A DNA stretch of 64,000 nucleotides, from positions 62,001 through 126,000 of the forward strand of contig CASGAM010000023.1 in NCBI GenBank assembly GCA_949299545.1, given 5' to 3'. The position numbers and the translations under genes were made by a program. The notes beneath the pieces are model-generated. The model did not search any database and was not told the DNA's origin. It saw only the letters and a list, made by a program, of their open reading frames with translations. This DNA comes from an uncultured Prevotellaceae bacterium (lineage in GTDB: Bacteria; Bacteroidota; Bacteroidia; Bacteroidales; Bacteroidaceae). Position 1 is the stretch's first letter. Each line of letters begins with the position of its first letter. Positions 1 to 64,000 of the stretch are shown piece after piece.

Positions 1-51
1 CCAACTCGCAAAAACAACAAGCGCTGTCAAAATATAAACCGGGACTTTCAT
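1..51 (-). CDS. Start of an exported protein (partial, runs off the window)
   Basis: The minus strand from 51 opens with ATG and reads MKVPVYILTALVVFASW before the window ends, so 17 codons are visible. A lysine followed by a hydrophobic run is the look of a signal peptide. An AGAAGA stretch lies just before the ATG. The gene lies downstream of the GH43 glycosidase on the same strand, about 195 bp away, and may share its transcript. Nothing can be said of its function. The 52-246 gap holds no other gene that I can see. Confidence 0.5.
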   Translation of the reverse strand, partial: MKVPVYILTALVVFASW

Positions 52-246
52 TTCTTCTGAAAATAGTGCAAACCGAATGTTAATCTGCTCTTCTGTCCCC
101 AGCTTGGCATCGGAACACAAGCACTCCTCTTCGCAAAGGTAATAAATTCATTGTTCCTTACAAGAGAAACGTTGAAAAAATGGCAATTTTTGTGAATAAT
201 CATTTTTTTCGCCCGGCCGGACATATTCTTCAGCCTCCAGATGTCC

Positions 247-2154
247 TTATTCTTCTACAAGAACACCTTTTGTAGTCGGCGGTATATTTTTAATACTGCC
301 GTCAGAATTGTAATACATAGGCTCGGCAATAATTGACCTGCTATAGCTGCCACCCTCAGGCAAACCACCATTATGCGAGAAGAATATCCACCGGTCTTTA
401 AAACGTACGATGGCCGGGTGAGTCGTATTAGAATTACCGGCAATCTCGCTGATAACTCCCATAGGACGATATGGACCACCGATACTGTCGGCCATGGCAT
501 AAGCTATCTTTTCAGGCCATTCTGAAGCATACGTCAAATAATACTTGCCATTGTATTTGTGAACCCACGGCGCTTCAGTAAACGGATGGCGCTCATCAAT
601 CTCTATGTGATGCACCGGGCCGTCGATTTCTATCATGTTATCTTTAAGTTTAGCATAATAGCAATGCCGGTTACCCCAAAAGAGGTAAGCCTGGCCATCG
701 TCATCAATGAACACAGACGGATCTATACACGCCCAACTATGGTCGGAAACATAACAGTCCTCATTCGTAAGCAACGGTTTGCCGATGGCATCTTTGTAAG
801 GGCCGGTGATTTTATCGGAAACAGCCACACCAATGCCGCACCAGTTTGTGCTGATGTACCAATAAAATTTACCATTACGTTCAATGGCCTGACCGGCATA
901 GGCTTGTTTACTCTCCGCCCAAGTGAAATCTTCGATACGTAACGGAGACGGATACTCAGTCCAATGCCGCATGTCTGTAGTGGAATATAGCAACCAATCT
1001 TTCATGACATAATTGCTTTGGTTGCCCTGATAGTCATGCCCGGCAAACAGCCATAATGTATCCCCCTTAACCAATACAGCCGGGTCAGCCGTATGTTTGT
1101 CACGTATAATGGGATTGCCGATATTTTCAAACTGGCGAGTCAACACATAGCCCCAACGTTGCTGCAAACGCTCCAGTTCCTCGGCCGTAACGGAACAAAC
1201 CGTACCATGACGGGGAAAGAAATTTTTCCTGAAAGACTGTGGTTTCTCTGAGAAATGGACTAAATCCTTGGATGTCTGGTACTCGTATCGCCCGCTGCTA
1301 TACAAATCGTACATTAACACAAACTCTTCGCAGTCATTGAGTTTGAAGACTCCACTACCCTCCACACCTGTATTTGTATCAGCGTAAGCATCAATATATT
1401 TAAAATCTTCTTTCCATTTTCCATGAAGCGACTTCGATGTAGCCTGCTGAATGCCGTTCTGAATTTCCTTTCCATTTTTATCTTTGGTGTTTCCTTTATA
1501 AAACAAATGGTACTTCCCGTTATGTTCTATAATATCATTATCAATACTCCCATATTTAGCATTAAACAACACTTTCGGCTCGCTTTCAAAGTCGGTGAAA
1601 TCCTTGTTAGCATAAGCATAATAGGTAATGAGGCTTTTACGACCGTCGCCGGTACGCTGTAACGTAAAGTAAATCATATACTTCCCGGCCTTCTTATCGT
1701 AAATGGTCTGCGGCGCCCATACCCAGTAAGCATCACCGAAATTTTCTGCATACTGCTTGGAAAGGTTTATTTTTGAATGCTGCCAATGTATAAGATCGTC
1801 TGAACGGAGAAGAACAATACCGGGATTCTCATTCCATCCATTCTTAGCCACTTTCATATCGGTTGCCACGATGTAAAAGCGTCCGTCTTCACCACGCAAG
1901 ATATGAGGATCTCGTATGCCACCGCTCTCGCTGATAGTGTCGCTGGCAATAATCGGACGGTTATTGTTAAGCGCATACCAGTTTTGAGCATCCTCGCTCA
2001 CGGCAAAGCGCAGATGTTCCTGAAGGTTACCGTCACCGCTGCCCTCAAAGTAAGCGAAAAGATAGCCTGTAAATTGTGGTTGAACCTTTTGTTTTGCAAA
2101 AAGTGTAGTGGAAAAAGCCAAAAAAAGAAACGGCAGATAAATTTTAAGTTTCAT
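247..2154 (-). CDS. Secreted two-module glycoside hydrolase family 43 protein
   Basis: The 635-residue product begins with a signal peptide (MKLKIYLPFLFLAFSTTLFA). It contains two five-bladed beta-propeller modules of GH43 character, about residues 27-330 and 345-620. Blade repeats such as RDPHILRGEDGRFYIVATD, YWVWAPQTIYD, TADPAVLVKGDTLWLF, ACIDPSVFIDDDGQAYLFWG and TEAPWVHKYNGKYYLTYA supply the usual acidic catalytic candidates (Asp in RDPH/ADPA, Glu in TEAPW). GH43 enzymes mostly release arabinose or xylose, and the substrate here cannot be read. Location is periplasmic or at the outer membrane. No SusCD pair is adjacent. The second module looks the more canonical. Confidence 0.85.
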   Translation of the reverse strand: MKLKIYLPFLFLAFSTTLFAKQKVQPQFTGYLFAYFEGSGDGNLQEHLRFAVSEDAQNWYALNNNRPIIASDTISESGGIRDPHILRGEDGRFYIVATDMKVAKNGWNENPGIVLLRSDDLIHWQHSKINLSKQYAENFGDAYWVWAPQTIYDKKAGKYMIYFTLQRTGDGRKSLITYYAYANKDFTDFESEPKVLFNAKYGSIDNDIIEHNGKYHLFYKGNTKDKNGKEIQNGIQQATSKSLHGKWKEDFKYIDAYADTNTGVEGSGVFKLNDCEEFVLMYDLYSSGRYEYQTSKDLVHFSEKPQSFRKNFFPRHGTVCSVTAEELERLQQRWGYVLTRQFENIGNPIIRDKHTADPAVLVKGDTLWLFAGHDYQGNQSNYVMKDWLLYSTTDMRHWTEYPSPLRIEDFTWAESKQAYAGQAIERNGKFYWYISTNWCGIGVAVSDKITGPYKDAIGKPLLTNEDCYVSDHSWACIDPSVFIDDDGQAYLFWGNRHCYYAKLKDNMIEIDGPVHHIEIDERHPFTEAPWVHKYNGKYYLTYASEWPEKIAYAMADSIGGPYRPMGVISEIAGNSNTTHPAIVRFKDRWIFFSHNGGLPEGGSYSRSIIAEPMYYNSDGSIKNIPPTTKGVLVEE

Positions 2155-2205
2155 GAATAGAATAGGTTTATCTTAAAAAAATAACAGAATCCAATAAAAC
2201 GCTAA

Positions 2206-2233
2206 GGCTTACCCGTCCAAAGACAGGTAAGCC
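2206..2233 (-). terminator. Hairpin ending the frr-floA-nitroreductase run
   Basis: GGCTTACC (2206-2213) pairs with GGTAAGCC (2226-2233), extended by GTC/GAC around a CAAA loop. On the minus strand it lies 10 nt past the nitroreductase stop and is followed by a moderately T-rich stretch. It separates that run from the GH43 gene. Confidence 0.6.
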
Positions 2234-2242
2234 AACCGCATT

Positions 2243-2767
2243 TTATTTTATAATCGTAATATAATCAGGTTTGCGCGGTTTCTCAGGCAATGGTTGCGCA
2301 TCGGCATATCCCAACGCCAGGGCACCGATACCGATAAGCGTATCAGGCAAATTCATCTCGCGCAGCAACGCTTTTCCTTCAGGCAGCTCAAACATTTCCT
2401 TTTCCCTGTGAATCCAACACGAAGCAAGGCCAACGGCATGGGCAGCCAACATCATGTTTTCCAATATGCAGCTACCATCGTGAATCGGGTAACGGGCATC
2501 TGCCGGAGCCAGCACTAAAACAATAGTAGGAGCGCCATAGTACGGATTTCCGTCTGTCCCCATGATACGCGCATTTAGCTTCACTAATTTGGCTTTAATC
2601 TGTTCATTTTGCACGGCAACTATAAAAGGGGCCTGCATGCCTCGCGAGGTAGGCGCATAAGTACCGGCTTCAAGCACTGCCTTGAGTTCTTCGTCAGTAA
2701 CCTGTTCAGTCCGGTATTGCCGTATGCTACGCCGCGTGCGTATGTTTTCAAGAATAGGATTTTCCAT
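2243..2767 (-). CDS. Nitroreductase family FMN-dependent oxidoreductase
   Basis: The 174-residue protein opens with the family signature RTRRSIRQYR and TYAPTSRGMQAPFIVAV, the FMN-phosphate and isoalloxazine-contacting segments. A GLASCWI segment near residue 115 and a C-terminal G-ALGYAD motif follow. The family uses NAD(P)H and FMN to reduce nitro groups, quinones or flavins, and the real substrate is not predictable. It lies 11 nt downstream of floA and probably ends that transcript. Length is typical for the short nitroreductases of anaerobes. Confidence 0.85.
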   Translation of the reverse strand: MENPILENIRTRRSIRQYRTEQVTDEELKAVLEAGTYAPTSRGMQAPFIVAVQNEQIKAKLVKLNARIMGTDGNPYYGAPTIVLVLAPADARYPIHDGSCILENMMLAAHAVGLASCWIHREKEMFELPEGKALLREMNLPDTLIGIGALALGYADAQPLPEKPRKPDYITIIK

Positions 2768-2778
2768 AAGGATAGGTT

Positions 2779-3774
2779 TTATTTCAAAATGTCTTTAATA
2801 TCATCTTTTCCTAACTTTGAAAAGTTATCGCGCATGGCAGTGTCACCTTTGAGATTTTCGAGTCTGTAGTAATCCATAAAACCCATGTGACCTTCTCTCA
2901 GAGCCTGTGCCAGTGCCTTTGGTACTTCGGCTTCGGCCTGGATAACCTCTGCACGCGCTTCCTGTGCCTTGGCCTTCATTTCCTGCTCTGCGGCAATGGC
3001 CATGGCGCGGCGCTCTTCCGCTTTAGCCTGGGCGATGTTTTTATCTGCGTTGGCTTGATCTATCTGCAAAGTCGCACCAATGTTCTTACCTACATCTATG
3101 TCAGCGATGTCAATGGAAAGTATTTCAAAAGCGGTTCCGGCATCAAGCCCTTTTTTGAGGACCAATTTGGAAATGGAATCGGGATTTTCCAATACCTGCT
3201 CATGGTTCTCGGCAGAACCAATGGACGAAACGATACCTTCACCAACACGCGCAAGAATAGTATCCTCGCCTGCGCCTCCTACCAACTGGTGGATGTTCGC
3301 ACGAACGGTCACGCGGGCTTTTGCGATGAGCTGAATACCGTTTTTGGCTACAGCCGCAACAGGAGGCGTATCTATTACCTTTGGGTTAACAGACGTCTGG
3401 ACAGCCTCGAACACATCCCGCCCTGCAAGGTCAATAGCCGTGGCCTTCTCAAACGGCAAATCGATATTCGCTTTTGAAGCAGACACCAATGCGTGTACGA
3501 CCCGCTGCACATGCCCGCCTGTCATGTAATGCGCTTCAAGGTTGTCACGTGTAATCGTTTTCAAACCCGCCTTATGTGCTTCTATCAGGCTTGGGACAAT
3601 AACATTGGGCGGAACATTACGCAGACGCATCAGAAATAACTGCACCAAAGAGATCTTTACGCCTGAAACTTTTGCTGACAGCCAAAGGAAAAAAGGAACA
3701 TAATGAAAGAAAATAATAAGCAGGATAAGGACACCTACCACAATAATTCCGGAATTGACAAAAACAGAATCCAT
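2779..3774 (-). CDS. floA: Flotillin-like membrane scaffold protein FloA
   Basis: 331 residues. The N-terminal hydrophobic hairpin (about 8-35) is followed by an SPFH-type domain ([27 protein letters not shown]). An Ala/Glu/Lys-rich coiled coil near 225-290 contains repeated [19 protein letters not shown]-type heptads. This matches the UPF0365/FloA family that organises membrane microdomains. The gene sits 36 nt after an NfeD-family gene, the standard flotillin partner, which supports the call. Confidence 0.92.
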
Positions 3775-3810
3775 GATAAAAATATAATTTAAGGGTTAAT
3801 TAATGAGGGT

Positions 3811-4275
3811 TCATCTTTTCTTGACAGTAATCAGCACTTCCTCTACACGTACGACAATGATTGGGGTTCCCTCGTCGAGGAAGCCGTCCGCAGATTTGAC
3901 CTCAACGATTTTTCCATTGATTTCCGCATTGCCAATCAATGCCAGTCTGGTAATGGCAACTCCTTCATCACCCGGCCTGATGGAAAGCTGCTCTTCTCTC
4001 GCAGCCGTTGAATCTATACTTTTGTGAAGCGAATATTTGTCAAGGGTTCGTGAATGCATTATCCAATAAAACAGGAATCCGCACAATATTAATGAGATAC
4101 CCACAACGGTTAATCCTATGGCCGCCCCGTATGCACTGAATGTCAAAACATTGGCAACAACAAGGCAACATATTGCCCCTATACCGGCAACGCTGATTCC
4201 TGGTATAAAGAATATTTCAATAACTGCCAAAATAAAACAGAAAGCAAACAGGAAGACAATGATTAATATGTCCAT
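3811..4275 (-). CDS. NfeD-family membrane protein
   Basis: 154 residues. Three hydrophobic segments fill the N-terminal half (about 2-25, 28-48, 50-72). A soluble C-terminal beta-rich domain (about 95-152; GDEGVAITRLALIGNAEINGK) has the OB fold typical of short NfeD proteins. Family members partner with flotillin-like proteins, here encoded directly downstream. No protease domain is present, so this is the short NfeD form. It follows rsgA by 17 nt. Confidence 0.85.
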   Translation of the reverse strand: MDILIIVFLFAFCFILAVIEIFFIPGISVAGIGAICCLVVANVLTFSAYGAAIGLTVVGISLILCGFLFYWIMHSRTLDKYSLHKSIDSTAAREEQLSIRPGDEGVAITRLALIGNAEINGKIVEVKSADGFLDEGTPIIVVRVEEVLITVKKR

Positions 4276-4292
4276 AACTATTGTTTTTAAAG

Positions 4293-5225
4293 TCAGTATG
4301 CTTGTCGATACTTTTCTTCGTCCTTATCGGCCAGCATGCTGAGATATGAATTATAACGGCTTTCGCTTATCCGATGCTCCTCGACAGCATGGCGCACCGC
4401 ACATCCGGGTTCATGAGTATGGGTACAATTACCATACTTGCAATGTGCCGATTCTTCGAATATTTCCCTGAAGTAGTGGTCTACTTCCTCTTTCTCCATG
4501 TCAAAAGTACCAAATCCCTTGATGCCCGGCGTGTCAATAATATAACCGCCATGAGGCAACTCAAACATTTCGCTGAAAGTAGTGGTGTGCATACCGGTGT
4601 CATGAGCCGCAGAGATTTCTGCTGTTTTTACATTCAGGTCCGGAATCAGTGCATTCAACAAAGTGGACTTTCCAACCCCGGAATTTCCCGAAAAAAGAGT
4701 CGTCTTGCCTCTTATGAGCTGCTCCAGCTCTACTATTCCTTCCTGCTTTACAGCAGATGTCTTGAGACACTCATAACCGATGCTTGAATAAAGATAAATC
4801 ATCCCGTCCATATACCGCGTTTCGTGTTCGTCAAAACAATCCGTCTTGTTGAACAACAAAATTACCGGTATCCGGTAAGCCTCGGCAGAAGCCAAAAAAC
4901 GGTCTACGAAGGTCGTGGAGGTTTCCGGATGGCTGACGGTAATAACCAATACGGCCTGATCAATGTTGGCGGCTATGATGTGACTTTGCTTTGAAAGGTT
5001 GGAGGCCTTGCGTATGATATAGTTCTTACGGTCCTCTATTTCTGTAATGAAAGCCGTCCCCTCAGCGTTTTTAGCGATCTTCACATAATCGCCTACAGCA
5101 ACCGGATTGGTACTTCGGATGCCTTTCAGCCTGAAATTACCTTTGATTTTTGAATCAACAAACTGGCCGTCGTCTGTTTTGACGACGTACCAGCTTCCGG
5201 TATTCTTAACGACCAGCCCTCTCAT
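4293..5225 (-). CDS. rsgA: Ribosome small-subunit-dependent GTPase RsgA
   Basis: 310 residues with an N-terminal OB fold and a circularly permuted GTPase order: G4 (NKTD near 127), then G1 (GNSGVGKST near 180), then G3 (DTPG near 232). A C-terminal zinc knuckle ([14 protein letters not shown]) completes the family pattern. RsgA matures the 30S subunit. Its start overlaps the last base of frr, so the two are translationally adjacent. Confidence 0.96.
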
Positions 5226-5785
5226 TAAACGGTCATGATTTCTTTGTCTTTTGCGGCAAAGAGGTCTTCTATCTGTTTGATATATTTGTCATGCACCTTT
5301 TGCAGTTTGGCTTCTGAGTTTTTCTGCTCATCCTCGGCCATTCCGTCCTTTACAGCCTTCTTCAAAGCGTCAATAGCATCGCGGCGGGCATTTCTCACGC
5401 TGACTTTCGCCGTCTCGCATTCAGCCTTACATTGTTTCGCCAACTGTTTTCTGCGCTCTTCGGTCAACGGTGGGATGCCAATGCGGATAATCTCACCATT
5501 GTTTTCAGGCATAATGCCAAGATCCGAGTCAATGATAGCTTTTTCGATAGCCTTGAACATGTTTTTATCCCACGGTTTGATGGCGATGCTTCTGGCATCG
5601 GGAGTATTGACTGCCGCCACGTTGTTAATCGGCACCATCGTACCGTATGAATCAACACGGATTCCGTCAAGCAGCCGTATATCTGCCTTTCCTGCCCTGA
5701 TATGTGCCAACGCGTCGTCTAAATGCATAATGGCCATGTCCATTTTTTCCTGTGCTTCGTCAAGTATTGTTTTTGAGTCTGCCAT
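5225..5785 (-). CDS. frr: Ribosome recycling factor
   Basis: 186 residues, the normal length. It carries the expected helical-bundle and beta-alpha-beta segments, for example [40 protein letters not shown] and [18 protein letters not shown]. With EF-G it splits post-termination ribosomes. It is first in a run frr-rsgA-nfeD-floA-nitroreductase, with overlaps or gaps below 40 nt, and lies 149 bp after pyrH, the common bacterial neighbour. Confidence 0.97.
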
Positions 5786-5828
5786 AAATAATCCTTTTTA
5801 GGTTTTTATAATGTTGATTTGTCTTACA

Positions 5829-5860
5829 CAAAAGTATGCTATTTTTTGTTTTCGTGCAAT
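5829..5860 (-). promoter_or_regulatory. Putative promoter of frr
   Basis: Minus strand: TACTTTTG (5836 to 5829) fits the Bacteroides -7 element TAnnTTTG. ATTG (5860 to 5857), 20 nt upstream, is a one-mismatch -33 element. The predicted start lies about 35-40 nt before the frr ATG. Confidence 0.5.
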
Positions 5861-5934
5861 AATTCTACCGTTTGTCTTGTCCCTGAAAGCGAGTTTTATT
5901 GGTTCTTTACATAAAAATGCTCCAAAGGGAAAGC

Positions 5935-6645
5935 TCAGTTGTGTACAAGCGTGCCAATCTGCTCACCTTCCATCACCTTTTTCAGATTGCCGTAAACATC
6001 CATGTTGAAGACATAGATGGGAAGATGGTTCTCCTTGCACATGGTAGTTGCCGTCAGGTCCATCACCTTCAATCCTTTGTTGTAAATCTCGTCATAAGTG
6101 ATTTCCGTAAACTTTGTGGCCGTGGGATCTTTCTCTGGATCAGCCGTATAAACACCGTCCACACGGGTCCCTTTCAGCATGACATCGGCTTCTATTTCTA
6201 TGCCACGAAGGGAAGAACCGGTGTCCGTCGTAAAATAAGGATTGCCGGTACCGGCGCTCATGATGACGACTTCGCCATTTTCCATACACTCTATGGCTTT
6301 CCATTTGCTGTACAATTCGCCTATAGGTTCCATGCGGATGGCCGTCAGCACGCGGCTCTTCACGCCGATGGCGCCCAAGGCACTGCTCAAACCCAAAGAA
6401 TTGATAACGGTGGCACACATGCCCATCTGGTCACCTTTGACACGGTCGAACCCCTTGCCGGCACCGCTCAAGCCGCGGAAAATATTGCCACCGCCAATGA
6501 CAATACCTATTTGCACACCCATCGCGTGTACTTCCTTGATTTGCTCGGCATACTCTGCCAAACGTTTTTCGTCAATACCGTAACGTTGCTCGCCCATGAG
6601 GCTTTCGCCACTCAGCTTCAGAAGTATTCTTTTAAATTTTGCCAT
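5935..6645 (-). CDS. pyrH: UMP kinase
   Basis: 236 residues from the ATG at 6645 (MAKFKRILLKLSGESL), the conserved start of the family. The open frame runs 94 codons further upstream, but that part only shadows birA. Motifs are GGGNIFRG (phosphate binding), SAGTGNPYFTTD and VDGVYTADPEKDP. It makes UDP from UMP and ATP in pyrimidine synthesis and is normally a hexamer regulated by UTP/GTP. It follows birA by 16 nt. Confidence 0.96.
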   Translation of the reverse strand: MAKFKRILLKLSGESLMGEQRYGIDEKRLAEYAEQIKEVHAMGVQIGIVIGGGNIFRGLSGAGKGFDRVKGDQMGMCATVINSLGLSSALGAIGVKSRVLTAIRMEPIGELYSKWKAIECMENGEVVIMSAGTGNPYFTTDTGSSLRGIEIEADVMLKGTRVDGVYTADPEKDPTATKFTEITYDEIYNKGLKVMDLTATTMCKENHLPIYVFNMDVYGNLKKVMEGEQIGTLVHN

Positions 6646-6661
6646 GATAATGATGTTTTTA

Positions 6662-7462
6662 TTATAATAAGAATTGATGTTGGTCGGTAGTGGGAATAAC
6701 ACACCGCACCTCCTTGAAAGCATATTTGCGGATGACGCCTCCGGTGTCTTCAAGCAGCAAATGGCCGGTAGGTTCAATGCGCGAAACGCGTGCCATGAAG
6801 GAACCGGCGGCATCCTCATAGGGATAAAAGCCATGACCGCGGTACAAGGCTTTTTCATAGGCCGAGGCAATCGCATCCGTTTGGGACTGCCTGAGCAACC
6901 CATAGTAGAATTTAAAACGTTCCACAACCCGCGCCAAAATGAAAACGCGCTCTGTTTCTTTCCCTATTATATGGAAAAGGGACACGGGATTGGGAGCATC
7001 ACTCACGAACTTTTTTTGGTTTATGTTCAATCCGATGCCGATAACGCTCGACTCCAGATGTTTCCCGCAAACCGTATTTTCAATCAACATGCCCCCTATC
7101 TTTTTATCCCCCCAGTAAATGTCGTTAGGCCATTTAACCGTAAACCCGTCCGCATAGTCTTCCAACGCTTCTTTTGCCGCCAACGCGGAAATTTGCGATA
7201 TAACGAATTGCCTGTTGGCAAATAGGAAATCCGGAAATATCTTAATACCGAACAAAAGGTTCCGGCCGCATTCAGCTTCCCATTTGTTGTTAGCCTGACC
7301 GCGCCCTGCCGTCTGATAGTCAACGCTGACCAGCGTCATATCTTTGGGCGCAAATGGTTTATACCCTTTGAGGAAATTATTCGTGGAGTCTGTCGTCTGC
7401 AACTGAATCCATTCAAACCAAGGCGAGTCGTCTAAAACGTGTAGTGCATTCATCTCATTCAA
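6662..7462 (-). CDS. birA: Biotin--[acetyl-CoA-carboxylase] ligase
   Basis: 266 residues. The class-II biotin ligase core shows the ATP/biotin loop AGRGQANNKW, the KWPNDIYW segment and KIGGMLIE with the catalytic-region lysine. There is no N-terminal helix-turn-helix, so it is the short enzyme without repressor function. It attaches biotin to carboxylase carrier proteins. It sits between yraN (12 nt) and pyrH (16 nt) in one transcript. Confidence 0.93.
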   Translation of the reverse strand: MNEMNALHVLDDSPWFEWIQLQTTDSTNNFLKGYKPFAPKDMTLVSVDYQTAGRGQANNKWEAECGRNLLFGIKIFPDFLFANRQFVISQISALAAKEALEDYADGFTVKWPNDIYWGDKKIGGMLIENTVCGKHLESSVIGIGLNINQKKFVSDAPNPVSLFHIIGKETERVFILARVVERFKFYYGLLRQSQTDAIASAYEKALYRGHGFYPYEDAAGSFMARVSRIEPTGHLLLEDTGGVIRKYAFKEVRCVIPTTDQHQFLL

Positions 7463-7474
7463 AATTGGTACGGG

Positions 7475-7840
7475 TCAGAACATCGAAGGCAAGAACGCGT
7501 CTTCAATGTGTTCGATGCGTTCAGAGCAACCGTCCATAATGACTGTAACGATGTCGAAACGGACAGGATTGTCAATGGCATACTTCTGGATAAAGGCATT
7601 GGCGGAACTGATGAGACGCCTGATTTTTCTGGCATCCACAGCCTCCGACGGCAGGCCGTACATATCGTTCCTTCTGGTCTTCACCTCGACGAAAACCAGC
7701 AGGTTGCCCTTCTTTGCCACAATATCAATCTCTTTGTGTCCAAAACGCCAGTTACGATGGGTGACGTCATACCCCTTCTGCCGGAGGTAAAGTTCAGCCG
7801 CACGTTCGCCGCTTTGCCCCAAATCGTTGTGAACAGCCAT
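7475..7840 (-). CDS. yraN: YraN family (UPF0102) putative endonuclease-like protein
   Basis: 121 residues from the ATG at 7840 (MAVHNDLGQSGERAAELYL). A longer in-frame extension upstream runs antisense through tadA and is rejected. The family signature is intact: GERAAELYLRQKGY, HRNWR, HKEIDIVAKKGN and LVFVEVKTR, the D/E...ExK core of Holliday-resolvase-like nucleases. Biochemical role is unproven in the family. A -7-like TAAATTTG (7874 to 7867) lies upstream. Confidence 0.9.
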   Translation of the reverse strand: MAVHNDLGQSGERAAELYLRQKGYDVTHRNWRFGHKEIDIVAKKGNLLVFVEVKTRRNDMYGLPSEAVDARKIRRLISSANAFIQKYAIDNPVRFDIVTVIMDGCSERIEHIEDAFLPSMF

Positions 7841-7883
7841 TCTCTTGCTTTTGATAGTCCTTTCTGCAAATTTACTGAAAATT

Positions 7884-7915
7884 ATTGGTGATTCTTTACA
7901 GAAATAATATTTTTG
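7884..7915 (+). promoter_or_regulatory. Putative tadA promoter
   Basis: TATTTTTG (7908-7915) matches TAnnTTTG, with ATTG (7884-7887) 20 nt upstream as a near -33 element. The predicted transcript start is about 15 nt before the chosen tadA ATG. The region is shared with the divergent yraN-birA-pyrH transcript. Confidence 0.55.
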
Positions 7916-7936
7916 TAGTTGCTCAAAGAAGAAAAG

Positions 7937-8371
7937 ATGGCAGACGATAACTTTTACATGAAAAAAGCGCTTGAAGAAGCGCGCCTGGCTTTTGCCAAAG
8001 ACGAGATTCCCGTGGGAGCGGTAGTGGTGTGTGCGGACAAAATCATCGCCCGGTCGCACAACCTGACGGAAACCCTGACAGACGTTACCGCCCATGCGGA
8101 AATGCAAGCCATTACGGCGGCCGCCAATGCGTTGGGAGGGAAATACCTGAACGACTGCACCCTGTATGTCACAGTCGAGCCCTGCGTCATGTGCGCCGGC
8201 GCCATCGGCTGGTCGCAGTTGAAACGCCTGGTTTACGGTGCGCCTGACGAGAAGCGGGGATATAAACATTTTGCGCCCCAGGCCCTTCATCCGCGTACGG
8301 AAGTGACAGAAGGCATAATGGCAGAGGAATCGGCCGAATTAATGAAAGAATTTTTCAAAAGGAAGAGATAA
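7937..8371 (+). CDS. tadA: tRNA-specific adenosine deaminase (A34 to inosine)
   Basis: 144 residues from ATG 7937, preceded by AGAAGAAAAG. A TTG start six codons upstream would fall at or before the predicted transcript start. Zinc and catalytic motifs of the cytidine/adenosine deaminase fold are intact: HAEM (proton-shuttle Glu) near 50 and PCVMCAGA near 80. It makes the wobble inosine in tRNA-Arg(ACG). Standalone gene, convergent with the DUF4834-pssA-psd operon. Confidence 0.94.
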   Translation: MADDNFYMKKALEEARLAFAKDEIPVGAVVVCADKIIARSHNLTETLTDVTAHAEMQAITAAANALGGKYLNDCTLYVTVEPCVMCAGAIGWSQLKRLVYGAPDEKRGYKHFAPQALHPRTEVTEGIMAEESAELMKEFFKRKR

Positions 8372-8869
8372 GTCCTTTGGCTGGACGATGACGGTGACTC
8401 CGCCCTTTTTACACATGGTTACGGGAAGAAAGCCGGACGGCCTTCACTACCTATACTGAACATCAGTAATCGGCTTATTATAAATAAGATACATCTTATT
8501 TCCAGCCCTTCGCCATATCCTTCAATGCTTATAAAAAACATAGCTGCCGCAGCGACCGCTCGCAGCAAAAATTACAAAGCCAGAAAATAAAATTGCAAGC
8601 GCATGCAAATTTGCTTGCGTGCGCTTGCAATTTTAACGCCGCCGCACCGGAGCGGCAACGCGGACATATCTCCCTGGCATCAGTCACGGAAATGTAAAAC
8701 AAAAGTCAAACTTCCGTTATCCTTTCACCATAGAATGTAAGGGGTATGATGAAGGGCGAACACTCCCGATTCTTGTTATATTACCTCCTAAAAACGCCTT
8801 GTTCCCTTACTGCACGCTTCATCTCATTACCGCAAGACGCATTTTAAATAGGAAACACGATAAAAACAG
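8372..8869. other. 498-bp gap between convergent genes, no gene seen
   Basis: No convincing coding frame. Besides the long hairpin listed separately, it holds a tight palindrome, AAATAAGAT (8482-8490) against ATCTTATTT (8493-8501). Confidence 0.6.
8588..8635. terminator. Perfect 16-bp inverted repeat, likely bidirectional terminator
   Basis: TAAAATTGCAAGCGCA (8588-8603) is the exact reverse complement of 8620-8635. The loop contains a second small palindrome, GCAAATTTGC. Both arms end in A/T tracts, so the RNA from either strand has a GC-rich stem ending in a T-rich stretch. It lies between the convergent tadA and DUF4834-like genes. Confidence 0.6.
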
Positions 8870-9115
8870 TTATTTGATTTCTTCAAAATCGACATACTCA
8901 CCCTCATCATCAGAAAAAACCTTTTGACGGGATGCTTTTTTTTGTTGTTGTGTGGCACCGCTCCGTGCGTTTTCTGACGAAGGCTTTTGCTTACCCTTCG
9001 TCTTGATTGCATGAAACCAACTTTTCCCTATCCCTACTATTGCAAGGAATACAATACCGACAAAACTGAACAGTACTAATATAAAACCGAAAAGACACCC
9101 TAACGGACCACCCAT
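8870..9115 (-). CDS. Small membrane protein, DUF4834-like
   Basis: 81 residues. The glycine- and hydrophobic-rich N-terminus (MGGPLGCLFGFILVLFSFVGIVFLAIVGIG) is one membrane segment, followed by a lysine- and serine-rich cytoplasmic tail ending in acidic residues. This is the layout of the DUF4834 proteins found next to phospholipid synthesis genes in Bacteroidetes. The assignment is from memory of the family. Function unknown. It is last in the psd-pssA run, 59 nt after pssA. Confidence 0.7.
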   Translation of the reverse strand: MGGPLGCLFGFILVLFSFVGIVFLAIVGIGKSWFHAIKTKGKQKPSSENARSGATQQQKKASRQKVFSDDEGEYVDFEEIK

Positions 9116-9174
9116 AAATCATAAAGTTTTATTTGCATCTGTCTGACCTGTTACAAAAAACGTGCCAAACCCGG

Positions 9175-9885
9175 CTATGAAGGGTTCTTATGCGTGAACA
9201 GTGACAAAATGATATACCACGCGATAATTGCCGCAAAACAACTGTAACCCAAAAACACAATCATCGGAACAGATGTAACAATAAAGATGTATTTGATTTT
9301 GTTGGCCTTCCACGACAAATCCTTAAACTTCAAAGCAAACAACGGAATTTCAGCCACCAGCAAGAAACAAAAAAGAAGCATGAAAAGAAAAAGGAAAAAC
9401 GCATTGAACTTCTCTGAGACAAGGAAGCTATAGTTACCTACAATCAGCGATCCCCAAAACAACGCATTTGCAGGTGTGGGCAAACCGATGAAAGATGTCG
9501 TTTGACGCGCATCAAGGTTGAACTTTGCCAAACGCAATGCAGAAAAAGCAGCCATCAAGAATGCGGTATAGGGCATGAACCGACGTATCGGTAACATAAA
9601 ATCAGGATAAACCACTTCATGAAACAGATGGAATATCATAGCCGCCGGAGCTACACCAAAAGTTACAACATCGGCCAAAGAGTCCAACTCCTTACCAATA
9701 GGCGATGACACACGCAGCAACCTTGCAACCATACCATCAAAAAAATCGAATACAGCTCCTATGACAATGAGCAATACAGCCCATCCATAGTTGCCATAGA
9801 AAGCCGCTCCGGTAGCCATACATCCTGCAATAAGATTGCAACAAGTTATACTATTGGGGATTTGTCTGGTTATGGAATTTCCCAT
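9175..9885 (-). CDS. pssA: CDP-diacylglycerol--serine O-phosphatidyltransferase
   Basis: 236 residues with about seven membrane segments. The CDP-alcohol phosphotransferase motif is intact: DFFDGMVARLLRVSSPIGKE followed by LDSLAD (consensus DGxxAR...G...D...D). It condenses CDP-diacylglycerol with serine to phosphatidylserine, the substrate of the neighbouring Psd. It lies 65 nt after psd. Confidence 0.93.
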   Translation of the reverse strand: MGNSITRQIPNSITCCNLIAGCMATGAAFYGNYGWAVLLIVIGAVFDFFDGMVARLLRVSSPIGKELDSLADVVTFGVAPAAMIFHLFHEVVYPDFMLPIRRFMPYTAFLMAAFSALRLAKFNLDARQTTSFIGLPTPANALFWGSLIVGNYSFLVSEKFNAFFLFLFMLLFCFLLVAEIPLFALKFKDLSWKANKIKYIFIVTSVPMIVFLGYSCFAAIIAWYIILSLFTHKNPS

Positions 9886-9950
9886 AGTCTTTATTAGTTT
9901 TTGTTTATTGTATTGAATTCATGGCTACCGCGACTCTGCTTCCGCCTCTC

Positions 9951-10637
9951 TCAAAGCCTTGCAATGACCGTCTCATTACCGGTTGTTTTCTGTCCTAACT
10001 TCACATTGACTTTAGTACCTAACGGCAAATAAACATCTACGCGGGAACCGAATTTGATAAATCCCATGTGCTCGTCTATATAACAGTCTTCACCGCTATT
10101 GGGATAGGTCACGATTCGACGGGCCACCGCGCCGGCAATCTGGCGAGCCATAATTTCGACGCCTTCGGGCGTTTCTATGACAACGGTAGAACGTTCGTTT
10201 TCGATACTAGCTTTCGGGAGCCATGCTTTGTGGAAATTACCATTATGATGTTTCACAAGTTTTATGGTGCCGTCGACCGGTATCCAGTTGGCATGAACGT
10301 TGAAAATACTCATAAATATGGAAACCATAATACGACGATCGTGGAAGTACTCGTTTTCTTCAACTTCCTCAACTACAACCACCTTTCCATCTGCTGGTGC
10401 AACCACCACGTTTTCTGTTTCACCCTCAAACAAGCGAATGGGACATCTGAAGAAATTAACCACAACAAGATAAAGGGCGATGCTGGCGATTGCAAAAATA
10501 TAAAAAGGCACTTTGTTGTCAATACCGAAATAAAGCGCGGCGTTGATAATGGCCAAACAAGCTAATCCCCATACCAAAGTATGTGTGCCTTCCCTGTGTA
10601 TCCTGATTTTTTTCAATTTCTTTAGTTTACGTCCCAT
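9951..10637 (-). CDS. psd: Phosphatidylserine decarboxylase (short, archaeal-type)
   Basis: 228 residues. Two N-terminal membrane segments (about 20-60) are followed by the PSD domain ([32 protein letters not shown]). The C-terminal [10 protein letters not shown] site is where the proenzyme self-cleaves at Gly-Ser to form the pyruvoyl group. It makes phosphatidylethanolamine. First gene of psd-pssA-DUF4834, with a strong promoter just upstream. Confidence 0.93.
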
Positions 10638-10663
10638 TACATACAGTATGTTTGATTAACGTG

Positions 10664-10694
10664 CAAAGTTAGTTATATTCTGTCAATATGCAAA
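10664..10694 (-). promoter_or_regulatory. Promoter of psd-pssA operon
   Basis: Minus strand: TTTG (10694 to 10691), 19 nt, TAACTTTG (10671 to 10664), an exact match to the Bacteroides -33/-7 consensus. Predicted 5' leader of about 20 nt. Confidence 0.75.
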
Positions 10695-10827
10695 ATTAAC
10701 AATTCTTTTTGTCAATCAAAATAACTTTTTGCAGTTTTTATTATCCTAAAAAAAAGAAATACAGGTTGTAAATTTACAGAAACTAAATTAACTTTACACT
10801 CGTTTTTCAACATCATTAGAAACTGCT

Positions 10828-13800
10828 ATGCAAGATTTTGTACATCTTCATGTTCACACCCAATATTCCATCCTCGACGGGCAGGCAAGTGTCCCACGTT
10901 TGGTGGACAAAGCCATAAACGACGGCATGCGCGGTATGGCTGTCACCGACCATGGAAACATGATGGCCATTAAGGAATTCTTTAATTATACCCAAAAAAA
11001 GAATGCTCCCATTCATGCGGAAATAAAACAATGGAAAAAACGCATATCTTTATTGGAAGCAGGAGAGAACGCAGCTGCGATAGAATGGAATGAAAAACAA
11101 GAAAAAAAGAAAAAGGAAGCAAATGAAGCCCGCAAACGTGCGGAAATCAACGGAGAACCTATTCCGGCCGAGGCTAACTTTGTGGAAGAACCCGAGCCGG
11201 ATTATTTGCCCATAGACGAGCAGTTACAGCAAGCACGGACAGGTTTGGCAGCATCTCAAAAAAGGTTGTTCAAACCTATCTTTGGTTGTGAAATGTATGT
11301 AGCACCACGCCGACTATACCAAATGGACAAAGAAAAAGGAGACAATCGGCGCTACCATTTGGTCGTCCTGGCAAAAAACGCCGTGGGTTACCACAATCTT
11401 GTCAAGTTAGTATCTAAGTCATGGACCGACGGCTTTTATACCCGCCCCCGTACCGACAGGGTAGAGCTTGAACTGCATAGCGAAGGGCTTATCGTCTGTT
11501 CTGCCTGTATCGCCGGCGAGGTGCCAAACAAAATACTTCAAGGAGACTTGGCCGGAGCAGAAGAGGCTATCCAATGGTATAAACGTGTATTTGGCGACAA
11601 CTATTATTTAGAGTTGCAACGCCACGAAGTAAAAGACCTGAAACAAAGAGCTAACCGCGAAACATACCCCCTGCAACAAAAAGCCAATGCGGTACTCATC
11701 GAACTGGCAAAGAAATACAATGTCAAACTCGTTTGTACAAACGACTGCCATTTTGTGGATCAGGAGAATGCAGAAGCACATGACCGTCTGATCTGCCTAA
11801 GTACAAACCGTGACTTGGATGATCCCAAACGAATGCTTTATTCAAAACAAGAGTGGTTCAAAACCCGTGCGGAAATGAATGATGTCTTCGGGGACATACC
11901 GGAAGCCTTGGATAACACCTGCGAAATTTGTGACAAAGTGGAATTTTACAGTATCGACCATGCACCCATCATGCCGAACTTTGAAATACCGGAATCTTTT
12001 GGAACGGAAGAAAGCTACAGGCAAAGGTTTTCCGATCAAGACTTATTTGAAGAATTCACACGGGACGAAAATGGGAATGTGGTACTTTCGGAAGACGCAG
12101 CCAAAGACAAAGTCAAGAAGTTGGGAGGATGTGACAAACTCTACCGATTGAAACTGGAAGCAGACTATTTGGCAAAGCTGGCATATAACGGGGCCAAGAA
12201 ATTGTATGGCGATCCATTGCCGGAAGCAGTGCGGGAACGTATCAACTTTGAGCTGCATATCATGAAGACAATGGGTTTCCCGGGTTACTTTCTGATTGTA
12301 CAGGATTATATCAATGCAGCAAGGCACGAATTAGGTGTGTCTGTCGGTCCTGGACGTGGGTCGGCTGCAGGGTCGGCCGTCGCATACTGCTTAGGCATCA
12401 CAAAAATAGACCCCATCAAATATGACCTGCTGTTTGAAAGATTTTTAAACCCGGACCGTATTTCACTGCCCGATATAGACGTAGACTTCGATGATGACGG
12501 ACGTGGTAAAGTTCTGAGCTGGGTAACTCAAAAATATGGCGAAGAAAAGGTGGCTCACATCATTACATACGGAACGATGGCCACGAAACTGGCTATAAAA
12601 GACGTAGCCCGTGTGCAAAAGTTGCCTTTGGATATTTCAAACGGTTTGTGTAAGCTCATTCCGGACAAGTTGCCGGACGATGAAAACGGCAAGTCCCGAA
12701 AAATGAACCTTCCCAATGCCATCGCGTGTATTCCCGAACTACAACAAGCCGAAGCATCACCGAACCCACTCTTACGTGACACTATTCGGTATGCAAAGAT
12801 GCTCGAAGGCAATGTACGCAACACCGGTGTACACGCATGTGGCGTAATTATATGCCGCGATGACGTATCAGACTGGGTTCCTATCAGCACGGCTGAAGAC
12901 AAGGAAACCGGCGAGAAATTACGCTGCACCCAATACGAAGGTTCCGTCATTGAAGATACCGGACTCATTAAAATGGACTTCCTCGGTTTGAAAACCCTGT
13001 CCATCATTAAAGAATGTCAGGCAAATATACGCGACAGTTTAGGACTAGACATCGATGTTGACAACTTAGATATAGAAGACCCGGCGACTTACAAGCTGTA
13101 TTGTGACGGTCGCACCATTGGAACATTCCAGTTTGAATCGGCGGGTATGCAAAAATACCTGCGTGAGCTTCAACCCTCCACATTCGAGGACTTGATAGCG
13201 ATGAACGCCTTGTATCGCCCGGGACCAATGGACTATATACCGGACTTTATCGACCGCAAACAGGGACGCAAGCCGGTTGAATACGATATACCTTGCATGG
13301 AAACCTACCTGAAAGACACCTACGGCATTACGGTCTATCAGGAGCAGGTGATGTTGCTGTCGCGCCAGTTAGCCAATTTCACCCGCGGCGAAAGTGACAC
13401 GTTGCGTAAGGCTATGGGTAAAAAGTTGATTGACAAATTGAATCACATGTACCCAAAATTTGTTGAAGGCGGCAAAAAGAATGGACATGACCCGAAAAAG
13501 CTCGAAAAGATATGGGCAGACTGGAAAAAGTTTGCATCCTATGCCTTTAACAAAAGTCATGCCACCTGCTACTCGTGGGTAGCATACCAGACAGCTTATC
13601 TGAAAGCCAATTTCCCGGCACAATACATGGCAGCGGTCATGAGCCGAAGTTTGGCAAACATTACAGATATCACCAAACTAATGAGCGAATGTAAGAGTAT
13701 TGGTATCAATACTTTGGGACCGGATGTAAACCACAGTCGACGTAAATTCAGTGTTGACGAGGACGGTAATATCCGTTTTGGACTGGGCGCAGTAAAAGGA

Positions 13801-14781
13801 TTAGGCGATGCAGCCGTGGAAGCCATCATTTCGGAACGTGAAAAAAACGGCCTTTTTGTTTCTGTTTTTGATTTCATACAACGTGTTCCCAGCAGCGCGT
13901 GCAAACGTAACAACATAGAAAGCCTTGTACTATCCGGCAGCTTTGACTGCTTCAAGGATATATCGCGCGAACAGTACTTTGCCTTAAACAGTAAAGGAGA
14001 AACCTTTGTCGAGGCCCTCTCAAAATATGGCGCACGCTACCAGGCAGATCTCAACTCTGCACAGAATTCTCTTTTCGGCGACATGGGCATGGTGGAAATA
14101 TCCACACCAGAAATACCAAATGCCGCGCCGTGGAGTGCGTTGGAAAAACTTAATAAAGAGCGAGAACTCGTGGGTATCTATTTGTCGGCACATCCGCTGG
14201 ACGACTACGCTGTCATTTTACAAGATGTATGCAACACCAAAATGTCAGACTTGCAAAACATGGAAAACCTTGTCAATATGGATCTGACGCTGGGGGGCAT
14301 GGTGACAGCATTGCGCAAGGGTGTTTCTAAAAGCGGCAAGCCTTATGGTATTGTGACACTTGAAGATTACAGTGGTTCTTTTGAACTGGCTCTTTTCGGA
14401 CAGGACTGGCCAACCTGGGGATCATACATGGATATTGGAAACACATTATATATTACCGCAAAGTGCCAACCAAGGCAATGGGATCCCAGTAAATTAGATT
14501 TCAAGATAGGAAAAATTGATTTTCTGGCTGACGTTAAAGATACACTTATCGAAAGCATTACAATAAATATGAATATTAATGAAATGGACGATGATATTGT
14601 AATGTCTTTATCAGCGCTGCTGAAAGATAATCCGGGAGATGTAGCTCTTCATTTCCATGTTGTTGATACTGAGAATCAAATGGGGCTTACGTTCCTGTCC
14701 AAACAGGGAAAGATATCAGTTAAAAAGAATTTAATTTCGTATATACAAAGTCAACCGGCACTGAGTTATAAAATTAATTAG
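10828..14781 (+). CDS. dnaE: DNA polymerase III alpha subunit
   Basis: 1317 residues. It has an N-terminal PHP domain (HLHVHTQYSILDG, TDHGNM, NDCHF) and a Pol III palm with catalytic aspartates in PDIDVDFDDDGR, after GPGRGSAAGSAV. Fingers (RPGPMDYIPDFI), a helix-hairpin-helix region and a C-terminal OB domain (LGGMVTALRKGVSKSGKPYGIVTLED) follow. It is the replicative polymerase. A charged segment of about 85 residues (about 60-147, rich in Glu/Lys/Ala) interrupts the PHP domain between FFNYTQKKN and FKPIFGCEMY. I believe this occurs in other Bacteroidetes DnaE proteins. Length is otherwise normal. Confidence 0.97.
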   Translation: MQDFVHLHVHTQYSILDGQASVPRLVDKAINDGMRGMAVTDHGNMMAIKEFFNYTQKKNAPIHAEIKQWKKRISLLEAGENAAAIEWNEKQEKKKKEANEARKRAEINGEPIPAEANFVEEPEPDYLPIDEQLQQARTGLAASQKRLFKPIFGCEMYVAPRRLYQMDKEKGDNRRYHLVVLAKNAVGYHNLVKLVSKSWTDGFYTRPRTDRVELELHSEGLIVCSACIAGEVPNKILQGDLAGAEEAIQWYKRVFGDNYYLELQRHEVKDLKQRANRETYPLQQKANAVLIELAKKYNVKLVCTNDCHFVDQENAEAHDRLICLSTNRDLDDPKRMLYSKQEWFKTRAEMNDVFGDIPEALDNTCEICDKVEFYSIDHAPIMPNFEIPESFGTEESYRQRFSDQDLFEEFTRDENGNVVLSEDAAKDKVKKLGGCDKLYRLKLEADYLAKLAYNGAKKLYGDPLPEAVRERINFELHIMKTMGFPGYFLIVQDYINAARHELGVSVGPGRGSAAGSAVAYCLGITKIDPIKYDLLFERFLNPDRISLPDIDVDFDDDGRGKVLSWVTQKYGEEKVAHIITYGTMATKLAIKDVARVQKLPLDISNGLCKLIPDKLPDDENGKSRKMNLPNAIACIPELQQAEASPNPLLRDTIRYAKMLEGNVRNTGVHACGVIICRDDVSDWVPISTAEDKETGEKLRCTQYEGSVIEDTGLIKMDFLGLKTLSIIKECQANIRDSLGLDIDVDNLDIEDPATYKLYCDGRTIGTFQFESAGMQKYLRELQPSTFEDLIAMNALYRPGPMDYIPDFIDRKQGRKPVEYDIPCMETYLKDTYGITVYQEQVMLLSRQLANFTRGESDTLRKAMGKKLIDKLNHMYPKFVEGGKKNGHDPKKLEKIWADWKKFASYAFNKSHATCYSWVAYQTAYLKANFPAQYMAAVMSRSLANITDITKLMSECKSIGINTLGPDVNHSRRKFSVDEDGNIRFGLGAVKGLGDAAVEAIISEREKNGLFVSVFDFIQRVPSSACKRNNIESLVLSGSFDCFKDISREQYFALNSKGETFVEALSKYGARYQADLNSAQNSLFGDMGMVEISTPEIPNAAPWSALEKLNKERELVGIYLSAHPLDDYAVILQDVCNTKMSDLQNMENLVNMDLTLGGMVTALRKGVSKSGKPYGIVTLEDYSGSFELALFGQDWPTWGSYMDIGNTLYITAKCQPRQWDPSKLDFKIGKIDFLADVKDTLIESITINMNINEMDDDIVMSLSALLKDNPGDVALHFHVVDTENQMGLTFLSKQGKISVKKNLISYIQSQPALSYKIN

Positions 14782-14789
14782 TATATTTG
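14782..14789 (+). promoter_or_regulatory. -7 box upstream of trxA
   Basis: TATATTTG matches TAnnTTTG and lies directly after the dnaE stop, about 36 nt before the trxA ATG. I see no good -33 TTTG, so strength is uncertain. Confidence 0.4.
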
Positions 14790-14824
14790 TAGAAAATCTC
14801 AACGATTAAAATTATTATTTGATT

Positions 14825-15139
14825 ATGGCATTAGCAATTACAGACTCTAATTTTGAAGAACTTGTAGCCTCCGGGAAACCATTAGTGATTGATTTTTGGG
14901 CAACATGGTGTGGCCCGTGCAAAAAAATTGGGCCGTACATTGAAGAATTGGCTGAGGAATATAAAGACAGCGCCATTATCGGAAAATGCGATGTAGAAGA
15001 GAATGATGATTTGGCAATGCGCTTTGGTATACGTAACGTGCCAACTGTATTATATATCAAGAATGGTGAAGTCATAGAAAAACAAGTCGGTGCTGCAACA
15101 AAAGATGTTTTCGAGAATAAATTAAAAGAAATTCTATAA
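14825..15139 (+). CDS. trxA: Thioredoxin
   Basis: 104 residues from ATG 14825. A TTG two codons upstream is less likely. The classic active site is present (DFWATWCGPCKKIGP), together with the cis-proline loop (RNVPTVLYI). Cytoplasmic disulfide reductase. It lies 43 nt after dnaE and 21 nt before a small unknown gene. Confidence 0.96.
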   Translation: MALAITDSNFEELVASGKPLVIDFWATWCGPCKKIGPYIEELAEEYKDSAIIGKCDVEENDDLAMRFGIRNVPTVLYIKNGEVIEKQVGAATKDVFENKLKEIL

Positions 15140-15160
15140 GGTTTCTCAATATCCTATGCT

Positions 15161-15493
15161 ATGGACAGTCTTGATCAGGAAATTCTAAAAGATGCGGAAG
15201 ACGATATGCGGACAGTAGAGTTTATAAAAAACTATCTGCCCCAGGAACTAAAAAACAAATTTTCCGACGAAGAACTCTATTACTTTTTAGATGTAATTAT
15301 TGACTATTATACCACAAGTGGTGTGCTTGATGTCACACCCGATAAAGAAGGCTACATAGAAATTGACCAGGAAAAAGTCGTTGACTATATTATCAAACAA
15401 GCGGCAAAAGACAAAATGGGTAAGTATCATCCGGAAGATTTAATGTGGGTAGTAGCAGGTGAAATGGAATATGGCGAGTCAACAGAAAATTGA
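15161..15493 (+). CDS. Conserved small acidic protein of unknown function
   Basis: 110 residues, acidic, no membrane segment or signal peptide. Predicted largely helical with a central FSDEELYYFLDVIIDYY segment and a C-terminal KYHPEDLMWVVAGEMEYGES. I do not recognise a domain. It follows trxA by 21 nt and precedes a strong terminator, so it is co-transcribed with trxA. I recall similar proteins after trxA in Bacteroides but cannot verify this. Confidence 0.8.
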   Translation: MDSLDQEILKDAEDDMRTVEFIKNYLPQELKNKFSDEELYYFLDVIIDYYTTSGVLDVTPDKEGYIEIDQEKVVDYIIKQAAKDKMGKYHPEDLMWVVAGEMEYGESTEN

Positions 15494-15517
15494 TATTATA
15501 TTCTGAAATCCTTTAAT

Positions 15518-15564
15518 AAAATAACTCATGAAATTTGAAGTAAATTCATTTCATGAGTTATTTT
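15518..15564 (+). terminator. Intrinsic terminator of trxA transcript
   Basis: A perfect 17-bp stem (15518-15534 with 15548-15564, core AACTCATGAAAT) and 13-nt loop, running into a T-rich tract. It begins 24 nt past the stop of the 110-residue gene. Confidence 0.85.
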
Positions 15565-15575
15565 TATTTAAACCT

Positions 15576-15688
15576 TTGTATATTGTTATACAACAAACAA
15601 AAAGGTCTGAAATGAATTACATGGGAAAAAACGTCCATGATTAAGGAACAAATTATCCGACATATCAAGTATCATTACGCTATCTTTG
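15576..15688 (+). promoter_or_regulatory. ECF sigma gene upstream region: palindrome and -7 box
   Basis: TTGTATA (15576-15582) and TATACAA (15587-15593) form a 7-bp inverted repeat with a TTGT spacer, an operator-like site. TATCTTTG (15681-15688) matches the -7 consensus about 33 nt before the GTG start. No clear -33 TTTG is present, which would fit a regulated promoter. Confidence 0.4.
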
Positions 15689-15721
15689 CTGGTAAAATTG
15701 AACTGTTAAAACCAAGATACT

Positions 15722-16243
15722 GTGAAATCAGACCATAAAATCCAGCTGTTCACTGACTGTTATGTCAAAAACAAAAAAAGTGTCATGAACTTTATAGCCG
15801 CAAGAATCACGAATAGCGAACATGCTGAAGATCTCACCCAAGATGTGTTTATACGCCTATGGAAACACATAGATGCTTTAAAACCGGAAACGGCCAATGC
15901 ACTCATTTATAAAATCGCCCATAACATTATTATTGACAGGATAAGACACTACCAGAAAGAAACTGATTTTGCCAATTATCTACAATATACGCATGACCTG
16001 CAGAACAACTCTACTGAAGATAACAACAACTATAAGGAGTTGAACAGTTTACACAAGCAGGCCATCAAGACTCTTCCAGAATATCACCAGACAATCTACC
16101 TCATGAACTTCAACAAAGGAATGAAACAAGTTGACATTGCACAAGAGCTTGACATTTCAGCTAAATGTGTATATAATACCATTGCACATGCAAAAAGAAT
16201 TATCCGTAAACATATCAGACACAATTATAGCCCCTCTTTATAA
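15722..16243 (+). CDS. ECF-family RNA polymerase sigma factor, no adjacent anti-sigma gene
   Basis: 173 residues from a GTG. An in-frame TAA at 15707 excludes a longer start. Sigma-70 region 2 is visible (AEDLTQDVFIRLWKHIDALK, ALIYKIAHNIIIDRIRHYQKE), as is region 4 with a helix-turn-helix (MNFNKGMKQVDIAQELDISAKCVYNTIAHAKRIIRKHI). Bacteroidetes ECF factors of this type usually sit beside a FecR anti-sigma and a SusC gene. Here neither is adjacent, and the gene points at the 3' end of the SusCD operon. Target promoters are unknown. Confidence 0.9.
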   Translation: MKSDHKIQLFTDCYVKNKKSVMNFIAARITNSEHAEDLTQDVFIRLWKHIDALKPETANALIYKIAHNIIIDRIRHYQKETDFANYLQYTHDLQNNSTEDNNNYKELNSLHKQAIKTLPEYHQTIYLMNFNKGMKQVDIAQELDISAKCVYNTIAHAKRIIRKHIRHNYSPSL

Positions 16244-16264
16244 CACACCAAAATATTATAAGGC

Positions 16265-16309
16265 AAATTGGCTGCTTTTGAAGACATTAATCTCAAAAGC
16301 AGCCAATTT
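16265..16309. terminator. Bidirectional terminator between sigma gene and SusCD operon
   Basis: A perfect 17-bp stem: 16265-16281 (AAATTGGCTGCTTTTGA) pairs with 16293-16309 around an 11-nt loop. It sits between two convergent genes and has A/T ends on both sides. Confidence 0.75.
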
Positions 16310-16379
16310 ATACTGTCTCATGGAAAAATATTATTTAACACCTTCGAAATAGGGAAACAAGTATTCCCCTATTAAACAA

Positions 16380-16862
16380 TTAATGGATCATTCGGACACC
16401 GTTTACAATATCATCGGGAACAGCAGAAACGCGAGTATATACAGACACATCTCCTATGTTATCCTTTCTGCTCCATTTCATAGTATTTTCTGTCATCTCA
16501 GTTACAATATAATCACCCCACTCCACATCTGAATAGTCATAGATTCCACTCAATAATATACCGTAGTCGTCATCTTCAGTCAACGTAAAAGAACCTGTTG
16601 TATGATGTGAGTACATACTGCCAACATTATCATACATCTCAAACGTATGTTCTTTTCTATTGAAAGTAATATAAACATACGTCTCTCCATCTTTTTCGAT
16701 CCATTCCTGACCATTCCAATCTGAAAGGCGCCACGTTCCATTAAGAGAAGCATAATTCACTTCGAGATATGCAACAGCTGACTTTTCTTCAGTCTTGTCA
16801 CAAGAGGTGACAGACAGAAACATAACACATAACAAAGCGAATTTAAGAATCTGTTTTATCAT
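16380..16862 (-). CDS. Small lipoprotein, lipocalin-like fold suspected
   Basis: 160 residues. Lipoprotein signal MIKQILKFALLCVMFLSVTSC followed by DKTEEK, an acidic tail compatible with surface export. The rest is beta-rich with NGTWRLSDWNGQEW near the N-terminus, the look of lipocalin-like domains (LNGTWxL). This is an inference from pattern only. It is the last gene of the 15-kb SusCD operon, 41 nt after the DUF1573 gene. Confidence 0.75.
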   Translation of the reverse strand: MIKQILKFALLCVMFLSVTSCDKTEEKSAVAYLEVNYASLNGTWRLSDWNGQEWIEKDGETYVYITFNRKEHTFEMYDNVGSMYSHHTTGSFTLTEDDDYGILLSGIYDYSDVEWGDYIVTEMTENTMKWSRKDNIGDVSVYTRVSAVPDDIVNGVRMIH

Positions 16863-16903
16863 AAGACTATTTTTTATTTATCTAATTGTTTTTAATACGA
16901 TTT

Positions 16904-17728
16904 TTATTGTCCAACCACGCTACTAACACTCACTCGTAACATCCGTTCTGAAGGCCGTACATCCAGTCCATCTAAAAGGATGCGGCTTATAATCGCCTTA
17001 CCATTCTCAGATAGAACTGATTTATTAACCTTAAGCGTTATAACAATTTCGCCGGTTTGTGATGGTTCCAAAGTCTCTGGTTCAGTTTTAACATCAAGAT
17101 AGTCAGGTATAAAGCCTTTGACTGGACGTATATGCAATGGAGATGAACCAGCATTCGCACAAGGTATTCGCTCACTGCGTTGTTGCCCCTCGCTTACATT
17201 CTCAAAATCAACGCTCTTACGCCGAAGTCTCAGTGTACCCATGGAATAGCGATAATCTTTCCATAATGAAGCAGAGGGAGTTACACTCCCTGTTAACGAA
17301 AGTGCAGCTATTGGCCTATTGGAATCTGCATCAGCATAAACAAACACACGTACATATAGTTTTCCCGGCTGGTTGGCTGGATTAAATGTTACATGTATCT
17401 GCGTTGTATCACCAGGTTCAAGAAGTTTTTTTCCTGATGTCGCCGTTGTACAACCACACGTTGTCCTCAATTTCTCAATAGCAACTTGATGCTTACTGAC
17501 ATTCTGAGCCACAAAAGTACGTGTAACCGAACCACTGTCTTCTGACAGCTCACCGAGAGAATATTCAGTAGTTTCAAAACGCAAAACACTATCTGCCACG
17601 GCGCTTATCTCTGGATTCATGACAGCCAAGAGCTGTGACGCCGTAGGAATCGTCTGCGCGACAACCTGCAAAGACATTCCGAACAATGCCGCTGTAACAC
17701 TACCTAACAAGCAGAACCGTTTGTTCAT
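16904..17728 (-). CDS. Secreted DUF1573 (ASPM/SPD-2/Hydin-type Ig fold) protein
   Basis: 274 residues with a type-I signal peptide ending VVAQ. The first domain (about 50-140) has the DUF1573 hallmarks FETTEYSLGELSEDSGSV and TTCGCTTA followed by LEPGDTTQIHVTFN. A second Ig-like domain with the same plan covers 160-270. DUF1573 proteins are abundant in Bacteroidetes envelopes, with no assigned activity. It follows the protease gene by 30 nt and so belongs to the operon. Confidence 0.85.
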   Translation of the reverse strand: MNKRFCLLGSVTAALFGMSLQVVAQTIPTASQLLAVMNPEISAVADSVLRFETTEYSLGELSEDSGSVTRTFVAQNVSKHQVAIEKLRTTCGCTTATSGKKLLEPGDTTQIHVTFNPANQPGKLYVRVFVYADADSNRPIAALSLTGSVTPSASLWKDYRYSMGTLRLRRKSVDFENVSEGQQRSERIPCANAGSSPLHIRPVKGFIPDYLDVKTEPETLEPSQTGEIVITLKVNKSVLSENGKAIISRILLDGLDVRPSERMLRVSVSSVVGQ

Positions 17729-17758
17729 ACTACTTCACATTTTGGGGGTGAAACGACA

Positions 17759-19804
17759 TCACATCCAGCCGTTACCTGTTGACAGGCTTACTGTTATAGT
17801 AAAGTCATGTTTATTTCCGTCACTATCTTCTACTGATGCTTTAGTTACTCCCATTTTAACACCTTTTACAGTCAAACAATTGTTAGCCAACTCAACAGCA
17901 GCAATGCTGCTATCTATAACATCAAAATCAGTTGCCGTTACCCCTTCTTTGAAAATACGTTCAAACTTTATCGTATATGTTCCGTCAACAGCAACACTCA
18001 CATTGGGTACACGCATAGGTTGCGCTCCATATGCACCATTTTCTATATTCTCCAACAATTTGTTTGCATCTACCAAACCACCTATTTTATTCCTATAATT
18101 AGACAAACCGACTTTAATGTGTATGGATGACTCCGGAAAGTCAGACCAGCCATACCAGTAGGATTTCTCACCTTTAAGCGTATCTTCTAAAGATATAACT
18201 GACTCAAGCAACATTTGCCTAAAATCTTCTGCACGGTAATGCTTACGTAACTTTGCAGCATAGGAGAGTCCCAAAGCAGCAACACCTGAAACATAAGGAC
18301 AGGCCATAGAAGTTCCTTCCATATAACCATATCCACTCATACCATCTGCAACAGGATCACCACCTTCTATCGCCATTGTTGGCATTGTTGAATAGATCAT
18401 GGCCTCATTATTGCAGAATGCCGACAAGTCACCTCCAGGCGCGGTTATCATATTCTTGTTTCCTGATGGAGTTGCATAATTTGAATATGAAGCCGGTAAT
18501 CCATCCGGACCTACAGATGCCACACATACATAATCTTTATAGGCACCTGGATAGGCAGAGAGCGGGGCATATTCATTACCCGCCGCAAAAATAACTAAAC
18601 CTCCCTCAATCGTTCCATTCGGATCTCCGGCATAATTGATAAAATAATCAAAGACTTCTTTCTCAAGAGTACAATTCTCCACGTACTCTTCGTCCGTCAA
18701 AAAACCTGGCACATAATTATTAGGGTTCGCATAGCCAGAATTATATCCCCAGCTACACTGTAATATAACAGCTCCATTGTCAGCGGCATATTTAACAGCC
18801 TTTGCCTCTTGAAGCATTGTCGCTCCACTGTTTCCTGAGAATATCTGCAAAGACATAATCTTAACACCTTCCTGAGTATCAGAACCACCTGCCACTCCAT
18901 AAACACCATTACCATCCTTATTGTCAGCTGCAATTATTCCAGCGACATGGGTTCCATGACCTACATCGTTAATATCGTTATAAGTAATCAAACCGCTGTT
19001 AGTTGCAAAATTATATCCATAATAATCACCGGCATAACCATTTCCATCGTGGTCTTCATTGCTCCCATGCTCTTCACCGGTATTTCTCCACATGTTTGCC
19101 TGCAAGTCCACATGATTGTACATAACGCCCTCATCCATTACAGCAACAATAATAGAAGGATCGCCAGTACATTTCTTGGTTGCTTCTTTCCAATTTATGT
19201 CCTTTCCTTTAATAGCTGCTGCTGTTGACGGGGCCACTCCATTAATTGAACCATTATTAATCAGCGCCCACTGCTTAGACAATCCATCATTTTCTGCTGA
19301 CAAAGTCATAGCTGCTGGTTTTGCCTTGACATCAGTACGATATGAACGTTTGATTTCACGGTTATATTCAACTGTCGCAACTTCAGCAAGTGACGCCATA
19401 TCATTAGCTACCTTCTCCAAATCAGCATCTTTATCGAAACGTACGATATACCAAAGATGTAAACCTGTCTTGCGTGTTCTATCTTCGTTGCGTTTATCAA
19501 CTGGAAACACCCTTTCAAAAGTATAACTGCCTGCAATATTAAGTATCTGATCAACAGAAGGTATATTAGAACGCGTTCTGACGCCCTTAACACTAATCAC
19601 ATTCGCCGCCTCCAGAATATCTTCTACTTCCGGTTTGAACTTGATAAACAACTCTCCGTTTACAGCGTCATCTGGCAACTTGACAACATGAGATACATTG
19701 CTTTCATCTACAACATCTTCTAAATATTCATTATTATCTGAACATGAAAATAACGATACACAAAAGATAAACACGAGAGCTATATTAAGTTTTCTCATTT
19801 TCAT
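17759..19804 (-). CDS. S8 family (subtilisin) serine protease lipoprotein
   Basis: 681 residues from ATG 19804 (MKMRKLNIALVFIFCVSLFSC), preceded by AGGA. A longer frame would overlap the previous gene. After the lipobox comes SDNNEYLED, then a propeptide-like domain (about 45-165; NGELFIKFKPEV). The catalytic domain has a complete triad, Asp in VAVMDEGV, His in GHGTHVAGI and Ser in GTSMACPYVSG, with oxyanion Asn in FAAGNE. A C-terminal beta domain follows (YTIKFERIFKEGVTATDF). It is probably tethered at the outer membrane. Its place in a SusCD operon without glycosidases suggests it cuts proteins into importable peptides. Confidence 0.92.
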   Translation of the reverse strand: MKMRKLNIALVFIFCVSLFSCSDNNEYLEDVVDESNVSHVVKLPDDAVNGELFIKFKPEVEDILEAANVISVKGVRTRSNIPSVDQILNIAGSYTFERVFPVDKRNEDRTRKTGLHLWYIVRFDKDADLEKVANDMASLAEVATVEYNREIKRSYRTDVKAKPAAMTLSAENDGLSKQWALINNGSINGVAPSTAAAIKGKDINWKEATKKCTGDPSIIVAVMDEGVMYNHVDLQANMWRNTGEEHGSNEDHDGNGYAGDYYGYNFATNSGLITYNDINDVGHGTHVAGIIAADNKDGNGVYGVAGGSDTQEGVKIMSLQIFSGNSGATMLQEAKAVKYAADNGAVILQCSWGYNSGYANPNNYVPGFLTDEEYVENCTLEKEVFDYFINYAGDPNGTIEGGLVIFAAGNEYAPLSAYPGAYKDYVCVASVGPDGLPASYSNYATPSGNKNMITAPGGDLSAFCNNEAMIYSTMPTMAIEGGDPVADGMSGYGYMEGTSMACPYVSGVAALGLSYAAKLRKHYRAEDFRQMLLESVISLEDTLKGEKSYWYGWSDFPESSIHIKVGLSNYRNKIGGLVDANKLLENIENGAYGAQPMRVPNVSVAVDGTYTIKFERIFKEGVTATDFDVIDSSIAAVELANNCLTVKGVKMGVTKASVEDSDGNKHDFTITVSLSTGNGWM

Positions 19805-19850
19805 AAACATCCTATTTTTACTGAATAAATTTAAAACTGTCAGTATAATA

Positions 19851-21623
19851 CTATTCTTCATAATTCGGGTTACGCCACGGATAAAGTTCATAATAACTCT
19901 TTTCCTTGTTTACAGCAGAGTAATTGCTCAAACTGACTGGTTCACTATTAAATCCTGCTTTTTGTCCCAAAGAATTGATAGCATCGGTTTCCTGTGTAAA
20001 TATCATAGAGAACGGATTCCAGAATGCTAAATAGGGATGATACAAGATCCAGTTAGGCAGATCTCCTGTCAAGAAGCAAAGATTTATGGAAAGTACCTTC
20101 ATCTTCGGCCATACCTTAGGAGTGCCAATCAAAGAATCTTTAGCTGTAACAATAGTATCAATAAACAGTTTTTCTTCATCTGTCGTTGCAAAATTCTTAT
20201 CAAAGTCTTTTTCTTCGTAGAATTCTGTCCATTCTGGATCAGCCTTCAATTCTTCATTTGATGGTAATTCCCCGTCTAAAAGATTAAGAGCTAAGGATAG
20301 TTCTTCCAAAGTATCCCATTGCATCAGCCTCTTGAAAAAAGTCTTATTGACTTTATCAGAAGGCGTGAATCCATCACCATACCCTGTAAACCATCTAAAA
20401 CCAATACTGTCTTTGGTTATCTCGTTTAAATTCTTTGTTGTATCGTATCTACTTATCTTATTAAGTCTCAGGACCTTCAGCTTACTGAAATTTTCTTTTG
20501 TAAGACATTCCAATCCGTCGTACTCAAAATTATTGCTACTCAAATCCAATTTCTCAAGACTCTTACCCAATAACATAAAATTATCCGGTAAAGAAACCAA
20601 ACCATAAGCACTGATTGTCAACTCCTTGAGATTTCCATACTGAGCCAGTTCGGTAATCTCATTGCCCAAAGCTATACTCTTTATAAAGGTATTTGAGTTT
20701 CCTGTAAAGGTTATTGAACGAGCTGTTTTCAGATATTTAACCTGATAAGGAATCGTTTCCTTTGTTTCAAATAGTCTGAATGCAACAGATTTCAAACGAC
20801 CTAACAACTTCGGATTATCCTTAACTTCTTTATCCGTAGCTTCCCACAGTTCGACACCATCCCAATACATCATGTTCTCACTTGCATCCCACTTAAAGAT
20901 ACCATTCATAGCATTATAAATCGCTAAAACTGCAAGAGAATCACCGGCTCTGTCATCCGTAATTTTCGGTGCGGCCTTTTGTTGCACGTTAATTTTGACT
21001 GGCTCACCTTCGTCAGGCGTAAAAATTATCTTTGCAAAACGAGGCGTGCTTTCTGTATTCACGATCCAATCAAAACGGGAAACAATAGTCCTTGGGCGGT
21101 CACCATAATCCAATTCAATGTCTGTCTTCTTATAGGTCAACCATTTACTCTCAGACTCAATAGTTACATCAAATTGAACATTTGTCGTTAATTTTATTTC
21201 AAGAACACGTTTATCTATCTCAGCAGAATTTTCCACAAATAAAGTATCTTCAGCATTCTCTATATAAAGCCCCTTCTCATAACCGGCCTGCACTACATGA
21301 ACACGCTTTGAGGTACCGGTTGAGGAATAAAAGAAGATATCCGTATTCCTATATTCAGCAATCACAGACGAATCTACCTTTATTTCACATATTGCAGGAC
21401 CGAAACCGGTTGCAGGTGTAACCGTCAACCACGGTTCCTCAACACTGGTGTACCAGCTAACGTCCCCTGAAACCTCCACTAAAGCTAAGCCGCCATCAGC
21501 CCCCATCGCTATATCCTCAACATTGACAGATAAATCTGCAATCACAGGCTCATCTTCTTTACAAGAAATGGCCAACAAGCTATATGCCAATACTACCGAA
21601 AAATAAACTATAATTCTTTTCAT
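19851..21623 (-). CDS. Lipoprotein with BACON-like and leucine-rich repeats
   Basis: 590 residues from ATG 21623 (MKRIIVYFSVVLAYSLLAISC). The cysteine is followed by KEDEP, close to the lipoprotein surface-export signal. Residues about 25-110 resemble a BACON domain (GDVSWYTSVEEPWLTVTPATG), with a second beta domain to about 215. The C-terminal half has leucine-rich units (LKELTISAYGLVSLPDNF, LEKLDLSSNNFEY, LKVLRLNKI, LEELSLALNLLDGELP). It is likely a surface binding protein and, with its upstream neighbour, forms a tandem LRR pair between the SusCD genes and the protease. Confidence 0.82.
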   Translation of the reverse strand: MKRIIVYFSVVLAYSLLAISCKEDEPVIADLSVNVEDIAMGADGGLALVEVSGDVSWYTSVEEPWLTVTPATGFGPAICEIKVDSSVIAEYRNTDIFFYSSTGTSKRVHVVQAGYEKGLYIENAEDTLFVENSAEIDKRVLEIKLTTNVQFDVTIESESKWLTYKKTDIELDYGDRPRTIVSRFDWIVNTESTPRFAKIIFTPDEGEPVKINVQQKAAPKITDDRAGDSLAVLAIYNAMNGIFKWDASENMMYWDGVELWEATDKEVKDNPKLLGRLKSVAFRLFETKETIPYQVKYLKTARSITFTGNSNTFIKSIALGNEITELAQYGNLKELTISAYGLVSLPDNFMLLGKSLEKLDLSSNNFEYDGLECLTKENFSKLKVLRLNKISRYDTTKNLNEITKDSIGFRWFTGYGDGFTPSDKVNKTFFKRLMQWDTLEELSLALNLLDGELPSNEELKADPEWTEFYEEKDFDKNFATTDEEKLFIDTIVTAKDSLIGTPKVWPKMKVLSINLCFLTGDLPNWILYHPYLAFWNPFSMIFTQETDAINSLGQKAGFNSEPVSLSNYSAVNKEKSYYELYPWRNPNYEE

Positions 21624-21668
21624 CTTGGTTATCGTAATTTGCATAAACACCCAATACTTTAATTAATT

Positions 21669-24356
21669 TCAATCAAGATCCAAAGCATCACACCCTCTAA
21701 TGTCCTGCGTTCTGTCATAAATCAACATATAGATGCCTGACTTGATATAAGCACATACATCCGAAACATTTAAAATTAGATTTGGATTGTCACTGACATC
21801 CAAAGTATATATCAGATAAGAGATTGTTTCTGTTTCAGGAACCTTTCCAATATTATTTCCGCCAAGGAACAACGCCCTCAATCCAATATGTTCAGCAATA
21901 CCCTCAGGCCATTCTTTATAAACTCTGTTACCATCATCATCTCTCTGGTTACGCAATGCCAACACTGTCAAGTAAGATATATTAGCAGCTCCCCACGGGA
22001 AACCTGTCAAACGGTTACCACTCAGATCCAAACCATAAAGATAAGGCAAAACATGCCCATTAAACGCATCCGGTAACTTAGACAACTTATTATAAGTCAA
22101 ATCAAGCGTTGTTAAAAGATAAGTCTTATCACCTTTCAAATCTTCATCTTCAAATGTACTGATCTTATTCGCGCTAAGATTAAGAACAGTCAACGGCGAA
22201 CCTTTCTCAAACAGAACTCCAGGGAAATGTTCCAATTTATTACCTGCCAATGACAAATTGCTGGTATTGATTCCTTCAAAGTCTTTAAGACCATCATCAC
22301 CTATCTCGTTATATGAGAAATCTACTGAGGCCATAGTATAGATTGAATTGACATCAAATATGTTTGGTAACTTCTTCAGTTTATTATGAGAGAAGGACAA
22401 ATTCTCGACATCTTCCATACCACAGAATACCTCTTTCGCACCATTCTCATCAGAAATTGCCATAGTTTCAATTTCCTCAATCTGATTATAATCAAATGCT
22501 GCTTGCACAAGATTCACATCCGGCCCAAAAGCTGGTAATTTTTTTAATTTATTATAAACACAGTCTATTTTCCCCAGTTTTGTCAGTTGATTGATATTGT
22601 CTGGAAGTTCTTCTATATTATTATGACCTAAATATAATATCTGAATCTTATCTTTTGATTTTCCATTTGCCAAAGCTCTCAATCCTTCCGTAAACTCCGC
22701 GCCACTCATCTGCTTGTTCATCGCCAGATTAATCTGTATCAGCTCTTTCATCTGTGCAATTACTGTCGGGAATTTTTTCATGTAAGGACAGTTATATATC
22801 TCAAGATCGGTACATGATTCCAATCCGGCCATTCCCTGATATTCAGGATTCTCAGTTGAAGCCTCCGGTAATGTTTCGATTGGTGCATTGGCAATATACA
22901 AAACCTCTAACTTCTTTAATTTTCCAATAGCCGGACTAATGCCATCTATACCATTGGTCAGATCTCCCCATACTACATCTTTTGGTGAGACTGACATTCC
23001 CTTTATTGCGGAATTATAATCACCTTTTATTTTCATTCCCAACTTCAGAGGCTCGGAAAGATCTTCTCGAATATCATGCATAACAAATCTATTCATATAA
23101 TCGTCACGCATATTCTTAAGCTGAGTTTCTGTCAATTGTCCTTTTAAACATGAAGGATCAATCGGATTATTAGGATCAACCGTCTCGTTTTTGATAAAGT
23201 CGTTGTGTGTTCCCAATGCCAAAGTCTTTAATTCACTTAATTGTCCTATTGCATCGGGAATCTTACCTTTTGCACCGAAATCACCTAAAGACAAAGATGA
23301 GACACGACCATTCTTATCAAGCACGACCCCTGGTTGCTCACCCCACATGTCAATATCTTTCTCAAAATCCCAATTTGTACCTGCCGGGTAACTTTCTCCT
23401 TTATAAGACCAGTTTGGACCATCCAATGCCTGCCATATAGCCTTAAGTGCCAAATAGTCTTGAATATTTGCAGCCGTCTCAAGTAACGTAATGGGCACAT
23501 CGACTTTCACTATTTCATTGTCTTTCACCGTAAACTCTGCAACACCATCCACTTCATCTGCAAAATACTGCAAAGTTCCGTTATTTTGCTTGGCCTCGTA
23601 AGAAATAATTCTATATGTACCTGCTTTTAAAGAAATTAAAGAATCAATTTCACCGTATGAAGTCAATTTGCCCTCACCATCTCCCTTATAATCTTCTGTG
23701 TATTCAACTTCCAAGTCTTTTATATCAGGCAAGTTTGTCTGCGTAGCAACATCCAGAATAGTCAAACTTATTTCGTCAATACTACTGAAAGGATATGCTT
23801 CATCCTTATTGCCTTCCGCAGTTTTCGTTCCTGCCAACAAGTTTTTAACCAACTTAAAATTAACGAATCCTCTTGGCTGAACATCCACCAGCAGATCTTT
23901 GACAACCAAGCCTCCGCTCGTCACAGTGAATTTCATCGTTTCCGTAGGACTACCGACAAATATCTGATCTTCTACCTTTCCATAAAGATAATAAGCGAGT
24001 ACCGTATAAGTCCCTTCTGCCAAGTTCAGTTTATCGCTCCGCAAACCAAATTCTGCATTTTCCGCATCGTATGCATTCAACAACATCGTTTGAGAGAAAG
24101 GCTTTGTCTCACCTTCTTTCAACAAAGAGACCTTCATCTTCTTCGCCTCATTCAGAAAATCGAGCTGGTTATTGCCTGCACGCAAAGATACTCGTTTGTC
24201 ATACGATGCACTTTTGTATAACTTAAACTGGACATAACCGCCTTGGCTATTGGTAAAGTTTGTTTCATCATCAGTACAACCAATGGCCATAACGGAAAGC
24301 CCTAACAATAACAGACATCCTTTCAGCAGCTTATAAATGTTCATGGATATATTCAT
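21669..24356 (-). CDS. Large leucine-rich-repeat lipoprotein (DUF4458-like N-terminus)
   Basis: 895 residues. Lipobox LSVMAIGC near residue 27, then TDDETN. Two beta-sandwich domains with the plan of DUF4458 (assigned from memory) fill about 40-290. An ALKAIWQALDGPNW segment near 305 starts a region like other bacterial LRR proteins. About ten LRR units follow to the C-terminus (LYLGHNNIEELPDNINQLT, LSFSHNKLKKLPNIF, LDLTYNKLSKLPDAF, LDLSGNRLTGFPW). LRRs are protein-binding scaffolds, which fits a protein substrate. A later ATG at 24344 is also possible. Confidence 0.83.
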   Translation of the reverse strand: MNISMNIYKLLKGCLLLLGLSVMAIGCTDDETNFTNSQGGYVQFKLYKSASYDKRVSLRAGNNQLDFLNEAKKMKVSLLKEGETKPFSQTMLLNAYDAENAEFGLRSDKLNLAEGTYTVLAYYLYGKVEDQIFVGSPTETMKFTVTSGGLVVKDLLVDVQPRGFVNFKLVKNLLAGTKTAEGNKDEAYPFSSIDEISLTILDVATQTNLPDIKDLEVEYTEDYKGDGEGKLTSYGEIDSLISLKAGTYRIISYEAKQNNGTLQYFADEVDGVAEFTVKDNEIVKVDVPITLLETAANIQDYLALKAIWQALDGPNWSYKGESYPAGTNWDFEKDIDMWGEQPGVVLDKNGRVSSLSLGDFGAKGKIPDAIGQLSELKTLALGTHNDFIKNETVDPNNPIDPSCLKGQLTETQLKNMRDDYMNRFVMHDIREDLSEPLKLGMKIKGDYNSAIKGMSVSPKDVVWGDLTNGIDGISPAIGKLKKLEVLYIANAPIETLPEASTENPEYQGMAGLESCTDLEIYNCPYMKKFPTVIAQMKELIQINLAMNKQMSGAEFTEGLRALANGKSKDKIQILYLGHNNIEELPDNINQLTKLGKIDCVYNKLKKLPAFGPDVNLVQAAFDYNQIEEIETMAISDENGAKEVFCGMEDVENLSFSHNKLKKLPNIFDVNSIYTMASVDFSYNEIGDDGLKDFEGINTSNLSLAGNKLEHFPGVLFEKGSPLTVLNLSANKISTFEDEDLKGDKTYLLTTLDLTYNKLSKLPDAFNGHVLPYLYGLDLSGNRLTGFPWGAANISYLTVLALRNQRDDDGNRVYKEWPEGIAEHIGLRALFLGGNNIGKVPETETISYLIYTLDVSDNPNLILNVSDVCAYIKSGIYMLIYDRTQDIRGCDALDLD

Positions 24357-24431
24357 CGTTAAAATCGATATAATAAAATTCTATTTCTTTTTATGTCGGC
24401 TTGCCAACTGTCCTCTAACGAGTTATAGTTA

Positions 24432-24461
24432 TGAGGGTGTGCCATGAGAGGCACACCCTCA
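24432..24461 (-). promoter_or_regulatory. Intercistronic hairpin inside the SusCD operon
   Basis: A perfect 12-bp stem: TGAGGGTGTGCC (24432-24443) pairs with 24450-24461 around a 6-nt loop. It lies in the 119-nt gap between the BACON-type gene and the large LRR gene, the widest gap in the operon. There is no T-tract on the minus strand, so a full terminator is unlikely. An attenuating or 3'-protecting stem is more likely. Confidence 0.65.
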
Positions 24462-24475
24462 CCTTTTATAATAAA

Positions 24476-26050
24476 TTATTCTACAACAACAATCAATGCT
24501 TTCTTATTCATGCTGCTTGCATCTTTAAATATGATGAAACAGTTTTCCTGAATAGAATGATAATTAAGACCCATTCCACCTGACATTAAAGATGTCTTTT
24601 CAAATCCCTCGAAAAGCGGCTCCATTGTTTTCAATGAGGTAGCAAGGAAATCACCTGCCCAATTTTTCCAGTCGGATATCATAGGATCAATTATTAATGA
24701 AGCTCCGGCAGACGTACGTACAGTGTATATGTCTTCTGCTGGAACACCATATTCACCTGAGATAAAGCTACCGATTTCGGTTCCCTCTATAACCAATCCG
24801 CCATCCCCTGACTCAAAGTCAACACTTTCATACATACCATTGACAATGCTCATACCTGCACCAGCAGCTGCACCCTCTTGTTTAAACGCCATGATAACGT
24901 AATTGAAATATTCGTCATTGAGATCATCACCCTTTGAATTAGTCATTACCATATTCAAATCGCCATTACTTTCCTCCAAAGCCTTCTCATAAACATCAGT
25001 AGGAAGTGCAAGAATATAAGCAAGGCGTTCCTGAGCTGAGCTGTTTGCCTGAACAGATTCTATTTCCACATTACCTTGAGCATCATCAACGACCTTCATA
25101 GAAGCAAACTCATCAACATAATTCAACCATTCGCCGCTCTGTTCGAACTGAAGAATCTTATACTGGTTATCATTTGCATAAACATTGAATGAAAATGGGA
25201 ACGGAATATCCTCTGCTTCACCATCACCGCCCATAATAGACTCTTTATGGAAAGACAAACCATCCGCTGAAATTATCCACCAGTAAGCACCATCTATACC
25301 ATCAACCGCAATCTCGCCATCCTGCATGCCTGCAAATTCAACATATACAGGAACCTTTATATCTGTACCCTGTACACAGAAATACAGAGTATCAAACTGT
25401 GCAGAAGTCCAATACTGTGTCTCTACAGTAAACGTAATGGTATTTTCCACGTTAGCTTCCGTAGAAATCGGAAGTGCTTTATCTGTAGTCAACCATGACG
25501 GACAAGACTCGAGTGTCCAGTCAAAATTCGCCTTGAAAGTAAAATAGCCTGACGCACCATTTGCATTATGCTTGATTTCTACTATATTGGAATCGTTATA
25601 AACCACACCGGATGCATTCATGACAACAGGTGTATCACCTAAACGGACAATGCGTGCAATGATTTTTTCTTCAGTTCCTTCAATCAACTGAATGTCTGCC
25701 GTATCATTGAAAACTTTCATTTCGTCATCAGTAATCGTAAGCGTCACACTCTGTTCGCCGGCGGCACCATTGTACACAATTGCTGCATTAGGAAATACAC
25801 ACCAAGATTTTGATGACCGCATCACCCAATCACTGTTTGCTGTAAACTGCAAATCTACTACAGTATCTTTCAACACCACAAAAAATTCAGTCTGAACCGA
25901 ATCTACGACTCCACCTGTAGAGTCGCTGATATCCAGCGAGTCATTACCTTCACTTCCACTTGTTAACTGGCTATCCTCTTCACATGAGAATAAACCTAAA
26001 AGAGCAACAAACAATACTGAAAGTTGCATGAATAAATTAAACCTTCTCAT
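24476..26050 (-). CDS. BACON-type surface lipoprotein
   Basis: 524 residues. Lipobox FVALLGLFSC followed by EEDSQL. Two BACON-like repeats are visible at about 55-135 (FTANSDWVMRSSKSW) and 165-250 (FKANFDWTLESCPSWL). A C-terminal half of about 270 residues follows that I do not recognise. BACON domains are linker or binding modules common in SusCD loci. The gene follows the Calx-beta-like gene by 44 nt. Confidence 0.8.
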   Translation of the reverse strand: MRRFNLFMQLSVLFVALLGLFSCEEDSQLTSGSEGNDSLDISDSTGGVVDSVQTEFFVVLKDTVVDLQFTANSDWVMRSSKSWCVFPNAAIVYNGAAGEQSVTLTITDDEMKVFNDTADIQLIEGTEEKIIARIVRLGDTPVVMNASGVVYNDSNIVEIKHNANGASGYFTFKANFDWTLESCPSWLTTDKALPISTEANVENTITFTVETQYWTSAQFDTLYFCVQGTDIKVPVYVEFAGMQDGEIAVDGIDGAYWWIISADGLSFHKESIMGGDGEAEDIPFPFSFNVYANDNQYKILQFEQSGEWLNYVDEFASMKVVDDAQGNVEIESVQANSSAQERLAYILALPTDVYEKALEESNGDLNMVMTNSKGDDLNDEYFNYVIMAFKQEGAAAGAGMSIVNGMYESVDFESGDGGLVIEGTEIGSFISGEYGVPAEDIYTVRTSAGASLIIDPMISDWKNWAGDFLATSLKTMEPLFEGFEKTSLMSGGMGLNYHSIQENCFIIFKDASSMNKKALIVVVE

Positions 26051-26094
26051 ACATTATTTTTTAAAGTTAATAAATTATCATTCTTATCCTTAAA

Positions 26095-26979
26095 TCAATA
26101 TCCCTGCCTCTTTAAATATTCGTATTCGTCATCCGAAATCCATTCTACCACATTTGCATAAGTTCCTACCGTTCCCACTTCATTGACATAAAACGTCATA
26201 TACTGGAAAAAGAAACCTTGACAAACATTAAAGAAAGATGTCACATTTGCAGGTTGGGACACTCTTAATTTATTATCTCCCCAAATTGCACCTTGGAATG
26301 GCTCTGATGCCAAAGCCACAATCTGAGGGTCCATCTCCAATTTCGGTTCAAGCGGATCGTCCGTATTAAAGCGCACTTTTATATCATAACCGTCATAGAG
26401 AAAGTCTTTCAATATAATACCATTCTTCTCTTCCGGATCACGCAACGTTTCTATCAGTCGCAAATCTGTCGTCGGCATATATTCTGTAAAGAACGTAGAA
26501 GTAAGAACAGCATGCCCTACAAAACGTTCGATATCAAACGGACAAACTTTAACCAAGACAACCTTGGTATTGTCACCGTAAAGTGACCATACTTTATCTT
26601 TTGATACAACCAGTCGCAAAGAAATGCCAATAGAATCAGTCTCCTCAAAATCATCGAAATGCCCGCGTATCTTTACCGCACCCACTGTTTCTCCAGCCTT
26701 TATCGTTACGGTATTGGAAGCCAAATCATAATGCACACCTTCAATGGCATTGCTTTCTTTGTCAATAAGTTCTACTGCAAACGTGCGGTCATAATCACAA
26801 ACCGTCGTGGCTACCACCGGAATTTCATGATAAGTCTCTGCATCCTGAATGGCAATAGTCTGCAAAGAATCCGAAAACATGATATAATCCGGCCCCTCAT
26901 AAGTTATTTTATCAGCTTCGCAAGCTACTAAAAAGAATGTTGCGCAAGACAGTAATACGACAGATAAATACTTGTTCAT
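26095..26979 (-). CDS. Calx-beta-like lipoprotein directly after SusD
   Basis: 294 residues. Lipobox SCATFFLVAC followed by EADKIT. The N-terminal half has the Calx-beta-like signature seen in DUF4843/DUF4984-type proteins (IEGVHYDLASNTVTIKAGETV, then VKIRGHFDD). The C-terminal part (about 160-294) is unrecognised. Proteins in this slot are commonly surface lipoproteins associated with their SusCD complex. Gap to susD is 28 nt. Confidence 0.78.
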   Translation of the reverse strand: MNKYLSVVLLSCATFFLVACEADKITYEGPDYIMFSDSLQTIAIQDAETYHEIPVVATTVCDYDRTFAVELIDKESNAIEGVHYDLASNTVTIKAGETVGAVKIRGHFDDFEETDSIGISLRLVVSKDKVWSLYGDNTKVVLVKVCPFDIERFVGHAVLTSTFFTEYMPTTDLRLIETLRDPEEKNGIILKDFLYDGYDIKVRFNTDDPLEPKLEMDPQIVALASEPFQGAIWGDNKLRVSQPANVTSFFNVCQGFFFQYMTFYVNEVGTVGTYANVVEWISDDEYEYLKRQGY

Positions 26980-27007
26980 TATATAATTAAGATAAGTTCA
27001 ACATCCG

Positions 27008-28525
27008 TTAATTACTCTCATTTGGTTGAATATCGGCATCCGGCAGATCAATCTCATGCTGTGGTATCGGCCATACAAACAATGGATTGTCGGCTGATAT
27101 CTTCAGGCTACTTCCATCCGTTACGCTTTCCAACTGCGGTTTTCTTTCAAAACCTTTTCCCCATCTCTTAAGGTCATTCAGCCTGAAACCTTCCATATAA
27201 AGTTCGCGTACACGTTCGTTGCTGATCTCGTCAAGCCAGTTTTCTTCGCCCAACATGGCATTACCATAAGAAGAATAGCGCGCCTTGCGTAAAGTAGTCA
27301 GATCCTCTGCCGCACTTCCGTAATTCTTCAACCTGCAATACGCTTCTGCCCTTATAAGATATTGTTCTGACAAACGGAATACCTTTGGCATGCTGACATG
27401 CAGAATGTTATAACTATTCATAAAATCCTGATTGCCGTGATATTTGATCAGCAATGGCCAAGTCAGTCCGTGACTGAATCCTGTCGTCACCTGACCGAAA
27501 AACGCATTATATCTTAAATCGTTAGCTTCATATAATGCCAAGACCCATGAAGCGGGAACATAATCGGGTCTGTACGACACATAATCATAATTCAAGAATA
27601 CCTGTCCGAGACGCCCACCGTAAGAAGTTGAAGTAAAGCCGACTTTCCAAATGATTTCTGTCGACTGGTCGTACTGCCACATGTAATCATAATATGAATA
27701 ATTACCAGTATAAATGGTATTGACATCAGACAGAATGTACTTGTCACTCTCAATCACCTCAGTGGCACATTCTTCAGCTTTTTCCCAATCTTGCATATAA
27801 AGATATACTCGTGCCTGCAATGCCTTCACGGCATAATATGAGAAATACGGTGTATTGTAAAGAACATCATCTTCCTCATCCTCATCCAAGGCGAGCGCCT
27901 CTTCTGCTTTCTCCAGATCTTTCAACACAAAATCATAAGAATCATAGAGCGAAGAACGTTCCAGTTTTCCAGCATTTGTATATTTTGATACAAGTACCAC
28001 ACCAAGTTCATTTTTGGCGGTTTCAGGGTCATAGGCTTTGCAGAAACACTTTATCAATTCCGAATAAGCAAGCGCACGGGCAAAATAAACCTCCCCCTTA
28101 TATCCCTGTAATTTCTCGTAAGCATCGTCATCGGTCAAAGTATTCTCCCATTTTCCGATTTGCTCAAAAAAATAGTTGCAGTCACCAATGACTTTATAAA
28201 GGGCAGCATAAACAGCCTCAATATCCTCATTTGTCGGCTTGATACTCCACCGCCATACATCTCCGAAAACGTTTGTATAACCATTAACGGCATATACCAA
28301 ATCAGCCTGAATGTCCGGCAACAATGTGAGGTTGCCGCTATAAAGGCTGGAACTCTTATAGTCTGCATAAATTCCGATAACTGCCTGGTTGGCCTCTTCC
28401 ACAGTCGTAATGGCCCGATTGGAAGGTATAGCGTCTGACGGATACTTATCCAAACAAGAAGTACACAACCAGAGGGAAATCACGCCCAATATGTATGCTT
28501 TTGTTTTAACCAATTTCATATTCAT
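27008..28525 (-). CDS. SusD/RagB-family nutrient-binding lipoprotein
   Basis: 505 residues. Lipobox VISLWLCTSC near residue 24, followed by LDKYPSD. Helical TPR-like core, with family segments such as NERVRELYMEGFRLNDLKRWG near 430 and the C-terminal FVWPIPQHEIDLPDADIQPN. SusD proteins cap the SusC channel and deliver ligand. Here the ligand is probably a peptide, judged from the operon. It starts 3 nt after the SusC stop. Confidence 0.95.
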   Translation of the reverse strand: MNMKLVKTKAYILGVISLWLCTSCLDKYPSDAIPSNRAITTVEEANQAVIGIYADYKSSSLYSGNLTLLPDIQADLVYAVNGYTNVFGDVWRWSIKPTNEDIEAVYAALYKVIGDCNYFFEQIGKWENTLTDDDAYEKLQGYKGEVYFARALAYSELIKCFCKAYDPETAKNELGVVLVSKYTNAGKLERSSLYDSYDFVLKDLEKAEEALALDEDEEDDVLYNTPYFSYYAVKALQARVYLYMQDWEKAEECATEVIESDKYILSDVNTIYTGNYSYYDYMWQYDQSTEIIWKVGFTSTSYGGRLGQVFLNYDYVSYRPDYVPASWVLALYEANDLRYNAFFGQVTTGFSHGLTWPLLIKYHGNQDFMNSYNILHVSMPKVFRLSEQYLIRAEAYCRLKNYGSAAEDLTTLRKARYSSYGNAMLGEENWLDEISNERVRELYMEGFRLNDLKRWGKGFERKPQLESVTDGSSLKISADNPLFVWPIPQHEIDLPDADIQPNESN

Positions 28526-28528
28526 TGT

Positions 28529-31462
28529 TTAAAAATTAAGTTCGACACCGAATGTAAATTGCCTTGTAGACGGATATTGCGCACGGTAAATATTGCTGCT
28601 CACTTCCGGATCCAATCCGGAGAAAGCCGTAAAGGTCAGCAAATTCTGTCCCTGTGCAAAGACACGCACTTTTTCAAGGAAATGCGTCTTAGCCAACCAA
28701 CGCTGAGGCAAGCTATAAGCCAGCACCACATTCTTAAGTCTCAGGAATGAAGCATCCTCCAAATAATGTGTATCAAACTGGGGCGTTACGCCATGACGCG
28801 GTATATCCGTTATGTCACCCGGTTTTTTCCAGCGGTCGTACAACAAACGTTTTGATTGGTTGTAAGCCGTATACAAACCGTTACTCTCATCCATAATACG
28901 GTCATTATTATATAACCAACGGTCTGCCATCCAACTGAAATGTGCGGTCAGAGACAATCCCTTCCATGACAATGAGGTACCAAATCCTCCTTCCCACGGC
29001 GCAATATAGCTCTTTCCTTCAATGTAAACGCGATCATCCTCGCTGAACTCATTTGTGATCTCACCATCCTTTGTATACCAAAGCGCATCACCGTTGGCCG
29101 GATTAACCCCTGCATAACGCACCAGATAGAAGCCGCTGACTGATTTTCCTACTGCATAGAGCGTAGCATTGTTATCAACATACTCCTCTATACCGTTATA
29201 CAATTCGGTCAACTTATTCTTATTGTAAGATACATTGGCATACAACGACCATGAAAAATCTTTAAAGCGCAAAACCTCTGCATCGGCTGACAATTCAAAA
29301 CCACGGTTCACCATCGCACCTACATTATCCCAATAGACTCCGTAGCCACCGTCTGCGTAGCTCTGTGGAACCTGCATCAGCATGTTGGAGGTGTACTTGT
29401 TGTAAAACTCCGCGGTAAGGTTAAAACGATTAAGGAAACCTAAACGCAAACCGACATTCGTCGTCCACAACTTCTCCCATGTCAGGTCTTCATTGCCGCG
29501 GGTAACCGGAACGATACCGACATCACCCATATAATTGGAATCGCCATAAACCAACGCCATGTGGGCATAGTTTGAAATAGAAGAGTTTCCGGATGTTCCT
29601 GTACTGAACGTCACCTGGGCGTTGGAAAGCCATTCCACATCTTCCATGAAATGCTCACGCTTCATATCCCACATCGTACCAACTGACCAGAAAGTAGCCC
29701 AGCGGTTGTTTTTTCCAAAACGTGAAGAGGCGTCTGAACGCAAAGAGAAATCAGCATAGTAGCGGTTCTCATAATCATATTCCGCACGACCGAAAAAAGA
29801 AAGGAAACCGTATGATGTTGTGGCGTCATTCCATGAACTTGCGAAAGAACCTGAAGAAAGGTTTGTCAGCACATCATTATTCTGCCCCTCGGTTACCACC
29901 TGGAAAGACTCATAGTTATAATTGATTCCCTCCTGACCAACGAGAAAATTGAAATGATGTTTGTCATCAACATCAAACACATAATTGGCCGTATTGGTTA
30001 CTGAGAGTGTCAGACCGTCTGATGATGCACGGCCGGCAGAACCCATCCCGTTATTATTGGCGTAACTCGGGAATGAGCGCATGAAAGAAGTGGAGTGATC
30101 ATAATCCACACCGAAAAGAGACTTGATTGACAATCCTTTAATCGGAGTCACTTCCGCATATAAGGAAGAAATGACCTTATATGAATTATGTCGTACCGGA
30201 TTTTCTTCCATCCATTCCAACGGGTTCAGACCGGTACCTTTCCATGATCCGTCATTAGTAGAAGCCAATGTGCCGTCCTCATTATAGGGATTCCAATAAG
30301 GCAACATGAAACGTGAAGCGGAAATAGGTGAATAGAGCGCGTACTCGCCGTCTTCAGCCTGCTCTATGTCTTCATAAGCCAACAAAGTGTTGGTACCCAT
30401 TTTCAACCAACTTTTAGCTCGGTGTTCTACATTGGCACGCATGTTATAACGTCTGAACATTGAGCCTATTGTAATACCGTCCTGATCAAAGAAACCACCG
30501 GAAACGAAATAATTCGTTTTATCAGTAGCACCATTCACCGAAACCTCATAGCTCTGCATTGGCGCATTGTTTTTAAACACCTCTTCCAGCCAGTTGACAT
30601 CGGTATTCATCACCTTCTTATAATAGTCATCGCCCAAATCCTGGCCGATTTCTTTCTCATATTTAATACGCTCTTCCGTATTCATCAGATCCCAATTGTC
30701 ACCGGCCAGCTGCGAAATACCCCATTGGCCCGTAAAAGCAACCTTCGCACTACCGATATTACGACCGCGTTTGGTCGTGATAACCACGACACCATTGGCA
30801 GCCCGCGCACCGTAAATAGAGGTGGATGAAGCATCCTTCAATACAGATATTGATTCTATATCATTAGGGTTGATAGCATTGAAACTGGAAGATTCAATAG
30901 GCACACCGTCAAGTATGAACAAAGGAGTTGTTCCGGAATTGATAGAGTTCGTACCACGTATCTGAAAAGTGGCAGCCCGACTCGGCTCACCAGATGCAGA
31001 AACGACGGTAAGTCCCGGAGCCTTTCCCTGCAACGCCTGGTCAAAACTGGCTGTCGGCACGTCGGCAACTTCATCAGAACCTATCGTTGAGACTGAACCG
31101 GCTACTGTTCCCTTCTTACGTACACCGTATGCCACCACAACCACCTCGTCGATTAACTTTGTGTCATCCTTGAGTGTAATATTCAATGTCTTGGTATTTT
31201 CGTCCACAGTCTTCTCCTGCGTTTCCATACCCATAAACGTAAAGGTCAGCGTAGCTTTCCCACCGTCAATCTTAATCTCATAAAAACCGTCTAAATCCGT
31301 CACAACGCCATTCATAGTGCCTTTCTGACGAACAGCCACTCCCATCAACGGTTCCTTATCCGCATCGGAGATGACTTGCCCTTTCACGGTGTAAACCTGT
31401 GCCACCGCAGACTGTATGCCGCATATCGCGAAAAGCACCCATAAAAGACTCCATTTTTTCAT
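28529..31462 (-). CDS. SusC/RagA-family TonB-linked outer membrane transporter
   Basis: 977 residues. Signal peptide ending SAVAQ, then a carboxypeptidase-regulatory-like domain (about 25-100; VKGQVISDADKEPLMGVAV). The TonB-box/plug junction is DEVVVVAYGVRKKGTVAGSV, and the plug carries the SusC hallmark VLKDASSTSIYGARAANGV. A 22-strand barrel runs to the C-terminal phenylalanine (FTFGVELNF). Length is typical. It is the first gene of the operon, with a consensus promoter upstream. Confidence 0.96.
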   Translation of the reverse strand: MKKWSLLWVLFAICGIQSAVAQVYTVKGQVISDADKEPLMGVAVRQKGTMNGVVTDLDGFYEIKIDGGKATLTFTFMGMETQEKTVDENTKTLNITLKDDTKLIDEVVVVAYGVRKKGTVAGSVSTIGSDEVADVPTASFDQALQGKAPGLTVVSASGEPSRAATFQIRGTNSINSGTTPLFILDGVPIESSSFNAINPNDIESISVLKDASSTSIYGARAANGVVVITTKRGRNIGSAKVAFTGQWGISQLAGDNWDLMNTEERIKYEKEIGQDLGDDYYKKVMNTDVNWLEEVFKNNAPMQSYEVSVNGATDKTNYFVSGGFFDQDGITIGSMFRRYNMRANVEHRAKSWLKMGTNTLLAYEDIEQAEDGEYALYSPISASRFMLPYWNPYNEDGTLASTNDGSWKGTGLNPLEWMEENPVRHNSYKVISSLYAEVTPIKGLSIKSLFGVDYDHSTSFMRSFPSYANNNGMGSAGRASSDGLTLSVTNTANYVFDVDDKHHFNFLVGQEGINYNYESFQVVTEGQNNDVLTNLSSGSFASSWNDATTSYGFLSFFGRAEYDYENRYYADFSLRSDASSRFGKNNRWATFWSVGTMWDMKREHFMEDVEWLSNAQVTFSTGTSGNSSISNYAHMALVYGDSNYMGDVGIVPVTRGNEDLTWEKLWTTNVGLRLGFLNRFNLTAEFYNKYTSNMLMQVPQSYADGGYGVYWDNVGAMVNRGFELSADAEVLRFKDFSWSLYANVSYNKNKLTELYNGIEEYVDNNATLYAVGKSVSGFYLVRYAGVNPANGDALWYTKDGEITNEFSEDDRVYIEGKSYIAPWEGGFGTSLSWKGLSLTAHFSWMADRWLYNNDRIMDESNGLYTAYNQSKRLLYDRWKKPGDITDIPRHGVTPQFDTHYLEDASFLRLKNVVLAYSLPQRWLAKTHFLEKVRVFAQGQNLLTFTAFSGLDPEVSSNIYRAQYPSTRQFTFGVELNF

Positions 31463-31623
31463 CTTTTGACTATTCTATATAATTATTATTCAATTTGCAA
31501 CAAAAATTGCTTTATAAACCGCCCAAAACACCACCGTCACAAAAATCAATAACTAACACCCTGACATACGTTCAAATAACGCGAAAGAGCCTTATTTTAG
31601 ACAGCCTCTAATTAAAAACGGCG

Positions 31624-31655
31624 CAAAGCTAACATTTTTTTATTAAAAAGCCAAA
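31624..31655 (-). promoter_or_regulatory. Promoter of the SusCD-protease operon
   Basis: Minus strand: TTTG (31655 to 31652), 20 nt, TAGCTTTG (31631 to 31624), a consensus Bacteroides promoter. Predicted leader of about 155 nt before susC. A standard promoter argues that the vegetative sigma factor, not the nearby ECF factor, reads it. Confidence 0.7.
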
Positions 31656-32290
31656 AAAATATTGCAAAAATCTTATTTTTAACACAATAATATTACACTT
31701 TCTCATACATAAAAGATATTCAAGAAACAAAGAAATTGTCCGGGAATTGCTATGAAAATGACGGACGCGGAAAGTGACACTTTGTATTTCTTACCTCTTT
31801 GAGACAGTAAAAATCCGAACGTTCCTTACGCTTGGAAGAAAAAAAACAATTCTCAGAAAGCGAAAAAAGCAATAATAATATAATAGTTAGGCATTTAACA
31901 GAAAAAACAACCGCTGTAAAAAGATATCAAACAGCGTAAAAAAACAAGTTTGGGAGCGAAAAAATAACTCCCGGCTGCTATTTTTACGGAAGCGACAGGT
32001 AGCTTTCGGATTTTCTACCTGTCGCAATTTTTATTGTTGGCTCCATATTTTTTATTTCTCGCTGTTGCAAATCCGGTTTTAGCTTTTTTAAAGAACACTT
32101 CTCTTTCAATATTTGCATATTTATACACAACTATCGTCGTCTGAATTGTATAAACATGCATATACCGCTCTATTTACAACTTTTTCTCCAACGGCCACGT
32201 CAGCTTTCAACGTTTTTTTTGTAACAAAGTGTCACCCAAAAGCCTCAGACTGTTTCTTAACGTCATATAAGACAGATAGGGGGTGGAGAC
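31656..32290. other. Non-coding gap upstream of the susC promoter
   Basis: About 635 bp with no convincing gene. It is A/T-rich and contains the hairpin listed separately. A 70-codon frame at 32113-32325 on plus has no start signal and runs into the ddh terminator. Confidence 0.6.
31992..32035 (+). terminator. Orphan intrinsic terminator on plus strand
   Basis: GCGACAGGTAG (31992-32002) pairs perfectly with CTACCTGTCGC (32015-32025), followed by AATTTTTATT. A small hairpin (GGGAG/CTCCC) lies about 25 nt upstream. No plus-strand gene precedes it, so it may end a small RNA. Confidence 0.55.
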
Positions 32291-32345
32291 AAAAAAAGGG
32301 GGCACACCGTTTTGCATCCCCATAACTGCATTTCGGCACACCCCC
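32291..32345 (-). terminator. Terminator of ddh
   Basis: On minus, 32345-32334 (GGGGGTGTGCCG) pairs with 32309-32298 through eight Watson-Crick and four consecutive G-U pairs, then seven Ts (32297-32291). It lies 26 nt past the ddh stop. The plus-strand RNA would have A-C mismatches, so the direction is clear. Confidence 0.8.
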
Positions 32346-32371
32346 TTAAGAAGGATTTATGAATATCCGGT

Positions 32372-33271
32372 TTAAACGAGATGAGCAATCAGCTCCTCAC
32401 GCTCTCCGGGCAATAAATCTATCACCGGCACTTCAATCATGGTATAACAGCCCGGCGCCTGCTTCATGGAAGCGCGAGCCACACATACCAGCACCTGACC
32501 GGTCAACGCCGGATTGTTGATGTGCATATTGAATTCAAACAACTGATTCTGCGTCTTTCCTGACACGCCTTTGCGGGTAAGGTTTACACCATGTCCCATA
32601 TCAAGCAGTTCATCCACACAAGGCACCTGGATGACATGTGTCTCGTCATTCACGAAATACGGATCGGCCTTGATGGCAGCAGCCACCTTCTCGTACTCAT
32701 AGCCTTCCTTCACTTCTATGTACACCATGCGGCGATGGATGCCCGTACCTGTCGGGATAGTCATCGAAAGGGCGGCTTTCACGCCTTCGACAGCCTTGAC
32801 AGCAACGGTATGCCCCATACTCATACCGGGACCGAAGTTGGTATACGTGATGCCTTTCGGCGCAATGGCCTGAAGCATGGCGCGCACGACGGAGTCACTT
32901 CCCGGATCCCAGCCTGCTGAAATGATTGAAACGGCCTTACCAGCCTTCGCACTCTCGTCCAGCGAACGACGCAAGGAAGTAATCTGCGTATGGATGTCAA
33001 AGCTGTCCACCGTATTGATACCCAATGCCAGAATCTCTTTCGCATACTTCTCCACGCTGCGTGTCGGAGTGGCAAGAATGGCAACATCCACATCTTTCAA
33101 CTCGCGGATATCCTTGACTACGTCATATTTGGCCAGTTCCTCCGGCTTGTTCTCAGCACCCTGACGGCGAACGATGCCGGCCACCTCAAAATCGGGAGCT
33201 GCCTCAAGCGCCTGCAATGTATAGTGACCGATATTTCCATATCCTACCACTGCTGCTCTAATCTTTTTCAT
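32372..33271 (-). CDS. ddh: meso-Diaminopimelate D-dehydrogenase
   Basis: 299 residues. Rossmann motif VVGYGNIGHYTLQAL at the N-terminus. Family segments are ILATPTRSVEKYAKE, SAGWDPGSDSVVRAML and TNFGPGMSMGHTVAVKA. It converts tetrahydrodipicolinate to meso-DAP in one NADPH-dependent step, feeding lysine and peptidoglycan synthesis. It starts 37 nt after the C1B peptidase stop and has its own terminator. Confidence 0.94.
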   Translation of the reverse strand: MKKIRAAVVGYGNIGHYTLQALEAAPDFEVAGIVRRQGAENKPEELAKYDVVKDIRELKDVDVAILATPTRSVEKYAKEILALGINTVDSFDIHTQITSLRRSLDESAKAGKAVSIISAGWDPGSDSVVRAMLQAIAPKGITYTNFGPGMSMGHTVAVKAVEGVKAALSMTIPTGTGIHRRMVYIEVKEGYEYEKVAAAIKADPYFVNDETHVIQVPCVDELLDMGHGVNLTRKGVSGKTQNQLFEFNMHINNPALTGQVLVCVARASMKQAPGCYTMIEVPVIDLLPGEREELIAHLV

Positions 33272-33308
33272 CTTTCTATTATTATTTTGGTTCTTATATA
33301 ATTATAAC

Positions 33309-34706
33309 TTATAGTTCGTTCTGAAACATCGGGTCCCATGCCGGCAAACGCACCGGCTCCTGTTTCATGAGTTCCAGGATCTCAGCAGGACAATATTTGC
33401 GATTGACGACCAAACGGAACATATACTCGTCAAACCACTCGTCCGTCATAATCAGATGCCCCCGGTAACCGGACGCTGCTCCCCAGCTGTTCTCCACCAT
33501 CCATTTGACAGGCTTCCCGGCCTCATCCAGATCGACAGCCATCAAGGTCATGGCATGTGTGCTGCCGCTATCGAAACTGCGGATGCGCTGCGCCTTGTCC
33601 ATCCCGAAAGTGGTGCCGAAAAGACTCTCATAATCATAGTTGTTTATATCAAGCGTCCCGGTTGCGGCATCCAGAAACTTCCCGACATCACAACTGAAAT
33701 ACATCATGGAACTGTCCTTCAGGCTCGCAATCGCCATTTCCTTAATATCCTCTATCGGCAGATTAAGATAAAGCCAGTTGTTCCCGTCATAGGTATGACG
33801 GTCATAATCTATCTCATATACCTTATTATAAGGACGCGTGGGGTCGTTCATGAGCATCACATAATTGGCATTCAGATCTTCGCCTCCGCACACTTCTTTA
33901 TAAAAGCCCAGGGGAGTGTACTCTTTCATCGCACCGGCACGCCCGTTTTCAGAGGGAGGCGCCCACCTGAACGTCTTAGGCGGTTCACCGTATGCATACA
34001 CCAACATGCGATAAACGGTTTTGAGCATTTCCACCTTTTGCCGTTCCAGCTTCTTTTGGGAAGCGCCGGCTTCGGACATCTCGCGCAACTGCAAGCCGTA
34101 TTCGCGCAACTTTCGTTTCAGGAGCGAAGCTATTTCGGACGTATTGTCGCTGCTGTAGGTTTCCGGCATCACTTCTTTCGGCACTACACCATATTTTGCG
34201 AACAAGTCTGAAACACCGGTAAACTGGCCGCCATCACTAAGAGGATTACGGAACAGCCACTCCACCATCTTGTCTTCCATCGGTTTCTCCCGGGTGTCTA
34301 TCACTCCCTGTAAAAAAAGATTGCTCTTCTCTAATTGGTCGTAAAAGAAACTATAAACCTGCGAAAACTCAAAATTGCGCATGCCGGTCTTGGCCATCAC
34401 GTCGGCGCGCAACACGTTCGTGCCGGTAAAAAGCCAACAACGGCCGCTCGACTGTTGGTCGGTAATGCCGGAACTGTTGACTTTATACGTAAAACCCGCA
34501 TCGGGTACTGCAGGCTGGGCGGCATTCTTCGCCAACTTCTTGATGGCATTGCCACCAACGGCATTGCGAATAGCCTTATCTGCTGCGGTATTCTCGTAGC
34601 TTCCGGAAAGTTCAGCCAGCACTTCCGGCGTGAGTGCTTGTTGAGCGGACATCAATCCGGCAGTAAAGAACGCAGCAACACTTATCAGATACTTTTTCAT
34701 CTCCAT
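33309..34706 (-). CDS. Exported C1B (PepC/bleomycin-hydrolase family) cysteine peptidase
   Basis: 465 residues. The papain-like triad is in the C1B context: Cys in QQSSGRCWLF near 92, His in GSTHAMTLMAVD near 384 and Asn in WMVENSWG near 407. Unlike classical cytoplasmic PepC it begins with a signal peptide (KKYLISVAAFFTAGLMSAQ), so it should act in the periplasm, presumably trimming peptides. A second ATG two codons in (34700) is equally plausible. Confidence 0.9.
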   Translation of the reverse strand: MEMKKYLISVAAFFTAGLMSAQQALTPEVLAELSGSYENTAADKAIRNAVGGNAIKKLAKNAAQPAVPDAGFTYKVNSSGITDQQSSGRCWLFTGTNVLRADVMAKTGMRNFEFSQVYSFFYDQLEKSNLFLQGVIDTREKPMEDKMVEWLFRNPLSDGGQFTGVSDLFAKYGVVPKEVMPETYSSDNTSEIASLLKRKLREYGLQLREMSEAGASQKKLERQKVEMLKTVYRMLVYAYGEPPKTFRWAPPSENGRAGAMKEYTPLGFYKEVCGGEDLNANYVMLMNDPTRPYNKVYEIDYDRHTYDGNNWLYLNLPIEDIKEMAIASLKDSSMMYFSCDVGKFLDAATGTLDINNYDYESLFGTTFGMDKAQRIRSFDSGSTHAMTLMAVDLDEAGKPVKWMVENSWGAASGYRGHLIMTDEWFDEYMFRLVVNRKYCPAEILELMKQEPVRLPAWDPMFQNEL

Positions 34707-34824
34707 TTTATTACAAAATATTTTTCCGGCAATCGTTTTTGCTTATTTCCGCGCAAAAATACAATAAAAAAGCAGATTATATTACATTTTGTCAACCGGC
34801 TTAATTTTTTTTAAGAATAAAGCC

Positions 34825-34872
34825 ACAAAAACAGCAAACAGCCTTCCGCCGAAAACACCGGTGGAAGGCTGT
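34825..34872 (-). terminator. Terminator of the CoA-transferase gene
   Basis: A 14-bp stem with one G-U pair (34838-34851 with 34859-34872, core AGCCTTCC/GGAAGGCT). On minus it is followed by a T-rich run with TTTTTG. It lies about 40 nt past the stop. Confidence 0.8.
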
Positions 34873-34913
34873 CCCATATTTCCGTTAAAAAAACTACTAC
34901 ATAAGGAGAAACG

Positions 34914-36425
34914 TTATTTTACATACTCCGCCCAGTCCGTCAGGCGCATGTCACCTTTCCGGACATAAGTGTCGTGCATGGCGAAAGCAGCTGACAGGCA
35001 GTGATGCGTATGTCCGCCAAACTTGGCTGCGTACTTCAGATAGTCGCGCAACATCGGCTGATAATCCGGATGAGCCACCTTAATCAGCTCTTCAGCCTTT
35101 TCCATCGCACATTTGCCACGCAAGTCAGCCACACCGTATTCCGTAATCACGGCATCCACGAAATGACTCGTATGGTCGATGTGTGAACAGAACGGCACGA
35201 TGCTGCTGATGGCGCCTCCCTTGGTGGTAGAACCGCAAGTAAAAATACTCAGGTAAGCATTGTTCGTAAAGTCGGCCGAACCGCCGATACCGTTCATCAT
35301 CTTCGTACCGCAAATTTTGGTTGAATTGACATGTCCGTAAATGTCTACCTCTATGGCCGTATTCAATGAACAAACACCAATGCGTGCAATGACCTCAGGC
35401 GAGTTGGATATTTCTGAAGGACGCAACACGAGTTTGTCCTTAAAGAAATCCATATCACGGTAAATACCCTGCAGACATTCGTTGGTAACGGTCAGTGAGC
35501 AAGCCGATGCGGACAGCACGCGTCCTTCACGCATCAACTGCACCGGTGCATCCTGCAACACTTCCGTATAGATGTTGAAATTCGGCACTTCCGGACATTG
35601 CCCCAAAGCCCCCAACACAGCATTGGCACCACTTCCCACACCGCTCTGCAAGTTCAGGAATGTAGGCGGTATCTTTCCCTCTTTCAAGTTCGCCAGCAGG
35701 AAGTCGGCAACATTCATTCCTATTTTGGTCGTTATCGGATCGGCATCCTTGAAAGCACGCGCCTCGTCAGGAATGTCACACTCAATGACTCCGACGATAC
35801 GGTTGGCATCCACTTCCACATACGGCTTGCCGATACGGTCGGTCGCTTTCATAATCATCAGCGGCGTACGGTACGGATGATCTTCTATCTCATAAACATC
35901 ATGTATTCCCATGCAACTTTTGCTATGGAAAGCATTCAGTTCCACAAAAATACCTTTTTCGGCCAAACGGCAAACCGTCGGGCTGATACCTCCGGCTGCG
36001 GTCAAATAGATACGGGCCTTGTCACCCACCTGTTCAATCTCGCAGGCTTCTATAATAGCCCAATCGACTTTTCCCAAATACCCCTGACGGATTTGGGTGG
36101 CCATATTGGAAAGGTTCAAATCGGAATATGATATTTCATTCTTGTTCACACATGTGCGGAAATCCTTGTTGGTCGTATAAGGAGCCCTGAATCCGATGGC
36201 ATGTGCATTAGCCAACATACCGTCACAGCTCTGACCGGTTGAAGCTCCGGTAAAAATATTAATTTTAAACGCTTTATTGTCCGCATGTTCACGTTCAGCT
36301 TTTTTTGCAATTTCTGCGGGCACGGATTTCGGGGCACCGGCCGGTGTAAAGCCGCTCAGTCCGATAGTGTCTCCGTTTTGGATAAACGATGCTGCTTCCG
36401 CAGCTGTAATCTTGTTAAAACCCAT
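34914..36425 (-). CDS. Acetyl-CoA hydrolase/transferase family protein (succinate CoA-transferase type)
   Basis: 503 residues from ATG 36425 (MGFNKITAAEAASFIQNGD). 32 extra in-frame codons upstream overlap the promoter box and are rejected. Class-I CoA-transferase motifs are present: GDTIGLSGFTPAGAPKSVP, IGGSADF, and the catalytic-glutamate region VITEYGVADLRGK. In Bacteroides such enzymes exchange CoA between succinate and propionate or acetate in fermentation. The exact acceptor is not readable. A -7-like TACCTTTG lies at 36464 to 36457. Confidence 0.9.
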   Translation of the reverse strand: MGFNKITAAEAASFIQNGDTIGLSGFTPAGAPKSVPAEIAKKAEREHADNKAFKINIFTGASTGQSCDGMLANAHAIGFRAPYTTNKDFRTCVNKNEISYSDLNLSNMATQIRQGYLGKVDWAIIEACEIEQVGDKARIYLTAAGGISPTVCRLAEKGIFVELNAFHSKSCMGIHDVYEIEDHPYRTPLMIMKATDRIGKPYVEVDANRIVGVIECDIPDEARAFKDADPITTKIGMNVADFLLANLKEGKIPPTFLNLQSGVGSGANAVLGALGQCPEVPNFNIYTEVLQDAPVQLMREGRVLSASACSLTVTNECLQGIYRDMDFFKDKLVLRPSEISNSPEVIARIGVCSLNTAIEVDIYGHVNSTKICGTKMMNGIGGSADFTNNAYLSIFTCGSTTKGGAISSIVPFCSHIDHTSHFVDAVITEYGVADLRGKCAMEKAEELIKVAHPDYQPMLRDYLKYAAKFGGHTHHCLSAAFAMHDTYVRKGDMRLTDWAEYVK

Positions 36426-36757
36426 AGGATAATATTTATTGTTAACTTCAATGGCACAAAGGTAGCACATTTTTTTCAAACAGTTCACTTTTAGTGAGGT
36501 GTTTTCAGCATCGGCCTTCACATTTTGTCATTTTCTGACCGCTACGGCAACAAAACAAAGACAAAAAACCGTCCTTAACTTTCATTTTATCAACATTCCA
36601 CCACCGACACGCCCGTCTTTAGAAATATTACGAACAGAACACACCGCGCGTTAATGTTTTTTAGCATTAAATTATGCTTCTTCCATTTCTTTATATCTGA
36701 CAAGCACCATATTCTGACATAAATTTTGTATCTTTGCCGGCAAATTACAACTAAAGA
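36426..36757. other. 332-bp divergent intergenic region
   Basis: Separates the CoA-transferase gene (minus) from miaB (plus). Each side has a -7 element, TACCTTTG at 36464 to 36457 on minus and TATCTTTG at 36729-36736 on plus. I see no further structure and no gene. Confidence 0.6.
36729..36736 (+). promoter_or_regulatory. -7 box of the miaB operon
   Basis: TATCTTTG matches TAnnTTTG 21 nt before the miaB ATG, implying a leader of about 15 nt. No clear -33 TTTG at the normal distance. Confidence 0.5.
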
Positions 36758-38101
36758 ATGAAAAAACTCTTTATAGAAACATACGGCTGCCAAATGAATG
36801 TGGCGGACAGCGAGGTCGTTGCTTCCATCATGAAAATGGCTGGCTATGAAACCACTGAAACATTGGAAGATGCCGACGCCGTGTTTCTCAACACCTGCTC
36901 AGTACGTGAAAACGCAGAACAGAAGATTGTCAATCGTTTGGAGTTCTTTCATGCTTTGCAGCGGAAAGGCAAACATCTGATCGTCGGCGTACTGGGCTGT
37001 ATGGCCGAACGTGTCAAGGATGACCTTATCAAGAATCACCACGCCGACCTTGTGGCAGGACCGGACGCCTACCTGACACTGCCCGACCTGATAGCACAGG
37101 CAGAAACCGGACACAAGGCCATCAACGTGGAACTGTCTCTCTCGGAAACATACAAAGACGTTATACCGCAGCGTATATGCGGCTCGAAAATTGCCGGATA
37201 CGTCAGCATCATGCGTGGCTGCAACAACTTCTGCCACTACTGCATCGTACCCTACACACGCGGCCGCGAACGCAGCCGCGATGTGGCCAGCATCCTGAAT
37301 GAAGTACGCGACCTGCGCGAAAAGGGTTACAAGGAAGTTACGCTGCTGGGTCAAAACGTCAACTCCTATCACTGGCAGGACGGGAACGGCGGACAAGACG
37401 TCAACTTCCCCGACCTGCTGCGTCTCGTAGCTCATGAAGCAGACAGAATGCGCGTCCGCTTCACAACGTCCCATCCGAAGGACATGAGTGATGAGACGTT
37501 GCGCGTCATCGCCGAAGAACCGAACGTGTGCCGCCACATCCACCTGCCGGTACAAAGCGGCAGCAACCGCATACTGAAACTCATGAACCGCAAATACACG
37601 CGGGAATGGTATCTCGACAGAGTGGAGGCCATCCGGCGCATCATTCCCGACTGCGGCCTTTCGACAGATATTTTCTCCGGCTATTGTACTGAAACGGAAG
37701 AAGACCATCAGGCTTCACTGTCGCTGATGGAAGCATGCGCCTACGACAGCGCATTCATGTTCAAATATTCGGAAAGGCCGGGCACATACGCGGCCAAACA
37801 TTTATCCGACGACATACCGGAAGACGTCAAGATAAGAAGGCTCAACGAACTGATTGCATTGCAGAACCGTCTTTCGGCCGAGAGCAACAAACGCAGCGAA
37901 GGCAACGTCTACGAGGTCTTGGCCGAAGGCGTCAGCAAACGTTCAAAGGAGCAACTCTACGGACGCACGGAACAAAACAAGGTGGTTGTTTTCGACCGGA
38001 AAGACTTCCGCATCGGCGATTTCGTCATGGTCAAGATAACCGGCAGTTCGTCTGCCACCCTGTTTGGCGACGCCATATCCAAAGCCGACCAGACAGTTTA
38101 A
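36758..38101 (+). CDS. miaB: tRNA-2-methylthio-N6-dimethylallyladenosine synthase
   Basis: 447 residues. UPF0004 domain with cluster cysteines (ETYGCQMNVADSE, NTCSVRENAEQK, GVLGCMAERV). The radical-SAM motif is CNNFCHYC in GCNNFCHYCIVPYTRGRERSR, followed by a C-terminal TRAM domain. The GRERSR extension is typical of MiaB rather than RimO. It adds the 2-methylthio group at A37 of tRNA. First of a tightly packed plus-strand run. Confidence 0.96.
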   Translation: MKKLFIETYGCQMNVADSEVVASIMKMAGYETTETLEDADAVFLNTCSVRENAEQKIVNRLEFFHALQRKGKHLIVGVLGCMAERVKDDLIKNHHADLVAGPDAYLTLPDLIAQAETGHKAINVELSLSETYKDVIPQRICGSKIAGYVSIMRGCNNFCHYCIVPYTRGRERSRDVASILNEVRDLREKGYKEVTLLGQNVNSYHWQDGNGGQDVNFPDLLRLVAHEADRMRVRFTTSHPKDMSDETLRVIAEEPNVCRHIHLPVQSGSNRILKLMNRKYTREWYLDRVEAIRRIIPDCGLSTDIFSGYCTETEEDHQASLSLMEACAYDSAFMFKYSERPGTYAAKHLSDDIPEDVKIRRLNELIALQNRLSAESNKRSEGNVYEVLAEGVSKRSKEQLYGRTEQNKVVVFDRKDFRIGDFVMVKITGSSSATLFGDAISKADQTV

Positions 38102-38137
38102 GCCATTACCCGCAAGCACATTACAGAAGTTAAAAAC

Positions 38138-38998
38138 ATGAAAAAAGGAAAAGTCTCATTAGGCCTGCAATGGCTGACTACCGGTGTCAGCACGACATTA
38201 GTACTGATCCTTTTAGGAGCCGTCCTCTTCTTTTTGCTTTTTGCCCACAAGCTGTCCGACTCCGTCAAAGAAGATTTGACGGTCAGTGTCCTCATATCGG
38301 ACGCCACGGAGCAACAAGAACTTGACCGATTCAGAAAGACGCTCTCAGAGACCCCTTTCATCAAAAGCATCCAATACATTTCCAAGGAAAAAGCGTTGCA
38401 GGAACAAATAGAAGCCATGGGCAATGACCCTTCGGAGTTCCTCGGCGCCAACCCCTTTACGGCTTCACTTGAACTCCAAATGAAATCGGAATATTCCAAT
38501 TCCGACAGTCTTATGTGGATTTCAACCTTTCTGAAACAACAGCCTTGTGTAGAAGACGTTATTTACCAAAAGGAACTGGTCGACGCCATTAACAAGAACA
38601 TCCATCGGCTCAGCTATCTCCTGCTGGCGGTAGCGGCATTGCTCCTGCTGATTTCATTCGCGCTGATTAACAACACGGTCCGACTCAGCCTGCATGCCGG
38701 ACGATTCGTCATCCGTACGATGAAACTGGTGGGCGCCTCCAGAGGCTTTATCCGGCAACCGTTCATGAAACGGAGTTTCAGCCTCGGATTCCTTTCCGCC
38801 ATCTTTGCCAACGGCATCCTGTATGGCGGCATACATGTCGTCGTACGGTATGACGCCGGGCTCACGGCTTATATCGACAACACGATGCTGGTCTGCGTAG
38901 GCGGTGCCGTACTCTTGCTAGGACTTTCACTGACACTCCTTTGCACGTACTTCTCCGTCAACAAGTATTTGCGGATGAAAGCCTGCGACGTTTATTAA
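38138..38998 (+). CDS. ftsX: FtsX-like permease, cell-division protein
   Basis: 286 residues. N-terminal membrane segment (about 20-45), a periplasmic domain with FIKSIQYISKEKALQE, then three membrane segments in the C-terminal half. The length, topology and conserved RTMKLVGASRGFIRQPF loop match FtsX. With FtsE it controls peptidoglycan hydrolases at division. No ftsE is adjacent. 36 nt after miaB. Confidence 0.9.
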   Translation: MKKGKVSLGLQWLTTGVSTTLVLILLGAVLFFLLFAHKLSDSVKEDLTVSVLISDATEQQELDRFRKTLSETPFIKSIQYISKEKALQEQIEAMGNDPSEFLGANPFTASLELQMKSEYSNSDSLMWISTFLKQQPCVEDVIYQKELVDAINKNIHRLSYLLLAVAALLLLISFALINNTVRLSLHAGRFVIRTMKLVGASRGFIRQPFMKRSFSLGFLSAIFANGILYGGIHVVVRYDAGLTAYIDNTMLVCVGGAVLLLGLSLTLLCTYFSVNKYLRMKACDVY

Positions 38999-39023
38999 GA
39001 TTCTAACAAAAACATATACCATC

Positions 39024-39293
39024 ATGGACAAACGAAATTTTGCATTTAACAGAACAAACTTCATCCTGCTTGCCATCGGCATGGCCATTGTCATCATCGG
39101 CTTCCTGCTCATGTCCGGTCCCGGCAGCAGCGAAACGGTCTTCAATCCTGATATTTTCAGCACAAGAAGAATAAAGGTAGCGCCCGTCGTGAGCCTGTTC
39201 GGTTTCCTGTTCATCATTTACGCCATCCTGCACAGGCCGTCGGACAAAGACAACGGAACTACTCCAACAGAAGAAAACGTTCCGGAAAAATAA
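39024..39293 (+). CDS. DUF3098 small membrane protein
   Basis: 89 residues with two membrane segments (about 9-32 and 53-71) separated by a loop of about 20 residues (NPDIFSTRRIKVAPVVS). The FNRTNFILLAIGMAIVIIGFLL start and the loop are what I recall of the DUF3098 family, which sits between ftsX and uppP in Bacteroidetes. Function unknown. Confidence 0.85.
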   Translation: MDKRNFAFNRTNFILLAIGMAIVIIGFLLMSGPGSSETVFNPDIFSTRRIKVAPVVSLFGFLFIIYAILHRPSDKDNGTTPTEENVPEK

Positions 39294-39336
39294 GAATGCA
39301 CGCCATTGATATAAAAACCGTACATCTAAAACAAGA

Positions 39337-40152
39337 ATGGAAATTTCCGAAGCACTTATCATGGGTATCCTGCAGGGACTGACAGAATATCTGCCGGTCA
39401 GCAGCAGCGGCCATCTGGCCATTGCCTCCAACTTTTTCGGCATGAACGGCGAAGAGAACCTGACATTCACCGTTGCCGTACACGTAGCCACAGTTTTCAG
39501 CACTTTAGTCATCCTGTGGAAAGAAATTGCGTGGATATTCCGCGGGCTGTTCAAATTCAACACCCCCGGCATGAACAACGAACAACGCTATGCCGTCAAC
39601 ATCATCATCTCGATGATTCCGGTAGGTATCGTAGGACTCTTTTTCAAAGACTATGTGGAAGACATCTTCAGCAGCGGCCTGCTGATTGTGGGTATCTGCC
39701 TGCTGGTAACGGCACTACTGCTCGCCTTCTCATACTTTGCCAAACCGCGGCAGAAAGAAAGCATTTCCATGCGCGATGCATTCATCATAGGTCTTGCACA
39801 GGCTTGTGCCGTCCTGCCTGGACTGTCACGTTCCGGTTCGACCATCGCAACCGGCCTGCTGCTCGGCAACAACAAAGCCAAGCTGGCACAATTTTCTTTC
39901 CTGATGGTTATCCCGCCCATTCTTGGCGAAGCGTTGCTTGACATCGTGAAAGCCGTCAGACACGGCGCGGAAGCCGCCACCGGCAGCATCGGACTGCTGC
40001 CCCTTTCAGTCGGTTTCCTGGCTGCGTTCCTTTCAGGCTGTCTGGCCTGCAAATGGATGATAGATATTGTAAAGAAAGGCAAGCTGATATACTTCGCCGC
40101 CTATTGCGCAATTGTCGGCGCCGTCATCATCGTCAACCAATGTCTGGCATAA
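39337..40152 (+). CDS. uppP: Undecaprenyl-diphosphatase
   Basis: 271 residues, polytopic (about eight segments). Both active-site motifs are intact: [15 protein letters not shown] near 17 and the [13 protein letters not shown] region near 160. It recycles undecaprenyl pyrophosphate for peptidoglycan and, in this genome, capsule synthesis. 12 nt before truB. Confidence 0.95.
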
Positions 40153-40164
40153 AACCTTTTTCGC

Positions 40165-40869
40165 GTGGATTTTAAGAAAGGAGAAATCATTGCTTTCGAC
40201 AAGCCATACGGCTGGACGTCTTTTGCTTTAGTGGCAAAGGCACGTTACCTGATATGCCGCAGAATCGGCGTCAAAAAACTCAAGGTGGGCCATGCCGGCA
40301 CATTGGATCCACTGGCCACCGGCGTACTCATCCTCTGCACCGGCAAGGCAACCAAACAGATCGAACAGCTGCAAGCCCATACGAAAGAGTATGTCGCCAC
40401 CATCAGGTTAGGCGCCACTACTCCCTCTTTTGATTTGGAGAAACCCATCGATGCGGAATATCCCACAGCACACATCACTCCCGAGTCAGTCGAGGAAACA
40501 CTGAAACAATTCATAGGAACCATAGAGCAGGTTCCACCGGCCTTTTCAGCCTGCAAAGTCAACGGCGAACGCGCCTATGAACTGGCCCGCAAGGGCGAGG
40601 AGATCACGCTCAAGGCCAAAACGCTGGTCATCGACGAGTTGGAACTTGTCAGCTGCAACCTGCCGGAAATCGTCATCCGCGTCGTATGCAGCAAAGGCAC
40701 CTACATCCGTGCCTTGGCACGCGACATCGGCTTCGCCCTCGGCAGCGGCGCACACCTCACGGCCTTGCGGCGTACAAGGGTGGGCGACATCTGTGTGGAA
40801 GACTGCATGGATATAGAAACGTTCGGCAACTGGTTAGCCGAACAAACAATCGAATGTGAATCTGAATAA
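40165..40869 (+). CDS. truB: tRNA pseudouridine(55) synthase
   Basis: 234 residues from a GTG start 12 nt after uppP ([20 protein letters not shown]). Catalytic Asp in [14 protein letters not shown]. Conserved [14 protein letters not shown] near the C-terminus. Makes pseudouridine 55 in tRNA. It lacks the C-terminal PUA extension, as in many Bacteroidetes. queA begins 31 nt downstream. Confidence 0.95.
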
Positions 40870-40900
40870 AAAAACTAATTTCATAGAAAGGCGTTATATC

Positions 40901-41962
40901 ATGAAGCTATCACAGTTTAAATTCAAGTTACCTGAAGAACAAATCGCGCTCTACCCTACCATGCACCGCGACGAATCCCGCCTGATGGTATTGCACAAGA
41001 AAAGTGGTGACATCGAACACCGCCAGTACTTCAAGGACATCCTCGATTATTTCGACGACAAGGATGTGTTTATTTTCAATGATACAAAAGTCTTTCCCGC
41101 ACGCCTCTATGGCAACAAGGAAAAAACCGGAGCCAAGATAGAAGTCTTCCTCCTGCGCGAACTCAACGAAGAGTTCCGCCTTTGGGACGTACTGGTCGAC
41201 CCGGCCCGCAAAATCCGTATCGGCAACAAGCTGTATTTCGGGGAGGACGACTCCATGGTAGCAGAAGTGATAGACAACACGACGTCGAGAGGCCGCACAC
41301 TCCGTTTTCTTTACGACGGCCCGCACGACGAGTTCAAGGAAGCCCTCTTTGCATTGGGCGAGGCACCACTGCCCAAACACATCATCAAACGCCCGTCCGA
41401 ACCCGAAGACATGGAGCGTTTCCAGTGCATCTTCGCCAGGAATGAAGGCGCTGTCACGGCCCCGTCTTCCGGCCTGCACTTCTCCCGCGAGCTTCTCAAA
41501 CGCATGGAGATAAAAGGCATCGACTTAGCGTTCATCACCATGCATTGCGGATTGGGCAGCTTCAGGGCCATCGACGTTGAGGACCTGACCAAACACAAGA
41601 TGGACAGCGAAGAGATGCACATCAACGAGGAAGCATGCCGCATCGTCAACCACGCCAAGGAGGAAGGACACAAAGTCTGCGCCGTAGGCACCACCGTGCA
41701 GCGCGCCATCGAGACATCGGTCGGCACCGACTTCCGCCTGAAAGAGTTCGACGGATGGACGAACAAGTTCATCTTCCCACCCTATGATTTCGGCATCGCC
41801 GACAGCATGGTAGCCAACTTCTACATGCCCTACAGCACCCTGCTCATGCTCACGGCCGCATTCGGCGGTTACGACCTGGTGATGAAAGGCTACAAGGAAG
41901 CCCTCAAGGAAGGTTACCGCTTCGGAACGTACGGCGACGCCATGCTGATAGTCAACGACTGA
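40901..41962 (+). CDS. queA: S-adenosylmethionine:tRNA ribosyltransferase-isomerase
   Basis: 353 residues from ATG 40901 ([19 protein letters not shown]), the standard family N-terminus. An upstream ATG overlapping truB is rejected. Motifs are [35 protein letters not shown] and [13 protein letters not shown]. It transfers ribosyl from SAM to preQ1 in tRNA during queuosine synthesis. The stop codon shares one base with the folK ATG. Confidence 0.96.
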
Positions 41963-42474
41963 TGGCCACCTTGTATTTAGGTTTGGGAAGCAACCTCGGC
42001 GACAGGCAACGCCTGCTCCGCCAGGCCGTTAAAAACATAGAAAGGCGGATAGGCTCACTCATAAGCCTGTCCGCCTTCCATGAAACAGCCCCATGGGGCT
42101 TTTCTTCACCTCACCCGTTCCTGAACGCGGTGGTCTGCGTCAATACGCCGCTCAGGCCGCAGGAGGTCTTATTCATTACGCAGGACATCGAACGCGAGTT
42201 GGGACGAACCCGCAAAAGCACCGGAACGACCTACGCCGACCGTCCCATCGACATCGACCTGCTGTTCTATGACGACATGGTGCTCGACACCGTCTATACC
42301 GACCATGACGGCGTGGCAAGACGCCTTACGCTCCCCCACCCGCTGATGCACAAACGACGGTTCGTCATGGAACCGCTGGCAGAAATCGCACCGGACCGGA
42401 TTCATCCCACATTGGGAAAAACCTGCCTTGAACTGTGCCGTGCACTCGAGCAGGAAGAAGCCGCACAGCCATGA
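41962..42474 (+). CDS. folK: 2-amino-4-hydroxy-6-hydroxymethyldihydropteridine pyrophosphokinase
   Basis: 170 residues. HPPK motifs are GLGSNLGDR at the N-terminus, FLNAVVCVNTPLRPQE and RPIDIDLLFYDD. It pyrophosphorylates hydroxymethyl-dihydropterin in folate synthesis. It overlaps the queA stop by one base and is convergent with the helicase gene 25 nt away. No terminator is obvious between them. Confidence 0.94.
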   Translation: MATLYLGLGSNLGDRQRLLRQAVKNIERRIGSLISLSAFHETAPWGFSSPHPFLNAVVCVNTPLRPQEVLFITQDIERELGRTRKSTGTTYADRPIDIDLLFYDDMVLDTVYTDHDGVARRLTLPHPLMHKRRFVMEPLAEIAPDRIHPTLGKTCLELCRALEQEEAAQP

Positions 42475-42499
42475 ACGGCTCCCATCTGAAGGGATGCAC

Positions 42500-44362
42500 C
42501 TAAAACCCCTGCCACAGATAAAAACGTGTGTTCACCATGTCAGGCGTCCGTGAAACGGCCCCCGTATACGGCGGTTTGTAGTCACAGTAACTGTTGCCCG
42601 TGTCCATGATGAGCCGGTAAATATTCCGCCCGGTCAGTTTCGCAAGAATCATCCCGCGGCTGAAACCCACAAACTCATAAAGATTAAAATCCTTACCATT
42701 GCTGACAATCAGCCGGTCTCCGATTATCAGGATGTTGCCGGCAGCATTGACTCTCACCTCATCCTTTCGGAAGCGGAAGTCAAGCCCCTGCCGGTCGAAG
42801 CGGAACATGTACGCCTGCCCCTGCTTCACAATCTCAAAACGGCCGAGACGCCCCAGCTCAGGCCTGCTCGTATAATTCCTGTGCGAACGGCCGTCCCAAT
42901 ACACCTGCCGCCCGCTGAAGTCAGTCCCCTTGAAAATGTCGCCCGTGTGTTCCACTTTTCCGTAAAGTTCCGAACGCAGGTCACACCCGCGCTCGTCCAC
43001 CACTGTCACCTTACCGCGGTAAACCGGGTCATACGGATAAGAACACATTGCGAAATACGGCTTCGGCAACCGCTCCACCTTGACAAACTGCGGCGCACAC
43101 GTCATTTTCCCGTCCACCGCAATGCCATACTTCCCGTGCAACAAAAAGATTTCCACGCCCTCGCGCCGCTCGTTCCTCCTTTTGATACGCACCATCTCCA
43201 GGTTCAGCAGATGCTTCTCCGCACCTTCGTCACACAGATAAACCGGATAGTCCTGCGTTGCACCGCCCCGGCCTCTCAGCCCGCCGGCAAACAGCCGCTG
43301 CCAGTCACGGTTCTCGGTCGGCATGCCGAAAGTAAGGTACGTGCCCACCTGGTCTAATATCACCACGTGACTCTTCCCGTCCGCCACACGCATGCCGCGC
43401 CCCACCTGCTGCAAATATTTAGAAAGCGAAAGCGTCGGACGCGCCAGCTGGATCACTTCCACCTCCGGCACATCCCACCCCTCGGAAAATATATCCACGT
43501 TGACCATCAAGCCGATGTCGCCCCTGCGGTAGGCCTCCACCATGCGGCGACGCTCCTCCGCCGGCGTCTTCGCGTCCACCACACAACAGCGCACTCCCCG
43601 CTCCGTATAATAATCCGCGATGTGACGCGCATGCTCCCGGTTGATGGCATAAACAATTCCCTTCTTACCGTCGGCAAACGCCTTGTACGAATCATACAGA
43701 TGCGCGATGCTCTCCGGACAATCCATCACCGTGGCCATCTCCTTCACCTGATAATCCCCGTCGACGCCCCGTTTCGTCAGTCCGGACACACGGCGCACCG
43801 CCTCACTGTTAGGGTCAGCACTCACATACTCAAAGTCCGACAGCCAGCCCTGCTCAATGAACGTGCCGATGCTCCACGACTGCAACATCTCGTCAAACAA
43901 GTCCGTCAGAGGCTCACCCCCCATCCGGTAAGGCGTCGCCGTCAACCCGACGAAACGTGCAGCCGGCCACCATTCCCATAACATCCGGTACGTCTTGGCC
44001 GGCGCATGATGCGCCTCATCCACCACCACCGTTCCCGGAACAAACTCAAGCAGTCCGGCACGCCTGTTCAGCGTCTGTATGCTCGCCACCTGCACCCTGT
44101 CCGCCGACACCCGTTTCTTCCCGCCTGCAATCACCCCGTGCTGCACGCCGAACCGGCGCAACGTCTCCGCGATCTGCTCCACCAGCTCCACCCTGTGCGT
44201 CACCACAAGAACTCCGGCCTCCGCCTGCTCCCTGATGACCTCCGCCATCAGCACCGTCTTCCCGGTACCCGTCGGCATCTGCACCAGTATGCTGCGCACA
44301 CCGTCCCGCCACCGCCCATAGAGGCGGCTCTTCATCTCCTTTTGGTAATCACGAAGTTCCAT
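42500..44362 (-). CDS. DEAD/DEAH-box helicase with an unrecognised C-terminal region
   Basis: 620 residues. Superfamily-2 core: Q-like start MELRDYQKEMKSRLY, Walker A MPTGTGKT near 30, DEAH box (VVDEAHHAPAKTYR) near 115, GLTATPYRMGG, and motif VI QQVGRGMR near 320. The C-terminal 270 residues hold aromatic-rich beta repeats (GRQVYWDGRSHRNYTSRPE, RFRKDEVRVNAAGNIL) that I do not recognise. The core resembles the RadD/YejH and type-III restriction ATPases. No nuclease or methylase gene is next to it. Substrate unknown. Confidence 0.88.
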   Translation of the reverse strand: MELRDYQKEMKSRLYGRWRDGVRSILVQMPTGTGKTVLMAEVIREQAEAGVLVVTHRVELVEQIAETLRRFGVQHGVIAGGKKRVSADRVQVASIQTLNRRAGLLEFVPGTVVVDEAHHAPAKTYRMLWEWWPAARFVGLTATPYRMGGEPLTDLFDEMLQSWSIGTFIEQGWLSDFEYVSADPNSEAVRRVSGLTKRGVDGDYQVKEMATVMDCPESIAHLYDSYKAFADGKKGIVYAINREHARHIADYYTERGVRCCVVDAKTPAEERRRMVEAYRRGDIGLMVNVDIFSEGWDVPEVEVIQLARPTLSLSKYLQQVGRGMRVADGKSHVVILDQVGTYLTFGMPTENRDWQRLFAGGLRGRGGATQDYPVYLCDEGAEKHLLNLEMVRIKRRNERREGVEIFLLHGKYGIAVDGKMTCAPQFVKVERLPKPYFAMCSYPYDPVYRGKVTVVDERGCDLRSELYGKVEHTGDIFKGTDFSGRQVYWDGRSHRNYTSRPELGRLGRFEIVKQGQAYMFRFDRQGLDFRFRKDEVRVNAAGNILIIGDRLIVSNGKDFNLYEFVGFSRGMILAKLTGRNIYRLIMDTGNSYCDYKPPYTGAVSRTPDMVNTRFYLWQGF

Positions 44363-44481
44363 GTAAACGGATAAAAGGTCATAAAGACATCATCTCACAA
44401 CAGTAAAAAACGATCAATCCAATATCTTTAGAAAAGACAGGATGCAGCCCGGCAATGTCAAATATGAAAACTTCATTTTCG

Positions 44482-44513
44482 TTTGTCATTGCACTCACCT
44501 TCCACTATCTTTG
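44482..44513 (+). promoter_or_regulatory. Tandem promoter P1
   Basis: TTTG (44482-44485), 20 nt, TATCTTTG (44506-44513): exact Bacteroides consensus. Confidence 0.7.
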
Positions 44514-44565
44514 GATAAGATAGGATACGGCTCGGCATAACCAAAACCAGAAAACTACGTTTTCG

Positions 44566-44597
44566 TTTGTCTCTGCACTCACCTTCCGCTATCTTTG
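44566..44597 (+). promoter_or_regulatory. Tandem promoter P2
   Basis: TTTG (44566-44569), 20 nt, TATCTTTG (44590-44597): exact consensus, in the same place in the repeat as P1. Confidence 0.7.
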
Positions 44598-44648
44598 GAT
44601 AAGATAGGATGCGGCTCGGCATAACCGAACCAGAAAACTACGTTTTCG

Positions 44649-44680
44649 TTTGTCTCTGCACTCGCCTTCCACTATCTTTG
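44649..44680 (+). promoter_or_regulatory. Tandem promoter P3, adjoining the small ORF
   Basis: TTTG (44649-44652), 20 nt, TATCTTTG (44673-44680): exact consensus. The expected start falls at or next to the ATG at 44685, so a P3 transcript would be leaderless or nearly so. Confidence 0.75.
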
Positions 44681-44684
44681 CAAC

Positions 44685-44774
44685 ATGAAAAAGTTTATTA
44701 GGATTGTCATAGCCTATCTCTCCGCTATCATCCTTGTACCGATAGCCCTGATAACGAAACTGTTTAGGAAATAA
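44685..44774 (+). CDS. 29-residue single-pass membrane peptide (candidate)
   Basis: The frame reads MKKFIRIVIAYLSAI, then LVPIALITKLFRK and TAA. It has basic ends and a hydrophobic middle of about 20 residues, the plan of small membrane proteins and of type I toxins such as TisB (also 29 residues). Three consensus promoters precede it. It ends 3 nt from the stop of the convergent capsule gene. No Shine-Dalgarno is visible, as expected for a leaderless message. That it is translated is inferred from promoter placement and composition only. Confidence 0.5.
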   Translation: MKKFIRIVIAYLSAIILVPIALITKLFRK

Positions 44775-44777
44775 CGT

Positions 44778-45530
44778 CTATTTCTTAAACGGATCTTTAT
44801 AAATACCCAGCAACTGCCTGGTGAAATAATAAAAAAACTGCATGTCGTCAACGAAGTAACGTTTGAACAACCGTTTGGGCTCTTTTATAACCCTGTACAA
44901 CCACTCCATACCACACTTCTGCCAAACAAGCGGCGCACGCTTCAGTGTGCCGGCTTCAAAATCAATGGTCGCCCCCAAAGCCATAAACACCTCAACCCCC
45001 GGCATACGGTCGCGATATTTCATAATCCATTTCTCCTGTTTAGGCGCTCCTACACCGACAAGCAATACATTCGCCCCACTCTCATTGACGATACGCACCA
45101 ACTCCTCACATTCCTGGTCATTCTTCTCAAAGCCATAAGACGGAGAATGCGCACCGACAACTATCTCACGCCCAACCTTCTCATTGATATTGTTACGCGC
45201 TTTCTCAGCGATCCCTTCTGCCGCTCCCAACAAGAAAATCTTACAGTTCACATCATCCTTATGATACATGTAATACGCGGTAAAGAAACTGCTACCCGGT
45301 ATAGCCTCCGGCAAAGACTTCTTTAACAGTTTAGACATCAGATACAAAATCTTACTGTCGCACACCACCCATTCCGCCTGTTGGTAAACGTCATAAAACG
45401 CTTTGTCTCGCTGAAGTTTCACCAGATGGTCTACATTGGGGGTAATGAGAACGCCTTTATTTAAAGTCTCAAGTAATTTGTGTTGCGTTATTACCTGAAT
45501 CCTAATATTTAAGAAGTCAATACTGTTCAT
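44778..45530 (-). CDS. WecG/TagA/CpsF-family (GT26) glycosyltransferase
   Basis: 250 residues from ATG 45530 (MNSIDFLNIRIQVITQ). Six upstream codons with a TTG are rejected. GT26 motifs are ITPNVDHLVKLQ, LLGAAEGIAEKA, LLVGVGAPKQEKWI and the C-terminal GMEWLYRVIKEPKRLFKRY. The family adds an N-acetylmannosamine-type sugar to the lipid-linked first sugar. Last gene of the capsule operon. An end position with an early step in assembly is common in such loci. Confidence 0.93.
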   Translation of the reverse strand: MNSIDFLNIRIQVITQHKLLETLNKGVLITPNVDHLVKLQRDKAFYDVYQQAEWVVCDSKILYLMSKLLKKSLPEAIPGSSFFTAYYMYHKDDVNCKIFLLGAAEGIAEKARNNINEKVGREIVVGAHSPSYGFEKNDQECEELVRIVNESGANVLLVGVGAPKQEKWIMKYRDRMPGVEVFMALGATIDFEAGTLKRAPLVWQKCGMEWLYRVIKEPKRLFKRYFVDDMQFFYYFTRQLLGIYKDPFKK

Positions 45531-45551
45531 TGTAAATATTCCAATCAAGTT

Positions 45552-46616
45552 CTATTTAATCATCTCTATTTCATTCAATACACTCGGAATATTTCTTTCC
45601 AATATATCAAACGGGACTTTTATTTTATCAGTCACTTCAGGAATATCTTCTTTTAAGCATATTTTTTTACATTTTGAAACATCATACAAAGGAAGAAATA
45701 AAGCATCTTCTTTAAAAGTCTCTCTGAATATAGGTATATCGCTGAGAATGATTTTCTTACAGCCACAAGCTAAAGCTTCAAATGGTGTACGCCCAAATCC
45801 CTCATCAATAGACAACAATACAAACGCATAAGCAAAATGATAAAGAGAAACAAGATATTTCCAATCAATATATTCTGTAAAAATCAGTAAATCTTTCATT
45901 TCTTCAATCAAAAACCGAAGCTCTTTATCCTTTCCCCAACCTTTACGTCCTACTAATACCAACTTTAGATGTTTCTTTTCTAAAAGAGGCTTAATAACTT
46001 TAAGAAGATATTTAAAATTCTTTCTTGGCTCTATTGTTGAAACAGATATAATATACTTTTTAGGTTCTATTCCCCATCGTCTTAAATGGTCTAACCTCGC
46101 TAAATTAGAACATCCTTTATACATCTCAGCAATATTCTCACCACAATTATATATTGGCAATTTTGTAATCTTACTTGCATCACTCTTTACCGTTTCAGAA
46201 ATGGTTATTATGGCAGTTGCTTTTTTCAATGCTCTATTCATTTTAGGAGTCAGATAATATTTTGCAGCAACATTAAGCGTACTCCTATACTTTAAATATG
46301 CCAAATCATGCAAAACAGGCACTATCTTTATATCTTTTCCATACACATTAATTGGTGGTGGAAATATCGGGAAAATTGCAACATCTGCTTTTATATTCTT
46401 TACTACCTTTGGTAATATTATGTTTTCCAGTAATAATCTTGGCGTTTTTTTAATAATAATACTTTCATGATTATTATCAATAGTATTTTCTACATGAAAA
46501 ACAGGAATAACAATATGACTACTTTTTATCAACGCCTTATATAAGTCTATGGCATAAAGTTCTACCCCCGTGGCTTTACGACCATAAATTGGGGTTAGAT
46601 CAATTAATACTTTCAT
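45552..46616 (-). CDS. Glycosyltransferase family 4 (GT-B) protein
   Basis: 354 residues. GT-B fold with an N-terminal RKATGVELYAIDLYKAL segment, C-terminal donor domain (YIISVSTIEPRKNFKYLL, LVLVGRKGWGKD) and the DEGFGRTPFEALACGCKKI motif that binds the nucleotide sugar. Sugar unknown. It overlaps the preceding gene by 17 nt and lies 21 nt before the last gene. Confidence 0.9.
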   Translation of the reverse strand: MKVLIDLTPIYGRKATGVELYAIDLYKALIKSSHIVIPVFHVENTIDNNHESIIIKKTPRLLLENIILPKVVKNIKADVAIFPIFPPPINVYGKDIKIVPVLHDLAYLKYRSTLNVAAKYYLTPKMNRALKKATAIITISETVKSDASKITKLPIYNCGENIAEMYKGCSNLARLDHLRRWGIEPKKYIISVSTIEPRKNFKYLLKVIKPLLEKKHLKLVLVGRKGWGKDKELRFLIEEMKDLLIFTEYIDWKYLVSLYHFAYAFVLLSIDEGFGRTPFEALACGCKKIILSDIPIFRETFKEDALFLPLYDVSKCKKICLKEDIPEVTDKIKVPFDILERNIPSVLNEIEMIK

Positions 46617-47784
46617 TTTTTAATGATAAATATAAAAAATTAAAAGACTTCTTTCTCCAAGAATCTATAATCTCATTTACTTCACTAAAATCTATATTTA
46701 AGACTTCTGGTATTTTAATTTTCTTACCATCATATACAATACGACCCATTAGTTTAGTTATCGTAAGAATAGATAAAACTCTAGAATTCATATTACTAAC
46801 AGGATTCACTAATGTTGTAAAAGGAATATTAAAATTAATAGAGAATGCAGTTCCATGGAAACTGTCCGTAACTACATAACGAGCTTTAAGAAATAGCCCT
46901 AACCATTCAGATGGACCAACAATAATAGGTGTCTCAGTTCCTTCTTTACTTAATATACTTCTATCACCTATTATAAAAATAATTGTTGAACATTTATAGG
47001 AATTTGAAATAGAATACGCTAATTTTTTTATTTGTCTTGAACCTGAGAGTGTATATACCAATACATAATTATCAAATAAAGGCAATTTATATACACATGT
47101 ATCTATCCAATCTTGTTTATTTAGCAATAAAGTTGGATCTAAAACGACTTCCGCATCTCTTCCACAAATGCCCTTTAACAATTCGGCGCCTTGAATTTCT
47201 CTTACTGACAAATAATCAATATTTTTTATCAAATCTTGATATTTCTTTTTCATTGAATCAGGAATTTTAGAGACCGAAATACTTGCTGCATATGATATAC
47301 GTTTGGCTTTGAATTTTTTGGCAAACTCCAAGAAAAAAACATCAAGAAAATCCGTATGCATAAAATTCCATATTTGGTCGCTACCTGCTATAAATGTATC
47401 GTACGATAAGTCCATTGTAGACCGTATTCTTTCTAATGTATAAAAACTTTCAGAGTGTTTTGTATATGCATTAAAGAAATCTACAAATTGTTTATGATAT
47501 ATTTCCTTGTATTCTTGATTGTTCCTGTCAAACCTTCTCTTTCTATATACATCTATCACTTTTTTAACTATATAAATAGGAGCTTGTACGCCATATACTT
47601 TGAATCTATTTATGATTGCTGGCAATATGGTTTCTTTACTTTTTGATAAATCTTTAAGCCGTTTTTCTAAATCTATTACTTCTGCATCATAGCCATTTTT
47701 ATTTAAAAAATATTGTAATGCAAAGGCCTGAAGTTCTTCTCCATAATTATCATCTTTAATATATGTCACAATCCCAATCCTCAT
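46600..47784 (-). CDS. Polysaccharide pyruvyl transferase family protein
   Basis: 394 residues. N-terminal IGIVTYIKDDNYGEELQAFAL and the family motif FIAGSDQIWNFM near 135. Later segments are AKRISYAASISVSKI and the C-terminal RYVVTDSFHGTAFSINFNIPF. The family adds ketal pyruvate to capsule sugars, although many members are unproven. It overlaps the FrhB-like gene by 4 nt and the GT4 gene by 17 nt, so translation is coupled. Confidence 0.9.
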   Translation of the reverse strand: MRIGIVTYIKDDNYGEELQAFALQYFLNKNGYDAEVIDLEKRLKDLSKSKETILPAIINRFKVYGVQAPIYIVKKVIDVYRKRRFDRNNQEYKEIYHKQFVDFFNAYTKHSESFYTLERIRSTMDLSYDTFIAGSDQIWNFMHTDFLDVFFLEFAKKFKAKRISYAASISVSKIPDSMKKKYQDLIKNIDYLSVREIQGAELLKGICGRDAEVVLDPTLLLNKQDWIDTCVYKLPLFDNYVLVYTLSGSRQIKKLAYSISNSYKCSTIIFIIGDRSILSKEGTETPIIVGPSEWLGLFLKARYVVTDSFHGTAFSINFNIPFTTLVNPVSNMNSRVLSILTITKLMGRIVYDGKKIKIPEVLNIDFSEVNEIIDSWRKKSFNFLYLSLKNESIN

Positions 47785-48998
47785 TTCTTGACTAATTTAT
47801 ATATTATAGTTTTATAGATATTATAAAGTCTCAACTTATATATTATATATTTAAACATTCTAATAAATTTACATTTCCAATCTTCTTTCCATGGCAAATT
47901 ACACAACCGTAAAAAATCACTCAAAGAAGTTTCCGGATTCATCATTATTTTAACTGATAGATTCCTTTCTGGTCGTCTCATCACTGGATTCTTTAAATTT
48001 GTTTGTTCCATTACAGCCTCTTCAATACTTCTCTTCTCTATATAAACATCATTAAGAAGTCTAGGAAACAACAAATTTATCATACTCTGATTATCTATTA
48101 CCAAAGAAACTCCACATGCAACATTCTTACTAAATCTTTTACCATGCCGACCAATTCCCCAGAAATCAGCTATAGTAAACGTTCCCAAACGCTGAGTATT
48201 GCAGTATTGACAACGAAAACAACTCTCTCTGAAAATTAGCCCTTCAAAAAATGCAGCCATATACGCATTCTCAACCAGCCTCAAAACAATCCGTCTTGAT
48301 TTCGCTACCTTAACTGAAGGTAAATAATCCCAACTATCAAATCTACGAAATTGAAATGTCTCAATATTCTTATCGTTAAAACGAGGGGACTTTCTTAATT
48401 TATCTAAATAGGCATTAAATATCCCCTGTGACGGTACACCATGGCAAACCAAATCTATTGTTATTAATTTATCATCATACCGTTTACCTCCCAAAAAAGA
48501 ATATAATCCGGCTATTTGGCAAGGAGTCCCAGAAAACAACACAAGTCTGCCTTCTTTTAAATAATCCTTTACTTGTTTATAACAATCACCAATTTTGCTT
48601 TGTACATATTTAGAGCCTCTCAGCAAAGGCAGACCATTTTCATCTTCAACAGCAATATGTCTTACTTGAAAACCATCATCTATTATTGCGCCAAAAACCA
48701 CCCCTCCTTTTTCTATCACATAGTCAGCAAATGCAGAAAAAGCTCCACCAGAACTGCTTACTGCCCGATCTTTATAATTTATCAGTGCATAAACTGTTTG
48801 TTCATGCAGGGAAACCTTAACAGGATTCAACACCGGACACCTTTTTATACAAAGTCCACATTCCACACATATTTCATTATTAATTACTGGCTGCAAAAAA
48901 CCTTCGTCATCAGGTTGCATTTCTATTGCCAAATGCGGACACGATTGAGCGCATGAGGCACATCCCGTACAATTCAGTTTATCTGCTAATTGTATCAT
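47781..48998 (-). CDS. FrhB-like Fe-S protein of polysaccharide loci
   Basis: 405 residues. Two N-terminal 4Fe-4S motifs (CTGCASCAQSCP, CVECGLCIKRCP), then FrhB/FdhB N and C domains (SSSGGAFSAFADYVI, VLFSGTPCQIAGLYSFLG, YCNTQRLGTFTIADFWGIGR). Related to the F420-hydrogenase beta subunit. In capsule loci it recurs next to pyruvyl-transferase-family genes, as here (4-nt overlap), which suggests a joint redox-linked sugar modification not yet defined. Confidence 0.9.
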   Translation of the reverse strand: MIQLADKLNCTGCASCAQSCPHLAIEMQPDDEGFLQPVINNEICVECGLCIKRCPVLNPVKVSLHEQTVYALINYKDRAVSSSGGAFSAFADYVIEKGGVVFGAIIDDGFQVRHIAVEDENGLPLLRGSKYVQSKIGDCYKQVKDYLKEGRLVLFSGTPCQIAGLYSFLGGKRYDDKLITIDLVCHGVPSQGIFNAYLDKLRKSPRFNDKNIETFQFRRFDSWDYLPSVKVAKSRRIVLRLVENAYMAAFFEGLIFRESCFRCQYCNTQRLGTFTIADFWGIGRHGKRFSKNVACGVSLVIDNQSMINLLFPRLLNDVYIEKRSIEEAVMEQTNLKNPVMRRPERNLSVKIMMNPETSLSDFLRLCNLPWKEDWKCKFIRMFKYIIYKLRLYNIYKTIIYKLVKK

Positions 48999-49831
48999 AT
49001 AGGTAGTTTAAAATTATATCCTTCTATTCTACCCTTTAAAATCATAAACGATTTACGAGCGTCTGACAAGTGCCCTCTAAGAGCATGAATAACTATACCA
49101 AAAAATGGTCTTGCAAATTGTCTAAGTTTATAACCGAAAGAAAATTTATGTTTACGCATTAGATATCCAGCACCTCTTGCATAACTATATGACTTCTTTA
49201 TTAATTGCTGCTTATCGTATATGGAAGACGTTGGATGATGTATAGATATTACAGGATCATAATATACTCTATAGCTATATTTCTCCATAAGCGTCAGCAA
49301 ATAATCTGTTTCTTCGCCAGCGCCTATATTATACGGCGAACCCACACCCATTATCTCATCAAAATTCAAATATGGACAGAACTTAAAAAACAACGTATAT
49401 GATATAGCAGCGCATCTTTTCTCTATACTAAGTTCCGAAGCAGATTCTGGAAATACAGATGTAGGCACCCCATCTTTATCAGTCCCCTTTCCTGTTACTC
49501 CTTGGTACTTCCCTTCACACAAATATTTCAAAACCTTATAAAGCGTTTCAGGCTCATACCAGCAATCATCATCCGGGAAACCAACATACTTACCTTTTAC
49601 ATAAGGCAAACCTATATTACGAGCATGGGATAATGAACAATGTTTATAAGGAATATAAGTAAAATCAATGTCAGGACTTAATTCAGAAAAAACTTCTTGA
49701 TTATCCTCTTGGTCTATAAAAATCAACTGTATTTTACTTAAGTCTATCCCCTCCTGTGCATTCAGAGAAACAACGAACCGGGCAAGTTCATCCTTACGAT
49801 TTTGAGATGTTTGAATAAGAGATAAATCCAT
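48995..49831 (-). CDS. Glycosyltransferase family 2 protein
   Basis: 278 residues. GT-A fold with an N-terminal nucleotide-binding part (MDLSLIQTSQNRKDELARFV), CSLSHARNIGLPYVKGKYVGF and the metal-binding FPDDDCWYEPETLY. A C-terminal HHPTSSIYDKQQ segment follows. Donor and acceptor unknown. Overlaps the FrhB-like gene by 4 nt. Confidence 0.9.
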   Translation of the reverse strand: MDLSLIQTSQNRKDELARFVVSLNAQEGIDLSKIQLIFIDQEDNQEVFSELSPDIDFTYIPYKHCSLSHARNIGLPYVKGKYVGFPDDDCWYEPETLYKVLKYLCEGKYQGVTGKGTDKDGVPTSVFPESASELSIEKRCAAISYTLFFKFCPYLNFDEIMGVGSPYNIGAGEETDYLLTLMEKYSYRVYYDPVISIHHPTSSIYDKQQLIKKSYSYARGAGYLMRKHKFSFGYKLRQFARPFFGIVIHALRGHLSDARKSFMILKGRIEGYNFKLPI

Positions 49832-49866
49832 TAAGTTTAAAAATTATTTTTCAATATTCTTATTTT

Positions 49867-51033
49867 CTATCTAGTTTTGCTCGTTGATAGAGGTTTTAAA
49901 AAGGCAAAATAACTCAAGACGAAACAACATAAAATACCATTATTTGGAATCGATAAAGAATTATTTGTTGAGCTCAGCAATAAAAAAGAAACAACAATAA
50001 ATAATTTCTCAAACACACTGCGATCTTTCAACATTAACAGCAAAAATTTAATCATAAAAATAAAAAGTGGTATCGTAAATACTATGCCAAAACGCAATAT
50101 AAACATCAACCAGTAATTTTCTATGATCAAATCATCTGTTCCTGAATTATAGTAAACAAACTCAAGTTCTTTTGAAGGAAAACCTAAAATAAAATCTTGC
50201 AATGAGTAATACTGAAATATATCAAATATTTTAATGCGCACTGCAGCACTACTTTCATCATATATCCCCATCTCAAATAATCTGTTACCCCAACCTATAA
50301 CAAACATTAAAAATAAAAGAACACACCCACCTGCCAATATATAAACACTAAAATGAAAAAACTCTGTTTTGTTCCTTCTTATTAAAAATAACCAATATAC
50401 TATGGATAGCATACCCCATAAAAGCATAGAACTTCTGGTATTAAAACACAAAATAGACAATAAGCCTAAACCAAATAAAAGAAATTTTCTTTTTAAATCT
50501 GACAATAAGATAAAACTCATCATTATTGAAACACATAAAGCATTCTGCAACGGATGACCAATAAGAGCAAAACTTCTAAAACTTTCATTTGCATCTGTTA
50601 TATCAGCAAAAAATGTTGTAGAAAGGATACGTTCCAGTATGGCAATAGAACACTCTGCTATATAAAAGTACACAAGATATTTCTTTGCAAGCAAAATATA
50701 ATATTCAGTTTTGTAGGCTTGAAAAAACTGATATACAAATATTGGACAAACAAATCCTGTAATCATCATCTTCATATCTACATTTCTACCTGTAATAAGA
50801 TTAAAAGAAGATAGAAACAATAAAAATATAAGGAAATAAAGATTTCCTTTATCACTTGCAAAATTACATTTTCGGATAAAACAAATTAGAAATATAAAAT
50901 AAACAATAGGATTTAAGCCTCTAATAAAGGAATAATTCTCATCGGGACTTATATATCCTATGGCATATAATATATTTGTGCATGATAATAATATCACAGA
51001 CACAAACATCAACTTAAATAGTTTTACTTTCAT
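49867..51033 (-). CDS. O-antigen/capsule polymerase-like membrane protein (Wzy)
   Basis: 388 residues with about ten to twelve membrane segments and a larger periplasmic loop near 260-310, including GFPSKELEFVYYNSGTDDLIIENYW. This is the topology of Wzy polymerases, which have little sequence conservation. The call rests on topology and on there being a flippase in the same operon. It should join repeat units in the periplasm. Confidence 0.82.
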   Translation of the reverse strand: MKVKLFKLMFVSVILLSCTNILYAIGYISPDENYSFIRGLNPIVYFIFLICFIRKCNFASDKGNLYFLIFLLFLSSFNLITGRNVDMKMMITGFVCPIFVYQFFQAYKTEYYILLAKKYLVYFYIAECSIAILERILSTTFFADITDANESFRSFALIGHPLQNALCVSIMMSFILLSDLKRKFLLFGLGLLSILCFNTRSSMLLWGMLSIVYWLFLIRRNKTEFFHFSVYILAGGCVLLFLMFVIGWGNRLFEMGIYDESSAAVRIKIFDIFQYYSLQDFILGFPSKELEFVYYNSGTDDLIIENYWLMFILRFGIVFTIPLFIFMIKFLLLMLKDRSVFEKLFIVVSFLLLSSTNNSLSIPNNGILCCFVLSYFAFLKPLSTSKTR

Positions 51034-51071
51034 GCACTACTACGAATAATATTTTGGCGATATTTTATTCA

Positions 51072-51839
51072 CTATTTAACGTACTGTCTTAATGTTCCAT
51101 ACTTAAAAAGGTTATAAAACCTTAACAAAATATGTGGATTGAATAGCCCCAACCGATTCCAAAATTTATTCTCTACGGTTATGAACCAAGGCTGCCATGA
51201 ACCTGCGAAATGGTGTATACAATAAGTATCTTCCTTACATTCAATTTTACCTGTTGCATAGGATTTAGGACTAAAGTAATAATAAGGGAATACCGGTATT
51301 TTATGGAAACCACACATCATTGCGTCCTCAATTCCTTTTACAGATTCCAATATAAAACCATTTTGAACAAGACAATTTCTTATAATGATCGGTAATACTT
51401 TTGTATCAAAGCTACCATCTTCTTTTATAAAGCTTTTATTATGATAATAAGACAAACAAGTATGTACCCACTCTGAATTCTTCTCTACACCAAAGGCGGC
51501 AACTTCTAATCTTTGATCCTTAGAGTTCTCAAAACATATCATCGTATCCATACTTAACAAGGCATCAAAACTCTTCAGCACCTCAACATCCATGTCTAAA
51601 TAAATACCACCATAATGATAAAGGGCATACAATCTTATATAATCGGCAGCAAAAGCGTATTTCTTATTCTCAAAAGCCTGCTTCACCCATAACGATGAGT
51701 CTTTGTTAAACCTATCAAAGTTCCAATGGATAAATTCATAATCAGGAAGGTACTTTTTCCAACTTTCCATACACTTCTGCAATGAAACTGGTATTGGATC
51801 ATCACTTAACCAACAATAATGAATTATCTTAGGTATCAT
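51072..51839 (-). CDS. Glycosyltransferase family 32 (DXD) protein
   Basis: 255 residues from ATG 51839 (MIPKIIHYCWLSDDPIP), the classic GT32 N-terminus. A TTG three codons earlier is rejected. The metal-binding motif is GGIYLDMDVEVLKSF near 85, with CIHHFAGSW at the C-terminus. Likely a retaining transferase. Sugar unknown. Confidence 0.93.
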   Translation of the reverse strand: MIPKIIHYCWLSDDPIPVSLQKCMESWKKYLPDYEFIHWNFDRFNKDSSLWVKQAFENKKYAFAADYIRLYALYHYGGIYLDMDVEVLKSFDALLSMDTMICFENSKDQRLEVAAFGVEKNSEWVHTCLSYYHNKSFIKEDGSFDTKVLPIIIRNCLVQNGFILESVKGIEDAMMCGFHKIPVFPYYYFSPKSYATGKIECKEDTYCIHHFAGSWQPWFITVENKFWNRLGLFNPHILLRFYNLFKYGTLRQYVK

Positions 51840-51883
51840 ATAGTTCAACTATTACATTATATTCCGAGCTTTTTTAACAATAA

Positions 51884-52708
51884 TTAATTATCTACATCAC
51901 AAATATTATGGTTAACGTTTTCTTCCAATGGATAAACCTTTGCATCGGGATTTTCAGCAAAGTATTTGAAAATAGCTCGTTCCAATTTATGGCTTTCAAC
52001 TTTACGATGTCCAGTAGATATAAATTTAGCAGGAATCCCTCCAATAATTGACTCTGAAGGAATGTCCGAGAAGTCCTTGCCAACAAGACTATTGCTTGCG
52101 ACAATTGTCTTGTCCGGTATCACAGCACCACCGGTTATTGTTGATGAATTACAGATCCAACAATAATTACCTATACTAATTGGTTTAGACCATTTTCTTA
52201 TATAATGTTTATTAAAATCTGCAATAAAATGAAAATTAGTATCAAATACTTGAGACCTGTGTACAATTCTAGATTGTGTACCTACGCGAATTTCAGAATA
52301 TGCTGTTATATTACAAAAACTTGTTATTTTTGTTCCGTCTCCCATATCCAATAGTCCATTTAACCCAACATTTAACTTGTTGCCCGTTCCTATCTCACAC
52401 TTACCACGAAATATCACTTTTCCCCAAATATTAAGTTGAGTGTTACCTGTGGCAAACTGAGGGCCGCCTGGTATTGTGACATTCAGTCTTACCATGCCTG
52501 TTTTGCATTTACCCACACATTCCATAGTTCCATACTGAGAAAATAACTTAGGCCTACCGTAAACAAAAACAGGAAATTTGATTGCCTGACGTAATGGAAA
52601 AAATATGAAGTTAAAATAAAACGTGTATAATGGATTAAACCAATGACACCACAACTTACGTATTATATATATTGAATACGCTTTTCTCAGTTTATTAATT
52701 ATTCTCAT
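51884..52708 (-). CDS. Left-handed beta-helix (hexapeptide) acyltransferase
   Basis: 274 residues. A charged N-terminal segment precedes imperfect hexapeptide repeats from about 90 to 235 (GKVIFRGKCEIGTGNKLNVG, ISIGNYCWICNSSTITGGAVIPDKTIVASNSLV), ending SIIGGIPAKFIS. Family members O- or N-acetylate sugars using acetyl-CoA. It overlaps the flippase gene by 14 nt. Confidence 0.88.
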   Translation of the reverse strand: MRIINKLRKAYSIYIIRKLWCHWFNPLYTFYFNFIFFPLRQAIKFPVFVYGRPKLFSQYGTMECVGKCKTGMVRLNVTIPGGPQFATGNTQLNIWGKVIFRGKCEIGTGNKLNVGLNGLLDMGDGTKITSFCNITAYSEIRVGTQSRIVHRSQVFDTNFHFIADFNKHYIRKWSKPISIGNYCWICNSSTITGGAVIPDKTIVASNSLVGKDFSDIPSESIIGGIPAKFISTGHRKVESHKLERAIFKYFAENPDAKVYPLEENVNHNICDVDN

Positions 52709-54221
52709 AATATATTTTTTTTCTTACTAATGATATTATCTGACTTCTTTCATTGATTGTCATTCCCAACAACCATATCGTCGCACCTGTAATCAGCATC
52801 GAAAAAGCTATGAACACAAACATCAGCAATAATGTGTCGGGAATCTGATTCCTGATTATAAAATTCATGACAAAAGAAACTATCACAACTACAAGAATTG
52901 GAAATACCACCTGCCTTATATATTCTATAGCAGAATAGTTTATATATGGTTTTATTATTTTCAATACCACAATCAAATAACAGAAGCGAACAACAAAAAG
53001 AATTATATATACACTAACAGGCGAACAACCATTTTTCAATGCTATATATGAGAGTGGGAAAACCAGAAGAAATACTCCACTTCCAATGGAAATATATTTT
53101 TTCAGTTTTCCTACAGCTAACGCCACTGACCATATTGGATTGTTCAATACATTTATGAGAGAATATGCAAAAATCCATAGTGTAAAAATACTTGTATACT
53201 CCGGAACCTCTTTTAGCCATAAGTTTAATATTCTATCGATGCTAAATCCTATAGGCAGACACAAAGTCCAAAGCAGGAAAAAAGAATATTTTGAACTTTT
53301 ATAAAATAGTTTCAGCAAATACTCTTTATCTCCGGCTGCATATGACTTTACGATCTGTGGACGTACAGAAACAAAAAAATTTGTAGTAAAATTATTTACG
53401 GCACTGTTTATCTGATATGAAACACCGCGCGCTGCATTCACAACAGGTCCGAAAAACATGTTTAACAGGATGTTTACGCCCGCATCATTTACTGCATAAA
53501 CGGCTGTGCCCACTGTATTCCATCCTACTATCGAAGACGTTTCTTTCAGCAAGTGTTTATTCCAAATAAAATAAACTTTACATTCAATGTATTTTCTACG
53601 GCAATAAACAAAATAAAATATCTGAACCACAACGGAAACGACAAGCATCAAGAAACCGTAAACGATTAATCTGTCAAAAGGTGAGACACTTATAGCGTAT
53701 GCCACTCCGAGACGCGCAAATCCCTCAAAGATACCAACATACGAATAGACACCCATATCTTCATGCGCTATAATCTCAGAATTAAACACTATACCTATTA
53801 ATGTAACACATAAGGAAAGCAAAGTAAACTGATAAACCCAAATGGTTGCAACCAATCTATCAGGAGGAATATTTAGTTTATTGCCTACAAACCACAAGCC
53901 TACGGTCTCTCCTACAGCAATAACAGTTGCTGCCATTATTGCATAAAGCACTAAATGCTGACAAAACACATTATTAGCTTCATGCAGATTGCTCTTACCA
54001 AGTTCCACATTTAAAAAACGCTGCGTAGCATTGGCCAGAGAACTCTGAAAAAACACAAACATTGATGCCAATCCACCAACAACATTATATATTCCATAAT
54101 CCTCTATGCCTAATTTATCAAGAACAACCCTTGATGTAAAAAGAGTTACTGCCATAAGAAACAGCATTCGTATATATAGAAATACTGTATTCTTGGCAAT
54201 TCGTTTACTTTTTAAATCCAT
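52695..54221 (-). CDS. Oligosaccharide flippase (Wzx family)
   Basis: 508 residues with about 14 membrane segments. The N-terminus RIAKNTVFLYIRMLFLMAVTLFTSRVVLDKLGIEDYGIYNVVGG is the usual polysaccharide-transport start; shown in part as TSRVVLDKLGIEDYGIYN. It moves lipid-linked repeat units across the inner membrane for the Wzy-like protein encoded downstream. 3 nt after the MptE-like gene. Confidence 0.93.
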   Translation of the reverse strand: MDLKSKRIAKNTVFLYIRMLFLMAVTLFTSRVVLDKLGIEDYGIYNVVGGLASMFVFFQSSLANATQRFLNVELGKSNLHEANNVFCQHLVLYAIMAATVIAVGETVGLWFVGNKLNIPPDRLVATIWVYQFTLLSLCVTLIGIVFNSEIIAHEDMGVYSYVGIFEGFARLGVAYAISVSPFDRLIVYGFLMLVVSVVVQIFYFVYCRRKYIECKVYFIWNKHLLKETSSIVGWNTVGTAVYAVNDAGVNILLNMFFGPVVNAARGVSYQINSAVNNFTTNFFVSVRPQIVKSYAAGDKEYLLKLFYKSSKYSFFLLWTLCLPIGFSIDRILNLWLKEVPEYTSIFTLWIFAYSLINVLNNPIWSVALAVGKLKKYISIGSGVFLLVFPLSYIALKNGCSPVSVYIILFVVRFCYLIVVLKIIKPYINYSAIEYIRQVVFPILVVVIVSFVMNFIIRNQIPDTLLLMFVFIAFSMLITGATIWLLGMTINERSQIISLVRKKIYYENN

Positions 54222-54224
54222 TTC

Positions 54225-55025
54225 TTAGAATAATGAATCGAAATCAACCCTCTCAAATGCTTCAAGATGCCCTCCACGTGTGGCGTTATATATCTTTATA
54301 CCATGTTCGTCTGCAAATTGCCTTGCATACTCATATGCAATATTCATCTCCCAAGTAGCACCTATGAGCTTCTTGTCGTTTGGATTGCTACCTGCAAAAT
54401 AAGATTCTGTCCCATGGTTCACAATAGTTCCATCTTTCTTTTTCTCCAATCCATATGAATTATCACAACCAATAATATAAAGTTCGCGAAATCCCATATA
54501 TACTGCAAGTTCAAACAAGACATAAGTCACAGTTGCTATAGTATAAACTACTTCAGCACAATTATCTGAAAATCTTGGATTATCAAGCAAAGATCTGTCA
54601 CCGTCCGTATTCATCCATACACAGTTTCCTCGTACTTTACGCGTTGTAATATAACTCTCTTTCCGGAAAAATTTCGTTTGTGCCGGTATCTTATTCATCG
54701 TTCCTAGCAAACTATACTGAAAACTTTCGTCAATGACTGAATAGAAGGTAGGTCTCCAACTTGTATGCGGAAAAATTTTATCTATTTTATTTGACGCAAA
54801 AGAAAAATCATTATTCTTATGTATTTTTTCTAAATCCTCTGCTTTTAAACTCGGACCATTACATATTATAAAACAACGTTTGCCTACATATTTATCGTGT
54901 AGTAACTGCATATTTACATCATTATATTCTTCCTTACCGGAAAGGAAATAAAGCCACAAGCTATATCGCCTGCGTATTTCCTTTGCAAATTGTTTTAATC
55001 TCAACAGCATACTCATATTTGTCAT
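54225..55025 (-). CDS. DUF115/MptE-like (Maf-related) putative glycosyltransferase
   Basis: 266 residues. Core CFIICNGPSLKAEDLEKI near 50, FASNKIDKIF, and LYIIGCDNSYG near 190 are the hallmarks of the 6-hydroxymethylpterin diphosphokinase MptE-like/DUF115 fold, shared with the Maf proteins that attach CMP-activated nonulosonic acids to flagellin. In a capsule operon beside cytidylyltransferase genes, a transferase using a CMP-sugar is the more natural role. This is inference. Confidence 0.8.
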   Translation of the reverse strand: MTNMSMLLRLKQFAKEIRRRYSLWLYFLSGKEEYNDVNMQLLHDKYVGKRCFIICNGPSLKAEDLEKIHKNNDFSFASNKIDKIFPHTSWRPTFYSVIDESFQYSLLGTMNKIPAQTKFFRKESYITTRKVRGNCVWMNTDGDRSLLDNPRFSDNCAEVVYTIATVTYVLFELAVYMGFRELYIIGCDNSYGLEKKKDGTIVNHGTESYFAGSNPNDKKLIGATWEMNIAYEYARQFADEHGIKIYNATRGGHLEAFERVDFDSLF

Positions 55026-55127
55026 TCTATATAAACAAGGCTATTTAAGCATACTGTTTCAAAAACATGTACACAAGCAGCCTTAACTTAAACATAATTA
55101 ACCTTTAATCATATAAGGATCAATTTA

Positions 55128-55794
55128 TTAAACACTTTCACCCATATCTAACCATGCCCTTGCACACGCTAAATCTAATCCATCATCTATGTCACACCCA
55201 GTACGTTTATTTACCAAAAACTTATAAGGATGTTTGCCGTGAAAGTAAGCCCATTCTATCATTTTTAACCGAGGCGCCATTAAAACCCCATCTGTTACAA
55301 AATAAAAAGTTGGTAACTGCTGACTTGGAACATGTTTTAAGCCTAATCCATAATTGATAAGTTCCTCTTCGTTTCTTATATAACGTTTAAAACTTTCAAC
55401 ACTCATCAAAGAATCACAACCTTGTTCTAATGCAGGATAATAAGCAGCAATAGCCTCACGGTAGTCTTTCGGAAAAACCAATGGAGATGTACATGTAGCC
55501 CACAAAATAGTCTCTCCATATACACTCTCGGCAATATGCCTCACGACCTCCCCAAATGTTTTTGTTTTCTCATCACAATCCTCAAGCGTTCGTTTATGAA
55601 TATCAGCACCTGCAGATTTTGCCATTGCCAGCATTATATCCGAGTCTGAAGAAACGACGATACGGGTTATCTTTTTAACCTCCTGTAATTGATGGATCTT
55701 GTTAATTAAAAAATTTGTTCTCGTTCAGAGCCACATTTTTGTTTTTAAGCCGAGTGCTGCCTGCACACGCAGGAATAATGGCTGTAATTGTTTT
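55128..55794 (-). pseudogene. Broken CMP-sugar cytidylyltransferase (NeuA-like)
   Basis: The C-terminal 168 residues (55128-55634) are a cytidylyltransferase lacking its N-terminus. The missing part lies just upstream in another frame: from 55794 it reads KTITAIIPACAGSTRLKNK, NVALNENKFF and a stop at 55702-55704. The frames meet at a run of six Ts (55713-55708). Other lesions are TAA where the ATG is expected and Cys in place of the conserved Arg of the P-A-R-x-G-S nucleotide-binding motif. Reading on in the right frame gives INKIHQLQEVKKITRIVVSSD, as expected for the family. Sequencing error could explain the T-run but not all three changes. Confidence 0.82.
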
Positions 55795-55859
55795 TTATAA
55801 CTTTTATAATAACACTATTAATTATCACAGCCATTATCGTTTAACTTTTTAACTTATTG

Positions 55860-56546
55860 TTACTCTAATAGCTGTTTTTTTTCAACAACCAACTTACGAT
55901 ACAATTGTTCCGCAATATAAAAATCAAGCGGAGTGTCAATATCTACTGCTTCAATCTCATCAATAATTATAAACTTTGGCTGTTTGCCAATTATATTACT
56001 GTTCTTTATTAAGCTATCGCGCGAAGTAACAGTAACACCGAAATTTAATGCAACTACATTTGGTAAGTCTTGCGAATTTGGTGCATGCTGCGGATCATAA
56101 TTTAATGGTTTACCTTCAAGCCACATAAACTCCTTTATAGAACTCACAGATGCCACACAATCACAATAGTCCTGATTGTCTATAAAGAAATTTATGCACT
56201 GTGAGATCGTTTCGGGTTTAATGAATGGAGAAGTACACGGTGCATAAACAAATATGTCCGTTTCAGTAACTTCACCTAAGTGACGGAAAAATTCGCTTCC
56301 ACTACATTGAGAAGACGCATAGTACTCTTCACGGCGATGAATTTTTACCCTCTCCTTATAATATTTGTTAACAATATTAATTGCTTCTTCAGAATTAGTA
56401 TTTATTACAATGGAAGTAAGTTCAGGTACTTTTAATAAAGTTTTTATTTTCAACTCCATAAGTGTTGTATCTACAAAAGATCTCAGATTCTTATCCTTAA
56501 CACGTTGAGAACCGGACCTTATTGGAATAACTGCTGTAATTTTCAT
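55860..56546 (-). CDS. CMP-sugar cytidylyltransferase (acylneuraminate cytidylyltransferase family)
   Basis: 228 residues, near the usual length of this family. N-terminal CTP-binding motif ITAVIPIRSGSQRVKDKNL is intact, including the arginine lost in the neighbouring pseudogene. Later motifs are VYAPCTSPFIKPETI, VVALNFGVTVTSRDSL and the C-terminal AVDIDTPLDFYIAEQL with metal-binding aspartates. It should activate a nonulosonic-type or related acidic sugar with CTP. No NeuB-type synthase is encoded here, so the sugar must come from elsewhere. Confidence 0.9.
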   Translation of the reverse strand: MKITAVIPIRSGSQRVKDKNLRSFVDTTLMELKIKTLLKVPELTSIVINTNSEEAINIVNKYYKERVKIHRREEYYASSQCSGSEFFRHLGEVTETDIFVYAPCTSPFIKPETISQCINFFIDNQDYCDCVASVSSIKEFMWLEGKPLNYDPQHAPNSQDLPNVVALNFGVTVTSRDSLIKNSNIIGKQPKFIIIDEIEAVDIDTPLDFYIAEQLYRKLVVEKKQLLE

Positions 56547-56596
56547 ATAAATATTTTTTCGTTATACATTAAGCAAACTTTTCGATGCAATAATTT

Positions 56597-57526
56597 TTAT
56601 TTTATAAATTGAACTTTCCCAATTAAAAATCTCGCGCGAGAATAAACCCATTTGCATATAGGATAATATAATAACAATAATGCAACTGAGATTATAACAT
56701 TAACAACTATCCCTCCAAGTTCTATTTTTCTAAATGACGTGGTAATCATATAATGCGTAGCTACAATAAAACCTGTAGTACGTGAAAGATAAAATATGAT
56801 CTCATTAGGCCGCACTTTTCTCCATAAATATTCCGAAAACGAATACAACGGGAGTATTGCAAAATATGCCATGAGTACATATAATAGGATCGATCTCCAA
56901 TATATTCCTTGGTACATATCACATCTACCATGTAATAATGAACATCCCACAGAAAGCGAAATGAATATAAACATTAACCATTTCTTTCTTGTCATACTGA
57001 CTAAATAATCTTTATAAAGAGCTGTTAAAACATAAAATGGAATTGCCATGGAAAACGAAAGAAGATATTGATGGCAAGTAAATCTATAATTATGATATAA
57101 CACTATAAAAATCAGCGATATTAACACTAAAATAGATCCTCTCATATATGTTATTTTATAACAAATAAGTTTTACTCCTCCCAATGTCAAAAAGAACCAT
57201 GTAGGTACGTTAGGTATCTTGAATTTAAGAATAGCGCTTACATATTCAGGATTTTTCAATACATATGGTATATTAAACAATAAAAAAACAAATACCATTG
57301 ATAAAAGTGCATTTAAGTTCTTTTTAAAACCATCTTTGTGAAACAAACCACTGATGAAAAAGAATAAAGGCATGTGAAATGTATATATCCATGCATCAAA
57401 TTTCTTTCCTATACTTTCTGGTTCATAATAAAGATGACCTAGCAATACAAAAGAAATGCCTAATACACGTAAATAATCTAATAAATTAGGATAGTAACAA
57501 ATATTTTTTTCTGCTGTACCACACAT
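56597..57526 (-). CDS. Membrane-bound acyltransferase family 3 protein
   Basis: 309 residues with about ten membrane segments. The start NLLDYLRVLGISFVLLGHL carries the family histidine, and YTFHMPLFFFISGLFHKDG follows, both typical of the acyltransferase-3 family that O-acetylates surface polysaccharides. It lies 68 nt after upxY, so it is the first biosynthetic gene of the operon. Confidence 0.9.
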   Translation of the reverse strand: MCGTAEKNICYYPNLLDYLRVLGISFVLLGHLYYEPESIGKKFDAWIYTFHMPLFFFISGLFHKDGFKKNLNALLSMVFVFLLFNIPYVLKNPEYVSAILKFKIPNVPTWFFLTLGGVKLICYKITYMRGSILVLISLIFIVLYHNYRFTCHQYLLSFSMAIPFYVLTALYKDYLVSMTRKKWLMFIFISLSVGCSLLHGRCDMYQGIYWRSILLYVLMAYFAILPLYSFSEYLWRKVRPNEIIFYLSRTTGFIVATHYMITTSFRKIELGGIVVNVIISVALLLLYYPICKWVYSRARFLIGKVQFIK

Positions 57527-57594
57527 ATCTTTTTCTTTATAACAGGGTCAAGTGTTCCAATATATATAAATAAAATATAGAAACGTAATGAACT

Positions 57595-58326
57595 CTACAT
57601 CTCCTCCCCCACCTCCCTCAAAAACGCCTTCGGGATGTAGGCGGAAGCCAGGAAACATACGGGATGCAGGTCGACAAGGACGCAGGTCTGGCGGCCGACA
57701 CGGGCCACACGGCCGACAACGCCCTTGAACTCGCCATCGGTAATCATCACACGCTGGTCTCTCTTGATGCGGAAATCAGCAGGGGTGACGGCACGGATGG
57801 ACTCGCTGCCGCTAACGGTGAAACGGATGAAGTTGACCATCTCGCGGTGGGGAATGGTGATAATGTCGTTCCGGCCTCTGTCATTCTGACGGGTACGGTC
57901 GTACATGAAATGAAGCTGCAAAGGGGCTTTGTCCTTACGGGAACTGTTGGTTTTAAGGGGTGTGGCTACCAATGAACGGACGGTAGCCGCGTCGACATAA
58001 ACGAAAAGGAGGTTGTGCAACAGGGATTCTTCGACTTTCTTTTTCTTGCCGTCCACCTCCTGCAGGGTCTTACGTTTGGGGACGTAGGTCAACAGTCCGC
58101 TGCCGGTTAGCAGGCTCTCGGCTTCCAACTCGCGGCCGTATGTGACCCGTAACACATACCAGCGGTAACCTTCAGGCAGCGGGCGGTCCGGCTGCAGGAT
58201 ATACTCCAAGGACACCCCGGTGGCCATGTTTTCCGCACCGGCGGCTGTGAGAGGCGGCAAGCCTTCACATGGAAGCATACCCTGAGGGTCTTCCGTCTGA
58301 CTGGCTACATTGATCAACGTACCCAT
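57595..58326 (-). CDS. upxY: UpxY-type NusG-like capsule antiterminator
   Basis: 243 residues from ATG 58326. The frame continues 68 codons upstream, but across a terminator hairpin, so the shorter start is chosen. The NusG N-terminal domain is seen in YRWYVLRVTYGRELEAESLL and ESLLHNLLFVYVD, and the KOW motif in QRVMITDGEFKGVVGRVARV. In B. fragilis UpxY proteins stop premature termination in the leader of their own capsule operon. No UpxZ gene follows, which is unusual for B. fragilis-type loci. Confidence 0.9.
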   Translation of the reverse strand: MGTLINVASQTEDPQGMLPCEGLPPLTAAGAENMATGVSLEYILQPDRPLPEGYRWYVLRVTYGRELEAESLLTGSGLLTYVPKRKTLQEVDGKKKKVEESLLHNLLFVYVDAATVRSLVATPLKTNSSRKDKAPLQLHFMYDRTRQNDRGRNDIITIPHREMVNFIRFTVSGSESIRAVTPADFRIKRDQRVMITDGEFKGVVGRVARVGRQTCVLVDLHPVCFLASAYIPKAFLREVGEEM

Positions 58327-58354
58327 CACACTCTGACTCCTGAGAAGTGTGATG
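58324..58354 (-). promoter_or_regulatory. Hairpin containing the upxY start codon
   Basis: On minus, CATCACACT (58354 to 58346) pairs perfectly with AGTGTGATG (58332 to 58324), and the final ATG is the upxY start. The loop carries AGGAG about 11 nt upstream. The stem could gate translation of upxY. Confidence 0.6.
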
Positions 58355-58358
58355 ACAC

Positions 58359-58407
58359 AAAAAAAGCGTGAGACCGTCGTTACCCGTCCCACCCTGGAGG
58401 CTCTCGC
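58359..58407 (-). terminator. Intrinsic terminator in the upxY leader
   Basis: On minus, GCGAGAGCC (58407 to 58399) pairs imperfectly with GGTCTCACGC (58375 to 58366), followed by seven Ts (58365 to 58359). It lies between the promoter and upxY, the position where UpxY antitermination is known to act in B. fragilis. Confidence 0.65.
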
Positions 58408-58639
58408 ATGCCCTTCACCGTTGAACGAGCAACGCGCAGAGCCCACGCCGATATGAATATACTTTTCCCTTAACGACACACAAAGATATGTATCGAAAAG
58501 GGATGCGCATAATACACATCCCGAGGACATCTACTTGTTGCCTCATCCTTGACGGTGACAGAAATTTGCGAGATTTCCAAGGTCAAGAACAAGACGTCAT
58601 GTAAACGCCTTTAATATGTCAAGCATCTCCGCCCACCCT

Positions 58640-58671
58640 AAGCCCCCGCTTTCGCGTCTCGGCGCGGGCTT
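58640..58671 (-). promoter_or_regulatory. GC-rich leader hairpin
   Basis: On minus AAGCCCGC (58671 to 58664) pairs with GCGGGGGCTT (58649 to 58640) with a two-base bulge. It has no T-tract, so it is not a terminator. It is about 65 nt after the predicted start and is a candidate RNA element for loading the antiterminator. Confidence 0.4.
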
Positions 58672-58742
58672 TCGTTCTGCTGCCGGCTACAGATGGCTGT
58701 CGCCACCGGATTTTGCCTGCAGGCAGTGATGGAGATTCATCG

Positions 58743-58773
58743 CAAAGGTAATTATTTTTTTATTACCTGCAAA
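58743..58773 (-). promoter_or_regulatory. Capsule operon promoter with internal inverted repeat
   Basis: Minus strand: TTTG (58773 to 58770), 19 nt, TACCTTTG (58750 to 58743), exact consensus. The spacer holds AGGTAAT (58746-58752) and ATTACCT (58762-58768), a 7-bp inverted repeat that overlaps the -7 box and could be an operator. Predicted leader to upxY is about 410 nt. Confidence 0.7.
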
Positions 58774-58942
58774 CCTAAAAGCGAAATATTAAGGTATGTT
58801 CTGTCTATTGGCAGCACGAAGCATCGGACAGATGTATCACAAAAAGAGGCTGCGCACTTCCTTCAGAAACATCCTGCCACAACCGTGCGTTATGCTTCGC
58901 ACAACGCACCCCCTCTCTCCCTACACACAGTTTTATGTTTTT

Positions 58943-59258
58943 ATCCTTCACTCCTTCACCTACGGTTATAACGCATAGTTATTCAGTCGTTTACAGGTGA
59001 AGGACTTTTGATGAAAAAGGGTTCACCGGACGTTCATTGCCTCCATCGGGAGCGGACCGGAATTGCGACCTGTCGCCTTGCCAACACGACCTGTCGCCTC
59101 ACAGAAGCGACAGGTCGCAATCCGGACGGCAACCGCTTGCAGTTTTCACATCGCAACGGGCAGACTCCGACAGACGGTGAACCCCGGAGAAACAAAATCC
59201 TTCACCTGTAACAATCTGTAATAAAACAGATTACAACAAAGGTGAAGGAGTGAAGGAT
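58943..59258. repeat. Nested palindrome, about 316 bp, bounded by a perfect 19-bp inverted repeat
   Basis: Outer arms: ATCCTTCACTCCTTCACCT (58943-58961) and its exact complement (59240-59258). Second pair: TTACAGGTGAAGGA (58991-59004) and 59198-59211. Central pair: ATTGCGACCTGTCGC (59062-59076) and 59107-59121, with a further direct copy ACGACCTGTCGC at 59086-59097. Outer and second pairs share one centre near 59101; the central pair is offset by about 10 bp. The flanks are T-runs (GTTTTT before, TTTTTG after), a possible 5-bp target duplication. Confidence 0.85.
59191..59249 (-). terminator. Probable terminator of the phosphatase operon
   Basis: On minus, TCCTTCACCT (59249 to 59240) pairs with AGGTGAAGGA (59207 to 59198), with an inner AATCTGT/ACAGATT stem, then TTTTGTTT. 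It forms from the right-hand part of the nested palindrome, about 110 nt past the metallophosphoesterase stop. Confidence 0.6.
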
Positions 59259-59357
59259 TTTTTGGGAAAACCTATTGTATAAAGGGGAAATAAATCAAAT
59301 GACCCGTCCCCTGCCTGCAGTCGAAAACATTCCTTGCAAGAAGGGAACGGGATACAC

Positions 59358-60290
59358 TTATTTTGAACGTTTCAAGGAGTAGACAATCTTCCCGTCCTTG
59401 TCAATCAGATGTAATGATAATTCTTTTTTGTCAGCCGTCACCAACGAATAGCCTGAGACGCTGCTGCAGAACTGCGTTCCCTCAATTTTCTTGACGGGGC
59501 GGGTCAACGAGCCTGACGTGTTGACCACATAATCATAATCGGCCCCGCTGCGGCGGATGTGCTGGAAATTATGGATGTGTCCGCACACATACAGGTCGAC
59601 ATTCTTATGGCGTCTGAGGATGGTGTCAACACGTTTCTGCATGTCCGTACGCTCCGTCTCGTTCTTTTCCGTATCGGCATAAATGGGGTGATGTCCCACA
59701 ACGATGACCCAATCTTCCTTAGAGACATTCAGTACGGAATCCAGCCATACGAGCTGACGGTCGATATCGCGTTTGCCGGCATCGGGATAGTCCTCCGTGT
59801 CTTTCCTGTACTTGTCCAACAAGGGAGACGTGTCCAGCATCACGAGGCGCACGGTTATATCGTCACTTTCGAGCACCTTGGTGTAATAAAAATAGGGCAT
59901 GTTCCAGCGTGCGCTCACCCGGCTGTAGTCAATGACCGCCTGCGTGTTGCCCCTGTATTCGTGGTTGCCGGCAATCGCATACCAGGGCAACATCAGTTCC
60001 GGGTGGTCGTATATCAGTTCGAAGTTGGTCATCCACAAGGGGTCGGACGTGCTGCGCACACCTTCAAAGTGATGAACGTCACCGGGGGCCACCACACATT
60101 CTATGTCTATGTTCTCGGCCATCTTTCCCATGGTACGTGCCACCGGTTTCTGGTCATAATAACCGTTTCGTCCGAGGTCGTTGGCAATGTAGAAATTCAG
60201 CGGTTTTTCTATGGCCTTCCACGCCGCCTCGTTCTGGGCGAATACCATTGTACACGTGAATGCCAGCAGGATGATTAATGATTTTCTCAT
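59358..60290 (-). CDS. Secreted purple-acid-phosphatase-like metallophosphoesterase
   Basis: 310 residues with a type-I signal peptide (LIILLAFTCTMVFAQ). Calcineurin-like metal motifs are FYIANDLGRNG (first Asp), VVAPGDVHHFEG, AIAGNHEYRG, VVGHHPIY and CGHIHNFQHI. The order and spacing resemble tartrate-resistant acid phosphatases. It probably frees phosphate from organic esters in the periplasm. Last in a TonB receptor/beta-helix/phosphatase operon (36 nt gap). Confidence 0.88.
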   Translation of the reverse strand: MRKSLIILLAFTCTMVFAQNEAAWKAIEKPLNFYIANDLGRNGYYDQKPVARTMGKMAENIDIECVVAPGDVHHFEGVRSTSDPLWMTNFELIYDHPELMLPWYAIAGNHEYRGNTQAVIDYSRVSARWNMPYFYYTKVLESDDITVRLVMLDTSPLLDKYRKDTEDYPDAGKRDIDRQLVWLDSVLNVSKEDWVIVVGHHPIYADTEKNETERTDMQKRVDTILRRHKNVDLYVCGHIHNFQHIRRSGADYDYVVNTSGSLTRPVKKIEGTQFCSSVSGYSLVTADKKELSLHLIDKDGKIVYSLKRSK

Positions 60291-60326
60291 AGGGATAATT
60301 ATCGTTTGTTACTGTTTTTGTTCTGT

Positions 60327-61811
60327 TTAGTTTGCCCCATACACACCGAAGTGAGCCTTCACGGCCGGAGAGTAGTAAGTCTGTCCGTTAACGGTCAGCC
60401 CGGCAGTCTGGAAATAAGGTTGGGCGAAAGCCTCGTTACCGCTGTAAGCGCCGGCAATGACATTGGCCGTATGGAAATCCCACGCCTCGTCATAAACCAC
60501 CTCGCTCATCTTGGCCGTGTTGATGTCGTAGTTGACAAATTCCGGATCCGGAAGGTTTGTTTCAGTGGCAATGACACTGTGTACATCAATGCCCGGAACA
60601 ACCGTTCCGTCGGCCGTCGTAAATTCGGCCGTGTGGTAGTTCTTATGTTCATAGTTGTAACCTTCCCACGCATAAGCGATGCCTGAGCCGGCTTCCCATT
60701 CGCCTTCGTCGTTCATCTCACCGCCCCAGATCACGTCGCTTTGCCGGTTGCCTGAGATATAGCAGTTGTAGTCGATGACGGATTTGCTGTCATAGCCCTC
60801 TTCGATGTTGTTCGGATCTTTCCAGCCCGGTGTCTGGGCACGGTATTTGCAGTTGACCAGCATATTGTTGAACACATCCGCCCGCACGTTCTTCTCCGCA
60901 TAGATACAGCCGCCCTTCTCGCCGTCGCGACGCCATCCGGCATTAAATATCGTATTGTTGTAGGCTTTAATCCTGCCTTGCGCACGGGTAACGTCATCCT
61001 GCCCGTCGCTGGAGAGTTTCAGTCCGTTGGTGTTCGGCGCATACATGATATTGCCGGCCACGTCAACTTTACATCCGGCCTTGACGTTGACCGACTCGGC
61101 ACCGTCATAACCGTTGCCGGCGAAGATGTTGTTGGCAATGATGGCATTTCCGCCCATCATGTAGATGCCGTCGGACCAGCCGTAACGGATGGTGCTGTTC
61201 GTAATGACATAGTTGCCGTCCGGGTTGTTGGTCGTGATTTGCGGATAAGCGTCGTCGCCGGCCTCATAAATACCCGCGGAAGCTGCCGGTGAGCCTTCGA
61301 TGACCTGACCGCCGGTGTATTCGATGGTCGTGTAATTGATGAGCATCTCTGCGCATGAAGGGTAAGCCACGATGCCGCCCCACTGGTGTTCTTCCTGAAA
61401 GATATTTCCGGCCAGCCGCTGGTTTTCAGGTACAGACATCAGGATGGGATTCTCGGCCGTACCGTTGCAATAGAGGTTACCTTTCACGATAAACTCCACA
61501 GGCACGTGGTTGACACCGACCCCTTCAGTGGCAAAAATCAGTTCAACGCCTTCCTCAATGTTCAGGCTCTTACCTTCGGGCACGGTTATGTGGCCGGTAA
61601 CATGGATGCGGCTGCCCTTTGTCCACGTTCCTTCAACATTGCCCTCCACCGTCAGGTCGTAGGTGTTTCCACCCTGATTATCTCCGCCCTGACCGCTTCC
61701 ACCTTGTCCGGGAGTGTTTTCCGTTCCGTCTGTCTCTTCACTGCATGATACGAATGTCGTACCGAATGCGGCCAACATGGCGGCCGCCATCACATAATGT
61801 CTGAATTTCAT
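60327..61811 (-). CDS. Surface lipoprotein with right-handed beta-helix
   Basis: 494 residues. Lipobox AAFGTTFVSC followed by SEETDG, then a Gly/Gln/Asn-rich linker. From about 50 to 330 there are stacked beta-helix turns (ITVPEGKSLNIEEGVELIF, YVITNSTIRYGWSDGIYMM, ANNIFAGNGYDG, IKAYNNTIFNAGW). The fold occurs in polysaccharide lyases, but I cannot assign catalytic residues, so binding is equally possible. It lies 49 nt after the receptor gene. Confidence 0.85.
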   Translation of the reverse strand: MKFRHYVMAAAMLAAFGTTFVSCSEETDGTENTPGQGGSGQGGDNQGGNTYDLTVEGNVEGTWTKGSRIHVTGHITVPEGKSLNIEEGVELIFATEGVGVNHVPVEFIVKGNLYCNGTAENPILMSVPENQRLAGNIFQEEHQWGGIVAYPSCAEMLINYTTIEYTGGQVIEGSPAASAGIYEAGDDAYPQITTNNPDGNYVITNSTIRYGWSDGIYMMGGNAIIANNIFAGNGYDGAESVNVKAGCKVDVAGNIMYAPNTNGLKLSSDGQDDVTRAQGRIKAYNNTIFNAGWRRDGEKGGCIYAEKNVRADVFNNMLVNCKYRAQTPGWKDPNNIEEGYDSKSVIDYNCYISGNRQSDVIWGGEMNDEGEWEAGSGIAYAWEGYNYEHKNYHTAEFTTADGTVVPGIDVHSVIATETNLPDPEFVNYDINTAKMSEVVYDEAWDFHTANVIAGAYSGNEAFAQPYFQTAGLTVNGQTYYSPAVKAHFGVYGAN

Positions 61812-61860
61812 AACAAAAGTAATAAATGGTTTGTCAGTTTAATATTTCGGTTTTTATTTT

Positions 61861-64000
61861 TTAGAGTTTATACCGTAATCCGATCATAAAAGTCTGTCCG
61901 CTGCGGGATTCGCGCTCAACGACGTTACCGTCGAAGCGGCGGGAATCGACGTTCACCGTATGTGGTCCCTTCCGGATATATCTCAGGATGGGCGTATTCA
62001 GCAGGTTGGAGGCCTTGGCAAAAACCGTCAGCCCGTATTTGAAACCTTTCTCAAGGGAAGCGTCGAGCTGGAAGAAGCCCCGTTCCCATATATCGTCATC
62101 ATACCAGCTTGAGATGTCGGCCAGACGCTTGCCCGTATAGCTACCCAGTATCTGACCTTCCCAGGCATGCCGCGGACTCTTGAAGAGCAGCGAAAGGTTG
62201 GCCACATGGGCTGCCTGTCCGTAAAGCGGCCGCGTCTGTTCGAGCATTTCCACTTCGTTGCCGTTCATCTGGCGTTTCGTGGTGGTGATGGCCGAATGGG
62301 TATAAGTATAATTTGCCTTGACGCCGAACCAGTTGAAATATTTCATGATGTCAACCTCGGCACCGAGATTGCGCGCCGTTCCGAAGTTCATGGGCTTGTA
62401 TTTCAGATCCTGCCCTTCCGTAATCAAACCGTATTCAATCGGATTTTGGATGTTCTTGTAGAAGAGTCCGACCATGAACTGTTCGCTGGAACCCGGGAAG
62501 AACTCATAGCGCAGGTCGATGTTGTCGGCCACGGTATGTTTCAGGTCGGGATTTCCTTCTTCCTTGTAGTCATCGCCGATGATGCTGTAAGGCGCTATCT
62601 CGAAGAAACTCGGACGGTTGACAGCCCGTGCATAGGAAAAACGGAGGTTCGCGTTACGGTGTACGTTGTATTTCAAATGCACGGAAGGCAAAATATCCCA
62701 GTATTTCTGCGTCCCCTCCGGGTCTACGCTCTCTTCGGGGAAACGCAATTCATAACCCTGGTCGGTATGCTCCGCACGCACGCCGCCATTGATCTCCCAT
62801 GCGCTGACCGTATATTTAACCATTGCATACGCCGCACCTATCCGCTCTGAAGCGTCATAATTCAGTGCGCCGCCGATATTGCCGTAAGAGCGGCGCGGAT
62901 AAAACGCTATGTCATCAAAGTTCTCCCAATCATTGCCCGTATCGGAATTGAAGGTATAATAATTGCAGAAACTGGTACGTGCCTTGTCGCGGTAGAGTCC
63001 GCCGGTCTTGAGTTCGAGCGTTCCGGTTTCGACGTCCGGCCGGTAGCTGACATTGAGGCATCCTTCCACATCGCGGTCGTCATTATGCTCCCAGCGACGT
63101 TCCGCACAATCGGAACTCATGATGCGCCCGCCCATGAACTCCATCTTGACGCGGTCGGGCGTCTCGTTATAGGCTTTTGAATAGTTGGCGCTCCAGTCTA
63201 TCTGCATCCTGTCGTCACGAAGCATCCTGTGTTCGCCCTTCAGCGTGGAATTGTAGATGTACTGGCGGTTCCATTCCAAACGTACGGAGCGGTAGACCTC
63301 GTCGCTTTCGTCGCGGACCTCTGCCTCCCGCAGATCCATATAACCGTTATACCAGGTCAGTTTGTTCCGGCGGTTGATGTCATAATCCAGTTTCAGGTGC
63401 GTCCCGAGCCGGCTTTGCTGTACGGAATAGTCACGGTAGACGGTACCGTTGCGCACCGACTCACCGGGCTTATACTCTATTTCACTCTCACGTCCGCGAT
63501 AAGTGTTGCTGTAGCTGGCGGCCAGCATGATTCCCAGCTTGTCATTAAAGAAGCGGTCACCGTAAGAGAAGCCTGCCGTCAGATCGGGCATCGGTTTCTT
63601 TTCGGTCATGTGCAGCGAAGAGGAACTGAAATCTGCGGCACTGACCTTGCTGCCGGTCTGCGTGGTGCCCCACCGCTCATCAGGCGAACGGCGGACAATC
63701 TTATCCCAGGCAAACGACTTGAAGTCACGGTCGAAATACATGGCATTGTAGCCGGTCGAGATGCTGGCGGTCAGCTGACGTTCTGAGGGGGCGTCTTTCA
63801 TTACCAGGTTGACGGCGCCGCCGATACCGTCACCTTCCATGTCGGCCGTAAGAGACTTCGTGACCTCCAGACGGTCCAGCAGTTCGCTCGGGAAAATATC
63901 CAGCGGGACGAAACGGTTCTTATTGTCGGGGCTGGCAATCTTCACACCGTTCACCAACGTATAGTTGTAGCGCTTGTCCATGCCGCGCAAGATGGCATAT
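61861..64000 (-). CDS. TonB-dependent outer membrane receptor (5' end outside window)
   Basis: The minus frame is open to the window edge. 713 residues are visible, beginning in the plug domain (YAILRGMDKRYNYTLVNG, then LDRLEVTKSLTADMEGDGIGGAVNLVMKDA). The barrel ends in SGQTFMIGLRYKL. It lacks the SusC plug hallmark and has no SusD partner, so it belongs to the ordinary TonB receptor class. Its operon with a phosphatase points to uptake of a phosphorylated or metal-bound nutrient (inference). Confidence 0.93.
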   Translation of the reverse strand, partial: YAILRGMDKRYNYTLVNGVKIASPDNKNRFVPLDIFPSELLDRLEVTKSLTADMEGDGIGGAVNLVMKDAPSERQLTASISTGYNAMYFDRDFKSFAWDKIVRRSPDERWGTTQTGSKVSAADFSSSSLHMTEKKPMPDLTAGFSYGDRFFNDKLGIMLAASYSNTYRGRESEIEYKPGESVRNGTVYRDYSVQQSRLGTHLKLDYDINRRNKLTWYNGYMDLREAEVRDESDEVYRSVRLEWNRQYIYNSTLKGEHRMLRDDRMQIDWSANYSKAYNETPDRVKMEFMGGRIMSSDCAERRWEHNDDRDVEGCLNVSYRPDVETGTLELKTGGLYRDKARTSFCNYYTFNSDTGNDWENFDDIAFYPRRSYGNIGGALNYDASERIGAAYAMVKYTVSAWEINGGVRAEHTDQGYELRFPEESVDPEGTQKYWDILPSVHLKYNVHRNANLRFSYARAVNRPSFFEIAPYSIIGDDYKEEGNPDLKHTVADNIDLRYEFFPGSSEQFMVGLFYKNIQNPIEYGLITEGQDLKYKPMNFGTARNLGAEVDIMKYFNWFGVKANYTYTHSAITTTKRQMNGNEVEMLEQTRPLYGQAAHVANLSLLFKSPRHAWEGQILGSYTGKRLADISSWYDDDIWERGFFQLDASLEKGFKYGLTVFAKASNLLNTPILRYIRKGPHTVNVDSRRFDGNVVERESRSGQTFMIGLRYKL

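What the first reader, a model, noticed from the sequence alone, without database searches (positions are those of the whole stretch)
16380..31462. A SusCD operon built for protein or peptide, not glycan
Nine same-strand genes follow one consensus promoter: SusC, SusD, Calx-beta-like, BACON-type, two LRR lipoproteins, a complete-triad S8 protease lipoprotein, DUF1573 and a small lipoprotein. No glycosidase, lyase, sulfatase or hybrid two-component gene is present. LRR scaffolds bind proteins and the protease would supply peptides. From memory, the B. thetaiotaomicron SusCD complex BT2263-2264, with partner lipoproteins BT2261-2262, was crystallised with bound peptide (Glenwright et al. 2017). 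This locus may be a relative, but the LRR/protease part looks like an undescribed extension.
Basis: partly seen in the sequence, partly recalled or inferred. Interest (0 to 1): 0.75.

Follow-up and report, generated by a model that had tools for sequence, protein, structure and literature searches.

The report
Bacterial operon for eating proteins
A nine-gene block in a gut bacterium, kept together in dozens of related species, looks like a surface machine that grabs and cuts proteins and imports the pieces, where its best-studied cousins mostly handle sugars; its function has not been tested.

Summary
In detail: nine same-strand genes (16380-31462) encode SusC, SusD, a DUF4984 lipoprotein, a BACON-like Ig-string lipoprotein, two leucine-rich-repeat (LRR) lipoproteins, an intact S8 subtilase lipoprotein, DUF1573 and a lipocalin-like lipoprotein, with no glycan-degrading gene. 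The nearest solved SusC is the peptide importer RagA (604 bits), not BT2264 (153 bits); BT2263 was not found. All 60 family SusCs carry the RagA peptide-contact element NNDR; 0 of 25 alignable control SusCs do. The LRR/protease part is not a local extension: of 67 Bacteroidales loci fetched with DUF4984, 57 have DNA beyond the second LRR gene and 55 of those have the protease next; the other two belong to a sister S8-less type. By published annotation B. thetaiotaomicron has at least five of the genes in the same order (BT0207-08, BT0211-13). So this is a recurrent module whose function I found undescribed; the window's copy was probably acquired from a Phocaeicola-like donor. Most likely it captures proteins, cuts them with the tethered subtilase and imports oligopeptides (about 0.68). 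Transport and substrate were not tested. Side finding: a strong hairpin separates the transport half from the LRR/protease half.

The parts
28529..31462 (-). SusC/RagA-type TonB-dependent transporter with CarboxypepD_reg-like N-terminal extension, no STN domain hit; NNDR element at residues 852-855
   Evidence: TIGR04056 823 bits; RagA best solved match; NNDR in 60 of 60 family rows
27008..28525 (-). SusD/RagB lid lipoprotein
   Evidence: PF14322, PF07980; RagB among the best solved matches
26095..26979 (-). DUF4984 lipoprotein, Calx-beta-like domain plus second beta domain, third gene after SusC-SusD
   Evidence: PF16372 196 bits; AlphaFold2 mean pLDDT 90.5; Foldseek to Calx-beta domains and Bacteroides proteins
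24476..26050 (-). BACON-like lipoprotein predicted as Ig-like domains; fastest-diverging gene of the operon (median pairwise identity 21%)
   Evidence: sub-threshold BACON_2; divergence; mean pLDDT 82
24432..24461 (-). stem-loop between genes 4 and 5; possible RNA processing, stability or attenuation element
   Evidence: z -6.0; only copy of this hairpin pattern in the genome; hairpin counts per junction
21669..24356 (-). LRR lipoprotein 1: DUF4458 + LRR_10 + LRR
   Evidence: solved homologues 4ecn, 4eco
19851..21650 (-). LRR lipoprotein 2: BACON + weak LRR hits
17759..19804 (-). S8 subtilase lipoprotein with PF16361 N-terminal domain and diverged C-terminal part; triad D253, H315, S528 (numbered in the 710-residue ORF that starts at 19891)
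16904..17728 (-). DUF1573 (HYDIN/ASH-type Ig domains), with signal peptide by eye, no lipobox
16380..16862 (-). Lipocalin_4 small lipoprotein, last gene of the operon
31624..31654 (-). Bacteroidetes-type promoter match, 192 bases upstream of the susC ATG
   Evidence: 20 of 48 upstream regions match the strict pattern, mean 2.5 in single-base shuffles; the nearest relatives L053-L057 do not match

Best explanation
The operon encodes a protein-utilisation machine of the SusCD class. Step 1 (inferred): the Ig-type and LRR lipoproteins capture proteins at the cell surface; the BACON-like gene 4, which diverges fastest, is the likely specificity part. Step 2 (inferred; catalytic residues shown): the tethered S8 subtilase cuts the captured protein beside the transporter. 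Step 3 (inferred from RagA kinship): the RagA-like barrel and SusD lid close on oligopeptides and import them by TonB. DUF1573 (exported, no lipobox) and the lipocalin-like lipoprotein are accessory, role unknown. It stands to protein as a classical polysaccharide-utilisation locus stands to glycan, with the subtilase in the place of the surface endo-glycanase. Shown: gene content, order, conservation and intact catalytic residues. Not shown: surface location, complex formation, substrate and transport.
For: Nearest solved SusC is RagA (604 bits; dextran SusC 8AA4 442; levan 309; BT2264 153), and no control SusC reaches RagA's score (best of 30: 418). The RagA peptide-contact region, described as absent from SusC (PMC11817032 section 2.4), reads NNDR in RagA and in 60 of 60 family SusCs, but in 0 of 25 alignable controls (5 more could not be aligned there; one control has NNDR elsewhere). 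The S8 gene follows LRR2 directly in 55 of 55 S8 loci, and is present in 55 of 57 loci with room for it. D, H, S and N are kept in 54 of 54 aligned S8 rows, window included. S8 has a lipobox by a permissive regex in 53 of 53, and acidic residues are common after the Cys, resembling the Bacteroides surface-export signal (recalled). No CAZyme, sulfatase or lyase hit in the nine genes. DUF1573 and lipocalin accompany S8 in 31 of 31 loci with room.
Against: The substrate is inferred from kinship and gene content. For SusD the lead of RagB is nil: 74.5 bits against 74.2 for 3myv of unassigned substrate, and by profile 3kez and 3mcx outrank it. The dextran SusC is also a fairly close relative (442 bits). 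NNDR may mark ancestry, not substrate. The B. thetaiotaomicron S8 mutant (BT_0212) kept EspB-cleaving activity, which its authors think may be redundancy among 35 putative secreted proteases (PMC6282197), so no substrate is known. LRRs can bind things other than nutrient proteins. In the S8-less type the SusCD, DUF4984 and LRR parts exist without this protease, so the transporter does not strictly need it.
Confidence: 0.68

Rival explanations
1. Glycoprotein locus: the subtilase trims the protein part of mucin- or plant-type glycoproteins, and the SusCD imports glycopeptides or glycans whose sugars are removed by enzymes encoded elsewhere.
For: Most characterised SusCD systems import glycans, and BACON-type domains are often linked to carbohydrate contexts (both recalled); the dextran SusC is the second-nearest kind of solved relative. 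PUL enzymes can lie elsewhere in the genome.
Against: No carbohydrate-active hit among the nine; no upstream gene cluster is seen in more than 6 of 54 loci, 7 counting the window (downstream not examined); nearest solved SusC is a peptide importer.
Confidence: 0.15
2. Not a nutrient system: the LRR, Ig and subtilase lipoproteins serve adhesion, host-protein processing or competition, and the SusCD takes up a signal or bacteriocin-like peptide.
For: LRR and Ig scaffolds are common in adhesins (recalled); the operon's DUF4984 is patchy (45 of 399 family genomes, one to three matches each).
Against: SusC/SusD are the most conserved genes of the unit (medians 62% and 59% to the window), and the gene layout is that of a nutrient-uptake operon.
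Confidence: 0.1
3. The subtilase is a processing enzyme for its own operon partners (for instance trimming the BACON-like or LRR proteins) and does not digest nutrients.
For: Strict linkage to the operon (55 of 55) and a conserved N-terminal domain; lipoprotein, probably on the same surface.
Against: The S8-less type keeps SusC, SusD, DUF4984 and LRR genes, and in L117 a BACON-domain gene, without it; no common cleavage site was sought.
Confidence: 0.08
4. Iron- or haemoprotein-scavenging operon: surface proteolysis of host iron proteins with uptake of the freed cofactor or peptide.
For: BT0207-08 and BT0211-13 appear in an iron transcriptome table of B. thetaiotaomicron (PMC10434189).
Against: They stand among genes listed as lower in low iron, with P values of 0.084-0.57, so neither direction nor significance fits iron uptake.
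Confidence: 0.04

Closest known systems
RagAB of Porphyromonas gingivalis (6sli, 6sm3)
   Same: nearest solved SusC; NNDR element shared; oligopeptide importer
   Different: RagAB is fed by gingipains encoded elsewhere, and I know of no DUF4984, LRR or subtilase gene in its operon (both recalled); 604 bits is homology, not orthology
B. thetaiotaomicron BT0206-BT0213 region
   Same: published annotation gives SusD, DUF4984 (BT0207-08) then BACON, S8, DUF1573 (BT0211-13): the same order (PMC10434189 passages); 4ecn, the best LRR1 match, is BT_0210 by recall
   Different: another species; sequence not fetched here; BT0206, BT0209 and BT0210 assigned by inference; function not determined in the papers found
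B. thetaiotaomicron BT2261-2264 (5fq6)
   Same: SusCD with bound peptides (PMC7782687 passages) and two partner lipoproteins
   Different: SusC only 153 bits; SusD and the lipoproteins show no significant sequence match here
Dextran and levan utilisomes (8aa4, 5t3r)
   Same: SusCD plus surface binding protein plus surface endo-acting enzyme
   Different: enzyme is a glycoside hydrolase and substrate a glycan; here a subtilase
S8-less SusCD-DUF4984-LRR operons (L117 Paraprevotella, L119)
   Same: SusC 53-55%, SusD 42-44%, LRR1 30%, LRR2 28-29% to the window; SusC in a sister clade
   Different: S8, DUF1573 and lipocalin replaced by a third LRR lipoprotein and a large protein, 913 residues with a type IX sorting tail in L117
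Paraprevotella clara 00502-00509 trypsin-degrading locus (PMC9477747 passages)
   Same: probably the window's genus (inferred); surface proteins that deal with a protein substrate
   Different: said to be in all Paraprevotella strains tested there, whereas close kin of this operon's SusC occur in 3 of 18 genus genomes

Membership tests
SusCD (Sus-like) nutrient-uptake operon | adjacent susC-susD pair with curated family scores | tested here: met
   susD follows susC within -74 to 143 bases in 64 of 64 loci that hold both
SusCD (Sus-like) nutrient-uptake operon | further surface lipoproteins downstream | tested here: met
   lipobox by permissive regex: DUF4984 64 of 65, BACON-like 57 of 59, LRR1 57 of 60, LRR2 54 of 57, S8 53 of 53, lipocalin 26 of 35, DUF1573 6 of 46; surface location itself not testable
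Polysaccharide utilisation locus | carbohydrate-active enzyme in the locus | tested here: not met
   no such hit in nine genes
RagAB-type peptide importer | SusC closer to RagA than to glycan SusCs | tested here: met
   604 against 442 (dextran) and 309 (levan) bits; best of 30 controls 418
RagAB-type peptide importer | SusD closest to RagB | tested here: inconclusive
   RagB 74.5 bits, 3myv 74.2; RagB behind 3kez and 3mcx by profile
RagAB-type peptide importer | RagA N893-F898 contact region | tested here: met
   NNDR in 60 of 60, in 0 of 25 alignable controls; position matched by my own count
RagAB-type peptide importer | oligopeptide bound and transported | not testable with these tools
   needs structure or uptake assay
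BT2261-2264 peptide SusCD | SusC and SusD best match BT2264/BT2263 | tested here: not met
BT2261-2264 peptide SusCD | partner lipoproteins related to BT2261/BT2262 | tested here: not met
   no significant hit for DUF4984 or the BACON-like profile, and no 5fq7/5fq8 chain in the top 50 of Foldseek; that those entries hold the two lipoproteins is recalled
S8 subtilase | Asp/His/Ser triad and oxyanion Asn | tested here: met
   54 of 54 rows (window and 53 loci; two cut-off copies of 55 not aligned); activity not testable here
DUF4458-LRR lipoprotein (4ecn type) | PF14660 + PF18805 + LRRs | tested here: met

The most novel reading that the evidence does not exclude
Gut Bacteroidales carry dedicated protein-utilisation loci with an interchangeable front end: a fixed SusCD-DUF4984-Ig-LRR chassis takes either its own subtilase set (S8, DUF1573, lipocalin) or a type-IX-secreted set. 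The set forms a surface protein utilisome whose fast-evolving fourth lipoprotein chooses the target protein, and an RNA hairpin after gene 4 sets the ratio of transporter to capture/protease parts.
Probability: 0.3. Interest if true: 0.72.

Novelty: new variant of a known kind. Interest (0 to 1): 0.5.

Why it matters
SusCD loci are studied mostly as glycan systems. A conserved SusCD operon with its own surface subtilase, apparently present in the model B. thetaiotaomicron, would make it directly testable whether gut Bacteroidales have dedicated protein-utilisation loci parallel to their polysaccharide ones. That bears on protein fermentation and microbial protease activity in the gut.

Tried and rejected
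BT2261-2264 kinship: rejected by score ranking. Iron uptake: the only expression data found point the other way and are not significant. The passages I read do not name its inner genes. Conserved neighbourhood or linked regulator: no upstream cluster in more than 6 of 54 loci, 7 counting the window (only upstream genes clustered, 14 largest clusters printed). Control by the nearby ECF sigma factor: SusC has no STN domain hit, and the ECF gene is in none of the 14 clusters printed. Rfam: no hit in the window at gathering scores. Terminator-like and sigma-70 sites: about as many as in shuffles. A broad locus-tag search listed 30 of 371 papers, mostly unrelated. Foldseek on the BACON-like model gave only generic Ig strings in its top 50.
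Full report
What is there. Nine minus-strand genes from 31462 down to 16380 form one tight block. In order: SusC, SusD, DUF4984 lipoprotein, BACON-like lipoprotein, DUF4458-LRR lipoprotein, BACON-LRR lipoprotein, S8 subtilase lipoprotein, DUF1573 and Lipocalin_4 lipoprotein. A Bacteroidetes-type promoter match lies at 31654-31624. The strict pattern is met upstream of susC in 20 of 48 regions examined (window included), mean 2.5 in single-base shuffles, but not in the nearest relatives L053-L057; start codons there were chosen by a rule of thumb. No carbohydrate-active enzyme is among the nine. The SusC has the carboxypeptidase-like N-terminal extension and no STN domain hit, so no anti-sigma contact is expected (inference).

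How far it is conserved. A scan of one genome per species with a DUF4984 alignment gave 67 loci. All nine genes are found in 40 of 67, in the same order in 39; L109 swaps the last two. Most of the other 27 are cut by the end of the DNA held; L117 and L119 are not, and L115 and L116 are short and unclear. Among the 57 loci with more than 1.5 kb after LRR2, 55 have S8; the two without are L117 and L119. S8 follows LRR2 directly in 55 of 55, and DUF1573 and lipocalin are present in 31 of 31 with more than 1.4 kb after S8. The hosts include Bacteroides, Phocaeicola, Alistipes, unnamed Bacteroidales and one Carboxylicivirga. These counts start from DUF4984, so they say how often DUF4984 loci carry the protease, not how common the protease is. 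DUF4984 itself is patchy: 45 of 399 family genomes, some of the matches weak, and 6 of 295 in the order.

B. thetaiotaomicron. PMC10434189 (passages) lists BT0207-08 as SusD and DUF4984 and BT0211-13 as BACON, S8 and DUF1573: the same order as here. BT0206, 0209 and 0210 as SusC, BACON-like and LRR1 is inference; that 4ecn is BT_0210 is recalled. The genes stand among those lower under iron depletion, with P from 0.084 to 0.57. PMC6282197 (passages) made a BT_0212 mutant, which did not lose EspB cleavage. Searches of locus tags, domain names and topic words showed no functional study of the operon among the papers listed; some searches listed only part of what they matched, and the library lacks most subscription papers.

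Substrate evidence. Against solved structures the window SusC scores 604 bits with RagA, 442 with the dextran SusC (8AA4, identified in PMC7618045 passages), 309 with the levan SusC and 153 with BT2264. Thirty control SusCs score at most 418: seven others of the own genome and one from each of 23 other genomes of the family; seven further own-genome loci were dropped for lacking an open stretch over 880 residues. SusD is inconclusive: RagB leads 3myv by 0.3 bits as a single sequence and is behind 3kez and 3mcx by profile, whose substrates the table does not give; no 5fq6-8 chain is in either list. PMC11817032 (section 2.4 read whole) names RagA N893-F898 (also written N893-Y898) as a substrate-binding region absent from SusC and possibly behind the change from sugar to protein. 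By my count that is NNDRYF; the window has NNDRIM, all 60 family rows have NNDR (three of them S8-less or unclear), and none of the 25 alignable controls does (five could not be aligned there, one has NNDR elsewhere). This supports peptide transport but could reflect ancestry alone.

Protease. The S8 protein has a PF16361 N-terminal domain, an intact triad in 54 of 54 aligned rows, a lipobox by permissive regex in 53 of 53, and acidic residues after the cysteine in many rows. The catalytic domain is its most conserved part (median 56% to the window; N-terminal domain 44, C-terminal part 34). The closest solved subtilase is a weak match (70 bits) and gives no substrate.

Binding parts. Median identity to the window over 34 loci with nine complete genes: SusC 62, SusD 59, DUF4984 47, S8 46, LRR1 43, LRR2 40, lipocalin 36, DUF1573 30, BACON-like 21. 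Gene 4 thus diverges most, as expected of the part that meets changing ligands (inference). Predicted folds: DUF4984 is Calx-beta-like plus a second beta domain; its best Foldseek matches are Bacteroides proteins such as 3p02 and 4qni (whole-length TM scores about 0.3, so only the Calx-beta domain match, up to 0.75 by target length, is firm). Gene 4 is a string of Ig-like domains with no informative match in the top 50.

The S8-less type. L117 (Paraprevotella; same sequence as L051) and L119 keep SusC, SusD, DUF4984 and both LRR genes, then have a third LRR lipoprotein and a relative of the 913-residue protein instead of S8, DUF1573 and lipocalin. L117 has a BACON-domain gene in the fourth place, and its 913-residue protein has a type IX sorting tail (L051); in L119 the fourth place was not assigned and the tail not tested. 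L116 ends in a third-LRR match, so its S8 status is open. SusCs of L116, L117 and L119 form one clade beside the 57 others (support 89 and 86, below the 95 mark), not all of which reach far enough to show S8. So the front end was probably exchanged once, direction unknown. The tree was quick, with long outgroup branches, and supports nothing finer.

Origin of the window's copy. Its nearest relatives are the Phocaeicola and Bacteroidaceae loci L053-L055 (SusC 73-75%). Close SusC kin occur in 3 of 18 genomes of its own genus, and a strong S8 match only in the window's. Horizontal acquisition is the likely reading; incomplete assemblies could hide copies.

A hairpin inside the operon. Between genes 4 and 5 the window has a 13-pair stem-loop; the 122-base stretch folds 18 kcal/mol better than the mean of its shuffles (z -6.0), and the hairpin pattern occurs once in the genome. 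In a scan of the 110 bases after each gene, hairpins of at least 8 pairs occur after gene 4 in 14 of 60 cases. After SusC, SusD, DUF4984, LRR1, LRR2 and DUF1573 together they occur in 7 of 354 (Fisher p about 2e-8). Two junctions were left out of that pool: after S8 they occur in 10 of 54, nearly as often as after gene 4, so gene 4 is not unique in this; after the last gene in 7 of 35, where terminators are expected. The comparison was made after seeing the window's hairpin, related loci are not independent, and many of the hairpins may lie inside the next reading frame. Clear intergenic hairpins are seen in the window, L098 (by folding only), L102 and L105, with differing sequences, though L098, L102 and L105 belong to one clade; the window's close relatives L053-L055 have gaps of 15 bases or less there. 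They lack a strong T run, so RNA processing or stability is likelier than termination (inference).

Verdict. The finding is real and the peptide reading is reasonable; the named relative is wrong, and the extension is an old standard part. Novelty lies in a widespread SusCD operon, functionally unstudied as far as I could find, with a protease in the enzyme's place.

Noticed in passing
L101:3-5098 and L105:2730-5147 (minus strand, beside the main operon): Head-to-head partial second copies without susC: the later half of SusD (from about residue 253), DUF4984 and BACON-like (plus LRR1 in L101), in inverted orientation to the main operon, with 72-83% complementary arms. Could be a silent cassette for inversion or gene conversion.
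   Followed up: partly
24432-24461: Strong stem-loop between gene 4 and gene 5; hairpins of other sequence at the same junction in L098, L102 and L105.
   Followed up: partly
32372-34706: Upstream of the operon: diaminopimelate dehydrogenase and a C1-family peptidase (PF03051, 464 bits) with an apparent signal peptide, same strand; the peptidase cluster was seen upstream in only 2 of 54 other loci.
   Followed up: partly
15722-16243: ECF sigma factor gene converging on the end of the operon; no anti-sigma gene seen beside it and no STN domain hit in the operon's SusC.
   Followed up: no
46001-58000: Block of low G+C (0.29-0.36) with mostly same-strand genes, against 0.43-0.58 around it; possibly an acquired island.
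   Followed up: no
L051:1754-4495: A 913-residue protein with a type IX sorting tail takes the place of S8 in the Paraprevotella-type operon; a 46% relative lies at the edge of L109, on the other strand, upstream of an S8-type operon.
   Followed up: partly
L057, L064, L076: Bacteroides finegoldii DSM 17565 holds three copies of the nine-gene operon.
   Followed up: no
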